From Candidatus Didemnitutus sp. (lineage in GTDB: Bacteria > Verrucomicrobiota > Verrucomicrobiia > Opitutales > Opitutaceae), in contig JAMPXH010000013.1 in assembly GCA_023701285.1 (NCBI GenBank), forward strand, positions 1-53,895: a DNA stretch of 53,895 bases. The letters run 5' to 3'. This document shows positions 1-53,895 of the stretch, piece after piece; the first letter of the stretch is position 1; every line of letters begins with the position of its first letter. Under the pieces are notes generated by a model that saw only the letters and a list, made by a program, of their open reading frames with translations, ran no database searches and was not told where the DNA came from. The position numbers and the translations under genes were made by a program.

Positions 1-2192
1 CCGAGCAGGCGGAGCGTGCCGGCGGCGACCGTGGTGCCGCCGGTGTGGCGGTTGACGGCGGTCAACTCGACCGTGCCCGGACCCTCGATGCGCAACGCGC
101 CGGAGGCGGTGTCGTCCTGCGCGATGCCTTCGAGGCGCACGGTGCCACCCTCGGCGGCGCGGACGGTGAGTTCGCGTTGGAGAAAGATCGCCCCGGTGAA
201 GCGCGAGACGGTGGCGCCGGTGTTGCCGATGACGGCGGCGGCGGGCTGGTTGCCGGCTTCGATCTGGAGCGGGCGCGCGACGGTGTAGGCGCCGTCGATG
301 AGGAGCGCGGCTTCCTCGCCGGCGCCGGCGTAGGCGGCGGTGCCGAGGCGGACGCGGTAGCTGGAACGGCCGAGGGCGCCGGGCGCGTTGTGCGGCGCGT
401 CGGCGGCGACGAGCGCGGTGCCGCGGCCGACGAGGAGCGTGCCGTTGGCAGCGGCCTCGGCGGTGCTGCCGAAGGTGCTGTCGGAGCTGGAGAGTCGCAG
501 CGTGCCCGAGCCGCGGTGGATGACGTTGCGCAGGCTGTGCACGGGGCCGGCGAGTTCGAGCGTGCCCGGGCCGGTGGCGGTGAGCTCGGTGGCGGTGGTG
601 GATTGCACGGTGCCGGTGAGCGTCAGGCGTCCGCCGGCGACGGCGGTGGCGAAGGTGGTGGCGGCCTCGAGCGTGAGCGGCGAGGCGAGCGTGGCCGCGG
701 TGGCGTCGAGGAGTTCCAAGGCGCCGGAGCGGCCGGCGGCGCCGGTGCCGGCGAGGGCGACGGACTCGACGGCGGTGCTGGCGACGCCTTCGCCGAGGGC
801 GAGCGTGCCGCCGGAGGAGATGCGCGTGCCGGCGGCGGTGCCGCCGAGCGCGCCGTTGGCGGCGACGAGCAGCGTGCCCCGCAAGACCTGCGTCTCACCG
901 GTGTGTGCGTTGGCGGCGCCGAGGCGGGTGGTGCCGCCGCCGATGTGGCGCAGCGGACCGAAGGTGGCTTCGAGCGGCGCGCGGAGGTCGATCGCGCCGC
1001 TGTTGAGGATATTCAGTGTCTCCCCTGCGAGGGTGGCGCGCAGGGGTGCGGTGAAGGCGAGCGCGGCGCCGGGCGCGGTGCTGAATTGGTTGAGATGCAG
1101 GGGCGCCTCGGCGACGACGGGCAATGCGATGGTCTGCGGCGTGGTGACGCGGGCGTTCACGGTGACGGCGCCGGCGCCGGAGCTGCCGAGGCGGAGGACG
1201 GCGGCGGGAAAATCGGCGCGCGCGACGAAGGTGAGCGCGGGCAGCTGCGGGTGATCGAGGTAGATCTCGCGCGCGGCCTTGTCGGCGCCGGCGATGGTGA
1301 TGGTGGCGGGCACCGTCGGGCGGTTGAAGATGGCGGCGTCGGCCGCGCGCGGGTAGCGTCCGGAGGCCCAGTTGGTCTCGGTGCCCCAGTTGTTGCTGGC
1401 GGTCGAGGTGAAGCCGGGCGTGTCGTAGGCGCGCACGTAGTCGACGCTCATGCGGCTGCCGTCGAGGCCGGGACCGGGCGTGCCGGCGAAGTCGGCGACC
1501 TTGGTGGAGAAGAGGAGTTCGAGCGGGATGAAGGTCTCGGCGTCGCGCAGGGTGGTGGCGGCGAGGGTGAGCTTGAGTTCGCCGTTGAAGTAGAAGCGCA
1601 GGGTGTTGTCGTGCGCCCATTCCATGGCGTAGGTGTGGTAACCGGCGGAGAGGTCGACGCTGGCGGTGGCCTTGCCGCCCTTGCCGATGTGGGTGGGCGC
1701 CCAGTCGTGCGTGTTGTAGTTCAGCTTGTTCGTGTAATGCGCCTCCATGATGTCGAGCTCCATACGGTCGATCACGTTGGCGGCGATGCTGTAGGGCGCG
1801 GGCGTGTTGAGCCAGAAGGCGTTGTTCAGGCCGCTGGCGGCGCCGATGCGGAAGCGCGCCTCGTAATACCCGAAGCGCTGCGTCCAGAAGCGCGTGGCGA
1901 GCTTGCCCTCGCGCCAGAGGTCGTTGCCGGAGCCGTCCTGGCCGATCTTCTCGGTGATGAGATGGAGGGAGCCGTTCTCCACCACGACATTCGGGCGCGC
2001 GGGATCGATGGCCCAGACGGCGGCGTCGAGCGCGGGGCCGTTGAAATCGTCGGAGAAGGTCAGTTCGTAGCCCGCGGGGGCCTGCGCGCGCAGCAGGTGG
2101 GGCGTGACAAGAATGGGCAGCACGAACAGCAGCGCCACGCCGACGAGCGGACGTCGACGGACAAACCGGACCGGGGACGGGGCAGACAGCAT
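1..2192 (-). CDS. GH16 endo-glycanase fused to autotransporter-associated beta repeats (3' end outside window)
   Basis: A secreted family 16 glycoside hydrolase; the frame is open from 2192 to the window edge, so at least 730 residues are present and the C-terminus is missing. Residues 1-37 form a signal peptide ending near LLRAQA. A GH16 domain follows to about residue 235. It carries the catalytic signature E145-L-D147-I-M-E150, where the first Glu is the nucleophile and the last the acid/base in this retaining family, and a closing YVRAYDTPGF strand. The remaining ~490 residues are Gly/Thr/Ala-rich and repeat short strands such as GTLLVA, GTLALG and GTLRL, as in autotransporter-associated beta-solenoids, which suggests surface display. 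The exact substrate (galactan, glucan or agar type) cannot be read from the motif. A palindromic operator lies 79 bp upstream, with a hairpin between it and the ATG. Confidence 0.85.
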   Translation of the reverse strand, partial: MLSAPSPVRFVRRRPLVGVALLFVLPILVTPHLLRAQAPAGYELTFSDDFNGPALDAAVWAIDPARPNVVVENGSLHLITEKIGQDGSGNDLWREGKLATRFWTQRFGYYEARFRIGAASGLNNAFWLNTPAPYSIAANVIDRMELDIMEAHYTNKLNYNTHDWAPTHIGKGGKATASVDLSAGYHTYAMEWAHDNTLRFYFNGELKLTLAATTLRDAETFIPLELLFSTKVADFAGTPGPGLDGSRMSVDYVRAYDTPGFTSTASNNWGTETNWASGRYPRAADAAIFNRPTVPATITIAGADKAAREIYLDHPQLPALTFVARADFPAAVLRLGSSGAGAVTVNARVTTPQTIALPVVAEAPLHLNQFSTAPGAALAFTAPLRATLAGETLNILNSGAIDLRAPLEATFGPLRHIGGGTTRLGAANAHTGETQVLRGTLLVAANGALGGTAAGTRISSGGTLALGEGVASTAVESVALAGTGAAGRSGALELLDATAATLASPLTLEAATTFATAVAGGRLTLTGTVQSTTATELTATGPGTLELAGPVHSLRNVIHRGSGTLRLSSSDSTFGSTAEAAANGTLLVGRGTALVAADAPHNAPGALGRSSYRVRLGTAAYAGAGEEAALLIDGAYTVARPLQIEAGNQPAAAVIGNTGATVSRFTGAIFLQRELTVRAAEGGTVRLEGIAQDDTASGALRIEGPGTVELTAVNRHTGGTTVAAGTLRLL

Positions 2193-2220
2193 GGGGTGGA
2201 ACGACGCAGGCAAACGAAAC

Positions 2221-2245
2221 GGGGCGACCATCATTCAGTCGCCCC
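2221..2245 (-). terminator. 8-bp stem hairpin between the SGNH gene and the GH16 gene
   Basis: GGGGCGAC and GTCGCCCC form a perfect 8-bp stem around a 9-base loop. On the minus strand it is followed by GTTTCGTTTG, a weak U-tract, so it could terminate the operon ending at 2309. It also lies between the operator (2271-2285) and the GH16 start codon, so it may instead be a structured 5' leader. The sequence alone does not decide. Confidence 0.5.
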
Positions 2246-2270
2246 GGCAGAACTCCGCAACGGGAGCACG

Positions 2271-2285
2271 GGTCAATGGTTGACC
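2271..2285. promoter_or_regulatory. Operator 1: GGTCAA-TGG-TTGACC
   Basis: A perfect inverted repeat with 6-bp arms and a 3-bp spacer, 79 bp upstream of the GH16 start. It is one of nine related sites in this window, each in a gap in front of a transcription unit. The size and symmetry fit a LacI-family dimer; the repressor encoded at 23347-24447 is the natural candidate (inference). Confidence 0.65.
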
Positions 2286-2308
2286 CTGCGGACGGGCCGC
2301 GCGCGGTG

Positions 2309-3085
2309 TCAGCGCATCAGCTCGGCGAGGCGCGGCGCGAGGTCGGCATACCAGACGTCGTAGCCCTGGTGTCCGGGGTGCAGCTTGTCGGGCATGATGT
2401 CGGCGGGGATCTCGCCCTGGGCGTCGAGGAAGCCCGCGCCGATGTCGATGAAGCGGATGTCCCGGCCGTCGGCGAGGGGAGCGAGGTGGCGGTTGAGTTC
2501 GGCGACGCGGGTGCGGAGCGCGCTGCCGGCGGTGGCGCGCGGGAACACGGCGTAGAGCAGGATGGTGGCGCGCGGGAGCTTGGCGCGGATCGTCTCGAGC
2601 AGGCGCTGCACGCCGGCGGCGGCCCACTCGGGGCGCTCGTCGGCGAAGTGGCCGAGATTGTTCGTGCCGATCATCATCACGACGACCTTGGGGTCGATGC
2701 CGTCGAGTTCGCCGTTCTGCAGGCGCCAGAGGACGTCCTCGGTGCGCTCGGCGCTGATGCCGAAGTTGGCGGGCTGGTAGGGCGCGAACTTGAGCCAGGT
2801 GAGCTCGCCCTTGCGCGGCCAGAAATCGGTGATCGAGTCGCCGAGGAAGAGCACGCCGACGGGGCCGTGCTGGATGCGGGCGAGAAACTCGGCGTGGCGG
2901 CGCGGGTTGCGGTTGTTCGGCGTGACCGCGCTCTCCGGCGTGCGCGGCGGCGGCACGGGGGCCGCGATGGGCGGCGTGGTCGCGACCGGAGCGACCGGCG
3001 CGGCGGGTTGCGCGTGACCGGTGGCGCAGCCGGCGAGGCCGAGCGCGAGAAGAAGGGCGAGGGGGGCGGAACGATGACGTTTCAT
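2309..3085 (-). CDS. SGNH/GDSL-family esterase, lipoprotein
   Basis: A 258-residue lipoprotein. The lipobox L17-A-G-C20 predicts lipid anchoring after a short signal peptide. A Pro/Ala-rich linker (about residues 26-55) precedes the hydrolase domain. SGNH blocks are visible: G82-D-S84-I-T (nucleophile Ser), G140-T-N-N143 (oxyanion Asn) and D233-K-L-H236-P (catalytic Asp/His). The fold resembles the PAF-acetylhydrolase-like branch. In this context it probably removes acetyl groups from polysaccharide (inference). It is the last gene of the six-gene minus-strand operon, 22 bp after the GH106 stop. It could act on another ester, but the catalytic blocks are clear. Confidence 0.88.
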   Translation of the reverse strand: MKRHRSAPLALLLALGLAGCATGHAQPAAPVAPVATTPPIAAPVPPPRTPESAVTPNNRNPRRHAEFLARIQHGPVGVLFLGDSITDFWPRKGELTWLKFAPYQPANFGISAERTEDVLWRLQNGELDGIDPKVVVMMIGTNNLGHFADERPEWAAAGVQRLLETIRAKLPRATILLYAVFPRATAGSALRTRVAELNRHLAPLADGRDIRFIDIGAGFLDAQGEIPADIMPDKLHPGHQGYDVWYADLAPRLAELMR

Positions 3086-3107
3086 GGGTAGAGGCGGAAC
3101 GAAAGAA

Positions 3108-6100
3108 TCAACGCAGCAATGGAACGCTCTCAGACATGACTAGGCGCACCGGGCCAAGCAACCCTGCGGGCAAAAGCGGTGTGTCAACGGCGTGGAAGCG
3201 CCAAGTCGAGAAGGCGGCCCGCTCGCGCCGGGCGATCGCCGCGGCGTCGTGCCACCACGCGGGGAATTCCGCGAGTGCGCCGGCGACGTTGCCGCGCGCA
3301 TGGTAGGTGGCGTCGGGCGGGAGCTGCTCGTCGCCGATGAGGCGGTTGACCCAGCGGTTGGCGACCTCGACGCGCAGGCGGTTGACGCCGGGTTGGAGCG
3401 CGGCGGTCACGTCGACGACGAAGGGTGCGCGCCAGAGCGTGGCGAGCGGTCGGCCGTTGAGCGTTACGCGCGCAAGATCTTGCACGGCGCCGAGGTCGAG
3501 CCACGTGCGGCGCGCGGTGCTGGATGCGTTGGCCGGCGGAAGCTCGAAGGTCGTCTCGTAGGTGGCGACGCCGGAGAAATAGCGCGCGGCGGTGTCGGGT
3601 TGCTCCGTGAGCGAACCAAGCGCGGCCAGCGTGCGCGCGGGCGGCGCGTGGCGCGGCGCGGCGAAGCTCACCTGCCACGGTGCGGTTAGCGGCTGCGCGG
3701 TGGCCGGAGCGTCGACGCGGTGTGTGAGGGTGTGGCCGTCGGAGAACGTGACCGTGTAGGTGCCGGCGTTCTCGACCGTCCAGGCGTCCGCGAGCGTGGC
3801 GCGCAGCGAGAGCGGCAGCGTGACGCCATCGCGCTGCACGCGCACGGGCCAGACGCTTGGGCGTGGCGTGCGGAATACGACCCAGAGCGAGTCCCCGGCG
3901 TCGAGCGCGAGCGTGAACGTGGTGCGTCCGGCGGCGACGGCGTAGGCTGCGGCGGGCACGATGCGCCCGCTCTCCGCGTCCCACAGTTCGGGCGCGCGGT
4001 CGCCGACGCGGAAATCAAACTCGGCCGTCACGCGTGCGCCGCTCTGGTTGGTGAGGAAATAGAAATCGCCCTCGTCTGACGCGCGATGGGCGAAGCGCAC
4101 GTCGGCACCGGTGGCTCCGGAACGCACGAGCAGGTCGGGCGCGGCGCCGCAGCGGGCGAGCGCGGTCGCGAGATCGGCGGCGGGCGGACGGGCGGATCGC
4201 CAGATCGCCGCGACGGCGGCGTCCCACGCAGCGCGCGCGTGCGTGGCCTCGGGCAGGCCGGCCGGTGCGAACGGCGCTGGACCGGCGAGCGTCGCGCCGG
4301 CGGCATGCAGGCGCGCGAGCTCGCGCAGCGTCTCCGCGGTGGCGGTCCATTGCGCCGGGAGTTGCAGCACGCGGTAGCGCGCGCCGCCGGCGCTGACGAG
4401 CGCGCCGTCCGCCACGCGGAGCTGCGCCAGCTGGGCCGGCGTGATATTGTCCTCACGATAACCGTCGAGCGGCGGCGCGGGCGGCTCGCGGTATTCGGTC
4501 TTCAACCGGTCCTCGTGCAGGCGCAGCAGGTCCACGACGGCGCGGCCGTGCTGGAGCAGGAGCTGGTTGCGCTTCACGTAGTCGAACCAGCCGCCGGCGA
4601 GCGGCCACCAGGAATTGAGACGGCCAAACTGCGTGCCGTAGCGGCCGTGCGTGAAGCCCGGGGCGAGTTCGCTGCGCGGCTGGTGCACGTAGGAGTGGAG
4701 CACGAAACCCGTCACGCCCGCGGCGAAGGCGGCGTCGCCGAGCGTCTTCAGCGCGGCGGGATGCTCGGACCAGCCCGAGACAGGCGGGCGCGACGTGAAC
4801 GCCTCGGCGAGCACCAACGGGTTGCCTGCGAGGTGCGCGGCGCCAGGCGTGAAGTCGAGCGCCTTGAACAGGCCGTGGTTCCAGAACTCGATCATCGGCA
4901 CGTCGACGCGCGCGAGCGCGCGGGGCTCGTCGAGCACGCCGCCGTAGGGTTCCGCGAAGAGCTTCAGGCCGTGCGCGTGGCTGAGCTCCTGCAAGGCGCC
5001 GTAGTAATTCTCGGCATAGAGCTCGCCGAGCGTGCGGCGGTAATCGGCGAGAAACGCCTCGGTCGCGGCGCGGTCGCCGACGACGTGGCCGGCCAGCGCC
5101 GGCAGGAACGCGGTGAGCGCGTAGCCGCGGCGGCGCGCGAATTCCGTCGGGAAGGCGTCGGTCCACGTCTGCGGGCCGGCTTCCCAGCTGTCGACCAGCA
5201 CGCCCGTGAGGCTGCGTCCGGCCAGCGGGCCGGCCTCGCGGACGATGCGGCCGAGCGCGTGCTCGAAGTGATGCGCGACGGCGGCGCGGTCGAGCTTGTC
5301 GACCTCAAGGCCGGTGCCTTCCGGCGGCGCGGGGTGGTTCTTGCGGGCGGCGGTGGTGAAGCCGAAGCGCAGCACGCGCCAGCGTCCGGCGGGCGCGGTC
5401 CAGTCGAGCGTGCCGTCGGGGCGCAGCAGCGCGGTGAGGTCGACGACTTCCGTCGCGGCGAACTCACCGGTGGCCGACGCGTCCCACTCGGCCGGCGCGG
5501 AGGCGGCGGGTGAGGATTTGAGCCCGGTCTTCTCCGCGAGGGCGCCGACGCGCACGGGCGCGCCGCGGTCCGGCACCGCGAGCACGGCGACGTCACGGTA
5601 GAAATCGAGTTGCGCGGGCGGACGCTCCAACGGGCCGCGCGCGGATGAGCCGCCGTCGAGCGTCGTCTCGCTCCAGGTGAGCATCTTCATGGATTGCGCG
5701 ACGGAGTTCCACGGGCCGCCGCTCGTGGCCCAGCCGGCGCAGTTCATGAGCACGATCTCGACGCCGACCTCGGCGGCGGTGCGGATCGCGTATTGGACGT
5801 TGGCGTGCCAGGCGTCGGTGCCGTAACGCGTCGGACCGGCGGGCAGGTAAAGGCTGCCCTCGAAGAGCATCGCGCCACGGATGCCGGTGCGGCGCATGTC
5901 CTCGAGGTCGGCGCGGATGCCTTCCTGGGTGACGTTGCCGTTGATCCAGATCCAGTAAACCCACGGGCCGGCCGAGGCGGGCGGTGCGCGGAATTGCGTG
6001 GCAAGCGACTCCGTGGGCGGCGCGGCGAGCGCGGACCCGGATGCGCCGCCGCCGAGCAGCGCGAGCCCGAGAAGAAGGCTGCGCCACGCTCCGGCGCGAC

Positions 6101-6173
6101 GGGAGGGACGGAAGCGGAGAGTGGAATCAGCCGGCGCGCGGCAGGGGGCGGAGGGCTTTGGTCTTGTCGCCAT
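3108..6173 (-). CDS. GH106-family alpha-L-rhamnosidase
   Basis: A 1021-residue secreted enzyme. GH106 enzymes hydrolyse terminal alpha-L-rhamnose. Recognisable family segments are WIWINGNVT near residue 75, GWATSGGPWN near 145, DSWEAGPQ near 325, LAEAFTSRP near 456 and the SYVHQP segment near 490. A C-terminal jelly roll (about 870-1000) contains VTLNGRPLATLWR and VANRWVNR, the GH2-like sugar-binding module typical of GH106. The ATG at 6173 overlaps the upstream small gene by 47 bp. The hydrophobic signal core starts only near residue 30, so the true start may be slightly downstream at a non-ATG codon. It probably takes rhamnose from oligosaccharides released by the other enzymes; RhaT encoded in the same locus imports L-rhamnose. 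Confidence 0.85.
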   Translation of the reverse strand: MATRPKPSAPCRAPADSTLRFRPSRRAGAWRSLLLGLALLGGGASGSALAAPPTESLATQFRAPPASAGPWVYWIWINGNVTQEGIRADLEDMRRTGIRGAMLFEGSLYLPAGPTRYGTDAWHANVQYAIRTAAEVGVEIVLMNCAGWATSGGPWNSVAQSMKMLTWSETTLDGGSSARGPLERPPAQLDFYRDVAVLAVPDRGAPVRVGALAEKTGLKSSPAASAPAEWDASATGEFAATEVVDLTALLRPDGTLDWTAPAGRWRVLRFGFTTAARKNHPAPPEGTGLEVDKLDRAAVAHHFEHALGRIVREAGPLAGRSLTGVLVDSWEAGPQTWTDAFPTEFARRRGYALTAFLPALAGHVVGDRAATEAFLADYRRTLGELYAENYYGALQELSHAHGLKLFAEPYGGVLDEPRALARVDVPMIEFWNHGLFKALDFTPGAAHLAGNPLVLAEAFTSRPPVSGWSEHPAALKTLGDAAFAAGVTGFVLHSYVHQPRSELAPGFTHGRYGTQFGRLNSWWPLAGGWFDYVKRNQLLLQHGRAVVDLLRLHEDRLKTEYREPPAPPLDGYREDNITPAQLAQLRVADGALVSAGGARYRVLQLPAQWTATAETLRELARLHAAGATLAGPAPFAPAGLPEATHARAAWDAAVAAIWRSARPPAADLATALARCGAAPDLLVRSGATGADVRFAHRASDEGDFYFLTNQSGARVTAEFDFRVGDRAPELWDAESGRIVPAAAYAVAAGRTTFTLALDAGDSLWVVFRTPRPSVWPVRVQRDGVTLPLSLRATLADAWTVENAGTYTVTFSDGHTLTHRVDAPATAQPLTAPWQVSFAAPRHAPPARTLAALGSLTEQPDTAARYFSGVATYETTFELPPANASSTARRTWLDLGAVQDLARVTLNGRPLATLWRAPFVVDVTAALQPGVNRLRVEVANRWVNRLIGDEQLPPDATYHARGNVAGALAEFPAWWHDAAAIARRERAAFSTWRFHAVDTPLLPAGLLGPVRLVMSESVPLLR

Positions 6174-6708
6174 AAATCCAGCGCTGGCCGAACGCGCGGT
6201 TCTTGATCGTGTCGGGCCAGTTGCCGAGGCCGCGCACGTAGAGATGACCGTCGAGCAGGGCGTCCCAGTCAGCGCGGAGCACGGCGGCGGCGAAGGCGCG
6301 GTTCACTTGCGCGACGCCCTCGGTGTGGGCGTGATCGACGAGCAATTCCTGCTGCGTGCGGTCGAGTGCGGCGAAGGGCCGGTCGGGAAACTCGCGTGCG
6401 AGCCACGTCGCCAATTCCGCGGCGGTGGCGGCGAGCCCGCGGCGCAGGTGCTGCTCCGCGGCGGCGGGCGTCTCGCCGGCGTGGTAAAGCGCGGCGTCGT
6501 CGACCGGACGGCCGTAGCCGATGCGCCGGCCGTAGAGCGTGGAGTAAGGGAAGAATTTTCCGTCGCGCCGGCCGAAGTCGTGCGGATTCGTGACGCTCTT
6601 CATGTAGGCCACGAAGTCGTCCGTGAGCGGGAAGGATTCGGCGGCCGGCGCGGCGGTGAAGGCGAGGCCGGCGAACGCGAGCAGGAGAAGGCGGTGGAGC
6701 GGCTTCAT
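6127..6708 (-). CDS. Small secreted lysozyme-like protein (partner 1 of large member A1)
   Basis: A 193-residue protein with signal peptide MKPLHRLLLLAFAGLAFTAA. Its ATG overlaps the TGA of the preceding large gene (ATGA, 6705-6708), implying translational coupling. It is paralogous to the protein at 14266-14877. Shared stretches are RRDGKFFPYST..GRRIGY (residues 47-65), ATAAELATWL, QELLVDHAHTEGV and IKNRAFG.RWI near the C-terminus. The pattern 'Y-S/D-x-x-G-x-x-IGYG ... Q-x-x-LVDHA-x-x-G' recalls the T4-lysozyme/GH24 fold. However, no Glu occupies the usual catalytic position before the FPYS segment. A non-catalytic or altered lysozyme-like protein is therefore the best guess; the function is unknown to me. 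Confidence 0.75.
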   Translation of the reverse strand: MKPLHRLLLLAFAGLAFTAAPAAESFPLTDDFVAYMKSVTNPHDFGRRDGKFFPYSTLYGRRIGYGRPVDDAALYHAGETPAAAEQHLRRGLAATAAELATWLAREFPDRPFAALDRTQQELLVDHAHTEGVAQVNRAFAAAVLRADWDALLDGHLYVRGLGNWPDTIKNRAFGQRWIYGDKTKALRPLPRAG

Positions 6709-9686
6709 GGGCGGAGCGTGACGGCGGGGGCGTGCTCGACGCGCTGGGCGGCGGTCTCGACGGCGAAGTCGAGTTCGAGCGGGCCGGCGCCTTCCGTGTA
6801 GGGCGGAGAGAATTCGTAAGGGAAGATCGCGTCGTGCAGCTCCATCCATTCGCCGTCGCCCTGGCGGTAGCGCAGCGTGGCGGAGATGGTGTCGTCGGGC
6901 AGCGCGTCGGTGTAGACGAAGGCGCTGGTGAGGTCGCGGCCGGGCGAGAGCAACTGGGCGTAGACGCGACCGAACGGCGCCTGCACCTGTGCGAAGCTCT
7001 GCGGGCCGAGCGGCGCGGCGGCGGGATCGAAGAGTTTGGCGTGCAGCTGCGTGCGGACACGCGCGCCGTCGAGCGCGAAGGCGACGATGCCCTTGGCGGG
7101 CACGCGCACGGTGAGCGCGGCGGCGGCGAAGGGTTGCGGACCGGTGGAGCGGTTGTCGCGCCAGATCTCCATCCGCGTGACGCCGCCCAGGTCGACGCGC
7201 GCGGGATCAAGCGCGACGGTGAGCGTCTCCTCGGTGAAGGACTGGTTCCAGAACGCGAGGTAGAGCTTCCCGTTGCCGTGGCCGGCGAGGTAGTCGAACT
7301 GCCGGTGGTCGCTCGTGACGAGCCGGCGCGGCAGCCAGAGGTGCACGCCTGCGTCGCCGTAGAAGCGGCCCGGGCGGTCGCCGTAGGCGCGGCAGCGGAA
7401 GGACGTGCCGGGCATCGGGCGACCGGGAAAATCGATCGCGCCGCGCGAGCGGTGGAAGGCGTCGCTGACGAGGAAATCGATCACCTCGCCGGCGAATTCC
7501 CACGCGTGACCGGGGTTCACGGTGGCGAAATTCCAGTCCCAGACCGGTCGCTCGATGGCGTCGGCGTGCTCGGGGATGAGCGAGAGGTTGGAGCGATTGT
7601 CGCCGGGATAATTGCCGAAGCGGCCGACCATGCCCCAGCGCGCGATGTCGCGCAGGAAATCGTCCTGTGTGAGGGTGGCGAGCCGCATGAGCTGGCCGTG
7701 ATGGTTCATCCAGTATTCGCCGCGGTAGGCGGGCGACTGCAGGCCGGTGAGCGAGAGGCGCCACGCGGGCACGCTTTGCTCGGGCGATGGGACGCCGCGC
7801 GGCGGCTGGAAACCCCAGAGGCGGTGGCGGCCGAAGGAATGCTCGTGCACCGCGACGCGGCCGCCGGCGTCGGCGACGAGTGTGCCGTCCGGCGTGGCGG
7901 GCGAGAGGTTGATCGTGGTGCTGAGGCCGTAGGCGCCTTCCTGCGCGGCGCCGAGGTAGCGTGGCTCGCCGGTGGCGAGGTAGAGTTCGAGCCAATCGAG
8001 GTAGTCGTCGCCTTCTCCGGTCGGTCGGCGTTGTTTCAGCTCCGCGTCGGCGGCGCGGCGGGCGGCGGCGAGGTCGGCGGGATCGCCGGTGAGTTCGTGG
8101 CGGGCGAGGAGGGCGGTGAAGTCCTTCGCGTCGAAGCCGGCGTTCCGCGCGGCGGCGGCGATGAGCGGCGTGCGGTGGCCGTAGAAGCCCGCGAGCTGCA
8201 CGAGTTGCGCGGCGTTGAGGTAGGGGCGGCCGAGCTCGCGGTTGCGCGCCTTCACCTGGCCGTTCTGCTCGACCTCGTAGGGAGCGAAGGTGTTGTTGGC
8301 CCGCGAGAGCGCGAACTCGACCTGCGGCAGGGCGCGCGACCAGTAGAACTCCTCGTCGTCGGTGACGATCGCGGCACCGAGCCCGAAGAGCGGCGAGAAG
8401 GGTTTGAAGATGCCGGAGTTGTCCGTCCAGTAGTCGTAATATTTCTGCTCGGCGTGCCAGAGCGCGCGGTTGCCGCCGCGGCGGTCGGCGAGGAAATCCA
8501 TCGTCGCCTCGAGCGTGCGGTTGAGGGAGCCGGGGCCGGAGTTGTCGCGCTGGTCGCGGAAGCCCGCGTGCGTGCGCGCGAGGTAAACGTAGGTGTCCTT
8601 CCAATCTCCCGGGCGCACGACGCAATGCAGCGCGAAGTTGCGCACGTCGCCGGCGGCGAGGCGGGATTCGGGGCCGCCCATGATCGGGGCGAAGGAGACG
8701 GGCCGGAGGCGGTCGTCGGCGAGCTGGAGCATCAGGCCGAAGCGCGAGTTCTGGCGCACGGGGATGCGGAAGGGCGATTCGCGCGCGTCGACGACCAGCG
8801 CGGTGTTCCACGCGCCGGTGGCGAGGTGCGCGCGCGGGAGGCGGAGGAAGGCTTCGTTGACGAGGTGGTTGAACTGGCGGCGTCCGCGCCCGGCGCATTC
8901 CTGCGGGATGGACAGCGCCTGCGGTCGCGGCAGGTCGGGCGCGCCGGTGAAGGCGACGGAATACCAACCGGGCGCGTGCGCCACGAGGCGGTGTTCGATC
9001 CGCGGATCGGCGTCGCCCGCGGGCAGCGTGAGCGTGGCGGTGAGTGTGAAGCGGTCGGTCGGGGCGAAGTCCCAATGCACGGTGCGGCCGGCGAGGCGGA
9101 CGCGCGGGGTCGCGAGATCGGTGCGCTCGCCAGCGAGCAGCGGGTTCGTGGTGCCGCGTGCGTAGGCGCCACTGACGCGGAGCGCGACCTTGCCGGCGTT
9201 GTCGCGGTAGGTCCAGGTGCGCGCGCCCTTGGCGTCGGCGGTGACGACGGCATCGTAGCGCCGGAGCTCGCGTTCGACGGGCGAGGAGAGGCGGCTGTTC
9301 AGCGCGCCGAGTTCCTCCTCGTAGGCGGTCCAACGCGGCGCCGTGCGGGGCGCGACGTGATAGTTCTGGTGGTTGACGTGGTAACCGGGATCACGGTCGC
9401 TGCTCAGCACGGCGAAACGCGGTTGCACCGTCTGCGGCGGCACGCCGTCGATGTGCAGCGTGACCGTGCCATCGTCGGCGAGGTCGAGGCGGTAGCGGTC
9501 GTTGGTGAGCGTCGCGGCGGCGAGCGCGGCAAACGTCAGCAGGAAGACAGCAACGCCGCGCGCGAAAATGGCGCGCGACCCACGCGGCGGAGTGGCGGTC
9601 GGGACGACCGCCGCTACCGGAGGGCGGACCGTGCGGAGGTCGGAGCCAACGTTATCGGGGTGCACGACCGAAGGCGGTGAATTCAA
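6705..9686 (-). CDS. Large secreted beta-sandwich/alpha-toroid protein A1, function unknown
   Basis: Up to 993 residues. It belongs to a family with four clear members in this window. It has an N-terminal beta-rich region opening with NDRYRLDLADDG, a central helical part (about residues 380-770) and a C-terminal beta domain. Conserved landmarks are VPAWRLSLTGL, NHHGQLMRL, VGRFGNYPGDN, NPGHAWEFAGE, SRGAIDFPGR, YGDRPGRFYG and HLWLPRR. This layout is common in polysaccharide lyases and some glycosidases, but I cannot assign a CAZy family. Its closest relative is A2 (14884-18252), which has an extra C-terminal module missing here. The first ~40 residues are odd: they are encoded by a hairpin repeat (9594-9612) and precede the signal-like core AVFLLTFAALAAA, so the start is uncertain. 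The GH43 stop lies 35 bp inside the frame. Confidence 0.8.
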   Translation of the reverse strand: MNSPPSVVHPDNVGSDLRTVRPPVAAVVPTATPPRGSRAIFARGVAVFLLTFAALAAATLTNDRYRLDLADDGTVTLHIDGVPPQTVQPRFAVLSSDRDPGYHVNHQNYHVAPRTAPRWTAYEEELGALNSRLSSPVERELRRYDAVVTADAKGARTWTYRDNAGKVALRVSGAYARGTTNPLLAGERTDLATPRVRLAGRTVHWDFAPTDRFTLTATLTLPAGDADPRIEHRLVAHAPGWYSVAFTGAPDLPRPQALSIPQECAGRGRRQFNHLVNEAFLRLPRAHLATGAWNTALVVDARESPFRIPVRQNSRFGLMLQLADDRLRPVSFAPIMGGPESRLAAGDVRNFALHCVVRPGDWKDTYVYLARTHAGFRDQRDNSGPGSLNRTLEATMDFLADRRGGNRALWHAEQKYYDYWTDNSGIFKPFSPLFGLGAAIVTDDEEFYWSRALPQVEFALSRANNTFAPYEVEQNGQVKARNRELGRPYLNAAQLVQLAGFYGHRTPLIAAAARNAGFDAKDFTALLARHELTGDPADLAAARRAADAELKQRRPTGEGDDYLDWLELYLATGEPRYLGAAQEGAYGLSTTINLSPATPDGTLVADAGGRVAVHEHSFGRHRLWGFQPPRGVPSPEQSVPAWRLSLTGLQSPAYRGEYWMNHHGQLMRLATLTQDDFLRDIARWGMVGRFGNYPGDNRSNLSLIPEHADAIERPVWDWNFATVNPGHAWEFAGEVIDFLVSDAFHRSRGAIDFPGRPMPGTSFRCRAYGDRPGRFYGDAGVHLWLPRRLVTSDHRQFDYLAGHGNGKLYLAFWNQSFTEETLTVALDPARVDLGGVTRMEIWRDNRSTGPQPFAAAALTVRVPAKGIVAFALDGARVRTQLHAKLFDPAAAPLGPQSFAQVQAPFGRVYAQLLSPGRDLTSAFVYTDALPDDTISATLRYRQGDGEWMELHDAIFPYEFSPPYTEGAGPLELDFAVETAAQRVEHAPAVTLRP
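9594..9612. repeat. REP-like hairpin at the GH43/A1 gene junction
   Basis: GGCGGTC-GGGAC-GACCGCC is a perfect 7-bp stem. Its flanks also look repetitive (GCGCGCGACCCACGCG to the left, GCTACC to the right). It resembles the hairpin at 23101-23122 in having a GC stem and a TCCC-type loop on the minus strand. It lies inside the predicted N-terminal extension of A1. Confidence 0.5.
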
Positions 9687-11166
9687 GGACTCCGATCTGC
9701 ACGCCGGCGGGCGCGCCGACGATTTCCAGTTTCAAGCGCCGCGCGAGCACGGGCGCGAAGGTCCGGTAATCGATGACGAGATCGGTCGTGTTGCCGCTGC
9801 AATCCAGCGCGACCTGCCAGGTGTCGCTGCGCTTGGGTTGATAGAGCAGACGGTAACGCACGGGGCCGCCGAGAATGTTCTGCTTGTGGTCGAGGTTGGG
9901 CTCCGCCCAGAGGACACGGATGCCGGCGACGTCGTAGGTGGTCTTGAGGTCGACGATGAGCGACGGGTTGGCGTCGTCGGGCGCGGGTTGCCACCAGGTG
10001 CGCGCGCTGTCGTCGATCGCGTAGTCGGCGGTGCGGCCGGGCGCGACGCTGCTGCCTTGGGCGATGGTGCGGACGCTGACGGGGAGCCAGCCAGCCTCGT
10101 TGCCCTTGTCGGGATGAGGGTTGGTGCCGGGGGCGAGTTGCGGGACATCGCGCACAGGCAGGCCGACGAGATCGCCGTCGGCGTCGATGCCGACGGGGTA
10201 GAGGCCGACGCGGCGTTCGAAGACATGGTAGTTGCCCACGACGCTCGTGACGAAGGCCCAGAGCGTGTTGTTCGGGCCGCGCACGATGGAGCCGTGGCCG
10301 GCGCCCGGGACGACTCCGGTGGTTTTGCGCAGGACGGGGTTTTTCGCCTGATACGTGAAGGGGCCGAGCGGCGACTTGCCCTTGTAGGCGCCGAGCGCGT
10401 AGGTGCCGAGCGCGGTGCCGGGGCCGGTGAAGGTGAGGTAGTAGGTGTCGCCGTGTTTGAACATCCAGCCGCCTTCCATGAAGCTGCGGCGCGGGTCCTC
10501 GTTGTATTCGCCGTAGTGCTCCCACTCCTGATCGGGGCGGAACGCGGCGAGTTTCTGCGGCACGCCGACCATGCGCGTGGGCTGGGCGGAGTTCAGCTCG
10601 ACGCCCACGAGGGCGCCGGCGACGTGGTAATAGAGATAGAGCCGGCCGCCGTCGGAGAACAGCATCGGGTCGAAGATGACGCGGTCGATCGGGTTGGTGC
10701 CGTCGGCGGCCGTGACCGGACCGAGCGACCGGAAGGGGCCGAGCGGGCCGTCCGCGACGTAGAGCTCCGAGAAACAGCCGACGAGGTAGAACTTGCCGCC
10801 GTGCTCAGCGACGCTCGGCGCGTAGCCGTCGCCGATCTTGCCGGGCGTGACGTCGACCTTGCGCCACGTGATGAAATCCTCGCTCACGTAGGCCATCGCG
10901 ACGGATGGATACATGATCCACTTACCGTCGTGGTAGATGACGGACGGATCGGCGAGTTCGCGGAAGTCCTGCACGTAACCCTTCAGCCAGCGGTCGAGCG
11001 AAGGCGAGGGCTTCTGCGTCCAGTTACCGAGCGGGTAATCGGGCAACGGCAGCGGATTCACGAACGTGTTGGCCAGCGGACCGGCCGGCGCGGGCGGCGG
11101 AGGCGCGGCGAAGGCTGGTGCGCAGGCTGCGAATGCGAGGGCGGCGAGGGAGAGGAGGCGCGGCAT
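9652..11166 (-). CDS. GH43-like glycosidase with C-terminal discoidin-type domain
   Basis: 504 residues with a signal peptide to about residue 20. The five-bladed propeller signature of GH43 is visible. D73 in LADPSVIYHDGKW is the candidate base, D166 in IFDPMLFSDGGRLYLYY the pKa modulator, and E231 in FMEGGWMFKHGDTYYLTF the acid; GHGSIVRGP follows. Family members usually remove alpha-L-arabinofuranose, beta-xylose or beta-galactose; the specificity here is not readable. From about residue 365 an F5/8-type-C-like module follows (YAIDDSARTWWQP ... YRLLYQP ... RLKLEIVG), probably for carbohydrate binding. The gene starts 8 bp after the B1 stop and overlaps the A1 start by 35 bp, so it is an internal operon gene. 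Confidence 0.85.
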   Translation of the reverse strand: MPRLLSLAALAFAACAPAFAAPPPPAPAGPLANTFVNPLPLPDYPLGNWTQKPSPSLDRWLKGYVQDFRELADPSVIYHDGKWIMYPSVAMAYVSEDFITWRKVDVTPGKIGDGYAPSVAEHGGKFYLVGCFSELYVADGPLGPFRSLGPVTAADGTNPIDRVIFDPMLFSDGGRLYLYYHVAGALVGVELNSAQPTRMVGVPQKLAAFRPDQEWEHYGEYNEDPRRSFMEGGWMFKHGDTYYLTFTGPGTALGTYALGAYKGKSPLGPFTYQAKNPVLRKTTGVVPGAGHGSIVRGPNNTLWAFVTSVVGNYHVFERRVGLYPVGIDADGDLVGLPVRDVPQLAPGTNPHPDKGNEAGWLPVSVRTIAQGSSVAPGRTADYAIDDSARTWWQPAPDDANPSLIVDLKTTYDVAGIRVLWAEPNLDHKQNILGGPVRYRLLYQPKRSDTWQVALDCSGNTTDLVIDYRTFAPVLARRLKLEIVGAPAGVQIGVLEFTAFGRAPR

Positions 11167-11174
11167 GGCGGGAC

Positions 11175-14063
11175 TCACTTGAGCAGCACGCGACCGACGG
11201 GGGATTTTTCCACGCGACCGTCGCGCAACTCCACCTCGACGTAGAACTCGACGGGCGCGTCGCCCGCCGTGGGGATCGTGTAATCGAACGGGTAGGCGCG
11301 ATCCTCGCGCGCGGTGTAGGCGCCGTCGCCCTGCCGGTGATGTAGCGTGCAGCGCACTATCTCGCGCTCGAAGTCGGGCAGGTAGGCGTAGATGCTGGTG
11401 AGATCGCCGGCGCCGAAGCGCATCGCCACGGCGCGCGCGCCGCGGAAGCCCAGCTCGCACACGCTGCCCTTGGCCGGGAGCGGCGGGACGTCGCGGGCCA
11501 GCGCCTGCTGCTGGAAGCGGACCTTCGCCTGCGCGCCCTCGATCACGACCGCGCTGACGCCTTCGGGGCTCACTGCGATTTCGAAGCTGCCGTCGGCGGC
11601 GGGCGTCGCGACCGGGCCGGGCTGGCCGTCGTGCCAGACGCGCAGACGCGCATCGGGAGCGAGCGCCACGAGTTCCGGCGCGAGGCGCACGCGGCTGGTG
11701 ACGGTGGATTTGGACTGGTTGGTGAACGCGAGGGCGACGCGATTGTCGCCGCGCGCGACGAGGTAATTGAGCTCCGGATGCGCGACCTGCGCGACGCCGC
11801 GCGGCATCCACAGGTGCAGGCCGGCGGTGTCGTAGATCTTGCCCGGGCGGTCGCCGTAAATCTTTTGCTGGAGGTAGCCGTAGCCCTCGGCGTAGCGGCT
11901 CGGGAAATCGATTGCGCCGCGCGATTTCGCGTAGGCGTCGGACACGAGGTAATCGAGCACGAGCGCGATCTGCGGCCAGATGTGGTTGTAGTGGATGGAC
12001 GTCATCGCGTTCAGCTCGTCCTTCGGGCGCTCGGCGAAGTCGGGCTTCATGTAGGCCGTGGTGCGCGCGGTGTTGAGGTGGTAGCCGGGGAAGCTCGTGT
12101 AGCGGCCGATGACCGCGGAGCGCGCGACGTCGTGCAGGAAGCGGTCGCCGGTGAGCGCGGAGAGGCGCAGCATCCAGGGCGCGTAGCAGGCGAGGAGGAT
12201 GGCGCGGTGGCCGCGGCTGGTGCCGGAGGATTCCGGCGTGAGGCCCATCTCGGAAATCAGCCACGCGGGCACGCGCTCCTCGGCGAGCGGCACGCGCGGG
12301 AATTTCGGGCCGGAGCGGTAGTTGGGTGCGAAGCCGCCCTCGTTCACCGTGACTTCGCCGTCGGAGATCGCGGGCGCGAACCAGATGTAGCGCGTGTAGT
12401 TGCGCGCGCCCTTGCGGGCCGCCTCGAGGTAGCGGGCGTCGCCGGTGGCTTCGTGGAGTTCGAGCAGCTCGATCCACTGCGGGGCGAACGAGGTCCAGAA
12501 GAAGAGTCCGCGCGAGTCAGGGTCCTCGAAGTTCGCCGGCGGAGTGTCGATGCGCGTGCGGAGATAGTCGTCGGCGTCGCGCTTGGCGCGCTCGAGCCAG
12601 GATTTGTCGCCGCTCGCATGGTAAAGCGCGAGCGAGTTGGCCCAGAAGGCGCCGCGGAGCTCGGAGACGAGGTTGAGCACCCGGTTCTGACCGAAGAGCG
12701 ACTGCGCGGTCTGGAGAAAGAACGGCGTGCGGCCGCCGGCGAGTTCGTGCAGCGCGGCGTATTCGGAGAGCGGGGCGCCGAGGCCGCCGAGGCGCGAGGA
12801 GACGGACTGGCCCTTGGCGTTGGGATCGATCGAGAAGAGGAAGCGTTCGCGTGAGACGAAGAACTCGGCCAGCGGACGCGCGAGCGTGTCGAAGATCACG
12901 CGGTCGTCCGTCACGAGGGCGAGCGAGTAGGGGTGCAGCGCGGAGACGTTCTTCACCGAGCCGGGCACGTCGGTGTCGTAGGCGAAGCCGCGCAGGTCGG
13001 CGTTGAAGCGCGCATGTTCGCTCAGGCCGAATTGCAGCATGCGCTCGAAGGTGGCGTTCAGGGAACCGAGGGCGTTGTGGCGCACGTCGGCGAAGCCGAA
13101 GCTCGTGCGCGCGAGGTGTTCCTGCGTGGCGTCGATGTCGCGATGGGTGACGACGAGCCGATGGGTGAAGGAGAACTCCGCGCCGGCAGCGAGCTTCGAG
13201 CCGGCGCCGCCGAGGATGGGCGCGAACAGCATCGGTTGCGCTTCGCCTGCGCGGTTGCGCAGCGCGACGCCGAAGCGCGAGGCCGCAAAGACGGGCAGCG
13301 GTTGGAAGGGCAACTCGGCCGGGTCGGCCATCACGCCGACCGTCACGCCGGCGCGGCGCACGAGCGTGGTGGGGATCGTCAGGCGCGCGGAGGCCTCGAG
13401 GAAGGAGCCCTCGGGGAAGCGGCGGTCGATGTAGATGAGCGGTTGCCAGAGTTCCTCGATCTCCGCCGGGGCGCAGCGCGGCGCGCCGGTGTAGCCGAAG
13501 GAATACCAGCCCGGCTGCGTCACGCGCGCGCGCAGCGTCAGGCGCGGCTCGGTGCCGTCGGCCGCCGGTGCGAGCTCGGCGCTGAGGGAGACGCCGTCCG
13601 TCTCCGCGAAGGTCCAGAGGATGCGGCCGCCTTCCTCGCGCGCACCGGTGGCGCGCAGCGTTGTGACCTTGCCCGCCTGGAACAGGTTGGGTGAACGTCC
13701 TGCGCCGTAATGGCGGTCGGCGTCGGGATCGTAGCCGTCGGCGACATGCTCGTCGGTGACGACGGCGTTCGTCGGCTTGCCCCAAGTGAGAACGTGGTAG
13801 ATGGAGCCTTGGTCGCCGCTCGCCAGGCCCTTGTCGGTGTAACGGCCCCAGCGGGTCTGCAGATTCGGGTTCTGGGCGGCGTAAAGCAGGGTGAATTCCG
13901 GGGCGAAGCGCGCGCGGGCGCCGTCGGGCGCGACCACCTCGACCGAGGCGTCCGTCGCGAGGACCAGGCGGTGCGCAGGGGCGGCCGCGTGGCCATGCAC
14001 AGCCACGAGGGCGAATGAAGTCAGGACGAGGGCGCGGCGCAGCCAGCAGGGAATCGACAGCAT
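11175..14063 (-). CDS. Large secreted beta-sandwich/alpha-toroid protein B1, function unknown
   Basis: 962 residues from the ATG at 14063. This start gives the signal peptide MLSIPCWLRRALVLTSFALVAVHGHA; the ATG at 14120 would add a charged 19-residue leader and is disfavoured. It is the same family as A1, but closest to B2 (26135-29008). Shared segments are VPAWLISEMGLTPESSGT, GHRAILLACYAPWMLRL, IGRYTSFPGYHLNTARTT, YNHIWPQI, DYLVSDAYAKSRGAIDFPSR, YGDRPGKIYD and LHLWMPR. Conserved His, Tyr and Arg residues in the helical core are the type used by toroid-fold lyases, but no catalytic assignment is proven. First gene of the six-gene minus-strand operon, reading away from an operator at 14168-14181. 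Confidence 0.8.
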   Translation of the reverse strand: MLSIPCWLRRALVLTSFALVAVHGHAAAPAHRLVLATDASVEVVAPDGARARFAPEFTLLYAAQNPNLQTRWGRYTDKGLASGDQGSIYHVLTWGKPTNAVVTDEHVADGYDPDADRHYGAGRSPNLFQAGKVTTLRATGAREEGGRILWTFAETDGVSLSAELAPAADGTEPRLTLRARVTQPGWYSFGYTGAPRCAPAEIEELWQPLIYIDRRFPEGSFLEASARLTIPTTLVRRAGVTVGVMADPAELPFQPLPVFAASRFGVALRNRAGEAQPMLFAPILGGAGSKLAAGAEFSFTHRLVVTHRDIDATQEHLARTSFGFADVRHNALGSLNATFERMLQFGLSEHARFNADLRGFAYDTDVPGSVKNVSALHPYSLALVTDDRVIFDTLARPLAEFFVSRERFLFSIDPNAKGQSVSSRLGGLGAPLSEYAALHELAGGRTPFFLQTAQSLFGQNRVLNLVSELRGAFWANSLALYHASGDKSWLERAKRDADDYLRTRIDTPPANFEDPDSRGLFFWTSFAPQWIELLELHEATGDARYLEAARKGARNYTRYIWFAPAISDGEVTVNEGGFAPNYRSGPKFPRVPLAEERVPAWLISEMGLTPESSGTSRGHRAILLACYAPWMLRLSALTGDRFLHDVARSAVIGRYTSFPGYHLNTARTTAYMKPDFAERPKDELNAMTSIHYNHIWPQIALVLDYLVSDAYAKSRGAIDFPSRYAEGYGYLQQKIYGDRPGKIYDTAGLHLWMPRGVAQVAHPELNYLVARGDNRVALAFTNQSKSTVTSRVRLAPELVALAPDARLRVWHDGQPGPVATPAADGSFEIAVSPEGVSAVVIEGAQAKVRFQQQALARDVPPLPAKGSVCELGFRGARAVAMRFGAGDLTSIYAYLPDFEREIVRCTLHHRQGDGAYTAREDRAYPFDYTIPTAGDAPVEFYVEVELRDGRVEKSPVGRVLLK

Positions 14064-14167
14064 GAGTGACTTGAGTTGGGGATTCGGGACGAGTCGGGCA
14101 GGGGAGACCGACCGGGACAACGCCGACCGCTTACCGTTTTTGCGGCACGCTGGGGAGGCTGCCGCAG

Positions 14168-14181
14168 CTCAACGGTTGACG
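14168..14181. promoter_or_regulatory. Operator 2: CTCAACGGTTGACG
   Basis: The core TCAAC-G-GTTGA is a perfect odd-length palindrome in the 202-bp gap between divergent B1 (start 14063) and the small gene (start 14266), about 90-110 bp from each. One site can therefore control both directions. Confidence 0.65.
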
Positions 14182-14265
14182 AGGGTGGAAATTGCGGACG
14201 CGGTGGAGCGCGGTTTCTTTGATCGTATCCTCATCGCCGAGGCCGCCACCCCTGTTTTTCACCCC

Positions 14266-14877
14266 ATGATTTGCCGAGTGCCATGTCCGCGCTTCCTGCG
14301 CGCGGTGCTCTTGTTCGCTTTGCTCGCCGGCATCGGCGGGGTCGCCGCGCCGCGCGCGCAGGCCGCGCCCTACGAGCTGACGGAGAGCTTCGTGCTTTTC
14401 CTGATCGAGGGCCGCAATGCCCACACCGCCGTCTCGGCGCGCAAGGTCAGCGTGATGAACCTCGGGATGCGCGCGGATGGGCGCTTCTATCCGTATTCGA
14501 CGCCGAAGGGACGGCGCATCGGTTACGAGCTGCCGCTCGAAAGCGTCTTCGACCACACGCGTGGCATCACGCGCGCGGAGGCCGATGCGCGCCTGCGCGC
14601 GGCGGCGTTGGCGACCGCGGCCGAGCTGGCCACGCGGTTGCCGCAACTCTTTCCCGGTCGCAACTTCGAGCAACTCGACCTCGCGGGACAGGAAATGCTC
14701 GTCGACCACGCGCTTTCGGAGGGTGTCGATAATTTGCCGTCGGCCTTCGTCGAGGCTGTGTATGCGCCCGATCGCGTCGCGCGGCTCGGCGCCGACGGCC
14801 TGCATCTGCGTTGGTGGGGCGGGATGATGCAGATACTGAAGAACCGCGCCTTCGGTTACCGTTGGCTGGGCAACTGA
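14266..14877 (+). CDS. Small secreted lysozyme-like protein (partner 2, of large member A2)
   Basis: 203 residues; the signal peptide ends near residue 34 (RAQAAPYEL). It is paralogous to 6127-6708: ADGRFYPYSTPKGRRIGYE (70-88), ATAAELATRLPQLFP, QEMLVDHALSEGV and ILKNRAFGYRWLG. The sequence pattern resembles GH24/T4-lysozyme-like proteins. E48 (FLIEGR) is the only Glu near the expected catalytic place. It is separated from the YPYS segment by a ~20-residue insertion and is not conserved in the paralogue. The gene lies 6 bp upstream of A2, so they are co-transcribed, in the reverse order to the A1 pair. Function unknown; an accessory factor or co-enzyme for the large protein is an inference from the repeated pairing. 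Confidence 0.78.
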   Translation: MICRVPCPRFLRAVLLFALLAGIGGVAAPRAQAAPYELTESFVLFLIEGRNAHTAVSARKVSVMNLGMRADGRFYPYSTPKGRRIGYELPLESVFDHTRGITRAEADARLRAAALATAAELATRLPQLFPGRNFEQLDLAGQEMLVDHALSEGVDNLPSAFVEAVYAPDRVARLGADGLHLRWWGGMMQILKNRAFGYRWLGN

Positions 14878-14883
14878 ACGACG

Positions 14884-17800
14884 ATGCACCCGCGCCGCGC
14901 TCTGCTCTTTCTCGGCCTCGCGCTGCTGCTCGGCGGCACGGCGGTCGCGCAGACTTTCCAGAACGATCGCTACACGCTGACGCTGAACGGCGACGCCACG
15001 ATCACGGTCGCAGTCGCCGGCGTCGCGACGCCGCACGTGCTCGCGCCGGAGTTTGCCGTGATGTTCAGCGCCACCGCGCCGGGCTTCAACGAGAACCACG
15101 ACAACTACTACCTCGCGCCCCGCACCTCCCTCCTGTGGACCGCCTACGAGATCCCGGCGGACGAACTCAACACCACGCTCAACACCCCGGAGTGGCGCAC
15201 GCAGCTTTCCTATCCGGTGCGCGTGGAAGGCAGCGGCGCTTCGCGCACCTGGACCTATTACACGAACGACACGCTCTCCGTGGTGAAGCTCGCCATCAGC
15301 GGCACCTACGCGCGCGGCACGATCGATCCGTTCCGCGCGGGCGTGCGCCACGCGCTGCGCGCCGCCGGCGCGAGCCTCGACACGAGCGCCGCGGGCACGA
15401 CGGTGACGTGGACCTTCACTGACGATGCGGCGCGGCCCTTCACCTTCAGCGCCAGCCTGCTGCTGGCCCCCGGCGACGAGTCGCCGCGCATCGAGACGCG
15501 GATCGTCGCACGCACCGACGGCTATTACATGGCGGCGTTCACCGGTGTGCCCGGCGTCGCGTCCGCCGATTACGTCGTCGGTCCGCAGGATGCGCTCGGC
15601 GCCAACAACAAGCATTTTAACCACGTCGTGTGCGAGGGTCAGCTCATGCTCCCGCGTGCGCAGGTGACCTCGAAGGCCGGCTGGAGCGCGGCCATCGTCA
15701 TCGATCCCAGTGAAAGTTATTTCACCGATGCCGCCGGCGATCCCCGCGCGCCGACGCGCGCGAACTCGCGTTTCGGCGTCATGCTGCAGCGGCAGGACGG
15801 GCAGATCCGCCCGCTCGCGTTCGCCCCGCTGCTGGGCGGCGCGGAGTCGCAGCTCGCCGCCGGTGCGGAGCGCCGGTTCCGCGTGCGTTACGTCGTGCAA
15901 CCCGGCGGCTGGAAGGAGATCTATCGCCACGTCGCCGAATCCGTCTTCCATCTCGACGATCCGCGCGACAACACCGGCACCGGTTCGCTCAACCGCACTT
16001 TCGAGCGCGTGATGGATTACCTCGCCGATCGCAACGGCCGGAACCACGCGATGTGGCACGCGGAGCAGAAATACTACGACTACTTTTCGGACCAACCCAA
16101 CTCCTTCAAGCCGTTCTCCCCGCTCTTCGGGCTCGCGGCAGCCGTCATCACCGACGACGAGGATTTTTATTGGCGGCGCGCACTGCCGCAGGTGGAGTTC
16201 GGCCTGTCGCGCGCGAGCAACACCTTCGTGCCCTACGACACCGAGGACACCGGCCTGCTCAGCAACCCGAGCCGCAGCCTCGGCTCGCCTTACCTCAGCT
16301 CGGTGCAACTCGCGAGCCTCCACGCGTTCTACCAGCAGCACGTCGACGCCTTCCGCACCCTCGCGACGGAGAAGAATTTCTCGACCAGCGTCTTCGCCCA
16401 ACTGCTGGCCAAATATGCGCTCACCGGCGCGCCGGCCGACCTGACCGCCGCGCTGAGCCGCGCCAACGCCCGCCTCGCGAGCGACCCCACGGGATTCAGC
16501 GACCACTACATGGACTGGCTCGACATCTGGGAGGCCAGCGGCGCGACGCCCGCGCAGCGCGATCCGCGCTACCTCGCCGCCGCGCTCAACGGCGCCTACG
16601 AATGGGCTGCGCGCACCGCGGTCCTATCTCCTGCCGTCCCGGCGACGGAGATCACGGTGGATCGCGGCGGCCGCGCCCCGGTCCACGCACACTCGCTCGG
16701 CCGCTGGCCGCGGTGGGGATTTCCCGCGCCGCTCGGCTACCCGACGCCCGAGCAGACGGTGCCGGCCTGGCGCGTGGCGCTCACGGGTCTGGCGTCCGAG
16801 GCGTATCGTGGCGAGTTCTGGCTCGATAACCACGGCCACCTGATGCGGCTCTCGCACCTCGCGGGCGGCGACACCTTCCTGCGCAGCGTGAGCCGCTGGG
16901 CGATGGTCGGGCGCTTTGCGAATTATCCCGGCGACAACCGTTCCGTCCCCTCGCTCGTGATCGAGCGGCCCGAATTGCCCGACCAACCGATGTGGTTGCT
17001 CAGCCACGCGACGATGAATCCCGGGCACGCGTGGGAATTCGCGGGCGAGATCCTCGATTTTCTCGTGTCGAATTTCTACACGCAGTCCGGCGGCGCGATC
17101 GATTTTCCCGCGCGTTCCATGCACGGCGGCGCCTTCCGCGTCCGTCTCTACGGTGACCGCCCCGGCCGCTTCTACGGCGACGAGGGCGTGCGGCTCTGGC
17201 TGCCGCGCGGGCTCGCCACACTGGACAACCCGCAGGTCGATTACCTCGCTGGCTACGGCAACGGCCGCCTCTACCTCGCGTTCATCAACCAGGCGGCCTC
17301 GCCGCAGACCGTCAGCGTCGCGCTCGATCCCGCGCGTGTCGGCGCGTGGTCGGGCATGGCCGGGCGCCGTTGGGTGAACAACGACGCGGCCGCACCGATG
17401 GGTTTCAGCGGCAACACGCTCCCGGCCTTCACCATCCCGGCGCGCGGCCTCGTGGCGTTCGCGCTCGACGGCGTGACGCCGCGCACGGCGCTGCAGCGGC
17501 GCATGCTCGACGTGGCCGCGCCGAAGCTCGGGGCGGCGGCGCTTTCCCGCCAGACTTTCCCCGTCGGCGGCACGACCGCGAAGGTGAACGCGATGCTGCT
17601 CTCCCTCGGGCGCGGGTTGACCAGCGCCTTCGTCTACACCGACCTGCTGGCGGAGCGCGTGATCTCCGCGCGCCTGCGCTACCGGCAGGGCGGCGATGCG
17701 GCGTGGCAGGAGCGCACCGACGAGATTTTCCCGTTCGAGTTTTCCATTCCGTTCGCGGAAGGCCGCGGCGCCTTCGAGGCTTATCTCGAGCTGACCGTGC

Positions 17801-18252
17801 CCGACGCCGAGCTCGGCTCCGTTGTCGTGACGGCCCCCGTCCTCACGCTGGCGACGGAGAACGCCTACGCCAGTTTCGCCGCCGGCAACGGTCTGGCGAC
17901 GTCTCCGCAAGGCGGCCCGCTCGCGGATGCCGATGGCGACGGCGTGAGCAACCTGCACGAATTCTTCCTCGGCAGCGAGGCGACCGCGGCCGACCGCGTG
18001 CGCTGGCCGGAGTTGCACCTCGCGGCGAACGGCGAGCCGGTCTTCGCCTTCACCCGCCGCACCACGGCCGCCGGCGTGGCCTTCGATGTGCAGCTGTCGC
18101 AGGATCTCGTCACCTGGGTGAACCTCGCCGGCAGCGAGGATGAGAGCCTGTTCGAGATCGTGGCCGAGACCGGCAGCCTCGAGCGTCTGTCGCTGCGCCT
18201 CTTGCCGGAGCTGGACCGCTTTTTCCTGCGCCTGCGCGTCGTCAACGAGTGA
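14884..18252 (+). CDS. Large secreted beta-sandwich/alpha-toroid protein A2 with C-terminal Ca-loop module
   Basis: 1122 residues; signal peptide MHPRRALLFLGLALLLGGTA, then AQTFQNDRYTL. It is homologous along its length to A1: PRTSLLWTAYE, EQKYYDYFSDQ, VPAWRVALTGLAS, NHGHLMRL, VGRFANYPGDN, NPGHAWEFAGE, GAIDFPARS, YGDRPGRFYGD and LWLPRG. About 150 extra C-terminal residues (from ~975) begin FAAGNGL and contain DADGDGVSNLHEFFLG, a calcium-loop motif. They then run into a beta domain of the kind often attached to secreted verrucomicrobial proteins. The beta-repeat protein at 47134 carries a related tail. Catalytic activity is unknown; the architecture suggests a lyase or glycosidase. The pair 14266-18252 seems to be a two-gene unit controlled from operator 2. 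Confidence 0.82.
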   Translation: MHPRRALLFLGLALLLGGTAVAQTFQNDRYTLTLNGDATITVAVAGVATPHVLAPEFAVMFSATAPGFNENHDNYYLAPRTSLLWTAYEIPADELNTTLNTPEWRTQLSYPVRVEGSGASRTWTYYTNDTLSVVKLAISGTYARGTIDPFRAGVRHALRAAGASLDTSAAGTTVTWTFTDDAARPFTFSASLLLAPGDESPRIETRIVARTDGYYMAAFTGVPGVASADYVVGPQDALGANNKHFNHVVCEGQLMLPRAQVTSKAGWSAAIVIDPSESYFTDAAGDPRAPTRANSRFGVMLQRQDGQIRPLAFAPLLGGAESQLAAGAERRFRVRYVVQPGGWKEIYRHVAESVFHLDDPRDNTGTGSLNRTFERVMDYLADRNGRNHAMWHAEQKYYDYFSDQPNSFKPFSPLFGLAAAVITDDEDFYWRRALPQVEFGLSRASNTFVPYDTEDTGLLSNPSRSLGSPYLSSVQLASLHAFYQQHVDAFRTLATEKNFSTSVFAQLLAKYALTGAPADLTAALSRANARLASDPTGFSDHYMDWLDIWEASGATPAQRDPRYLAAALNGAYEWAARTAVLSPAVPATEITVDRGGRAPVHAHSLGRWPRWGFPAPLGYPTPEQTVPAWRVALTGLASEAYRGEFWLDNHGHLMRLSHLAGGDTFLRSVSRWAMVGRFANYPGDNRSVPSLVIERPELPDQPMWLLSHATMNPGHAWEFAGEILDFLVSNFYTQSGGAIDFPARSMHGGAFRVRLYGDRPGRFYGDEGVRLWLPRGLATLDNPQVDYLAGYGNGRLYLAFINQAASPQTVSVALDPARVGAWSGMAGRRWVNNDAAAPMGFSGNTLPAFTIPARGLVAFALDGVTPRTALQRRMLDVAAPKLGAAALSRQTFPVGGTTAKVNAMLLSLGRGLTSAFVYTDLLAERVISARLRYRQGGDAAWQERTDEIFPFEFSIPFAEGRGAFEAYLELTVPDAELGSVVVTAPVLTLATENAYASFAAGNGLATSPQGGPLADADGDGVSNLHEFFLGSEATAADRVRWPELHLAANGEPVFAFTRRTTAAGVAFDVQLSQDLVTWVNLAGSEDESLFEIVAETGSLERLSLRLLPELDRFFLRLRVVNE

Positions 18253-18264
18253 GCGCCGCCGCGT

Positions 18265-18288
18265 GCCCGGCGCACCGCGGCGCCGGGC
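18265..18288. terminator. 9-bp stem hairpin in the convergent gap A2/rhaT
   Basis: GCCCGGCGC and GCGCCGGGC pair perfectly around a 6-base loop, 13 bp after the A2 stop and 21 bp beyond the rhaT stop. There is no U-tract on either strand, so it may only assist termination or protect 3' ends. Confidence 0.4.
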
Positions 18289-18308
18289 CAAAGCGGCTGC
18301 AGCGCACC

Positions 18309-19460
18309 TCAGTGCGCGGCGACGGTGGCGCTGACGTGGTTGCCCCAGCCGATGATCACGGTCGAGCCGATCAAGGCGGCGAGCATGAGCGCCACGAGCC
18401 AGCGCGTGCGGGGGCTCGCGCCCTTCCACTCGGCAAAGTAGATGCCCCAGAGCGTGCTGAAGATGATGATGCTCGCCATGTGCAGCGTCCAACTGGAGAA
18501 GCGGTAGTCGCCCATCTGGCTTTCGCCCATCTGATAGAAGAAGAACTGCAGATACCACGTCACACCGGCGAGCGCGCAGAAGATCCAGTTGCCGAGGCGC
18601 GGCACCGGGCTGCCGACCGGCGCGTCGTCGCCGAGACCCGAGACGGCGGCGTGGCCGATCTCGCCGCCGCCGGCGGTGGCACCCTTGAGCGGTTGCACCG
18701 TCGCGGCGAAATACTGGTGCGCGCTGCCGTTGCGCCAGTGGAGGAGGGCGCACCACAGGAGGTTGGTGGTGAGACCGCCCAGCAGGATGACCACGAGCAC
18801 GGGCAACCCGACCCAGAGCGGACCCGTGCCGTGCGCGGCGGCGATGCGCGTGATGGGCTCGCCGAATTGGAAACCGAACGCGAAGCACGCGCTCATGATG
18901 CCGGAGAACGTCGCGATCAGCAGGCCCTTCGGCAGGTTGAATTCCTTGATCGCGGACTGCTTGGCGCCGGCGAGTTCCTTCTCCTTCCGGATGCCCGCGA
19001 AGCCGCCGAGCGCGATGCCGGCGAGGCACACCACGACGCCGAGCAGCACGAGCCGGCCGCCGGGCGTGTCGAGCAGGCGCGCGGCGAATTCGCCCTTCAC
19101 CAGCGGCGGGATCAGCGTGCCGAACGCCGCGCAATAGCCCAGCGCCACCGCCATGCCCAGCGACATGCCGAGGTAGCGCATCGTGAGTCCGAAGGTGAGT
19201 CCGCCCATGCCCCAGAGCGCGCCCATGAGGTAAGTCATCCAGAAGGTGCGTGCAGGGATCTCGGCGAGCACGCCGAGCAGGTTTTCCGAGAGCAGGAAGC
19301 CCGCGACCCACGGCGCGATCAGCCAGCTGAAAATGCCGCCCGCGAGCCAGTAGGTTTCCCAGGACCATTTGCGCACGCCCTTGAACGGAACGTAGAAACT
19401 GCCGGAGGCGAGGCCGCCGAGCCAATGGAAGATAACGCCGAGGAACGGATTGGGGGTCAT
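18309..19460 (-). CDS. rhaT: L-rhamnose-proton symporter RhaT
   Basis: A 383-residue inner-membrane carrier with about ten hydrophobic segments. It is recognisably RhaT along its whole length: SFYVPFKGVRKWSWETYW near the N-terminus, FGLTMRYLGMSLGM, EFNLPKGLLIA, and GVTWYLQFFFYQMGES in the second half all match the E. coli protein pattern from memory. The ATG at 19460 gives MTPNPFLGVIFHWLGG, the normal family N-terminus; an upstream ATG at 19517 would add 19 unlikely residues. RhaT imports L-rhamnose with a proton, which fits the two GH106 rhamnosidases nearby. It is divergent from the TonB receptor across a double operator, so outer- and inner-membrane uptake are probably co-regulated. No rhamnose isomerase, kinase or aldolase lies in the window. 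Confidence 0.95.
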   Translation of the reverse strand: MTPNPFLGVIFHWLGGLASGSFYVPFKGVRKWSWETYWLAGGIFSWLIAPWVAGFLLSENLLGVLAEIPARTFWMTYLMGALWGMGGLTFGLTMRYLGMSLGMAVALGYCAAFGTLIPPLVKGEFAARLLDTPGGRLVLLGVVVCLAGIALGGFAGIRKEKELAGAKQSAIKEFNLPKGLLIATFSGIMSACFAFGFQFGEPITRIAAAHGTGPLWVGLPVLVVILLGGLTTNLLWCALLHWRNGSAHQYFAATVQPLKGATAGGGEIGHAAVSGLGDDAPVGSPVPRLGNWIFCALAGVTWYLQFFFYQMGESQMGDYRFSSWTLHMASIIIFSTLWGIYFAEWKGASPRTRWLVALMLAALIGSTVIIGWGNHVSATVAAH

Positions 19461-19560
19461 GGGGAGGGGAAGGGGTGAAGCGCCGCCATCAGTCCGCGAA
19501 GGCCGGCGCGCCCCCATGCTTCTTTCAGCGCCGGCGCGGGGAAAAGACGTGTCACGCTCG

Positions 19561-19589
19561 ACCGTTGACTCTCAACTCAACGGTTTACC
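19561..19589. promoter_or_regulatory. Operator 3: compound site between rhaT and the TonB receptor
   Basis: ACCGTTGA and TCAACGGT (19561-19568, 19577-19584) form a perfect 8-bp inverted repeat. Inside lie an outward-facing pair GTTGA-CTC-TCAAC and a near-consensus operator CTCAACGGTTTACC (19576-19589; one mismatch to CTCAACGGTTGACC). It sits about 100-110 bp from both start codons. Two overlapping repressor sites are suggested. Confidence 0.6.
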
Positions 19590-19697
19590 TGCCGTGACCT
19601 TGTGCGCGGCGCTCGCCTGCGCGCTAATCGCGCCGTTATCTCGGTCTCCCGCTCGGGCGGGCACACCTCTCACCCAAACCCTCACCCCCATCGTATC

Positions 19698-22052
19698 ATG
19701 CACGTGGCTAAATCCACCCGTTTCCGTCTTTCCCGCCTCTTGCTGGCCACGACGGCACTCGCCGGCACCGTCCTGGCGCAAACCACGCCGGCCGAGCCGG
19801 AGGAACAATCCCAGGACGTCGTCACGCTGCCGGAGTTCAGCGTGAACACCTCGAAGGACGACAGCTTCGTCGCCACCGAGAGCACTTCGGGCACGCGCGT
19901 CGCCACCGACATCATCAACCTGCCGTTCTCCGTCTCGGTCCTCACCGAGGATTTCGTGAAGGAGTTCCAGCTGTTCGATCTCGATCAGCAGGCGCCCTTC
20001 TTCTCCGGCATGGCGGCCGGCGACCCCGCGCAAGGCGGCGGCGGCGGCACGCGCCTCCGCGGTTTCTCGGTGCCTTACTTCCGCAACGGCTTCGCCCGCT
20101 CGCAGGCTCCCGATTCCAACAGCATCGCCCGCACCGAGGTGGTCAAGGGCCCGCAATCCGCCATCTACGGCCGCGTCTCGCCCGGCGGCGTCATCAACTA
20201 CATCTCGAAGAAGCCCGGCACCAAATTCGCCAGCGGCATCAGCAACGTCGTCGGCACCTACGACTACCAGCGCATCAGCGGCGACATCACCGGCCCGCTC
20301 ATCCCGGGCAAGGTCTACTACCGCGTCGACGCCGCCTACTACGACTTCGAGCGCCCCACCGATTTCTGGTTCAACCGCACCACCAACATCTCGGGCAGCG
20401 TCACCTACAAGATCTCGCCCAACACCCAGCTCACGGCCGAGCACGAATACACCCGCCGCGTCATGCAGGGCGGCCAGGCCTTCTCCCGCTGGACGCGCGT
20501 TGATAACGGCATCACCATCACCGAAGGCTCCGTGTTCTACCTGCCTGATCAGGAACTGGCCGACCGCCTGGCCCGCTTTTCGAGCAACGGCGGCCTGAGC
20601 CGCGTCACCCGCGAGTCCAACTCCAGCTACCTCACGCTCGAGCATCGCATCGCGCAGGACCTCAGCCTTCGCGCCAACTTCTCCTACTCGACCCGCGAGT
20701 ATTTCCGCCACGGCACCTCGACGCCCGCCACCTGGGCGACCAATCCCACCACCTCCCGCCAGAACGTGCTCAACACGCTCACCGGCATCTGGCTCGACAC
20801 CACCAAGGGCATCTGGACCGGCGACCGCGCTGGTGCGCACCAGACGATCGACTATGAGGAGAAGGGCTTCCAGATCGATCTCACCAAGAAGTGGACCGGC
20901 AACATCAAGCAGCGCACGCTCCTCACCTTCGACGTCTACGGCAACGATCAGGACCAGAAGACCTGGGCTCTCAGCGGCACGCCGTTGAACAATGCGCTCA
21001 ACGCCCTCGGCTTCACCACCACGGCTCAGCTCAACGCGTGGAAGAATCCCGATCCGCTCAATCCCTCCGTCTCCGGTTACTACGCCATTCCGGCCTTTGA
21101 TCCCGCCACGTGGAGCGTCACTGCCTCGAGCACGAACACCTTCAAGCGCTTCTACTACGGCAGCCTGCTCAACCACACTATCGAATTCATGAACAGCCGT
21201 CTCACTTGGACCGGTTCCGTGCGCAAGGACTGGGCGGAGTTCGATGTCAGCCAGCAGAAGGGCGACCGCCAGCAGTTCACCTACAACACCGGCGTCAACT
21301 ACCACATCATCCGACGCGCGATGGTCGCCTACGGCAACGTTGCGACCGGCTTCAACCCCGCTCCGCAATTCGACCCGAACACCAGCGAGCTCCTCGGTAA
21401 CCAGGAGTCCTTCGGCGGTGAGGTCGGCCTCAAGGGCGTGCTCAAGAACGACGCCTTCTCCTATACGCTCGCCATCTTCAACGTCGAGCAGGACAACGAA
21501 GTCACGGACAACCCCGATAATCCCGGCGGTTCCGATCTCGACCTCCCGCGCTACATCCCCGGCGCCACGACCCGCGCGCGTGGCATCAGCCTAGATGTCG
21601 GCGGCAAGGTGAGCAGAAACCTCACGCTGCTCGCCAACATCGCCTGGACCGACGTCCGCATCATCGAGCACGCCAGCTCGCCCGCGCTCGTCGGCACCCG
21701 CCCGACCGGCACGCAGGGCGTTCCGCCGCGCACCTACTCGTTCGCCGCGCGCTACAACTTCCGCGAGGGCGCGCTCAAGGGCCTGCGCCTCGGTCTCACC
21801 TACCAATACGCGCAGCAATACCTCCGCATCAACGGCACGCAGACCGCCACCACGCTGCAAGTCCCGTATTACATCGACGAGCGCAAGGAGTGGGGCGCCG
21901 TCGTCGGCTACGCCTTCAAGAAGTTCAGCAACGGCATGCGTCTCGACATGTCCATGAACGTCGCGAACGTCCTCGACGAACGGAAGATGACCGTCGCCGC
22001 CTACTATCCGGAAGGTCGCACGTTCCGCTTCACCACCAATCTGCGCTTCTGA
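19698..22052 (+). CDS. TonB-dependent outer-membrane receptor
   Basis: 784 residues from the ATG at 19698, which gives signal peptide MHVAKSTRFRLSRLLLATTALAGTVLA. A region with VVTLPEFSVN leads into the plug domain (about 55-190). Plug landmarks are GTRVATDI, LPFSVSVLTEDFV, TRLRGFSV, VVKGPQSAIYGRVSPGGVINYISKKPG. A ~590-residue beta barrel follows and ends in aromatic residue Phe (FTTNLRF), the outer-membrane assembly signal. It would import oligosaccharide by TonB energy. No SusD-like lipoprotein is present, as in SusD-independent carbohydrate receptors. A strong terminator follows, so it is probably monocistronic. The substrate is inferred from the locus, not from the barrel; some plug features are also shared with siderophore receptors. 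Confidence 0.92.
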   Translation: MHVAKSTRFRLSRLLLATTALAGTVLAQTTPAEPEEQSQDVVTLPEFSVNTSKDDSFVATESTSGTRVATDIINLPFSVSVLTEDFVKEFQLFDLDQQAPFFSGMAAGDPAQGGGGGTRLRGFSVPYFRNGFARSQAPDSNSIARTEVVKGPQSAIYGRVSPGGVINYISKKPGTKFASGISNVVGTYDYQRISGDITGPLIPGKVYYRVDAAYYDFERPTDFWFNRTTNISGSVTYKISPNTQLTAEHEYTRRVMQGGQAFSRWTRVDNGITITEGSVFYLPDQELADRLARFSSNGGLSRVTRESNSSYLTLEHRIAQDLSLRANFSYSTREYFRHGTSTPATWATNPTTSRQNVLNTLTGIWLDTTKGIWTGDRAGAHQTIDYEEKGFQIDLTKKWTGNIKQRTLLTFDVYGNDQDQKTWALSGTPLNNALNALGFTTTAQLNAWKNPDPLNPSVSGYYAIPAFDPATWSVTASSTNTFKRFYYGSLLNHTIEFMNSRLTWTGSVRKDWAEFDVSQQKGDRQQFTYNTGVNYHIIRRAMVAYGNVATGFNPAPQFDPNTSELLGNQESFGGEVGLKGVLKNDAFSYTLAIFNVEQDNEVTDNPDNPGGSDLDLPRYIPGATTRARGISLDVGGKVSRNLTLLANIAWTDVRIIEHASSPALVGTRPTGTQGVPPRTYSFAARYNFREGALKGLRLGLTYQYAQQYLRINGTQTATTLQVPYYIDERKEWGAVVGYAFKKFSNGMRLDMSMNVANVLDERKMTVAAYYPEGRTFRFTTNLRF

Positions 22053-22087
22053 GCCGCGCTCGCGCGGCCTGGATGGGATTAAATTCA

Positions 22088-22121
22088 CGCGGCTCCCGGT
22101 TCCCGGGGGCCGCGTTTTTTT
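22088..22121 (+). terminator. Rho-independent terminator of the TonB receptor gene
   Basis: CGCGGCTCCCGG pairs with CCGGGGGCCGCG (11 Watson-Crick pairs plus one G-U) and is followed directly by seven T. It lies 36 bp after the stop codon. Confidence 0.9.
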
Positions 22122-22137
22122 GCGTCCGCCCGCCGCG

Positions 22138-22151
22138 CTCAACGGTCAACC
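22138..22151. promoter_or_regulatory. Operator 4 (degenerate): CTCAACGGTCAACC
   Basis: The left half matches the consensus. The right half reads TCAACC instead of TTGACC, so the site is a tandem repeat of TCAAC half-sites rather than a palindrome. It is 117 bp upstream of the gene at 22268. Confidence 0.4.
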
Positions 22152-22267
22152 CCGCGCACGCTTGTCGGCCCGCGTGGCGCGCGGTGGACTGGGCACGCTG
22201 AATTTTCCGCGGGAGTCGGCGGCTCCGCCGTCCGCTCCCCGCACCGCTCCCCTCAACCCCGCCCGCC

Positions 22268-23077
22268 ATGTCTGCTTCGCTCCGCCACTTCGCCGCCGCC
22301 CTCGCCGTCGCCGGCCTCGTCTCGACCGGCCTCGCCCAGGTGAAATTGTCCACCTTGAAGGACCTCACCTACGCGCAGACCTTCGACCAGTTGCCCGCCC
22401 CGGCCGAGCAGTCGCCGTGGGAGTGGGCCAATGACGGCAAACAGACGCGCTACGGCATGGACGGCTGGTATCTCGCCACCGTGACCGGCGCCGCGGCCAA
22501 GCCGCTCGCCGGCGCCACCGCCTACGTGTCGAGCGCGGGCAAGTTCCCGAACGTCGTCGCCACGGTGAACTACGGCCTCGCCGGCGCGGCCGACCGCGCG
22601 ATCGGCTTCCGTTTCGGCGGCAAGGCGGAGGCGAACGGCGCGACGAAATTCTACGCCGGCGTCGTGTTCGTGAACGACACCAAGCAACCCATCGGACGCG
22701 TGGTGATCGCCTACCAGGGCGAGCAGTGGGTCAAATACGGCGGCAACGTGGAGACGCTGCAGACGCTGCGGGTCGCCATCGCCAACCTCGGCCCCAAGTT
22801 CCCGGCCGACAAGTTCGCCGTGCACCGCGTCGCCCCCGTCGCGGAGGTCGGCTCGCTGGAGTTCCGTTCGCAGGACGACGCCACCGGTGTCACCCGCCAC
22901 GCGACGAAGGGCCCCGTGCACGTCGCGCCGATCGTCGGCGCCATCGCCTTTCCGCGGCCGCTCGGGCCCGGCGAGCATTTTCTGCTGCTCTGGACGGCCA
23001 CGGGCAACGGCACGGAGAACGGCGCGCACTCGCTCGCGCTCGACGACGTGAAGGTGCGCTTCGAGCCCGCGCGCTGA
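22268..23077 (+). CDS. Secreted beta-sandwich protein with a GEQW-type domain, unknown function
   Basis: 269 residues with a signal peptide of about 23 residues ending STGLAQ. The rest is one beta-rich domain. Landmarks are TFDQLPAP, WYLATVTG, ADRAIGFRFGG, FYAGVVFVNDT, VVIAYQGEQW, PGEHFLLLWTATG and SLALDDVKVRF. I recognise this set (ADRAxG ... YxGEQW ... LxPGxxxxLxWxxxD ... HxLAIDD) from domains attached to secreted nucleases and PEP-CTERM proteins in environmental bacteria. There it looks like a lectin/concanavalin-type sandwich without an assigned catalytic role. Here the domain stands alone. It lies between the TonB receptor and the regulator, behind its own operator-like site. A soluble polysaccharide-binding protein is possible, but this is inference. 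Confidence 0.75.
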   Translation: MSASLRHFAAALAVAGLVSTGLAQVKLSTLKDLTYAQTFDQLPAPAEQSPWEWANDGKQTRYGMDGWYLATVTGAAAKPLAGATAYVSSAGKFPNVVATVNYGLAGAADRAIGFRFGGKAEANGATKFYAGVVFVNDTKQPIGRVVIAYQGEQWVKYGGNVETLQTLRVAIANLGPKFPADKFAVHRVAPVAEVGSLEFRSQDDATGVTRHATKGPVHVAPIVGAIAFPRPLGPGEHFLLLWTATGNGTENGAHSLALDDVKVRFEPAR

Positions 23078-23095
23078 GCACGGGATCATGCCGCA

Positions 23096-23151
23096 GGTGG
23101 GCGTCGGTGTCCCCACCGACGCCTGTCGCCGCTGGGACAGCGGCGACCACC
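23096..23151. repeat. Double-hairpin dyad element
   Basis: GCGTCGGTG-TCCC-CACCGACGC (23101-23122) and GTCGCCGCTG-GGA-CAGCGGCGAC (23125-23147) are perfect 9- and 10-bp stems two bases apart. The outer bases GGTG (23096-23099) and CACC (23148-23151) can pair around both. The layout is that of a REP/BIME-type intergenic repeat; there is no U-tract. Confidence 0.6.
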
Positions 23152-23218
23152 CCATTGTCAGGATCTCATCAGTCGGGAATCGCGTCCAACCGCATGAGTT
23201 CGGCTGAGCGCGCCGCCA

Positions 23219-23310
23219 AGCGACCTTGCTCGCGTCCAAGGACAGCAAGGGGCGAGCGAGCTCGCGACTTGCAAGTTAAGCGCGAGTGAAGAGTCGCGAC
23301 CAAGGTCGCT
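23219..23310. repeat. Dyad-rich non-coding stretch before the LacI gene 3' end
   Basis: AGCGACCTTG (23219-23228) and CAAGGTCGCT (23301-23310) are perfect inverted repeats. Nested inside are CCTTGCT/AGCAAGG (23224-23230, 23244-23250) and the palindrome ACTTGCAAGT (23268-23277). No reading frame here looks coding. Together with 23096-23151 it fills the convergent gap between the GEQW protein and the LacI gene. Confidence 0.5.
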
Positions 23311-23346
23311 GCCTGCGCCTACGCGAGCACCAGGGTAAAACGCCTT

Positions 23347-24447
23347 TTAGTCGACGAACCCGCGGAAGGCGGGTTCGGGCTTCTTGGCGGCCCGCGCGCG
23401 GCGCACCGGCTTCAAGGGGGCGGCGGCCTGTTTCGTCGGCAGCGTGTAGCCTTCGCGGCGGTGGCTGTCGACGAGCACCACCTTGGGGCTTTCCGGCACG
23501 CCGGTGAGATTCAGGTTGAGCATCGTCAACACCTGCTTGAGCGCCTCGCGCCCCACGAGGTTGTAGCGATGGTCCGCCCCGGCGGCGTCGGTCGGGGATT
23601 GGGAGACGTCGATGCTGGCGAAGGCGACGTCGCGCGGCACGCGGAGGCCGATCTCCTGCAGCGTGGCGAAGACGGAACCGGCGCTGATGATGGCCTCGGG
23701 TCGGTAGCGATCGAACCAGCGGCGGAGATTCTCCGGCGTGATCTGCACCTTGGGCAGCACGGGAATGCGCTCGGCCGACGAGATCTTGGACTGCCAGTAG
23801 AGAAACGACGAGGTGAAGAGCTTCTGGCCGATGCCGCCCTCGCCGTAGGTCATGACCAGCCCCACGCGGTGGTAACCGCGCTCGGTGCAGTCCGCGATCA
23901 GTTCGTCCATCATCTGCAGGTAGTCGGGGCAGGCACGGTGCAGGCGCGGCTCGATGATGCTGTAGCCGGCGGTCGCGACGCAGAGCCCGGTGCAGTCGAA
24001 ATTGATCCGCGCCACGCCGCTGGCGCAGGGAGCGATGAGCACCCCCTTCACGCCGCGGGCGAGCAGGATCTGGCGCACGCGGCGCGGCGACATGCCCGGA
24101 TCGGTGAGGTGAAAGACATCGAGCCCGAACCCGGCGACGGCGGCGATCTCCCGCGCGCCCTCGATCAGACCCTGGATCGGCGGGTAATGTGCCAGCTGCT
24201 CGCGCGTCAGTTCGGGGATGATCATCGCGATGGTGGAGGAGGCGCGCTGCGGACGCGCCGTGCGCAGGTGCTCCATCAGCTCGGTGATGCGCGGATCGCG
24301 CCGGTAGCCGAGTTCCTCCGCGATCTTGAGCACGGCGTCGCGGCGGTCCGCGGAGATCTTGGGGCTGTTGCGCAGGGCGAGCGAAACCGCGGAGACAGAG
24401 ACTCCCGCAGCCCGGGCCACATCGCGCATGCTCACTTGGTAAGACAC
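23347..24447 (-). CDS. LacI-family transcriptional repressor
   Basis: 366 residues. I take the GTG at 24447 as start, because it gives (M)SYQVSMRDVARAAGVS, matching the usual 'VTIKDVA' start of LacI proteins; the ATG at 24429 would cut the first helix. The helix-turn-helix is VARAAGVSVSAVSLALR (about residues 10-27), followed by LKIAEELGYRRDPRITELMEHLRTAR, a non-standard hinge helix. A periplasmic-binding-protein-like core with an effector cleft follows (VKGVLIAP, PEAIISAGSVFATLQEIGLRVPRDVAFASID). A palindrome GTCAACGGTGGACC lies 31 bp upstream, suggesting autoregulation. Similar sites precede most units here, so this is the likely locus regulator. The effector is unknown; rhamnose or an oligosaccharide is an inference. 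Confidence 0.9.
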   Translation of the reverse strand: MSYQVSMRDVARAAGVSVSAVSLALRNSPKISADRRDAVLKIAEELGYRRDPRITELMEHLRTARPQRASSTIAMIIPELTREQLAHYPPIQGLIEGAREIAAVAGFGLDVFHLTDPGMSPRRVRQILLARGVKGVLIAPCASGVARINFDCTGLCVATAGYSIIEPRLHRACPDYLQMMDELIADCTERGYHRVGLVMTYGEGGIGQKLFTSSFLYWQSKISSAERIPVLPKVQITPENLRRWFDRYRPEAIISAGSVFATLQEIGLRVPRDVAFASIDVSQSPTDAAGADHRYNLVGREALKQVLTMLNLNLTGVPESPKVVLVDSHRREGYTLPTKQAAAPLKPVRRARAAKKPEPAFRGFVD

Positions 24448-24477
24448 GCGCGGATTGCGGCGGGACGAGGCGCGAAA

Positions 24478-24491
24478 GTCAACGGTGGACC
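24478..24491. promoter_or_regulatory. Operator 5: GTCAACGGTGGACC upstream of the LacI gene
   Basis: It differs from GTCAACGGTTGACC at one position. It lies 31 bp upstream of the LacI start and 154 bp upstream of galK on the other strand, so it could serve autoregulation and galK control. Confidence 0.6.
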
Positions 24492-24645
24492 GATTTGCGG
24501 CCGGCGAATGCCCTGAGCAGGGTCGGAACAGTCCATCCCGAGTGAAAAACGTGCGTGCGATGACGCACGCCGCTGCGCCGCGTGGCACAAATGGGTTTGC
24601 CGCTGTCGCGCGCTTGCGTGCGAATCGCGCGCCGCTTTTCCCATC

Positions 24646-25794
24646 ATGGAACACCCCTCGCTACAGGAGACTTTCACCCGGGTTTATGGCCGTCCGGCCA
24701 CCGTCGTCGCGCGCGCCCCCGGGCGCATCGAGTTCGTGGGCAACCACACCGACTACAACGGCGGCGAGGTGCTGGGCGCGGCGATCGACCGCTTCGTCTG
24801 GGTCGCCGCGGCGGAGAACGACACCGGCCGCTGCCGCTTCCACACCGTGGGCGGCGAGAATGTCGTCGAGTGGTCGCCGGAGATCGCCGCGCGCCCGGCT
24901 GGCGACGAGGCCTGGATCAATTACCCGCTCGGAGTGTGGCACAGCTTGGCTGACTTCGGCTTGGCGCGTCCGGCCGGCTTCGACGTCGTCGTCGCGGCCG
25001 ATCTGCCGGCGGGCGCCGGCTTGAGCAGCAGCGCGGCGCTCGAACTGGCCACCGCGCTCGCCCTGCTCGCGCTGGCCCGCACCGCGATCCCGGGCAAGGA
25101 CGTGCTGGCGAAGATCGCGCGGCACGCGGAGAACCGCTACGTCGGCGTGCCCTGCGGCATCCTCGACCAGGGCACGAGCGCGCACGGCGAGGCCGGCCGG
25201 CTCGTGCGGATCGACTGCCGCGGTCCGCGTTTCTCGCTCGTGCCGTTGCCGGCGGGTCTGACGCTGTGGGTCTTCAACACGCGCGAGAAGCACGCGCTGG
25301 TCGACGGCATGTATGCGACGCGGCACCGCGAGTGTCTCGAGGCCGCGCGCCTGCTCGGCGTGGAATTGCTGTGCGACCTGCAACCGGGCCCGGCGCTGGA
25401 CACCCGGCTGGCCGCGCTACCGGAAAATCTCCGTCGGCGCGCGCGCCACGTCATCGAGGAGCACGATCGCGTGGGCCGCGTCGTCGCCGCCCTCCAGCGG
25501 GGCGAGATCCGCACCGTGGGCGAACTGCTTTTCGCCTCGCACGCCAGTTCGCGCGACTTGTTCGAGAACAGCACGCCGGCGCTCGACACCTTGGTGGAAC
25601 TGCTGCGCACGCAGCGCGGCGTCATCGGCGCGCGCCTGACCGGCGGCGGCTTCGGCGGCGCCGTGATGGCGCTGACGGACGACAGCTTCACGCCGGCGGA
25701 TGCCGCGATCGTGCAGCGCGCCTACGCGACGCGGCACAGCCGCGAGCCGGAAGTCATCAAGCTCGCCGTCGCCGACGGGGCGTGCCTGCTCTGA
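24646..25794 (+). CDS. galK: Galactokinase
   Basis: A 382-residue cytoplasmic GHMP kinase, first step of the Leloir pathway: galactose + ATP to galactose-1-phosphate. The galactokinase signature is G26-R-I-E-F-V-G-N33-H34-T-D36-Y-N-G-G40. The phosphate loop LPAGAGLSSSAAL starts near 121, the catalytic Asp is D174 in VPCGILDQ, and the third GHMP motif LTGGGFGG lies near 330. Position 33 is Asn where most galactokinases have Glu (GEHTDY). The length is normal. It is divergent from the LacI gene and alone on its strand up to the 340-bp gap. It shows that galactose is one product of the degraded polymer; galT and galE are not in the window. Confidence 0.93.
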   Translation: MEHPSLQETFTRVYGRPATVVARAPGRIEFVGNHTDYNGGEVLGAAIDRFVWVAAAENDTGRCRFHTVGGENVVEWSPEIAARPAGDEAWINYPLGVWHSLADFGLARPAGFDVVVAADLPAGAGLSSSAALELATALALLALARTAIPGKDVLAKIARHAENRYVGVPCGILDQGTSAHGEAGRLVRIDCRGPRFSLVPLPAGLTLWVFNTREKHALVDGMYATRHRECLEAARLLGVELLCDLQPGPALDTRLAALPENLRRRARHVIEEHDRVGRVVAALQRGEIRTVGELLFASHASSRDLFENSTPALDTLVELLRTQRGVIGARLTGGGFGGAVMALTDDSFTPADAAIVQRAYATRHSREPEVIKLAVADGACLL

Positions 25795-25859
25795 TCGCGT
25801 CCGTGTCGCGTGGATGCCGGGCCGCATCCGGGATGCGCAGCGGGGCGGGTGGGGCGTTC

Positions 25860-25874
25860 GGTCAACTGTTCACC
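25860..25874. promoter_or_regulatory. Operator 6 (distal): GGTCAACTGTTCACC
   Basis: One mismatch to GGTCAACTGTTGACC. It lies 260 bp upstream of the B2 start and 202 bp (216 bp centre to centre) before the proximal operator. Confidence 0.6.
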
Positions 25875-26075
25875 CTGAGGCCCGTTGCCCCGGTGCGGGC
25901 GGGCTGGCGTTATCGTTTCGTTTTGCTGTCCTCAGGTCCGTCGGGTGCCCCAGTTTACGCCCGCCGGCCCGCCTCCCAACTCCCGGTTCAGTCCTGCTTT
26001 TGCCCATGTGGTTTCCACGTCTGTTCGTCCCGCCCTTCCGCTCGATCTGCGTTGCTTCCGACGGTGCCCGCTTGA

Positions 26076-26090
26076 GGTGGACTGTTGACC
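26076..26090. promoter_or_regulatory. Operator 7 (proximal): GGTGGACTGTTGACC
   Basis: The right half is perfect and the left half has two changes (CA to GG). It is 44 bp upstream of the B2 start. With the distal site it could form a repression loop over the promoter of the nine-gene operon. Confidence 0.6.
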
Positions 26091-26134
26091 GAGCCCCGGC
26101 TCGTCGTCCGGCCCGGAATGAGAAGGCTCGGGGC

Positions 26135-29008
26135 ATGCGCTTGTCCTTGGCTACCTTCCTCTTGCTGGGCATCGGCTGGACCGTGCCGGCGATGGCGGGT
26201 TCGGAGTTGGCGAATGCGCGCTACGCGCTCGCGCTCGCGGACGATGGTGCGTTGCAGGTGACACCGCGCGGCGCGGCCCCGCTCGTTTTCCAGCCTGAGT
26301 TCACCGTGCTCGTCACGCGCACCGACCCGAAGCTGGCCATGCGCCCCAGCGGCGCGAAGGAGATTTCCTACAACGTCGCCACGTGGGAAACGGCCGGCGC
26401 GCCCGCGCAGGCGGAGCTGAAGACGGTGAAACGCTCGAACGCCCAGGGCGGCGACGGCTTCGACGACCGCATCCTCGACGGCTCCACGAAATCGCGCACG
26501 GCGAACCTCTTCGCGTCGGCCCCGGCGGTGACGCTGCGCGCCCAAGCTTGGGAGCAGACCGCGGCGGGCATCCGCTACACTTTTGCCGAAAACGCCGACT
26601 TTGCGCTCGCGGCCACGGTCACGCTGCCCGCGGCGGAACCGGCCGAGCCGGTGCTGACCTTCACGCTGACACCGAAGTCGGCCGCCTTTTTCTCCGTCGG
26701 CTTCACCGGCGCGCCGGTCACGGCGCTGGCGGACGCGGCCGAGATCTGGCAGCCGTTCCTCTGGCAGGAGAAGCGTTTCCCGGTGCAGTCGTTCCTCACC
26801 GCGGCGTTCCAGTGTCCGGTGCCCGCGACCTTCGTGCGCCGGGGTGGCACGGTGTCGGGCGTGGTGGTCGACGTCGACGAGTTCCCGTTCAACCCGCTGC
26901 CGATGCTCGAGAACAGCCGCTTCGGCGTGGCGTTGCGCACGCCCGACGGCGCGGCGCGCCCGATGGTCTTCGCGCCCGTGCTCGGCGGCGCCGGCTCGCG
27001 CCGCGCGGTGGGCGAGGCGTTCAGCCTGAAGCTCCGGCTCTATGCGGCGCCGGCGGCGGACATCACCGCCGCCTACGAGGATGTCGCGCGCCGCCTCTAC
27101 GGGTTCCACGATTACCGTTCGAACGCCATCACCTCGATCAACCAGACGCTCGACCACATGATCGACTACGGGATGAGCCGCTACAGCTGGTTCATCGACG
27201 ACCTGAAGGGCTGCGCGTATTCGACCGACGTGCCCGGCGCGGTGAAGAACGTCTCCGCGCTCAACCCGCTCAACCTCGCCCTCGTGGCCGACGACGAGCG
27301 CATCTTCCAGCAGCGCGCCTATCCGATCGTCGAGTATCTCCTCTCGCGCGAGAAGTTCCTGTTCTCGCTCGACCCCGAGCAGAAGATCCAGAGTCCGTCC
27401 CGCGCGCTCAAGGGCCCGGCCTCGCCGATCAGCGAACTCACCACGCTCTACGGCATCACCGACGGCGCCACGCCCGTCTTCCGCCTGCTCGCCGAGCGGC
27501 TGCTGACGCAGACGCGCACACTCAACCTCGACGACGTCTCGCCCGGCGATACCTGGCCCAACAACCTCCAGCTCTACCGCTCGACCGGCGAGCCGCGCTA
27601 TCTCGCCAAGGCCCGCGCCGGCGCGGACGACTACATCGCCACGCGCCTCGTGCCCGGGGCGCAGACCTTCGACCAAGGCGCGTTTTTCTGGACGGCCTTC
27701 GCGCCGAAGTGGATCGACCTCTTCGAGCTGTTCGAGGCCACGCAGGACCGCCGCTACCTCGAGGCCGCCCGGCTCGGGGCGCGCCGCTTCGCGATGTTCA
27801 CCTGGGCCTCGCCGCGCATCCCGGACGAGAGCGTCACGGTCAACCCCGGCGGCAACGCGCCCGTCTACTGGTATTTGAAGAGCAAGGGCCACAAGCCCAT
27901 GCACGCCCCCGAGGAGTCCGTGCCCGCGTGGCGCCTGTCCGAGATCGGTCTCACGCCCGAGTCCTCGGGCACGATGTCCGGCCACCGCGCCATCTTCATG
28001 GCGAATCACGCGCCGTGGATGCTCCGCATCGCCGCGCTCACCGGCGACACCTTCCTGCACGACGTCGCGCGCTCCGCCGTGATCGGCCGTTACCGCAACT
28101 TCCCCGGCTACCACATCAACACCGCGCGCACGACGATCTACGAGCAGGCCGACTACCCGCTGCGTGCGCACGACGAGCTGAGCGTGAATTCCTTCCACTA
28201 TAACCACATCTGGCCGCACATGAGCATCCTGCTCGACTACCTCGTCACGGATGCGTTCGCGCGGTCGAAGGGCGAGATCGATTTCCCGTCGCGCTTCATC
28301 GAGGGCTACGCGTATTTGCAGAGCAAGTTCTACGGCGACCGCCCGGGCAAGTTCCACGGCTTCACCGACGCAACGCTCTGGATGCCGCAGCGGCTCCTCC
28401 AGGTCGGCGACGTCGAGCTGAACTACCTCACGGCGCGCGGCGAAGGGCGTTTCTACATCGCCTTTACCAACCAGTCGCGTGCGGCCGTGACCACCGAGGT
28501 CGCGTTCAATCCCGACGTGCTCCCGGCGGCGGGGCAGGGCACCTACCGCGTGAAACTGATCGCCGACGGCCAGCCGGCCGGCGAGACGACGCTCACGGGC
28601 GGCAAGTTCCGTGTCACCGTCGCCCCGATGGGCCTCACCGCCGTCGTGATCGAAGGCCTGACGGTCGCGCCGAAATTCCAGCACAAGCTCCTCGCCACCG
28701 CGCCTGCGCAGGCATGGAAGCAGGACTACGCCGAGCTGCCCTGGGGCAACGCCCGCGCGATGATCCTCAACTTCGGCCCCGCGGCGAAGACCGCCTACGT
28801 TTACCTGCAGGCCGACGACGCCAAGTTCAAGGAGGTCACGCTCCACTACAGCATCGGCGGAAAGAAGGCCGAGGTCACCGATGCGGCCTATCCCTTCGAG
28901 TTCACCGTGCCGCTGCCGGCGGACGCGACCTCGTTCCGCTTCCAACTCACGGGTCTCACGGTGGACGGCCGCCGCCCGGGTTCTTCCTACGTCACGCTGG
29001 AGAAGTAA
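26135..29008 (+). CDS. Large secreted beta-sandwich/alpha-toroid protein B2, function unknown
   Basis: 957 residues from the ATG at 26135, which gives signal peptide MRLSLATFLLLGIGWTVPAMA. It is the closest relative of B1, and first gene of the nine-gene operon. N-terminal beta region ARYALALADDG and FQPEFTVLV; then NSRFGVALRTPDG. The helical core contains SVPAWRLSEIGLTPESSGT, GHRAIFMANHAPWML, IGRYRNFPGYHINTARTT, YNHIWPHM and DYLVTDAFARSKGEIDFPSR. The C-terminal beta part contains YGDRPGKF, LWMPQR and IAFTNQS. No CAZy family could be assigned. Shared His/Tyr/Arg/Asn positions are candidates for an active site (inference). Translation of the next gene is likely coupled: only 4 bp separate them. 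Confidence 0.82.
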   Translation: MRLSLATFLLLGIGWTVPAMAGSELANARYALALADDGALQVTPRGAAPLVFQPEFTVLVTRTDPKLAMRPSGAKEISYNVATWETAGAPAQAELKTVKRSNAQGGDGFDDRILDGSTKSRTANLFASAPAVTLRAQAWEQTAAGIRYTFAENADFALAATVTLPAAEPAEPVLTFTLTPKSAAFFSVGFTGAPVTALADAAEIWQPFLWQEKRFPVQSFLTAAFQCPVPATFVRRGGTVSGVVVDVDEFPFNPLPMLENSRFGVALRTPDGAARPMVFAPVLGGAGSRRAVGEAFSLKLRLYAAPAADITAAYEDVARRLYGFHDYRSNAITSINQTLDHMIDYGMSRYSWFIDDLKGCAYSTDVPGAVKNVSALNPLNLALVADDERIFQQRAYPIVEYLLSREKFLFSLDPEQKIQSPSRALKGPASPISELTTLYGITDGATPVFRLLAERLLTQTRTLNLDDVSPGDTWPNNLQLYRSTGEPRYLAKARAGADDYIATRLVPGAQTFDQGAFFWTAFAPKWIDLFELFEATQDRRYLEAARLGARRFAMFTWASPRIPDESVTVNPGGNAPVYWYLKSKGHKPMHAPEESVPAWRLSEIGLTPESSGTMSGHRAIFMANHAPWMLRIAALTGDTFLHDVARSAVIGRYRNFPGYHINTARTTIYEQADYPLRAHDELSVNSFHYNHIWPHMSILLDYLVTDAFARSKGEIDFPSRFIEGYAYLQSKFYGDRPGKFHGFTDATLWMPQRLLQVGDVELNYLTARGEGRFYIAFTNQSRAAVTTEVAFNPDVLPAAGQGTYRVKLIADGQPAGETTLTGGKFRVTVAPMGLTAVVIEGLTVAPKFQHKLLATAPAQAWKQDYAELPWGNARAMILNFGPAAKTAYVYLQADDAKFKEVTLHYSIGGKKAEVTDAAYPFEFTVPLPADATSFRFQLTGLTVDGRRPGSSYVTLEK

Positions 29009-29012
29009 TCCC

Positions 29013-30425
29013 ATGCGCAAGATTCCGCATTTCCGTTGGTGGATCATCACGCTGGTGTTCCTCGCCGCCGTGTTGAACTACGTCGACCGGCAGGTCCTCT
29101 CGGCGCTCGCGCCGACGATCCAGAAGGATCTCGGGATGACCGACCGCGACTACGCGAACATCGTCAACATCTTCCTCGTCGCCTACACGATTGCCTACCT
29201 CGTGTCGGGCAAACTCGTGGACATGCTCGGCACGCGCGTGGGCATGGTGCTCTTCGTCGGGTGGTGGTCCGTGGCCAACATGCTCACGGCGGCGGCGCAG
29301 GGCGTGCGCTCGATGGGCGGCTACCGTTTCGCCCTCGGCCTCGGCGAGGCGGGTGTCTGGCCGGCCGCCTCGAAGGTCGTGTCCGAGTGGTTCCCCGCGC
29401 GCGAGCGAGCGCTGGCCATCGGCGTCTACACCATGGGCGCCACGATCGGGGCCACGGTCGCGCCCTACATCGTCATCCCGCTGGCGGCGTATCCTTACGC
29501 GGAGAAATTGCCCTTCCTCAACGACCTGATCGGCCACGGCATCGGCTGGCGCATGGCTTTCATCATCACGGGCGCTCTCGGCTTGGTCTGGCTCATCCCG
29601 TGGCTCTGGTTCTACCGCCAGCCCCGCGAGAGCAAGCTGGTCACGGACAAGGAGCTGCAGTTGCTCGACGAATCCGCGGCCGCCGAGGCCAAGGCCGGCG
29701 GCGTGACGGCCGGCGCTGCGTGGACGTGGAAGCAGGTTTTCACCAGCAAGGTCGTGTGGCTGCTGCTCATCGGCCGCCTCATTACCGATCCGGTCTGGTA
29801 TTTCTATCAGTTCTGGTTCCCGAAATACTTGAATGCCGAGCGCGGCTTCGAACAGGGCCAGCTCACGATCACGTGGGTGGTCTACGCCGCGGCCGGCGTC
29901 GGCAGCCTCCTCGGCGGCTGGCTCTCGGGCGTGCTGGTGAAGCGCGGCATCGCCCCCGCGCGGAGCCGCCTCTGGGTGATGCTCGGTTGCGCGTGCCTGC
30001 TGCCGGTCTCGCCCTTCATCGCCAAGGCCGCGGGCGTGAACGTCGCCCTCACGCTCACCGTCGTCGCCGTCTTCGCCTCGCTGGCCTGGCTGATCAACAT
30101 CAGCTCGCTCGTCGTCGACGTCGTGCCCAAGGCCTGCCTCGGCACGGTGTTCAGCGTCGTCGCCGCGGGCAGCACCGTCGGCGGCATCCTCATGAACACG
30201 CTCGTCGCGTCGATGGTGTCGTCCGGCCCGCTGACCAAGCCCGCCGGCTTCCTCGACCAGGCCGTCCACTCCGTGCTCGGCCCCGTGCTCGATGCCGTCC
30301 ACGGCACCGGCTACGCGCAATGGTTCCTCATCATGGCCTGCCTGCATCCGATCGCGTGGGCGATGCTCTACTTCGGCGGCGTGCACCGCACCGCGCCCAA
30401 GACCCCCGCTCCCGCCGCCGCGTAA
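29013..30425 (+). CDS. MFS transporter, hexuronate (ExuT-like) type
   Basis: 470 residues, about twelve membrane segments. The N-terminus RWWIITLVFLAAVLNYVDRQ, the motif GKLVDMLGTRVG, and GEAGVWPAASKVVSEWFPARERALA are characteristic of the anion:cation symporter branch that includes the hexuronate carrier ExuT. Proton-coupled import of glucuronate, galacturonate or a small uronide is the likely role. The ATG at 29013 has a good Shine-Dalgarno (GGAGAAG, at the end of the upstream gene). Being second in an operon of extracellular enzymes, it supports a uronic acid in the substrate. Other ACS members carry aldonates, so the sugar is not certain. Confidence 0.88.
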   Translation: MRKIPHFRWWIITLVFLAAVLNYVDRQVLSALAPTIQKDLGMTDRDYANIVNIFLVAYTIAYLVSGKLVDMLGTRVGMVLFVGWWSVANMLTAAAQGVRSMGGYRFALGLGEAGVWPAASKVVSEWFPARERALAIGVYTMGATIGATVAPYIVIPLAAYPYAEKLPFLNDLIGHGIGWRMAFIITGALGLVWLIPWLWFYRQPRESKLVTDKELQLLDESAAAEAKAGGVTAGAAWTWKQVFTSKVVWLLLIGRLITDPVWYFYQFWFPKYLNAERGFEQGQLTITWVVYAAAGVGSLLGGWLSGVLVKRGIAPARSRLWVMLGCACLLPVSPFIAKAAGVNVALTLTVVAVFASLAWLINISSLVVDVVPKACLGTVFSVVAAGSTVGGILMNTLVASMVSSGPLTKPAGFLDQAVHSVLGPVLDAVHGTGYAQWFLIMACLHPIAWAMLYFGGVHRTAPKTPAPAAA

Positions 30426-30467
30426 TCCCGCGCTACGGCTCTCCGCTCCCTTTCGCCACTCTCCGTC

Positions 30468-32756
30468 ATGCAAATCGAATCTCCCGTCTCACACCGTGAG
30501 CTCCAACGCGTCTGCCTTTCCCCCGACCTCGCGGTCGTGGGCGGAGGGTTGAGCGGCGCCTGCTGCGCGATCACCGCTGCGCGCGCCGGGCTCAAGGTCG
30601 TGCTGGTCCAGGACCGCCCCGTGCTCGGCGGCAATGCCTCCAGCGAGGTCCGCCTCTGGATCCTCGGCGCCACCTCGCACATGGGGAACAACAACCGTTG
30701 GGCCCGCGAAGGCGGTGTGATCGACGAACTGCTCGTCGAGAACACCTACCGCAACCGCGAGGGCAATCCCTACATCCTCGACACCATCCTCCTCGAGAAG
30801 GTCGTCGCCGAGCCCAACATCACGCTCCTGCTCAACACCGCCGTCTTCGAACTCACCAAGGGCGAAGACGACACCATCAAGAGCGTCCGCGCGTTCTGTT
30901 CGCAAAATTCAACCCGCTACGAGATTTCCGCGCCGCTGTTCTGCGACGCCTCCGGCGACGGCGTCGTCGGCTTCATGGCCGGCGCGGCCTTCCGCATGGG
31001 GGCGGAGGCGAAGGACGAGTTCGGTGAGAAGTTTGCGCCGTCGAAGGAATACGGCGAACTTCTCGGCCACTCGCTCTACTTCTATTCCAAGGACGCGGGC
31101 CGCCCGGTGAAGTTCACGCCGCCGGCCTACGCGCTGAAGGACATCACCAAGATCCCGCGCTACCGCTCGTTCAACGCCAAGGATTTCGGCTGCCGCCTCT
31201 GGTGGGTCGAATACGGCGGCCGGCTCGACACCGTGCACGCCACCGAGGACATCAAGTGGGAACTCTGGCGCGTCATCTACGGCGTGTGGAACCACATCAA
31301 GAACTCCGGCCAGTTTCCGGAGGCCGAGAACCTCACGCTCGAGTGGGTCGGCACCATCCCCGGCAAGCGCGAGAGCCGCCGCTTCGAGGGCGACTACATC
31401 CTGCGCCAGCAGGACGTGGTCGAACAGCGTGCGCACGAGGACGCGGTCGCCTTCGGCGGCTGGTCGATCGACCTGCACCCGGCCGACGGCGTCTTCAGCG
31501 AGAAGCCCGGCTGCAACCAGTGGCACGCCAAGGGCGTTTATCAGATCCCGTATCGCACGCTCTACAGCCGCAACATCCCCAATCTCTTCCTCGCCGGCCG
31601 CATCATCAGCGCGACGCACGTCGCCTTCGGCTCCAGCCGCGTGATGGCCACCTGCGCCCACATCGGCCAGGCCGTCGGCCTCGCCGCCGCCGAGTGCCGC
31701 CGCGCCGGCGTCGCCCCGCGTGCGCTCACCGAGCCCGCGCGCATGCGCCAGCTCCAGCGTGCCCTCCTGCGCACGGGCCAGCACATCCCCGGCCTGCGCC
31801 TCCAGGATGCCGAGGACCTCGCGCCGCGCGCGACGTTGTCGGCCTCGAGTGAGTTCAAACTCGGGGCGCTCGCGCCCGACGGTCCGCTCGTGAAACTCAC
31901 GGACGGCTGGGCCATGATGCTGCCGGTCCACGCCGGCACGTCGCTCAATCTCACGCTCCTCGCCGATGTCGCCGCCGCTGCGGACCTCCGCGTCGAGTTG
32001 CGCCAGAGCGACCGCGCCGACAACCACACGCCCAACGTCACGCTGGAAACGATCCGACTTCCGTTGCAACCCGGAGCAAGCCAGCCGCTGCGCCTGCCGT
32101 TCCGCCACGTCTTCACCGACGAGCGCTACGCCTTCGTCTGCTTCTTCGGCAACGGCGACATCAGCCTCCGCTGCACCGAGCAGCGTCTCACCGGGGTGCT
32201 TTCGCTCTGCCATACGGTCAACCTCGCGGTGGCGAAATCCGCCGTGCAGCAGCCGACCGAAGACATCGGCGTCGACACCTTCGAGTTCTGGCAGCCGAAG
32301 CGCCGTCCCGCCGGACACAACCTCGCGCTCGCGCTCGCGCAGCCGCTGGAATGCTTCGGTGCGGCCAACGTCGTCAACGGCGTCGCCCGTCCCACCACGC
32401 AGCCCAACGCCTGGGTCGCGGATCTCGCTGACGAGCGCCCGGCGCTCACGCTGCGCTGGTCGCAGCCGCAGACGATCGCGCGCGTGGAGCTGATGTTCGA
32501 CACGGATTACGACCACCCGATGGAATCGGTGCTCTGGGGGCATCCTGAGGATCGCATGCCCTTCTGCGTGCCGGCCTACCGTGTGCTCGACGAGGCGGGC
32601 AATGTGCTCGCGTCTGCGACCGGCCACTATCAGACCCGCGCCAGCCTCGTGCTGCCGCAGCCGGTGAAAACCTCCGCGCTCCGCATCGAGCTCGAACGCC
32701 CCGCGGCCCACATCCCCGCGGCGCTCTTCGAGGTGCGCTGCTACGCCTCGGCCTGA
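30468..32756 (+). CDS. FAD-dependent oxidoreductase with C-terminal beta-sandwich domain
   Basis: 762 residues, no signal peptide, so cytoplasmic. The N-terminal Rossmann fold has the dinucleotide motif V-V-G25-G-G27-L-S-G30. Then RPVLGGNASSEVRLW (from about residue 50) matches the FAD_oxidored type of flavoprotein. Family segments ISAPLFCDASGDGVVGFMAG, WVGTIPGKRESRRFEGDYIL and NLFLAGRIISATHVAFGSSRVMATCAHIG are clear. From about residue 460 a second part looks beta-rich and ends in a discoidin-like piece (LRWSQPQTIARVELMFDTDYDHP). Flavoproteins of this kind occur often in sugar loci of Bacteroidota and Verrucomicrobiota without a settled substrate. Oxidation of a sugar or uronide product is possible. 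It lies 42 bp after the MFS gene. Confidence 0.85.
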   Translation: MQIESPVSHRELQRVCLSPDLAVVGGGLSGACCAITAARAGLKVVLVQDRPVLGGNASSEVRLWILGATSHMGNNNRWAREGGVIDELLVENTYRNREGNPYILDTILLEKVVAEPNITLLLNTAVFELTKGEDDTIKSVRAFCSQNSTRYEISAPLFCDASGDGVVGFMAGAAFRMGAEAKDEFGEKFAPSKEYGELLGHSLYFYSKDAGRPVKFTPPAYALKDITKIPRYRSFNAKDFGCRLWWVEYGGRLDTVHATEDIKWELWRVIYGVWNHIKNSGQFPEAENLTLEWVGTIPGKRESRRFEGDYILRQQDVVEQRAHEDAVAFGGWSIDLHPADGVFSEKPGCNQWHAKGVYQIPYRTLYSRNIPNLFLAGRIISATHVAFGSSRVMATCAHIGQAVGLAAAECRRAGVAPRALTEPARMRQLQRALLRTGQHIPGLRLQDAEDLAPRATLSASSEFKLGALAPDGPLVKLTDGWAMMLPVHAGTSLNLTLLADVAAAADLRVELRQSDRADNHTPNVTLETIRLPLQPGASQPLRLPFRHVFTDERYAFVCFFGNGDISLRCTEQRLTGVLSLCHTVNLAVAKSAVQQPTEDIGVDTFEFWQPKRRPAGHNLALALAQPLECFGAANVVNGVARPTTQPNAWVADLADERPALTLRWSQPQTIARVELMFDTDYDHPMESVLWGHPEDRMPFCVPAYRVLDEAGNVLASATGHYQTRASLVLPQPVKTSALRIELERPAAHIPAALFEVRCYASA

Positions 32757-32856
32757 TCCAATCGCGCCGTCCCCCTTCGGCGCCGTCAATTTCCCCGTTC
32801 GTCCGTCGCGACGGCGGCCTTCCCGGCCGCCCGGTCGCGGCTGTTACCTTTCGCCC

Positions 32857-35463
32857 ATGCTGTCCGCCCCTCGTTTCGCCCCCGTCCTGATTGCCTGCCT
32901 CGCGCTGGCGAGCGCTGCCGCTCACGCCGTGCAGGAGCCCGCGCCTGCGCTCGAAAGCGCAGCCATCCGCCTCGTGTGGAAGCAGACCGATGCCGGCTGG
33001 CAACTCGCCACCGCCGCGGTCCGCACCGTCGACGGCGCGGAGATTTCCGCGGGCGAGCCCTCGGGGCGTTACACTGTCCTGTATTCGCCCACGTCTCCCG
33101 ACGCACCCTCGTTGCCGTTTCACCTGCCCGGACACGCGGAACCGTTCCCGGAGCCGTCCTACATCTACAACACCAAGAAGTGGGAGCAAACGACGAAGCC
33201 GGTGGCGCTCAACCTCGCGGGCGAGGAACACGCGCTTTATCCGCGTGACGTGCGGCGCGGCGCCGATGGCACGCTCACCTTCACGGGCGAGACACCGGTC
33301 GCGACGCTGACGGCCGACTGGCGCCTCGATCCCTCCGCGCCCGGCGATGTCGAGGTTGCTGTTACGCTCACCGCCAAACGCGATGGCTTCTACTCGCTTG
33401 CCACGCCGACGCTCGCGCAACTCGCGCTGCCGGACCTGCAGTGGGCCGTCGTGCCGGGTTATTTTCAGGGGCGGGAGATCAATCCCAACCTCGTGCTCTC
33501 GCTCGTCTATGGTCACGGCTTGCCGGACCGCCCCGTCTTGGTCCGCGAGCGCTCCGCGTCCACGCTTGCTTCCGTCATGACCAACCGGCAGGGCGTCACG
33601 CTCGCCGTCGCGGCTGAGCCCGGAACCGCGGCCGATCCGTGGACGCAGGACCAGAGCACGCGCCAAGTCTGGCAACTCGGCCTCTCGCACATGAACCGGC
33701 AGGGCCGGCTCTCGCCCACGCTCTACCATCCGGTGCTGGGCGAGGAGGGCTCGCAACTCGCCGCGGGCGACTCCCGCACCTTTCGTTTCCGCTACGTGCT
33801 GCGCCAAGCCGACTGGTTTGCCGCGCTGAAGCACGTCATCACGCACGTCTATCGCCTGCCCGAGTTCCTCGCGCTCAAGCAGCCGCCCCGCTCGCTCTCG
33901 CACCGGCTGCTCGCCCTGCACGACTACGTGGTCGACGACCGCACTTCGCTCTGGCGCACGGAGGAGTTCGGCGGCTACACCATCGGCGCGCAGGCTTATC
34001 TCGGCGGCATCCTCGGTTCCGACAAGGACGGGATGAAGAACTCCGACTACGGCGCGATGTGGATGCTGGCGAAGCTCACCGACGATCCGCGCCTCGTGCG
34101 CGACCGGCTGCCCTTTGCGCGCAACTTCAAGCTCGTGCAACAACAGCGCGTCCCCGGCTTCTTCCAGGGCGCGGCGCTCGGCCAGTATTATCTCTCGAAG
34201 AGCCGGCGCTTCACGGAAGAGTGGGGCGACTACGTCGAGCCCGTGGCGCTGACCTATTACGTCATGCTCGATCTCGGCAACGTCCTGCTCTTCGCGCCCG
34301 GCGACACGGAGCTGCGCGAACGCCTGCGTCTCGCCGCCGACCGCCTGCTCGAGTGGCAGAAACCCGACGGTAGTTGGGAAGTCGCCTACGATCACCGCAC
34401 GCAGAAGCCGCTCTTCACCGAGACGCCGGACCTGCGTCCGACCTTCTACGGCCTGCTCGTGGCGCACCGCATCTTCGGCGACGAAAAATACCTCGCCGCC
34501 GCTCGCCGCGGCGCCGACTGGCTGCTGAAGAAAGCCGTCGAGCCCGGCCGTTTCCTCGGCGTGTGCGGCGACAACCGCTTCGCTCCTGACTTCGCCACCG
34601 CGCAGATCTCGCAGGCCTTGCTCGATCTCCACGCCATCACGCAGCACGAGCCTTACCGCGAGGCGGCCATCGCCACCGCGCGCTACTACGTCACCTCGAT
34701 CTTCACTCATCCGCTCGCCACCGCGGCGCGCAAGTCCGTCAAGGGCACGCCGCGCTTCGACTGGGAGATCAACCAGTCCGGCCTCGGCTTCGAACACGGC
34801 GGCACCATCGGTTCGGCCGGCGGCGGGGGTCCGATTCTGCTCGCGACGCACGCCGGTTGGTTCATCCGCCTCTACGCGCTCACCGGCGAGCCGCTCTTCC
34901 GCGACCTCGCGCGCGCGGGCGCGATCGCCCGCGACGCCTTCGTGGAGCGCGAGACGAGCGTTGCCTCTTATTACTGGAACAGCATGGACCGCGGCGCTGG
35001 CCCATTCCCGCACCACGCTTGGTGGCAGATCGGCTGGATTATCGACTACCTCGTTTCCGAGGCCGCGATGCGCACCGCCGGGCAGGTCTCGTTCCCGGCG
35101 GGCTTCATCACGCCCAAGGTCGGTCCGCACCGCTGCTACGGCTTCGCGCCCGGCCGTGTGCTGGGCGAGGCGGCCGAACTCGCCTGGGGCCGTGTCGAAT
35201 GCGACGAGCCGGCGGTCGAATACCTCGTCGCCCGTGCGACGGACGCGCGCCGCGTCTTCGTCGTGCTGCTCAACAATCGCGCCACTGCCACGCGCGCGCA
35301 GATCAAGGTGCCGGCCGCGACCTTCGCTTCCGGCGCCAGCGCATGGATCGCGGCCCGGTTGACGTCCGGCGACGGCAACGTGACCCCACTCACCGGCGCG
35401 AACGATTCCCTGTCCGTCCCGCTGCCGGCCTTCGGTTGGAGCGTGCTCACCTTCGATTACTGA
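32857..35463 (+). CDS. Large secreted beta/alpha-toroid protein C, distant relative of the A/B family
   Basis: 868 residues with signal peptide MLSAPRFAPVLIACLALASAAAHA. N-terminal beta region, then a helical part from about 310 (RSLSHRLLALHDYV, TIGAQAYLGG, KNSDYGAMWMLAKLT, GFFQGAALGQYYL, LRPTFYGLL). Further on are FLGVCGDNRFAPDFATAQ, GLGFEHGGTIGSAGG, SVASYYWNSMD and PHHAWWQIGWIIDYLVSEA. The last segment aligns with PGHAWEFAGEVIDFLVSDA of A1 and NHIWPHMSILLDYLVTDA of B2, and a final beta domain follows in the same order. I know this protein type as a conserved secreted family with only vague or misleading names in databases; the activity is unknown. Conserved His and Tyr make a lyase or glycosidase plausible. 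Confidence 0.8.
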   Translation: MLSAPRFAPVLIACLALASAAAHAVQEPAPALESAAIRLVWKQTDAGWQLATAAVRTVDGAEISAGEPSGRYTVLYSPTSPDAPSLPFHLPGHAEPFPEPSYIYNTKKWEQTTKPVALNLAGEEHALYPRDVRRGADGTLTFTGETPVATLTADWRLDPSAPGDVEVAVTLTAKRDGFYSLATPTLAQLALPDLQWAVVPGYFQGREINPNLVLSLVYGHGLPDRPVLVRERSASTLASVMTNRQGVTLAVAAEPGTAADPWTQDQSTRQVWQLGLSHMNRQGRLSPTLYHPVLGEEGSQLAAGDSRTFRFRYVLRQADWFAALKHVITHVYRLPEFLALKQPPRSLSHRLLALHDYVVDDRTSLWRTEEFGGYTIGAQAYLGGILGSDKDGMKNSDYGAMWMLAKLTDDPRLVRDRLPFARNFKLVQQQRVPGFFQGAALGQYYLSKSRRFTEEWGDYVEPVALTYYVMLDLGNVLLFAPGDTELRERLRLAADRLLEWQKPDGSWEVAYDHRTQKPLFTETPDLRPTFYGLLVAHRIFGDEKYLAAARRGADWLLKKAVEPGRFLGVCGDNRFAPDFATAQISQALLDLHAITQHEPYREAAIATARYYVTSIFTHPLATAARKSVKGTPRFDWEINQSGLGFEHGGTIGSAGGGGPILLATHAGWFIRLYALTGEPLFRDLARAGAIARDAFVERETSVASYYWNSMDRGAGPFPHHAWWQIGWIIDYLVSEAAMRTAGQVSFPAGFITPKVGPHRCYGFAPGRVLGEAAELAWGRVECDEPAVEYLVARATDARRVFVVLLNNRATATRAQIKVPAATFASGASAWIAARLTSGDGNVTPLTGANDSLSVPLPAFGWSVLTFDY

Positions 35464-35477
35464 TCTCCGTTTTCGTC

Positions 35478-38400
35478 ATGCTTTCTTTCGCTACCCTGTT
35501 TCGCCGTGCGGGTGCTCTCGCGGGCGTTGCCTGTTGCGCGGCGGCCTTGCCGCTGGCGGTGGTCGCGGCGGCGCCGCTCACGCTGTCCAGTCCAGACGGC
35601 ACGTTGCGCGGCGAGTTCGCCACGGATGCCTCGGGCGCACTCGTCTGGAGCCTGAGCCGCTTCAACCAGCCGCTGCTGGAGCCGGCACGCGTCGGCGTGA
35701 CGGTCGACGGTGTAGATCTGGGCGCGGGCGTCAGCCTCGGCGAGGCCGAGCGCGGGGCGATTGACGAGACTTATCCGCTGCACGGCGGCAAGGCGCAGGC
35801 GGTCAACCGCGCACGCACCTTGCGCGTGCCGGTGCGCAATCGCGCCGGTGCTCTGGCCTTCACGCTCGAGGCGCGGGCTTACGACGACGGCTTCGCGTGG
35901 CGCGCAATCGTGCCCGGCGCAGAAGGTCAAACCCGGCGCGTCAACGGCGAGGCGTCCAGTTGGAAGCTGCCGGTGCGCAGTCGCGTCTGGTTCTTCGAGC
36001 GGCCGAACGATTGGAAACTCAAGAGCTACGCGGGCGAGTGGATGTCCACCCCGGTCGAGAATCTGCCCAAGGTCTCCAAGGTCGGTCCCGTGCAGGGCAC
36101 GCCGCTCGTGGTGGAGCTGGCGGAGCAGAGCGGTTACCTGCTGCTGAGCGAGGCCGCGCTGGCGAACTACAGTGGGTTGCGACTGCGTGCGCTGCCCGAG
36201 GGCCGCGTCGTGCAGGCCGATTTCACGGAAGGGGAGAAGGGCTTCGCCGTGCGCGGCGAGATCGTGACGCCGTGGCGGGCGACCATCGCCGTCCGGACGC
36301 TCGACCAGCTCGTCAACAGCACGCTCATCCCCAATCTCTGTCCGCCGCCCGATGCGCGGCTCTACGCGGACACGAGTTACATCAAACCCGGACGCTCCGT
36401 CTGGCGCTGGTGGAGCGCCGGCACGGGCACGCCCGCCGAGGAGCGGGCGTTCGTCGACTATGCCGTCGAGCTGGGCTTCGAATACACCATCGTCGACGAC
36501 GGCTGGAAGGACTGGCCCGATGCCTGGCAGGAAATCCGTGCGATCACCGCCTACGCGCGCGAGCGCCGGGTCGGCGTGCTGCTGTGGAAGGATTACAAGG
36601 ACGTCGCGTCGCCGGCGGACGATTGGGCGCAGCTGCGCGGCTTCCTCGACGAGGTCGCTGCGGCCGGAGCGGCCGGCGTGAAACTCGATTTCCTCAACGC
36701 CGAGTCGAAGGACCGGGTCGACTTCACGCTCGCCGCGCTGCGGCTCGCGGCCGAGCGCCGCCTGCTGGTGAATTTCCACGGCGTCACCAAGTCCACCGGC
36801 GAGGCGCGCACCTTCCCCAACGAGATCACGCGCGAAGGCATCCGCGGCGTGGAGTTGAACAAGATGCGCGAGGGCCCGATCCCGGCCTGGCACAACGCGG
36901 CGCTGCCCTACACGCGCTTCGTGGTGGGCGCGGGCGATTACACGCCGCTGGCGTATTCGCGGCCCGGCCCGACCACGTGGGCGCACCAGCTCGCTACGGT
37001 CGTGCAGTTTCTTTCGCCGCTGCAATGCATCGCCGAGCACCCGGAGATGCTGCTGCGCGATCCCGCGACGCAGCCGGCGCTCGATGTGCTCAAGGCCATC
37101 CCGGCGACGTGGGACGAGACCCGCGTGCTGGCCCCGAGCGTCCTCGGCCAACTCTCCGTCATCGCGCGGCGGAGCGGCGGGACGTGGTTCCTGAGCGTGT
37201 TGAACGGCGACGAGCCCGTCCGCCTCGAGCGGCTCGATCTCTCCTTCCTCGGCGACGGTCGTTACCGCGCGGTCGAGCTCACGAGCCCGGAGCGCACCGG
37301 CTTCGTCCGCCGCGAGGTGGCAGCCGTCACGGCGCAGACTCCGTGGAGCCTCGCGCTCGCGGCCGGCGACGGCGTGGTGGTGCAATTCCTCCCTGCGGCT
37401 CCGGTTATGGGGGAGGCGCAGCCGCGCACGGGTGTGCCGAATTTCCACGCCAAGGCCAGCGCCGGCGGCGCCGTGCGCGTGGCCTACCTTGGCGGCAGCA
37501 TCACGGCGGCGAACGGCTGGCGCACGGGCACGCGCGCCCAGTTGCAACGCACTTACCCGCAGGCGAAGGTGGAGGAGATCTTCGCGGCGGTGTCGGGCAC
37601 CGGATCGCCCCTCGGCGTGGCGCGGCTGCAGCGCGATGTGCTCGCGCACCGGCCGGACCTGCTCTTCGTCGAGTTCGCAGTCAACGATGGCGGGCTCGAC
37701 CCCGCGCGCATCGAGCGCGCGATGGAGGGCATCGTGCGCCAGACTTGGGCGCAATTCCCGGAGTGCGACATCATCTTCGTCTACACGATCGCACGCGGCA
37801 TGCTACCGGATTACACGGCGGGGCGCATGAACCGCTCCGCCACCGCGATGGAGCGCGTCGCGGCGCACTACGGCATCCCCTCGATCGCCTTCGGCTTCGA
37901 GGTGGCGCGGCGCGTCGCGGCAGGGGAATGGGTTTTCTCGGCGGACAAGAGCGTCGGGCTCAAGGACGCGGAGGGACGCGGCGTCTTCTCGCACGACGGC
38001 ACGCATCCCAACGAACTCGGCCACGAGCTCTACACGGAGATTGTCGCGCGGCACTGGCCGGCGATCGCGCAGGCGGCCCGGCCCGCCCCACACGAGCCGG
38101 GCGCGGCGTTGCGCGCGGACAACTGGGGGCGCGCCGGCATCAAGCCGGTCGGCGAACTGCAGGCGTCGGCGGACTGGACCGAACTCGCCCGCGACGACAA
38201 GCGCATCACTTTCCACGCCGGACGGCTGGCACCTCCGACTTGGCGCTCCGCCACGGCGGGTGCGACTGTCGAGGGCATCGTGCACGGCTCCGTCATCGGC
38301 GTGCTCGGCTACAAGAACGAGAAGAGCAGCCTTTTCCGCGTTTACGTCGACGATCTGCCGCCGGTCGAAGGCAGTTTCCGCGACCAGCCGCTTGGCCCGC

Positions 38401-38546
38401 AGTATCGGTTGAAGTCGTGGTTTGATGCGCGCACGCACGCGCCCGGCCCGCACCGCGTGCGCGTCGAGCAGATCTCGGGCGCCGCCGACGACCGCGAACT
38501 GCTCCTGTCCGGCCTGCTGTTCTCCGGCGACGACTCCACTCCTTGA
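35478..38546 (+). CDS. GH97 glycosidase fused to an SGNH-type esterase
   Basis: 1022 residues from the ATG at 35478; hydrophobic signal region to about residue 35. Residues ~35-635 form a complete GH97 enzyme: N-terminal super-sandwich, barrel with GRSVWRWWSAGTGT and VDDGWKDW, then C-terminal sandwich. Candidate nucleophile D404 (VKLDFLN) and acid/base E459 (GIRGVELNK) are 55 residues apart, the spacing I recall for the retaining alpha-galactosidase branch, unlike the inverting SusB branch. From ~665 an SGNH domain begins: G-G-S674-I-T, FAVNDGG with block III Asn, and D840-G-T-H843-P. A final beta domain (~910-1022) ends the protein. Probably removes galactosyl and acyl groups from the same substrate. 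Most GH97 proteins end near 650-700 residues, so the fusion is unusual. Confidence 0.9.
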   Translation: MLSFATLFRRAGALAGVACCAAALPLAVVAAAPLTLSSPDGTLRGEFATDASGALVWSLSRFNQPLLEPARVGVTVDGVDLGAGVSLGEAERGAIDETYPLHGGKAQAVNRARTLRVPVRNRAGALAFTLEARAYDDGFAWRAIVPGAEGQTRRVNGEASSWKLPVRSRVWFFERPNDWKLKSYAGEWMSTPVENLPKVSKVGPVQGTPLVVELAEQSGYLLLSEAALANYSGLRLRALPEGRVVQADFTEGEKGFAVRGEIVTPWRATIAVRTLDQLVNSTLIPNLCPPPDARLYADTSYIKPGRSVWRWWSAGTGTPAEERAFVDYAVELGFEYTIVDDGWKDWPDAWQEIRAITAYARERRVGVLLWKDYKDVASPADDWAQLRGFLDEVAAAGAAGVKLDFLNAESKDRVDFTLAALRLAAERRLLVNFHGVTKSTGEARTFPNEITREGIRGVELNKMREGPIPAWHNAALPYTRFVVGAGDYTPLAYSRPGPTTWAHQLATVVQFLSPLQCIAEHPEMLLRDPATQPALDVLKAIPATWDETRVLAPSVLGQLSVIARRSGGTWFLSVLNGDEPVRLERLDLSFLGDGRYRAVELTSPERTGFVRREVAAVTAQTPWSLALAAGDGVVVQFLPAAPVMGEAQPRTGVPNFHAKASAGGAVRVAYLGGSITAANGWRTGTRAQLQRTYPQAKVEEIFAAVSGTGSPLGVARLQRDVLAHRPDLLFVEFAVNDGGLDPARIERAMEGIVRQTWAQFPECDIIFVYTIARGMLPDYTAGRMNRSATAMERVAAHYGIPSIAFGFEVARRVAAGEWVFSADKSVGLKDAEGRGVFSHDGTHPNELGHELYTEIVARHWPAIAQAARPAPHEPGAALRADNWGRAGIKPVGELQASADWTELARDDKRITFHAGRLAPPTWRSATAGATVEGIVHGSVIGVLGYKNEKSSLFRVYVDDLPPVEGSFRDQPLGPQYRLKSWFDARTHAPGPHRVRVEQISGAADDRELLLSGLLFSGDDSTP

Positions 38547-38562
38547 ACCCGTTATTTTCGCC

Positions 38563-40368
38563 ATGATGACTTACCTGCGTGCTCTTCTCTGTGTCGGTGT
38601 CTTCGCTTGCGCCGGCCTGCTCTCCGCAGCCGGGCTCGAGCTCGACCTTGCCGGTCCCGGTTGGTCGTTCGCGCTCGATCCGACCGATCGCGGCGAAGCG
38701 ACGCTCTGGCACCAGCCCGACGCGGGGTGGGACGGCGCGAAGCCGCATGGGCGCGACGGCTGGGATGCGGTGAGCGTGCCGCACGATTACCTCACCGATC
38801 CGCGCTACGCCTACACGGGCGTCGCGTGGTATCGCCGCTCCTTCGCCGTGCCCGCCGATGCGGCGGACGGGCGCACGTGGCGGTTGCAGTTCGACACGGT
38901 CTTTCAACGTTGCCGCGTGTGGCTCAACGGCCGCTCCGTCGGCGCGCACGAGGGCGGCTACACGCCCTTCGAGTTCTCCGTCGCGGAGCACCTGCTGCCC
39001 GGACGGCAGAACTTCCTCGTCGTGGCGGTGGATAACCGCGTGAAAGCCCGCGCGCTGCCCGGTGCGCGCAGCGGCCGCACGGCCAACGCCGGCCAGTATC
39101 CCTGGCTCAACTACGGTGGCATCCTCGGTGGCGTGCGCCTTGTCGCGCATGCCCCCGTGTGGATCGCCGGCCAGAAGATCGAGACGCGTCGCACTGGCGA
39201 TGCCTGGGAGTTGAGCGTGCGGGTCGACCTTCGCAACGACACCGCCGACACAAAACGCGGGCAGGTCGCGGTGCGCGTGGCCGACACGCCGGTCGAGTTG
39301 AAAGGCACGTATGAACTCGCGGGGCGCGCGGCCGGCTCCGTCGTGTTGCGCGCGGAGGTGCCGTTCGCGGCAGTGCGTCCGTGGGAATTGTCCGCGCCGG
39401 CCGTTTACACGAGTCTGGCGACCCTCGACGAATCCACTTCCTTGCACACCGCGAACTTCGGCTTCCGCACGATCGAGATCCGCGACGCGCAATTCCTCCT
39501 CAACGGCCGCCCGATGCGCTGGGCCGGAGCCAACCGAGCACGCGGACACCCCGTGCACGGCGGCATCGATCCCGACGCGCTCGTGGCGCAGGACATGCAG
39601 TTGATGAAGGACGCCGGCCTCGTCTTCTCGCGCATCCAGCACACGGCGCCCGGGCGCAACCTGCTCGATTGGGCGGACCGCCACGGGATGCTGCTCGTGC
39701 TCGAGGTCGGCATGTGGGGCTACGTGTCGGACGATCAAGCCTCGCCGGAGTTGCGCGCGCAGTTTGAGGCCGAGATGCGCGACCTGGTCGCGCTGGCGCA
39801 GAATCACCCGAGCGTCGTCGGCTGGAGCCTCGGCAACGAATACGAGTCGTGGACCGACGAAGGCGTCGCCTGGACGCGCGACATGGCGAAGTTCGTGAAG
39901 TCGCTCGATGCGACCAGGCCGGTGACCTTTGCCGCGCTGGGCCGCGCGCTGCGTGAGCTCAAGGACGGCCGGGGACAGGTCGAACACGCGTTCGACCACG
40001 TCGATTACATCTCGCTCAACATTTACTTCAATCCGAAGGACGTTCCGGATTTCGTGGACCTCGCGCACATCCGCTGGCCGGGAAAGCCGGTCGCGATCAC
40101 GGAGTTCGGCCTGCGGGCGGACCGCGTGAAGAGCGAGCAAGACCGGCTCACGCACTTCGATGCGATGCTGGCACACGTCGCGGCACGGCCGTGGATCTGC
40201 GGCTTGTCGTTCTGGGCCTTCAACGACTACGCCAGCCGCTATCCGGGCTCGGGCGAGGATGGCTACCGCCGCTGGGGTTTGGTGGACGAGTTCCGCCAGC
40301 CCCGTGCGCTCTATGACCATGCCGCGGCGAAGTTGCGCGACGGTTTGCCCGGCCCGGTCGCGCGCTGA
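38563..40368 (+). CDS. GH2-family glycosidase (beta-galactosidase or beta-glucuronidase type)
   Basis: 601 residues; signal peptide MMTYLRALLCVGVFACAGLLSA. Domain order is the GH2 one: jelly-roll sugar-binding domain (residues ~25-190; VPHDYL, YRRSFAVP, VWLNGRSVGAHEGGYTPFEF), Ig-like domain (~195-305), and TIM barrel (~306-600). Acid/base is E426 in SLGNEYES and the nucleophile is E514 in ITEFGLR, both standard. The protein is short, without the extra C-terminal domains of LacZ. Specificity between galactose and glucuronic acid cannot be read safely; galK in the locus favours galactose, the ExuT-like carrier favours uronate. Starts 16 bp after the GH97-SGNH stop. Confidence 0.9.
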   Translation: MMTYLRALLCVGVFACAGLLSAAGLELDLAGPGWSFALDPTDRGEATLWHQPDAGWDGAKPHGRDGWDAVSVPHDYLTDPRYAYTGVAWYRRSFAVPADAADGRTWRLQFDTVFQRCRVWLNGRSVGAHEGGYTPFEFSVAEHLLPGRQNFLVVAVDNRVKARALPGARSGRTANAGQYPWLNYGGILGGVRLVAHAPVWIAGQKIETRRTGDAWELSVRVDLRNDTADTKRGQVAVRVADTPVELKGTYELAGRAAGSVVLRAEVPFAAVRPWELSAPAVYTSLATLDESTSLHTANFGFRTIEIRDAQFLLNGRPMRWAGANRARGHPVHGGIDPDALVAQDMQLMKDAGLVFSRIQHTAPGRNLLDWADRHGMLLVLEVGMWGYVSDDQASPELRAQFEAEMRDLVALAQNHPSVVGWSLGNEYESWTDEGVAWTRDMAKFVKSLDATRPVTFAALGRALRELKDGRGQVEHAFDHVDYISLNIYFNPKDVPDFVDLAHIRWPGKPVAITEFGLRADRVKSEQDRLTHFDAMLAHVAARPWICGLSFWAFNDYASRYPGSGEDGYRRWGLVDEFRQPRALYDHAAAKLRDGLPGPVAR

Positions 40369-40374
40369 TTTTCC

Positions 40375-41919
40375 ATGCGCCTCTCCCGCTTTCGGCCCTC
40401 GCTCCGAACGTCCGCGCTGCTGGCGCTGCTGCTGGGCGTCAGTTCTCCGGCAGCGGCCGAGGTCCGCCTCGGCACACCTTTCCAGGATCACGCGGTGCTG
40501 CAGCGCGACCGCGCCGTGCCCGTCTGGGGCTGGGCCGATCCAGGTGAGCGGGTGCGCGTGACGCTCGGGCAGTCCGCGCCGGTCGAGACTACCGCGGATG
40601 CCGCGGGTCGTTGGCGCGTGGATCTGCCGGCCCGTCCGGCGAGTGCGCAGCCCGTGGAACTCGTAGCCGAGGGCCGCAACCGCGTTGTCGTGCGCGACGT
40701 GCTCGTCGGCGAGGTCTGGCTGTGCTCGGGGCAGTCGAACATGGAATTCCGGCTGCGCACGGCCGCGACGGCGCGCGAAGATATTGCTACGGCGGACTTC
40801 CCGCAGATCCGACACCTGAAGGTTGGCCGCAACCCGCGCACGACCCGCCAGGACGAGGTGCCCGCCGCGTGGGCGGTCTGCTCGCCGGCGACGGCGGGCG
40901 AGTTCACCGCGGTCGGCTATCATTTCGCGCGCGAGCTGTGGCATGCGCTGCGCGTGCCCATCGGGTTGATCAATGCCTCGCACGGCAACAGCCCGGTCGA
41001 GGGCTGGATGAGCGCCGAGGCGCTGGCCGGCGAGCCGGAGTTCCAGGCCGTCGCCGATCGCTGGGCGGAGGTGCTGGCCAAGTATCCCGGCGCGCTCGCG
41101 CGCCACGAAGCGGACTTGCAGCGCTGGGAGGCCGCATCCGTCGCCGCGCGCGCGGCCGGCAAAAAGGCGCCGGCCAAGCCGACCCGGCCCGTCGGACCCA
41201 ATCACCAGCAGGAGCCGTCGGCGCTGTTCAACGGCATGATCGCGCCCGTGCTGCCCTACGCCGTGCGCGGCTTTCTCTGGTATCAAGCCGAGGGCAACGC
41301 CCGGCGCGTGGGCGAATACGAAAAACTCTTCACGAACCTGATCGCCCAGTGGCGCCGCGATTTCGGCGTGCCCGAGGCGTCGTTCCTGTGGGTGCAATTG
41401 CCGGGCTTGGAAAAGATGCCGCCAACGACGACGCAGGCTGACTGGGTGACCATGCGCGCGGTGCAGACGGCGGCGCTGCGTCTGCCGCAGACCGGACAGG
41501 CCATCACGATCGATATCGGGGATCGGACGGATATCCATCCGATGCGCAAGCGCGAGGTCGGGGAGCGCCTCGCGCGTTTGGCGCGCCATCGCGTCTATGG
41601 CGAGGCGGTCGAGGATTCGGGGCCGGTGCTCCTGCACGCCGTCGCGCGACCGGGCGCGGTGGAGTTGGAATTCGCCCACACCGGAGGCGGCTTGAAACTC
41701 GGCGGCGAGGCCGCGCAGGCCTTCGAGATCGCGGGCGAGGACGGGCAGTTCGTCGCCGTCGCCGCGCCGGAGATTGTCAGCAGTGCACGCGTGCGGCTGC
41801 CCGTGCCGGCCGGCCTGCGTCCGACCGCCGTAAGGTATGCGTGGCGCGCTTTCCCGACTGGCTGGCTGCTCAACGCCGACGGCCTTCCCGCCGCACCTTT
41901 CTCCGAGAAAATCCCATGA
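40375..41919 (+). CDS. Sialate O-acetylesterase-like (SASA) polysaccharide acetylesterase
   Basis: 514 residues with signal peptide ending VSSPAAAE. N-terminal beta domain (FQDHAVLQRDRAVPVWGWADPGE), then the SGNH-like SASA domain. The nucleophile is S121 in CSGQSNMEF. GLINASHGNSPVEGWM and RGFLWYQAEGNAR are standard, and catalytic D386/H388 lie in TDIHPMRKREVGERLA. Enzymes of this type in polysaccharide loci remove acetyl groups from xylan, pectin or other glycans. Sialic acid is unlikely here because no sialidase or sialate pathway gene is visible. The last bases overlap the next start (ATGA at 41916). Confidence 0.9.
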   Translation: MRLSRFRPSLRTSALLALLLGVSSPAAAEVRLGTPFQDHAVLQRDRAVPVWGWADPGERVRVTLGQSAPVETTADAAGRWRVDLPARPASAQPVELVAEGRNRVVVRDVLVGEVWLCSGQSNMEFRLRTAATAREDIATADFPQIRHLKVGRNPRTTRQDEVPAAWAVCSPATAGEFTAVGYHFARELWHALRVPIGLINASHGNSPVEGWMSAEALAGEPEFQAVADRWAEVLAKYPGALARHEADLQRWEAASVAARAAGKKAPAKPTRPVGPNHQQEPSALFNGMIAPVLPYAVRGFLWYQAEGNARRVGEYEKLFTNLIAQWRRDFGVPEASFLWVQLPGLEKMPPTTTQADWVTMRAVQTAALRLPQTGQAITIDIGDRTDIHPMRKREVGERLARLARHRVYGEAVEDSGPVLLHAVARPGAVELEFAHTGGGLKLGGEAAQAFEIAGEDGQFVAVAAPEIVSSARVRLPVPAGLRPTAVRYAWRAFPTGWLLNADGLPAAPFSEKIP

Positions 41920-43466
41920 TCCCGCTCTCCCGTTTCCTGCGTCTGATCCCGTCCGCCCTGTTCGGCTGCGGCCTTGCGGGCGCTGTCGCGGCGCCGACGC
42001 CTTCCGTCAATCCCTTCAACGAGGAACTCGCGCTCGTGTTCGCCGACGAATTCGACGGCACGCGGCTCGATCTTGCGGTGTGGGAATCGCAGGCCTACGA
42101 CAAGGGCCTCTCGCGCGATACCGCGCGCGGGCCGGATAATCTCGAGGTGCGCGACGGCGAGTTGCGGCTGCACGTGCGCAAGGAGGCGCGGCCGGCCGGC
42201 CAGCGCATGTCGCAGTGGACCGCCGGCTATGTTTACACGCGCGGCACCGTCGAGAACAACGTGCTCATCGAGGTGCGCTTCAAGCCCGGTCAGGCCACGG
42301 GCGTGAACAACGCCTTCTGGATGACGAGCATCGGCGCCAAGCGCGACGGGCTCGGCGACCGCTACGAGATCGACATCGTCGAGACGCGGCAGGACGAACG
42401 CGCGGCCGGCGCCGTCGGGCGCGGCCACATTGCGTGGCACGATTGGAAAACCTACGCCTACGCGAAGAACGCCAAGGGCGAGAGCGACCACGTCGCGCAG
42501 GGCATCCACGTGGAGCATCCGTTCGACCAGTATCAGACCTGGGCGATCTGGTATGGGGAGCACGAGATGATCTATTTCCTCGAGGGCCGCGAGGTGTGGC
42601 GCGGCAAGACGCATGCGCGCTACCACGACCAATACCGCACGGGCGTCGGCAAGTTTGCGCAGTGGTTTCCCGATCTCGAAAAGGAGGCTTACGGCAAGTT
42701 CGGCCAGGACGATTGGTCGTATTTCGGCGGCTACACGGGCGATCGGATGAACATCGTTTTCAGCAACCTGCCGTGGCCCGAAGCGTGGACGCCGCTGACC
42801 GACGCCGCGCACGGCACCTACATGGCGGTCGATTACGTGCGTGTCTTCCGGCCCGCGCGGCTGCTGACCGCCGCGCCCACGCTCACGTTACTCGCTGACG
42901 CGCCGGTGCAGATCGCGCCCGGACGCGAGATGCCGCTGGCGCTGCCGGCCGTCGTGCCGCTGGCGACGCGACGCGAGTTTCCCAGCTATTTCAGCTTCAA
43001 AGCCACGCTCGCCGCAGGTGCCGAGTTAGCCGCGACGTTCAGCGCCGAGGCGCAGCCGGTGTTCGGGGTGGGCGGCAGCGTCGCGTCGGGCCTGCACGCC
43101 GGTTTTACGCAGGAGGTTCGCACCGCGACGGCTTTTCCGGCCAATCGCCGGCAGGAACCGTGGTTCAAGGCTGGCAAGGAGATGATCTGGATCGGCCGCT
43201 ACACACCGCCGCACGAACCGGGCGGGCGTGCGGCGTTGAGCCTGTGCGTGTTCGAGCCCGGTGCGGTGCCGGAACGCGAACCGTTCTTCCACGCCAACGT
43301 CGATGCGCAGGGCAACACGAGCCTGAACAACGACTGGCATCTCAACGCCAAGGAGACCAGTGCCGCGCGCGAGGTGCAGGGCGTGACCCTGGCCAACCGA
43401 GGCACGGCGCCACTGACCGTGCGCGAGCTGAAGTTCGGCCCCAGCTACCGCAGCGTGCGGCCTTGA
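41916..43466 (+). CDS. GH16-family endo-glycanase with C-terminal beta domain
   Basis: 516 residues; signal peptide to about residue 27. GH16 core ~30-310: FADEFDGTRLDLAVWE, VYTRGTVENNVLIEVRFK, and the catalytic E151-I-D153-I-V-E156. VWRGKTHARYHDQYRTG follows and a closing strand YVRVFRP. The C-terminal ~200 residues (LLADAPVQIAPG to the end) form a second beta-rich part, perhaps binding. The subfamily cannot be fixed by eye; beta-galactan or agar/porphyran-type enzymes share this general look. Its catalytic domain differs clearly from that of the GH16 at 1-2192, so these are not recent duplicates. The start overlaps the previous stop (ATGA), hence translational coupling. Confidence 0.88.
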   Translation: MIPLSRFLRLIPSALFGCGLAGAVAAPTPSVNPFNEELALVFADEFDGTRLDLAVWESQAYDKGLSRDTARGPDNLEVRDGELRLHVRKEARPAGQRMSQWTAGYVYTRGTVENNVLIEVRFKPGQATGVNNAFWMTSIGAKRDGLGDRYEIDIVETRQDERAAGAVGRGHIAWHDWKTYAYAKNAKGESDHVAQGIHVEHPFDQYQTWAIWYGEHEMIYFLEGREVWRGKTHARYHDQYRTGVGKFAQWFPDLEKEAYGKFGQDDWSYFGGYTGDRMNIVFSNLPWPEAWTPLTDAAHGTYMAVDYVRVFRPARLLTAAPTLTLLADAPVQIAPGREMPLALPAVVPLATRREFPSYFSFKATLAAGAELAATFSAEAQPVFGVGGSVASGLHAGFTQEVRTATAFPANRRQEPWFKAGKEMIWIGRYTPPHEPGGRAALSLCVFEPGAVPEREPFFHANVDAQGNTSLNNDWHLNAKETSAAREVQGVTLANRGTAPLTVRELKFGPSYRSVRP

Positions 43467-43479
43467 ATCACGGTCCGCG

Positions 43480-44781
43480 ATGAACCGGCTGCGCCAACTC
43501 GGTTGCTTCGGCCTCGCGGCGCTCGCGGGTGCGCTGAGCGCCGCCGCGCCGCAGCCGGAGCGCCTGCTCTGGGGCGGGACGGCGGGATTCCCCGCCGCGA
43601 CGCTGGTCGCCGAAGGAGTGTCGGCGCAGGAGGACGGCGGCCATCTCGTGCTGGAGGCCACCACGCCGACGTTGCACCGCGGCGTGAAATTCGTGCTGCC
43701 CGACGGTGGCACGGATCTGGCGCGCTTCCGTCACGTCGAAGCCGAGCTGACGAATCGCGGACCACAGCCGGTGGTGTTCACCTTTTGGGCGATGTCCGGG
43801 CAAGGGTGGGGCGGCGTCTCCACGTTCCCTGGCGGCGATCCCTCCGGCCGCGAGACGCTGGCGTCCGGTGAGACGCGGCGTCTCCGCCTCGACTTGCACG
43901 CGCGCTACTCCGGACCGGACGTGCTGACGCCGGCGATCGATGCCGCGGAGGTGCGTTGGCTCGAACTGGTGTTCGAGCACGGCGCCAAGCCGTTGACCGT
44001 CGAGGTCGGGGAAATTCGGGCGGTGGGCGAGGGGCTCCCGCGGTCTGCGTCGATGGAGCAGCGCTACCGGGTGCCGGAGGTGGAGCGCGGCGAGCCGGCG
44101 CCGGGGCGGCGCGTGGAGCGGGCCTTGCCCGGCTGGAGCGCGACGCAGGTGCGGCACGTGCTGACGCTGCCGCGCGAGTGGCAGCCGGGCGGACGTTATC
44201 CGGTCATCGTCGAGTTCACGGGCAACCGTTTCTACCACAAGTTCTGCTACTCGACCGGCCGCACCGCGGACGGCAAGCTCGCGGCGGGGCTGGCGCGCGG
44301 GGAAAAGTTCATCGTGCTGAATCTTCCGTTCGTGAGCGAGGACGGGCAGCGTGAGCAGATCGACGGCTTCGGCGATGTGGCGCGGGGCGTCGATTACGCG
44401 CTGGCGGCGTTGGAGGAGGTCTTTGTGCGCTTCGGTGGTGACCGGCGCGCGGTGTTCTTCACGGGTTTCTCGCGCGGCGATTACGCGGCCAACCGCCTCG
44501 CGCTGCACGACGACCGCATCGCGGCGGTCTGGCGGGGCTTCCTGACCACACGCCACCCTGGGGCCGCTTGGGACCCGAAAGCGGGCGACGGCTGGCGCAA
44601 GGTCGGCCTCGGCTGGAACGAACGTGCGGCACGGATGGGTGGGGCAGGCTGGTTTTACGAGCCGGCAGGCTTGGGCGCCGAGGTGCATGCGGATGTCGAG
44701 TTCCTCGAGGACCGTCCGAGCACGGTCGCGACGCGGCGCTGGCTGTATGCGCAGGTGACTGCCGCGCGGGTGGGGCGCTGA
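43480..44781 (+). CDS. Alpha/beta-hydrolase esterase with N-terminal beta-sandwich domain
   Basis: 433 residues with signal peptide MNRLRQLGCFGLAALAGALSAAA. Residues ~25-180 are a beta sandwich of the type seen in agarase-associated binding domains (FRHVEAELTNRG, VFTFWAMSG, WLELVFEHG). Residues ~210-425 form an alpha/beta hydrolase: YPVIVEFTGNRFY, the nucleophile elbow G-F-S331-R-G, and a candidate H403 near the end (AEVHADVEFLEDRPST). An acyl or feruloyl esterase on polysaccharide is likely; the true ester is unknown. Last gene of the nine-gene operon, 13 bp after the GH16 gene. Confidence 0.75.
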   Translation: MNRLRQLGCFGLAALAGALSAAAPQPERLLWGGTAGFPAATLVAEGVSAQEDGGHLVLEATTPTLHRGVKFVLPDGGTDLARFRHVEAELTNRGPQPVVFTFWAMSGQGWGGVSTFPGGDPSGRETLASGETRRLRLDLHARYSGPDVLTPAIDAAEVRWLELVFEHGAKPLTVEVGEIRAVGEGLPRSASMEQRYRVPEVERGEPAPGRRVERALPGWSATQVRHVLTLPREWQPGGRYPVIVEFTGNRFYHKFCYSTGRTADGKLAAGLARGEKFIVLNLPFVSEDGQREQIDGFGDVARGVDYALAALEEVFVRFGGDRRAVFFTGFSRGDYAANRLALHDDRIAAVWRGFLTTRHPGAAWDPKAGDGWRKVGLGWNERAARMGGAGWFYEPAGLGAEVHADVEFLEDRPSTVATRRWLYAQVTAARVGR

Positions 44782-44801
44782 GCCCGGTTCGGACTCGGGG
44801 C

Positions 44802-44816
44802 GGTCAACTGTCAACT
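44802..44816. promoter_or_regulatory. Operator 8 (degenerate): GGTCAACTGTCAACT
   Basis: The left half is perfect. The right half repeats GTCAAC in direct rather than inverted orientation. It is 91 bp upstream of the PEP-CTERM gene at 44908. Confidence 0.4.
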
Positions 44817-44907
44817 CGCGGGCCGTTTGTTGCCCGCCTGGATGTGTCCTAAAAAGACTCTGTTTCGTGCAGTGTGCACCGTTGCTCACCCCTCAACCCC
44901 ATCCCCC

Positions 44908-46905
44908 ATGCAAAGTCTGTCCTCCTTGGTCCTCCGTCGCTGCGGCTCAGCGGGAGCGCTCCTGCTCGCGGCGCTGCTGACGCCCGCTCTCTTCGCCCAG
45001 CCCATTAATTTCACCGGCAACAACGGAACTTTTCAATGGAGCGCAGGTTCGAGTTGGTCCAGCGGCTCCTCACCGAATGATGTTTTCATCCAGCGTGTCG
45101 CTGGTGCGAACAGCGCCAATCTCAATGTGGATCTCGCCGAAGTGAAAGTCCGTGGCGTGTCCGTCCTGCCCAACGCCACGAACACGTGGAACATTGGCGC
45201 GAACACGAACACGATCACGTTGAACAACGGCGGCTCTGGGGTGACGGTGCTTGTGAACTCCAACAGCGCCGGCGCGCGCGTCTTTTTCAGCACCGGCACG
45301 CTGAAGTTGGAGGATGATCTTTATCTCGATAACCGCTCCTACGGCACGACCGGCACCGGCACCGCCTCAGGCGGTATCAACGTGGGCTCGGTGATCAGCG
45401 GCGCAGGCAATATCGTCGTTCGGAATGTGATCAACGACTTGGACAAGGGGCCGGTGGTCCTCGCCGGCACGAACACATTCACCGGTTCCGTCACCATCGA
45501 GTCCGGTATCACGAACTTCACCAAATCGAACAGCTTCGGCGCGAATGCCAATCCCGTCTACCTCGGCGTCACGGAAGGCGGCAATGCCAGCCTCATCTTC
45601 AACGCCACCACGGGAGCCAACGTCTACAACCCGATCACCGTCGCGGCGGGCACGAGCGGCACGACTCGTCTGCTCGGTGGCGCTTCCTCCGGCAATGCGA
45701 CCACGGCACCCTCCGTGCCGGCATTTCATGGGACGTTGACCCTCAACGGAGACGTGACTCTGGTCAGCAAGAACCTCGGTGCGGCCGCGCTGCTTCCGCA
45801 AATCACCACCTTCAACGGCGAAGTCTCTGGCAGCGGCAATCTCACCGTCACGGGCTCAAGCGCCAGCGCGGCGGAGGTGGCCGTGCAGTTGCGCGGAGTA
45901 AATACCTTTACCGGCACGACGCGCGTAGCGTCCGGAGTTCTCCGCTTGGGCGCGGTGTCGGGAACCAATTCGCTCGCGCTTCAAGGTAGCACGGTCGATC
46001 TCAATGCCAGCGACACCGGATCGCTTCAGTTCGGCTACACCACGACGTCCGCAAACGTCACCACGACGCAGACCATCACCTCCGCGACCTTCGGCGGCCT
46101 CACCGGTTCGCGCAACCTCGCCCTGCAGAATATCGACACCTCGCCCGGCGCGGTGGCGCTGAAGGTGGGCAAGGTCGGCGGCAACACCACCTACGACGGC
46201 GTGCTCAGCGGCGCGGGTTCGCTCGAGGTCGTCAACGGCGGCGTGCTCAAGCTCACGGCCGCGCAGCAATACACGGGCACGACGACGGTGACGAACGGCA
46301 CGCTCATCCTGAACGGCTCCACTCACGCTTCGAGCGCACTGAGCGTGGACGCGGACGGCGTGCTCGCCGGTTCCGGCACGGTCAACGGTGCGGCGACGAT
46401 CAGCGGCACGCACAGCCCCGGCAACTCGCCCGGCATCCAGACCTTCGCCAGCAATCTGACCTACAACACCGGCGCCACCATCAACTGGGAGCTCGCGGCC
46501 GACACCGCGACGCAGGGCAATCCGACGGCGGTGTTCGACCAGGTGGTCGTCAACGGCACGCTGAACTTCGCCGGCGCGACGTCCCTGAACCTGTCCTTCA
46601 ACGGTGCCGGTTCGACGGTCAGCTGGAGCGATGCCTTCTGGAACACCGATCGCAGCTGGAAGATCTACGACAACGCCTCGCTGTCGAACTTCAGCAACCT
46701 GTCCCTCACGTCCTCCAACTGGGCGGACGGAGCCGGCGGCCTGTTCGAGACGCTGCGTCCCGACGGCTCGTTCATCCTGTCGAGCCTGGATGGCGATGTC
46801 TACCTGAACTACGCCGCCGTGCCCGAGCCGTCGACCTACGCGGCGATCTTCGGCGCACTCGCGCTCGGCCTCGTCTGGCTGCGCCGCCGCCAGGCCCGCC
46901 GCTGA
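44908..46905 (+). CDS. Autotransporter-type beta-repeat surface protein with PEP-CTERM anchor
   Basis: 665 residues; the ATG at 44908 gives MQSLSSLVLRRCGSAGALLLAALL as signal peptide. Almost the whole mature protein is Asn/Thr/Gly-rich repeat strands (NTFTGSVTIESG, GSGNLTVTGSS, NTFTGTTRVASGVLRLG, QYTGTTTVTNGTLILNG), predicting a beta-solenoid. The C-terminus V638-P-E-P-S, then a membrane helix and RRRQARR, is a PEP-CTERM sorting signal read by exosortase; no exosortase gene is in the window. The first half has visibly lower GC than its neighbours. The protein at 47134 is a paralogue for its first ~480 residues. It may hold polysaccharide or enzymes at the surface (inference). A strong terminator follows. 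Confidence 0.88.
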   Translation: MQSLSSLVLRRCGSAGALLLAALLTPALFAQPINFTGNNGTFQWSAGSSWSSGSSPNDVFIQRVAGANSANLNVDLAEVKVRGVSVLPNATNTWNIGANTNTITLNNGGSGVTVLVNSNSAGARVFFSTGTLKLEDDLYLDNRSYGTTGTGTASGGINVGSVISGAGNIVVRNVINDLDKGPVVLAGTNTFTGSVTIESGITNFTKSNSFGANANPVYLGVTEGGNASLIFNATTGANVYNPITVAAGTSGTTRLLGGASSGNATTAPSVPAFHGTLTLNGDVTLVSKNLGAAALLPQITTFNGEVSGSGNLTVTGSSASAAEVAVQLRGVNTFTGTTRVASGVLRLGAVSGTNSLALQGSTVDLNASDTGSLQFGYTTTSANVTTTQTITSATFGGLTGSRNLALQNIDTSPGAVALKVGKVGGNTTYDGVLSGAGSLEVVNGGVLKLTAAQQYTGTTTVTNGTLILNGSTHASSALSVDADGVLAGSGTVNGAATISGTHSPGNSPGIQTFASNLTYNTGATINWELAADTATQGNPTAVFDQVVVNGTLNFAGATSLNLSFNGAGSTVSWSDAFWNTDRSWKIYDNASLSNFSNLSLTSSNWADGAGGLFETLRPDGSFILSSLDGDVYLNYAAVPEPSTYAAIFGALALGLVWLRRRQARR

Positions 46906-46938
46906 GGCCTGCGGGACTCATTTTGGGGTAAGAATAGA

Positions 46939-46965
46939 GCGCCGGCCGGGGGGCCGGCGCTTTTT
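46939..46965 (+). terminator. Rho-independent terminator after the PEP-CTERM gene
   Basis: GCGCCGGCC and GGCCGGCGC form a perfect 9-bp stem with a 4-G loop, followed by TTTTT. Confidence 0.9.
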
Positions 46966-47016
46966 CGTGCCCATGTGCGGCGTCCGGTTCGGAGGTAGAC
47001 GGCGGGCCTCTTCGGT

Positions 47017-47031
47017 GGTCAACGTTTGACC
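47017..47031. promoter_or_regulatory. Operator 9: GGTCAA-CGT-TTGACC
   Basis: A perfect 6-bp inverted repeat with a 3-bp spacer, 102 bp upstream of the gene at 47134. Same arms as operator 1. Confidence 0.65.
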
Positions 47032-47133
47032 CAAGCCCGGTTCGCCGCCCCTGCCGTCATGGCCTATGCGTAGGGCTGTCATCCGGTCGCTGCCGGCGTC
47101 AATTTCGGTGCGGAGCGACCGCCCCCAACCCCC

Positions 47134-49311
47134 ATGAAACGCGTCTCTTCCGCTTCCTTTCGCCGTGCGCTCCGCGCCGGCGGTGCCGTCCTTGCTGCGG
47201 GCGCCCTGGCCGCCGCCCTTTCCGCCCAGCCGATCGATTTCCTTGGTAACACCGGTTCGCCTGCCGCCACCTGGAGTAACGCGAGCGGTGCCGTTTGGGC
47301 GACCCATGAAGGCTCCAATTTGGCTCCGGACACCTACCCGAACGCCGCGAGCGTCACGGTGCAGCGCGTGGCGAACACCTCGACGGCCAACTTGACGCAG
47401 GACGTCGTCGCCGGCGTCACCGTCGGGAGCCTGCTGATCGGAGGCAATACTTCCAACACGTGGAATGTCCTGCCGGTGAATGGCATCACGTTCGATAATG
47501 GCGGCGCAGGTTCGGTCATCAGCGTCAACAGCACGAGCGCCGGCGCGCGTCTCGTCCTCAACACCGGCAGCATCACGCTCGCCGACAATCTTTTCGTCTC
47601 GAATATTTCCTACAACGCGGCCTCGACGGCGGGCTCGATTGCGCTGCTCGCGCCGATCGGCGGCACGGGCAACATGACCATCAGCAACGCCATCAACGAT
47701 CAGGGTCGCGGCGTCATCCGCCTTGAGGGTCTCAACACCTTCGCCGGGCACGTCACCTTCGCCAAGGGCATCACCACCTTCACTCGCTCCAACAGCTTCG
47801 GTGCCAACGCCAACCCTGTCACCATCGGCGTCGTGGACGGCGGCGACGTGACCGTGCTGAGCAACGCCACCTCCGGCCTGAATGTCTACAACCCGATCAC
47901 GGTCACCGCCAGTATCGGCGGCACCGCGATCTTTGGCGGTTCCAGCAATATCACGACGACAAACCCCGCCACGCCGCTCTTCCACGGCCCGCTCACGCTG
48001 AATGGCGATCTCACGCTCCTCGTGCGCAATACTGGTGCGGGCATGGGCGACAACATCGTCACCATCCGCGGCAACATCGGTGGTGCGGGCAACCTTACCG
48101 TCACGGGCTCCAGCAACAACGGCAGCTTCGTCACCGCTCAGCTGCTCGGCAACAATACCTTCACCGGCGCCACCCGCGTCGCCTCGGGCACCCTGCGCCT
48201 CGGCGCGGTCACCGGCACCGAGTCGCTCGCCTTGAAGAGCAGCCTCGTCGACCTGAACGGCGCCGATGCCGGCACGCTCCAACTCGGCTACACCACGACT
48301 TCTGCGAACGTTTCCACCCCGCAGAGCATCACCAGCGCCACCTTCGGCGGGCTCACCGGCTCGCGCGGCCTGACGCTGCAGAACATCGACGCCGCTCCCG
48401 CCGCCGTCGCACTCAAGGTCGGCCAGAGCGGCCTCGACACGCAATACGACGGCGTGCTCTCCGGCCCCGGCTCGCTCGAGAAAGTGGGCGCAGGCCAGCT
48501 GAAACTCACCGCCGCGCAGGAATACACCGGTCCGACCACCGTGACCGAAGGCACCCTGCTGCTGGATGCGTCGAGCAGCCTGCACGCGCAGAGTGCCGTG
48601 ACCGTCGGTGCGAACGGCACGCTCGCCGGCTCCGGCCGCATCGCCGGCAACCTCACGCTCGAAGCCGCCGGTCGCATCGCCGCCACGCTGCCCGCCGATC
48701 CTGTCGCACTCGCGCCGCTGCGCGTCGATGGTTCCGTCACTTTCACCGAAGGCGCGGCGGTCGCGCTCGCTGGTGACGAGGTCGCGGTCGGTCTGACCTG
48801 GACCCTCGTGCGCGCGGGCTCGTTCGCCGGACCGCTCCCGCAGCTGGCGCTGCCCGCCGGCTGGCACGGTTCGCTCGCTGTCGTGGGCGATGAGCTGCGT
48901 TTCACGCGACAGAATCAGGTCGCCAGCGCCACCGCGGCGTGGCGCGAACTGCATTTCGGCTCCGCCACCATCGACGCCTCCAGCGCCGCCAACGCCGATC
49001 CGGAGGGCGACGGCTGGACGAATCTCGTCGAGTTCGCGCTCGGCCTCGATCCGCTGGAGCCCGACGGCTCCGCCGCCGTCGCCCTGGCGACCGAGACCGA
49101 CCGCCTCACGCTCACTTTCGCGCGCCATGCCGATCCCGCGCTCACTTATGCCGTCGAGGCCGCCAACACGCCGGCTGGTCCGTGGGCCGTCATCTGGAGC
49201 AGCACCGGTGAGCAAAACATCGCCGGCCCGGTCACGGTCACCGACCCTGTGTCGCTCAGTGCGGGCCCCGCCCGTTTCCTGCGCGTGAGCATTTCGACCG
49301 CCGCTTGGTAA
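47134..49311 (+). CDS. Autotransporter-type beta-repeat surface protein with C-terminal Ca-loop/beta module
   Basis: 725 residues; signal peptide MKRVSSASFRRALRAGGAVL and on to about residue 31. Paralogue of the upstream PEP-CTERM protein: TSAGARLVLNTGS, NNTFTGATRVASGTLRLG, YTTTSANVSTPQSITSATFGGLTGSR and YDGVLSGPGSLE match it closely, so the pair arose by tandem duplication. The C-terminus is different: no PEP-CTERM. Instead WRELHFGSATID leads into ADPEGDGWTNLVEFALGLDP, a calcium-loop motif, and a beta domain ending FLRVSISTAAW. A similar tail closes A2 (14884-18252). It may be secreted or retained by another sorting system. Confidence 0.87.
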   Translation: MKRVSSASFRRALRAGGAVLAAGALAAALSAQPIDFLGNTGSPAATWSNASGAVWATHEGSNLAPDTYPNAASVTVQRVANTSTANLTQDVVAGVTVGSLLIGGNTSNTWNVLPVNGITFDNGGAGSVISVNSTSAGARLVLNTGSITLADNLFVSNISYNAASTAGSIALLAPIGGTGNMTISNAINDQGRGVIRLEGLNTFAGHVTFAKGITTFTRSNSFGANANPVTIGVVDGGDVTVLSNATSGLNVYNPITVTASIGGTAIFGGSSNITTTNPATPLFHGPLTLNGDLTLLVRNTGAGMGDNIVTIRGNIGGAGNLTVTGSSNNGSFVTAQLLGNNTFTGATRVASGTLRLGAVTGTESLALKSSLVDLNGADAGTLQLGYTTTSANVSTPQSITSATFGGLTGSRGLTLQNIDAAPAAVALKVGQSGLDTQYDGVLSGPGSLEKVGAGQLKLTAAQEYTGPTTVTEGTLLLDASSSLHAQSAVTVGANGTLAGSGRIAGNLTLEAAGRIAATLPADPVALAPLRVDGSVTFTEGAAVALAGDEVAVGLTWTLVRAGSFAGPLPQLALPAGWHGSLAVVGDELRFTRQNQVASATAAWRELHFGSATIDASSAANADPEGDGWTNLVEFALGLDPLEPDGSAAVALATETDRLTLTFARHADPALTYAVEAANTPAGPWAVIWSSTGEQNIAGPVTVTDPVSLSAGPARFLRVSISTAAW

Positions 49312-49548
49312 GCGCCCAAGGTCTCGCGGCCGCTGTAGCACATTTTTCACCCGGACGAGGATTCAACCCCTGCGCAGTGCATCCGACTTTAACTGAAGCC
49401 CACAGCGGTGCCCCGACGCGCTTCGCGATGACAGGAGTGCGGTCACGGGAGCTGGCTTGGCGTCCGTTAAGGCCCGGCGCGGGGTCCGGTCCTGCGGGTC
49501 CCGTCGTCTGCGGACATCGGAGCGGACGCTGGATGCGGTTTTCATTTT
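49312..49548. other. Intergenic gap upstream of the second GH106
   Basis: 237 bp. I find no copy of the TCAAC-N-GTTGA operator here and no clear terminator hairpin with a T-run after the preceding gene. No convincing small gene is visible. Confidence 0.6.
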
Positions 49549-52500
49549 ATGCGTTCCCTGTTCCTCTTCGCCGCCTTCGCCGGCGCGACCATCTCCCTCG
49601 CGGCGGCGGATGAGTTTCATCGCTACACGAATTACGATCCCGATCTCGCGGCCCACACGCCGCGCGAGGCGGATTTTGCTTCCCCGACCGGGTTCGCGCG
49701 GCCGCAGGCCTGGTGGCACTGGATCGGCGGCAACGTCTCCCGCGCCGGCATCGAGGCCGACCTGCGCGAGATGGCGGACAAGGGCTACGGCTTCGCCCGC
49801 ATCTTCCACCTCAACGGCAAGGTCCCCGGGCCGCTGAAGTTCAACTCGGCCGAGTGGTTCGACACTTTCCGCTTCACCGCCGAGACGGCGAAGCGCTACG
49901 GCATCGGGCTCGGCATCCACGCCTGCGAAGGCTGGTCCGAAGCGGGCGGCCCTTGGATCACGCCCGAGCTCTCGATGAAGGAGCTCACTTACAAGCTCGT
50001 GCGCGTCACCGGCAACGGCAGCGAGCAGGCCATCCCCTTGCCGGAGCTCGAGCGGAAGCGCGATTTCGTGCGCGACATCGCCGTGCTCGCCTGGCCGGCG
50101 AAGCGTCCCGCCGACCTCGCCATGCACCGCGGCGTGTTGGCGAAGGTCGGTCCGGCCAACGCCGACACCAAACCGAGCCACGGCAACACGGGCGTGCTCT
50201 TCGACGGCCGCCGCGAGAAGACGATCGCCTACGCGCACGACAAGACGCGCCCCGACCAGTTCTGCGGCGTGACACTCGAGTTCAAGGAGCCCTTCGAGGC
50301 TGCGGGTGTTTTTACCGAGGTGCAGTGGATGTATGAACTGCCGAAGAACATCTTCCTCGAGGCCTCGGACGACGGCGTGACCTTCACGCGCGTGTGCGAG
50401 CTACAGTTCCGGCAGGCAGACACTTCCGCCGAGTTTTCGCCGCGCCGCGCACGGTTCTGGCGCCTCGTCCGTTACCAGAGCCCCGATCCCACCGAGCGCG
50501 TCCGGCGCGGGGTCGTGAAGGAGCATGTGCTCACCATCGCCGAGCTCGAGCTGCTCGCGCCCGGCGAATTCTCCCGCGCGGCCTCGCCGATCGACAATTT
50601 CGCCGCCAAGGCCGGCGTCCTCGCCACGAGCGGCGCAATCGAAGAGACCACGCGTCCGTTCCCGGCCCCGCTCACGCTGCGCCGCGACGAGATCCGCGAT
50701 CTCACCGCCCAGGCCGAGGGCGGCGTGCTGCGCTGGACCGTGCCCGCCGGCGAATGGGTCGTGATGCGCGCCGGCTACACCACCACGGGCAAGACAAACC
50801 ATCCCGCCACGCCCGAGGGCCTCGGCCTGGAAGTCGACAAGTTCGACCCGGCGGCGCTCGACCATCATTTCGCGGCCTACCCGCAGCGCATGATCGATGC
50901 GGCCGGTCCGCTCGCAGGCGACACCTTCTCGATCATCGCCACTGATTCGTGGGAGGCCGGGCATCAGAACTGGACCGAACGCCTGCCGGAGCTTTTTCGC
51001 GCCCGCAACGGCTACGATTTGCTCGCGTGGCTGCCAGTTTACGCGGGCGAATGCATCGAGGATGTCGCGACGACCGAGAATTTCCTCCGCGATCTGCGCC
51101 GCACCTTTTCGGAGCTCGTGATGGAGAATTTCTACGGGCGGCTCGGCGAACTCGTCCGCGCCCGCGGGCTGCGCTACGAGACCGAGCCCGCGAGTGGCAT
51201 CTTCATGCGCAGCCCGATGAACTCGTTCCGCGAGGCCGATATTCCCATGAGCGAGGTCTGGCAGGATGCGCGCGAGCCCGGCGTCGTGCCCGGCGTGCGC
51301 CACTCGGCCGCGCGCGAAGTCGCGAGCACCGCGCATTTCTACGGCAAGCAATTCGTCACCTGCGAGGCCCTCACCTCCCGCAAGGGCAACTGGGCCGAGA
51401 CACCGTGGACGATGAAAGGCACCGCCGACACCGTGCTGCTCGCCGGTTTCAACGGCACGGTTTTTCATTCCTACACGCACCAAGCCGACGAGCGCGCGCC
51501 CGGCTGGCAGATGGATCCGTGGGGCGTCTCGCTCAACCGCAAGCTCCCGTGGTGGCGCTTCGCCCGGCCATGGTTCGACACGATCGCGCGCAATCAATAC
51601 CTGTTGCAGCAGGGCAAATACGCCGCGCGGATCCTCTCGCTCTACTCGGACGAGATCCCCACGACCGGCGTCTCGCTCGAGATCACCGGCAACTTTGCCT
51701 ACGACATCATCGAGGGCGACGGCGTGCGCCGCTTTCTCAAGGTGGTGGACGGCCGTCTCGTGAGCCCCGGACGCATGGCGTATGAACTCCTGGTCGTCTC
51801 GCCCAAGACGACGCTGCAACTTGCCACGCTCGAGCGTCTCCGCCACCTCGTGGCGGACGGTGCGACCGTCTCGGCGCTCGCGAAGCCTTCCGCCCCGCCT
51901 TCGCTGCGCGGCGGTGCCGAAGCGGCGGCGCGGTGGCGCGCGCTTGTCGAGGAACTCTACGGCGACGGACGCAAGGCTGCGCGCCGGCTGGGACGCGGCA
52001 CGTTTTATGTCGGTTACACGGCCAACGAGGCCGCGGCGGCGCGGGGCATCCGCGAGAATTTCCGCTGCACTCTCGCCGGGGCGCCTTCCACTGATCTCGG
52101 CTGGACGCACCGCGAGCATGCCGACGGCACCGAGTGGTTCTGGGTCATCAACCGCCTCCCCGATGCCCCGCGCACGGGCCTGCTGTCGTTCCGTGTGACG
52201 GGCAAGGACGTCGCGCTCTGGTATCCGGAGACAGGCCGGATCGAACGCGCGCCGGCCTATTTCGAGCGCGACGGCTACACGCATGTGCCGCTCACCCTCG
52301 AACGCATGGAAGGCGTGTTCGTCGTCTTCCGCGGCGCTCCGGAACAGCGTGCCGTCGTGCGCGCCGAGTGGGAGGGCAGGGAACTCTTCTCCGCGGGCGG
52401 GCCCGCCTCACGGACGGATAACACGCAGGTGGCGGACAGTTTTTCCTTCGCCGTCACTGTCGCGCCGACCATCGATCGCAAGCTTACCGCGGCGGCGCGG

Positions 52501-53577
52501 CGTGGCATCGTCAGTCAGGCGGGCGAGAACTTCGTCCTCTTCCCCGAGCAGATGCACATGAAGATGGGCGATGCGAAGCGCGCTTGTGCCGGCCTGAGCG
52601 TCGGGCGCAACTCGATCGCCGTCTTCGAGCACGGCGCCGGTTTCCTGAACAGCGTGCTCGTGTGGGACCAACCCGTGCCGCCGGGCGCGCGCGTCGCCGT
52701 CGTCTACGAGCGCGGCGTGCCCAGCATGTTCGTCAACGGCCGGCTCGTCGCGCGCGGCGAGGCCTCCGGTCGCCTCGTGCATCCGCCGGCCGCCGTGCGG
52801 TCGTCGTTCAAGGGACGCGCGACCGATTTCACGGTGGCAGCGAAGGCATGGTCGCCTGCCGAGGCGCTGGCGCACGGTGCGCCCGCCGCGCCGGCCGGCC
52901 GGGAGGCAACGGACGCGCCGCGCCTGTTCGCGGACGCGACGGGGTTGGGCGCCGAGTTTACCACGCCCGGCACACTGCGTCTGACCCGCGCGGACGGCTC
53001 CGCGCTTGCGCTGACCGCGGCCGTGGTGCCATCGGCGCAGAAAATCGACGGCCCCTTTGCCGTGACTTTCGATCCGCAGTGGGGCGGGCCGGCGGAACCG
53101 CAGGAGTTTCCTGCGCTGACTTCCTGGACCGATTCGACCATGCCCGGCGTGAAGCATTTCTCCGGCACCGCGGTTTACACGAAAGCCTTCGATGTGGCGG
53201 CCGAGTCGCTCGCGCCGGACCTGCGGGTTGCCCTGGCGATTGAGCAGGTCGCGGAAGTGGCCGAGGTGACACTGAACGGCGAGCGCGTCGGCGTGCTTTG
53301 GCGCCCGCCGTATCGCATCGACGTCACGCGCCACCTGCGCGCGGGTCGCAACGAGCTGCGCATCGCCGTGGCGAACACGTGGGTCAACCGCTGTCTTTAC
53401 GACGCCACGCTGCCCGAGACGGAGCGGCTTACCTGGGCCAACACCATGGGCGTGCACTATCCCGACCCTGCGACGATCAAGCCCGGCGACTATTTCCCGT
53501 GGCAGTCAGGCCCGTTGCCGTCGGGTCTCCTCGGCGGCATGTCGCTCACCTTCACCCGCGTCGTGCGTGCCGATTAG
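49549..53577 (+). CDS. GH106-family alpha-L-rhamnosidase, enlarged with inserted binding domains
   Basis: 1342 residues; signal peptide MRSLFLFAAFAGATISLAAA. GH106 landmarks are PQAWWHWIGGNVSRAG, HACEGWSEAGGPWI, DSWEAGHQNWT near 466, CEALTSRKGNWAE near 605 and FHSYTHQADERAPGW. The C-terminal jelly roll has VTLNGERVGVLWR and VANTWVNR. It is ~320 residues longer than the GH106 at 3108. One insertion (about 210-345) looks like a discoidin module (LFDGRREKTIAY, FLEASDDGVTFTRV). A second (about 975-1110) looks like a LamG/concanavalin module (LVWDQPVPPGARVAVVYERG, SMFVNGRLVARG). The core differs enough from the first GH106 to suggest another rhamnosyl linkage. It is the only complete transcription unit here without an operator-like site upstream. 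Confidence 0.87.
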   Translation: MRSLFLFAAFAGATISLAAADEFHRYTNYDPDLAAHTPREADFASPTGFARPQAWWHWIGGNVSRAGIEADLREMADKGYGFARIFHLNGKVPGPLKFNSAEWFDTFRFTAETAKRYGIGLGIHACEGWSEAGGPWITPELSMKELTYKLVRVTGNGSEQAIPLPELERKRDFVRDIAVLAWPAKRPADLAMHRGVLAKVGPANADTKPSHGNTGVLFDGRREKTIAYAHDKTRPDQFCGVTLEFKEPFEAAGVFTEVQWMYELPKNIFLEASDDGVTFTRVCELQFRQADTSAEFSPRRARFWRLVRYQSPDPTERVRRGVVKEHVLTIAELELLAPGEFSRAASPIDNFAAKAGVLATSGAIEETTRPFPAPLTLRRDEIRDLTAQAEGGVLRWTVPAGEWVVMRAGYTTTGKTNHPATPEGLGLEVDKFDPAALDHHFAAYPQRMIDAAGPLAGDTFSIIATDSWEAGHQNWTERLPELFRARNGYDLLAWLPVYAGECIEDVATTENFLRDLRRTFSELVMENFYGRLGELVRARGLRYETEPASGIFMRSPMNSFREADIPMSEVWQDAREPGVVPGVRHSAAREVASTAHFYGKQFVTCEALTSRKGNWAETPWTMKGTADTVLLAGFNGTVFHSYTHQADERAPGWQMDPWGVSLNRKLPWWRFARPWFDTIARNQYLLQQGKYAARILSLYSDEIPTTGVSLEITGNFAYDIIEGDGVRRFLKVVDGRLVSPGRMAYELLVVSPKTTLQLATLERLRHLVADGATVSALAKPSAPPSLRGGAEAAARWRALVEELYGDGRKAARRLGRGTFYVGYTANEAAAARGIRENFRCTLAGAPSTDLGWTHREHADGTEWFWVINRLPDAPRTGLLSFRVTGKDVALWYPETGRIERAPAYFERDGYTHVPLTLERMEGVFVVFRGAPEQRAVVRAEWEGRELFSAGGPASRTDNTQVADSFSFAVTVAPTIDRKLTAAARRGIVSQAGENFVLFPEQMHMKMGDAKRACAGLSVGRNSIAVFEHGAGFLNSVLVWDQPVPPGARVAVVYERGVPSMFVNGRLVARGEASGRLVHPPAAVRSSFKGRATDFTVAAKAWSPAEALAHGAPAAPAGREATDAPRLFADATGLGAEFTTPGTLRLTRADGSALALTAAVVPSAQKIDGPFAVTFDPQWGGPAEPQEFPALTSWTDSTMPGVKHFSGTAVYTKAFDVAAESLAPDLRVALAIEQVAEVAEVTLNGERVGVLWRPPYRIDVTRHLRAGRNELRIAVANTWVNRCLYDATLPETERLTWANTMGVHYPDPATIKPGDYFPWQSGPLPSGLLGGMSLTFTRVVRAD

Positions 53578-53603
53578 AGCGCTTTATCATACAATGGCCG
53601 CCC

Positions 53604-53895
53604 TCAAGGCGTGCTGTCTGACGCGATGTCGCGGCCGTGGCGCAGGCGGTTGAGCACGCGCCAGGTCAGGTGCGTCATCGTGTCGGGGCGCGATTCGGGC
53701 AGCCAGCGGTCGGGATAGGCATTCCAGGTCTCGACGACGATCTGCGCAGGCTGCAGGCCCAGCGCGTGGATTTCCTCGAGGTAATTGAGCAACTCGACGC
53801 GCGCGGCGTAATTGCTGGAACCGGTGCCGCGGTTGCTGTTGGCGAGCATGCCGAATTTCAGCGGCGCTCCTCCGGGCCCGAACGGCAGGGCGGTC
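53604..53895 (-). CDS. 3' end of an unknown gene (5' end outside window)
   Basis: The last ~97 codons of a minus-strand frame open to the window edge; an internal ATG lies at 53849 but the frame continues upstream (FGPGGAPLKFGM). The visible part is LLNYLEEIHALGLQPAQIVVETWNAYPDRWLPE, then HLTWRVLNRLRHG. I do not recognise a family. The wording 'QIVVETWNAYPDRWLPE' suggests the end of a TIM-barrel-like or periplasmic enzyme, but this is a guess. It converges with the GH106 gene, 26 bp apart. Confidence 0.55.
   Translation of the reverse strand, partial: TALPFGPGGAPLKFGMLANSNRGTGSSNYAARVELLNYLEEIHALGLQPAQIVVETWNAYPDRWLPESRPDTMTHLTWRVLNRLRHGRDIASDSTP

Follow-up and report, generated by a model that had tools for sequence, protein, structure and literature searches.

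GH24 lysozymes and endolysins, among them T4 lysozyme and the DLP12 endolysin RrrD, rely for catalysis on three residues: a Glu with which helix A ends, an Asp of the AYxD hairpin and a Thr that precedes the IGxG motif. SpmX, with its GH24-like muramidase domain, acts in cell polarity, and alpha-lactalbumin changes the specificity of its partner, beta-1,4-galactosyltransferase. Alpha-lactalbumin is a non-catalytic member of the lysozyme superfamily (PMC7511926).

The 53,895-nucleotide stretch of Candidatus Didemnitutus sp. (Opitutaceae, Verrucomicrobiota; contig JAMPXH010000013.1) that was analysed here, hereafter the window, encodes two copies of a small protein (S) with a predicted lysozyme fold, each next to a large protein of what we call the A type. 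Our preferred reading, which we consider somewhat better than evenly supported, is that S is a lysozyme-fold module without the muramidase residues that serves as a dedicated accessory subunit of A, and that it was derived from, or is convergent with, the GH24 phage-type lysozymes. Nothing on lysozyme-like domains in connection with PULs or Opitutaceae was found in the open-licence literature, and the A-S pairing is not named in the titles and abstract openings of open-licence publications on pseudoenzymes and lysozyme folds.

The two gene pairs and their large proteins

The first pair is located on the minus strand, where A1 (6705..9686; up to 993 aa) is followed by S1 (6127..6708; 193 aa), the common ATGA giving a 4-bp overlap between the end of A1 and the beginning of S1. 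In the second pair, on the plus strand, S2 (14266..14877; 203 aa) comes first, and six bases separate its stop codon from the start of A2 (14884..18252; 1122 aa). The sequence-only reading had described exactly this arrangement, a reversed gene order with the pairing kept, and it is borne out (A to S in the first pair, S to A in the second). S1 is a paralogue of S2, with 44% identity across 188 columns (pair E 1e-28), and both begin with a hydrophobic, signal-peptide-like stretch as judged by eye. A1 and A2 are 51% identical; the listed start codon of A1 is TTG, the true start may be internal, and about 120 aa in the C-terminal part of A2 have no counterpart in A1.

Three further relatives are encoded in the window. 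The B-type proteins B1 (11175..14120, minus strand; 981 aa as listed) and B2 (25700..29008, plus strand; an open frame as listed, with a signal-peptide-like start at 26135) share 30-31% identity with A1 and A2, and a third, more distant relative, C (32857..35463, plus strand; 868 aa), has a sub-threshold match to GH127. The earlier statement that B-type members have no small partner holds for the type, since neither B1 nor B2 has an S of its own in the window, but it does not hold for every neighbourhood: at two related loci (L021, L022), S1 stands between A1 and a B1 orthologue. In the window itself, S2 is 145 bp from the listed start of B1, in divergent orientation.

Neither A1 nor A2 has a match in Pfam or NCBIfam at E<=1, and no solved relative of A1 was found at the same threshold. 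Among solved structures, YteR gives A its best profile match (E 0.003), which covers about 65 residues of a helical hairpin and was read solely as a sign of a general (alpha/alpha) barrel and not as a family assignment. The GH127 Pfam cut-off of 24.9 bits is not reached; at E<=10, five of twelve A, B and C members match this family, the best of them being the C-type protein with 21.4 bits. The predicted model of a homologous A-S fusion, from which the fold of A1 is deduced, suggests that a galactose-mutarotase-like beta-sandwich at the N-terminus is combined with an (alpha/alpha) barrel and with beta domains at the C-terminus. In a fold search with the whole fusion, the N-terminal beta-sandwich dominates; PL26 is matched with a VIA Z score of 14.6 over 482 residues but with an rmsd of 25.9, and full-length matches with high rmsd, to PL26 and GH94, were not counted as evidence for a family. 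A-type genes are found in clusters whose genes are directed at glycans containing rhamnose and fucose. In the preferred reading, A is an exported and probably carbohydrate-active protein, probably one that degrades sugar chains.

Constancy of the pairing, gene fusions and co-divergence

The small family is represented by 16 copies, one of which is a 41-aa fragment; 15 sequences from 13 genomes, many of them drafts or MAGs, make up the family. In the gene-neighbourhood survey that the sequence-only reading had proposed, all 14 S copies away from a contig edge (12 genomes) proved to adjoin, or to be fused to, an A-type gene, which is situated no more than about 120 bp away or shares the reading frame. 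Likewise, 14/14 of the A-types found have an S; twelve of them were recovered with A1 as the query, independently of S, and those of G873 and L023 are known solely via their S. Homologues of S lying mostly away from A-type genes, the outcome that had been named as speaking against joint action, were thus not what the survey found. Two copies were counted neither way: one at the contig end of a genome that is 67% complete (G126), with no A-type gene, and the 41-aa fragment in G873, with which a contig begins. Because the adjacency recurs in every testable copy across twelve genomes, it is more than chance.

The distribution of the two families points in the same direction. When 387 genomes of the phylum were searched for S and 387, apparently from the same draw, for the A type, both were found in the same four genomes; in 30 searched genomes of the family a diverged B type is present and S is absent. 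A match to A1 at E<=1e-30 is absent from the S-less near relatives G604, G871 and G872 and from eight genomes of family f70. Absences in most of the large genome draws are soft, as 2-23 candidates were scored per genome there. Weak matches to S in four other genomes (G132, G174, G075, G048; E ~1e-4) were rejected as low-complexity or unrelated frames whose translations, inspected by eye, lack the PYS..GRRI motif. No relatives of A2 were detected on plasmids at E<=1e-5.

Most A-S pairs are embedded in larger clusters with GH106, GH43, GH95 or GH29 genes, a context that would also be expected if A and S were merely co-regulated for the use of one glycan and the two proteins never touched each other. 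We regard this explanation as improbable: the neighbours vary from locus to locus and the A-S pair is constant, and in the examined stretches of L023, G556, G648, G852 (5.8 kb) and G873 no gene type of the window other than A and S was detected. Mere co-regulation is also hard to square with the way in which the two genes are joined. In three proteins (L023, L025, which is the same as G222, and G223), S forms the C-terminal domain of the A-type protein. In G852, S is fused to the C-terminus of a GH95 glycosidase that is encoded directly before an A gene, and the first possible start of this A gene overlaps the stop of the GH95-S gene by 4 bp. Where the genes are separate and A precedes S, the overlap is exactly 4 bp in five of eight cases, with gaps of 3-5 bp in the remaining three.

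The two partners have also diverged together. Pairwise distances of A and S agree across 13 of the 14 pairs (Mantel r 0.947; 0/20000 permutations), the second pair of G049 having been left out because its A-type was covered in part only. The trees of A and S have five sub-clades in common, including that of A2/S2 with G223; outside these, they differ, with weak support, in the placement of G147 and G852. In the predicted model of a natural fusion, the segment that joins A to S is modelled with low confidence. An FN3 linker was considered for the G223 protein, in which about 100 residues between A and S look FN3-like by eye, and is not claimed here, as Pfam yields nothing for that protein at E<=1.

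Natural fusions, 4-bp overlaps and co-divergence together make joint action of A and S likely, as the sequence-only reading had suggested, and both proteins probably function as a single unit. That reading had left open whether S is a chaperone, a subunit or one enzyme of a two-step reaction; of these, a subunit or an accessory domain gives the best fit. A chaperone devoted to the folding or export of A could well be encoded by a small gene of its own that is strictly paired and translationally coupled, but S is a covalent part of four encoded proteins (the three A-types and the GH95 enzyme), and its persistence as the C-terminal domain of an enzyme, or on GH95, would be unexpected for a chaperone. 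Moreover, the B-type relatives manage without S. We therefore hold the chaperone explanation to be very improbable. The two-step alternative, in the form of a lysozyme-type enzyme, is disfavoured by the apparent lack of the catalytic residues, although a remodelled enzyme is conceivable.

Fold and conserved residues of the small protein

The AlphaFold model of S (pLDDT 82) is predicted to have the T4/GH24 lysozyme fold. Foldseek puts the DLP12 endolysin (E 9e-3) and T4 lysozyme (E 1.3e-2) first among its matches in the PDB, with a probability of 1.00 and TMt values of 0.55-0.59 for the first three matches; none reaches E<=0.001. VIA comparisons give Z scores of 10.6-11.5 with rmsd values of 2.9-3.4 over 136-145 aligned residues (best: Z 11.5, rmsd 3.0, 136 aligned) and 11.4 against SpmX, to be read with the reservation that for helical proteins a Z under about 13 can reflect a common arrangement. 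In a library of viral structures, the best match of the S model is a phage lysozyme (E 3.3e-5). Sequence comparisons are far less telling: phmmer and hmmsearch of S against the PDB return no lysozyme, a Pfam search at E<=10 with nine S members yields only Pesticin (E 0.26) in one of them, and a search of 29 relatives, the window's own genome among them, with PF00959 gives no match, in a test that detected 3 of 14 controls. S was rejected as a prophage remnant, as a scan of viral contigs with the S alignment found no relative; in PHROGs, S1 matches one weak family of unknown function (E 0.021).

When S is aligned with ten GH24 sequences by hhalign, its PYS[TSA] motif pairs with the AYxD motif. 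The position of the catalytic Asp is occupied by Thr in 12, Ala in two and Ser in one of the 15 sequences, and that of the catalytic Thr by Arg in all 15; this alignment is weak and local (single-pair E 4e-4, probability 35%, 4% in global mode) and leaves helix A outside. At or beside the end of helix A there is no conserved Glu (Glu at column 38 in 3/15, followed by Gly in two of these), and Asn41 is invariant. The catalytic Glu, Asp and Thr of GH24 appear to be replaced in S by Asn, Thr/Ser/Ala and Arg, and for this reason S is unlikely to be a muramidase. The modelled fold would be in keeping with a functional muramidase that opens the peptidoglycan locally for the export or anchoring of the large A protein; with catalytic residues that the alignments do not recover and an association that, in all testable cases, concerns a single type of protein, we find it scarcely credible.

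Other acidic positions are conserved. Glu121 and Asp125 are invariant, Asp49 is present in 14/15 sequences, and there are invariant Arg, Asn and Tyr residues as well; this invariance partly reflects shared ancestry, as the family is small. Such conservation could stand for retained catalysis of another kind, with S being a lysozyme-fold glycosidase or lyase with a rebuilt active centre that works on the same glycan as A, in the step preceding or following that of A. The GH95 fusion puts S at home beside a catalytic domain, and lysozyme folds can switch specificity, DslA being an example (PMC7511926). We nevertheless judge an active S unlikely, since the GH24 Glu/Asp/Thr motif was not recovered, Pfam offered nothing beyond the Pesticin match, and Glu121 and Asp125 lie within a long helix of the model and may be structural.

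The proposed A-S unit and its counterparts among known systems

As an accessory subunit, S would be exported alongside A, or translated as its C-terminal domain, and its remodelled sugar cleft, by analogy with alpha-lactalbumin, would probably hold a glycan or shape the site of A. Asn41, Tyr55-Ser56, Arg61-Arg62, Glu121, Asp125, Arg159 and Asn170 are proposed to line this cleft. We infer the contact between A and S, the cleft-lining residues, glycan binding, the substrate and the role of A as an enzyme. More tentatively, and with more doubt than confidence on our part, a phage-type lysozyme fold devoid of its triad may have become the obligate specificity subunit of a new polysaccharide-degrading family, with free exchange between a stand-alone gene and a domain within a fusion.

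The pair offers a clean, testable case in which a lysozyme fold has apparently been enlisted as the partner of a glycan-degrading enzyme; split and fused versions both occur naturally, and neither of the two protein families involved, S and A, has a match in Pfam or NCBIfam. For annotation, a B-type relative that carries S can be classed as A-type. If S sets the specificity of A, it would offer a handle on the Verrucomicrobiota-type attack of rhamnose- and fucose-rich glycans.

The A-type proteins resemble GH127, GH94, GH105 (YteR) and PL26 in the predicted combination of a beta-sandwich with an (alpha/alpha) barrel and in weak profile and fold similarity, a likeness that concerns layout; they differ from them in that neither A1 nor A2 can be assigned to a family of Pfam or NCBIfam. 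S resembles GH24 lysozymes and endolysins such as DLP12 RrrD and T4 in overall fold, length and the position of a Tyr-containing hairpin motif. Unlike them, it has no PF00959 match, lacks a conserved Glu where helix A ends, shows no catalytic Asp and Thr at the aligned places and, by eye, has about seven extra residues separating helix A from that motif; unlike the phage enzymes, it has no relative in the viral-contig scan and is tied to A-type genes. With the muramidase domain of SpmX, described as a co-opted, 'detoxified' phage lysin, S shares the bacterial reuse of a GH24-like domain; the difference is that SpmX acts in cell polarity and that S is apparently exported together with a protein active on carbohydrates. 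Like the carbohydrate-binding modules of CAZymes, S is C-terminal and joined by a linker in three A-types, and it is also found on GH95; it differs from such modules in its lysozyme fold and in being often a separate gene, and its glycan binding is putative. Alpha-lactalbumin offers an analogy in function, a dead lysozyme fold proposed, in the case of S, to act via a partner carbohydrate enzyme; no homology is claimed, and alpha-lactalbumin is an animal protein of the C-type lineage with a transferase as its partner. Should the specificity-subunit proposal be true, S would be a bacterial counterpart to alpha-lactalbumin that arose independently in another lysozyme lineage.

The paired genes and their setting

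The window is a glycan-utilisation cluster: it contains two GH106 rhamnosidase-type genes and a RhaT-like rhamnose symporter, further glycosidases (GH43, GH97, GH2 and, as a borderline case, GH16), GDSL and SASA esterases, a TonB-receptor plug protein and a LacI regulator. S1 (6127-6708, minus strand, 193 aa) and S2 (14266-14877, plus strand, 203 aa), both with a signal-peptide-like start, are real genes and paralogues of each other. Each pairs with a gene for a large A-type protein in the manner described by the sequence-only reading: the stop of A1 (6705-9686, minus strand) and the start of S1 share an ATGA, and 6 bp separate the S2 stop from A2 (14884-18252, plus strand). A1 and A2 are 51% identical, and either is 30-31% identical to the diverged B types (B1, 11175-14120, minus strand; B2, 25700-29008, plus strand). 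No Pfam or NCBIfam model was matched at E≤1 by A1, A2, S1 or S2.

The last ~120 aa of A2 (within 14884-18252) form a C-terminal, DADGDGVSNLHEF-like extension that A1 lacks; by eye, it resembles a segment close to the end of 47134-49311. In tandem with that frame lies 44827-46905; the two encode mutually similar, repetitive and exported-looking proteins, and the product of 44827-46905 carries a PEP-CTERM-like tail at its end (by eye). A third, more distant A/B relative, C, lies at 32857-35463 (sub-threshold GH127 match, 21.4 bits against a cut-off of 24.9), and one open frame at 34857-38546 joins a GH97 enzyme to a GDSL esterase domain.

Conservation and forms of the pair

Sixteen copies of the S family were found: two each in the window and G049, one each in G245, G246, G147, G222, G223, G126, G556, G648, G852, G873 and L023, and a 41-aa fragment in G873. 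With the G126 copy and the fragment left out (contig ends), the neighbourhood survey of the small family upheld the proposed pairing in 14/14 testable copies, all adjoining or fused to an A-type gene. Reciprocally, S accompanies all 14 A-type copies (the same list minus G126 and the fragment); twelve of these were found by the A1 search itself (nine in the family survey, three in the phylum search), and those of G873 and L023 were first met via S.

Within the same family, 8 of 252 genomes carry S and seven of these eight an A-type (>840 bits to A1); the eighth, G126, in which no A-type was found, is 67% complete and has its S at a contig end. Four weak S matches were dropped once their frames were read. 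A wide gap separates A-types (844-2305 bits to A1) from B-types (at most 375 bits), and the partnerless state ascribed to the B types extends to 30 genomes with B-type matches (E≤1e-80), which contain no S. Among 387 phylum genomes, the S-profile and A1 searches, apparently over one and the same draw, returned the same four (G000, G556, G648, G852). Further surveys yielded two genomes from an order draw of 372, three, all already known, from a class draw of 146, and three from an order of 28; near relatives without S (G604, G871, G872 and eight of family f70) gave no A1 match at E≤1e-30. A scan of named bacterial genomes recovered six loci, in Candidatus Didemnitutus, three Opitutaceae MAGs, one Verrucomicrobia MAG and one Lentisphaerae MAG; five are on the same contigs as G049, G245, G246, G222 and G873.

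Spacing was measured in eight separate pairs of order A-S, with the first Met ahead of the hydrophobic stretch taken as the S start: it is -4 bp in five (window pair 1, G049, G648, G556, G873), +3 bp in L021 and L022, and +5 bp in G147. The reversed order noted for the second pair of the window recurs in the second pair of G049, with a 6 bp gap in each. A and S are fused in one frame in L023 (1153 aa), L025 (G222; 1153 aa) and G223. In G852, a GH95 protein (L076 1-2415; Pfam GH95 catalytic domain, E 5e-148) ends in S as its C-terminal domain and lies directly before the A-type, whose earliest possible start overlaps the GH95-S stop by 4 bp; a later candidate lies 116 bp on. In the G223 fusion (L073 6715-10584), A and S are separated by about 100 residues that resemble FN3 by eye; Pfam at E≤1 gave nothing on that protein. 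An in-frame TAG (L021:7894-7896) breaks up the A-type of this MAG, leaving frames of 653 and 352 aa and reflecting either a pseudogene or an assembly error.

GH95 shares the stretch with the pair in L021, L022 (judged by similarity), L023, G147, G223 and G222, besides the G852 fusion; GH29-type genes occur in L023 and G873, and GH106 in the window, G049, L021 and G147. In G556 and G648, two genomes belonging to another family, a right-handed beta-helix protein immediately precedes A (L074:9037-11091 and L075:12124-14253; 74% identical to each other). The stretches compared from L023, G556, G648, G852 (5.8 kb) and G873 showed none of the window's other gene types. Since the neighbours vary and the pair persists, the A-S pair is the core that is conserved, in most cases among genes for deoxyhexose glycans.

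Pairwise A and S distances are strongly correlated (r = 0.947; 0/20000 permutations; 13/14 pairs). Both trees contain the groups {window 1, G049}, {G245, G246}, {window 2, G223}, {G556, G648, G873} and {G222, L023}, and disagree, with weak support, on G147 and G852. Vertical inheritance by itself would likewise produce a high correlation; linkage over and above this is supported by pair 2, which is paralogous. The shared groups and correlated distances make it probable that duplication and inheritance involved the pair as one unit.

Folds of the two partners

The AlphaFold2 model of S (nine sequences; pLDDT 82, pTM 0.76) bears out its lysozyme-like character: Foldseek against the PDB ranked the DLP12 endolysin (E 9e-3) and T4 lysozyme (1.3e-2) first, at probability 1.00, with no match at E≤0.001. 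Against viral models, a phage lysozyme was best (E 3.3e-5). In VIA-align, with 136-145 residues aligned, a peptidoglycan hydrolase and a phage endolysin both scored Z 11.5, followed by the SpmX muramidase domain (11.4) and T4 lysozyme (10.7); values under about 13 are not decisive for helical proteins.

The catalytic roles in GH24, the T4-type phage lysozymes, belong to Glu11, Asp20 and Thr26 of T4 lysozyme. The local alignment of the S profile to ten GH24 sequences was weak (single-pair E 4e-4, probability 35%; 4% in global mode) and set the AYxD motif against PYS[TSA] of S, so that the catalytic Asp would be T/A/S and the catalytic Thr the invariant Arg62; E-G at the end of helix A is found only in S2 and its orthologue. 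With these GH24 residues apparently missing, S is, judged from sequence, unlikely to be a muramidase. Asn41 is invariant (15/15), as are Tyr55, Ser56, Arg61, Glu121, Asp125, Asp147, Arg159, Asn170 and Arg176. The apparent loss of the lysozyme catalysts alongside such strict conservation suggests that S may be kept to bind a ligand or a partner; that its catalytic site was rebuilt would be a less likely reading.

For the natural L023 fusion, the full 1153 aa were modelled from 17 sequences (pLDDT 82, pTM 0.80). Its A part comprises a beta-sandwich (~28-352), a helical barrel (~360-720) and beta domains to ~965; a low-confidence linker and S (~1000-1149) follow. The first part resembles the beta-sandwiches of sugar enzymes, with Z reaching 17 overall and 12 for galactose mutarotases; full-length A is loosely like GH127, GH94 and PL26, and the best match of the A profile among solved structures was a short one to YteR (E 0.003). 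This layout and weak family likeness make A a probable (alpha/alpha)-barrel carbohydrate-active protein of no assigned family, as far as the models go.

Probable joint action and known systems

The occurrence of A and S together in all testable copies, their overlaps, several fusions and co-divergence support the proposal that A and S act jointly, presumably in physical contact. Given its covalent forms, S is more likely to be a subunit or accessory domain than a chaperone; glycan binding and the substrate are inferred. The available part of PMC8857213 describes fucose and rhamnose use by Verrucomicrobiota, which fits the setting of the pair, and does not mention the pair itself. In the open-licence literature, no publication on a lysozyme-like domain with such loci was found.

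Alpha-lactalbumin is a specificity factor. PMC7511926 counts it within the lysozyme superfamily but as non-catalytic, and PMC11476376 refers in passing to a GH24-like domain co-opted in SpmX. In alpha-lactalbumin, a carbohydrate enzyme is served by a lysozyme fold that is catalytically dead; by analogy, S may do the same for A.
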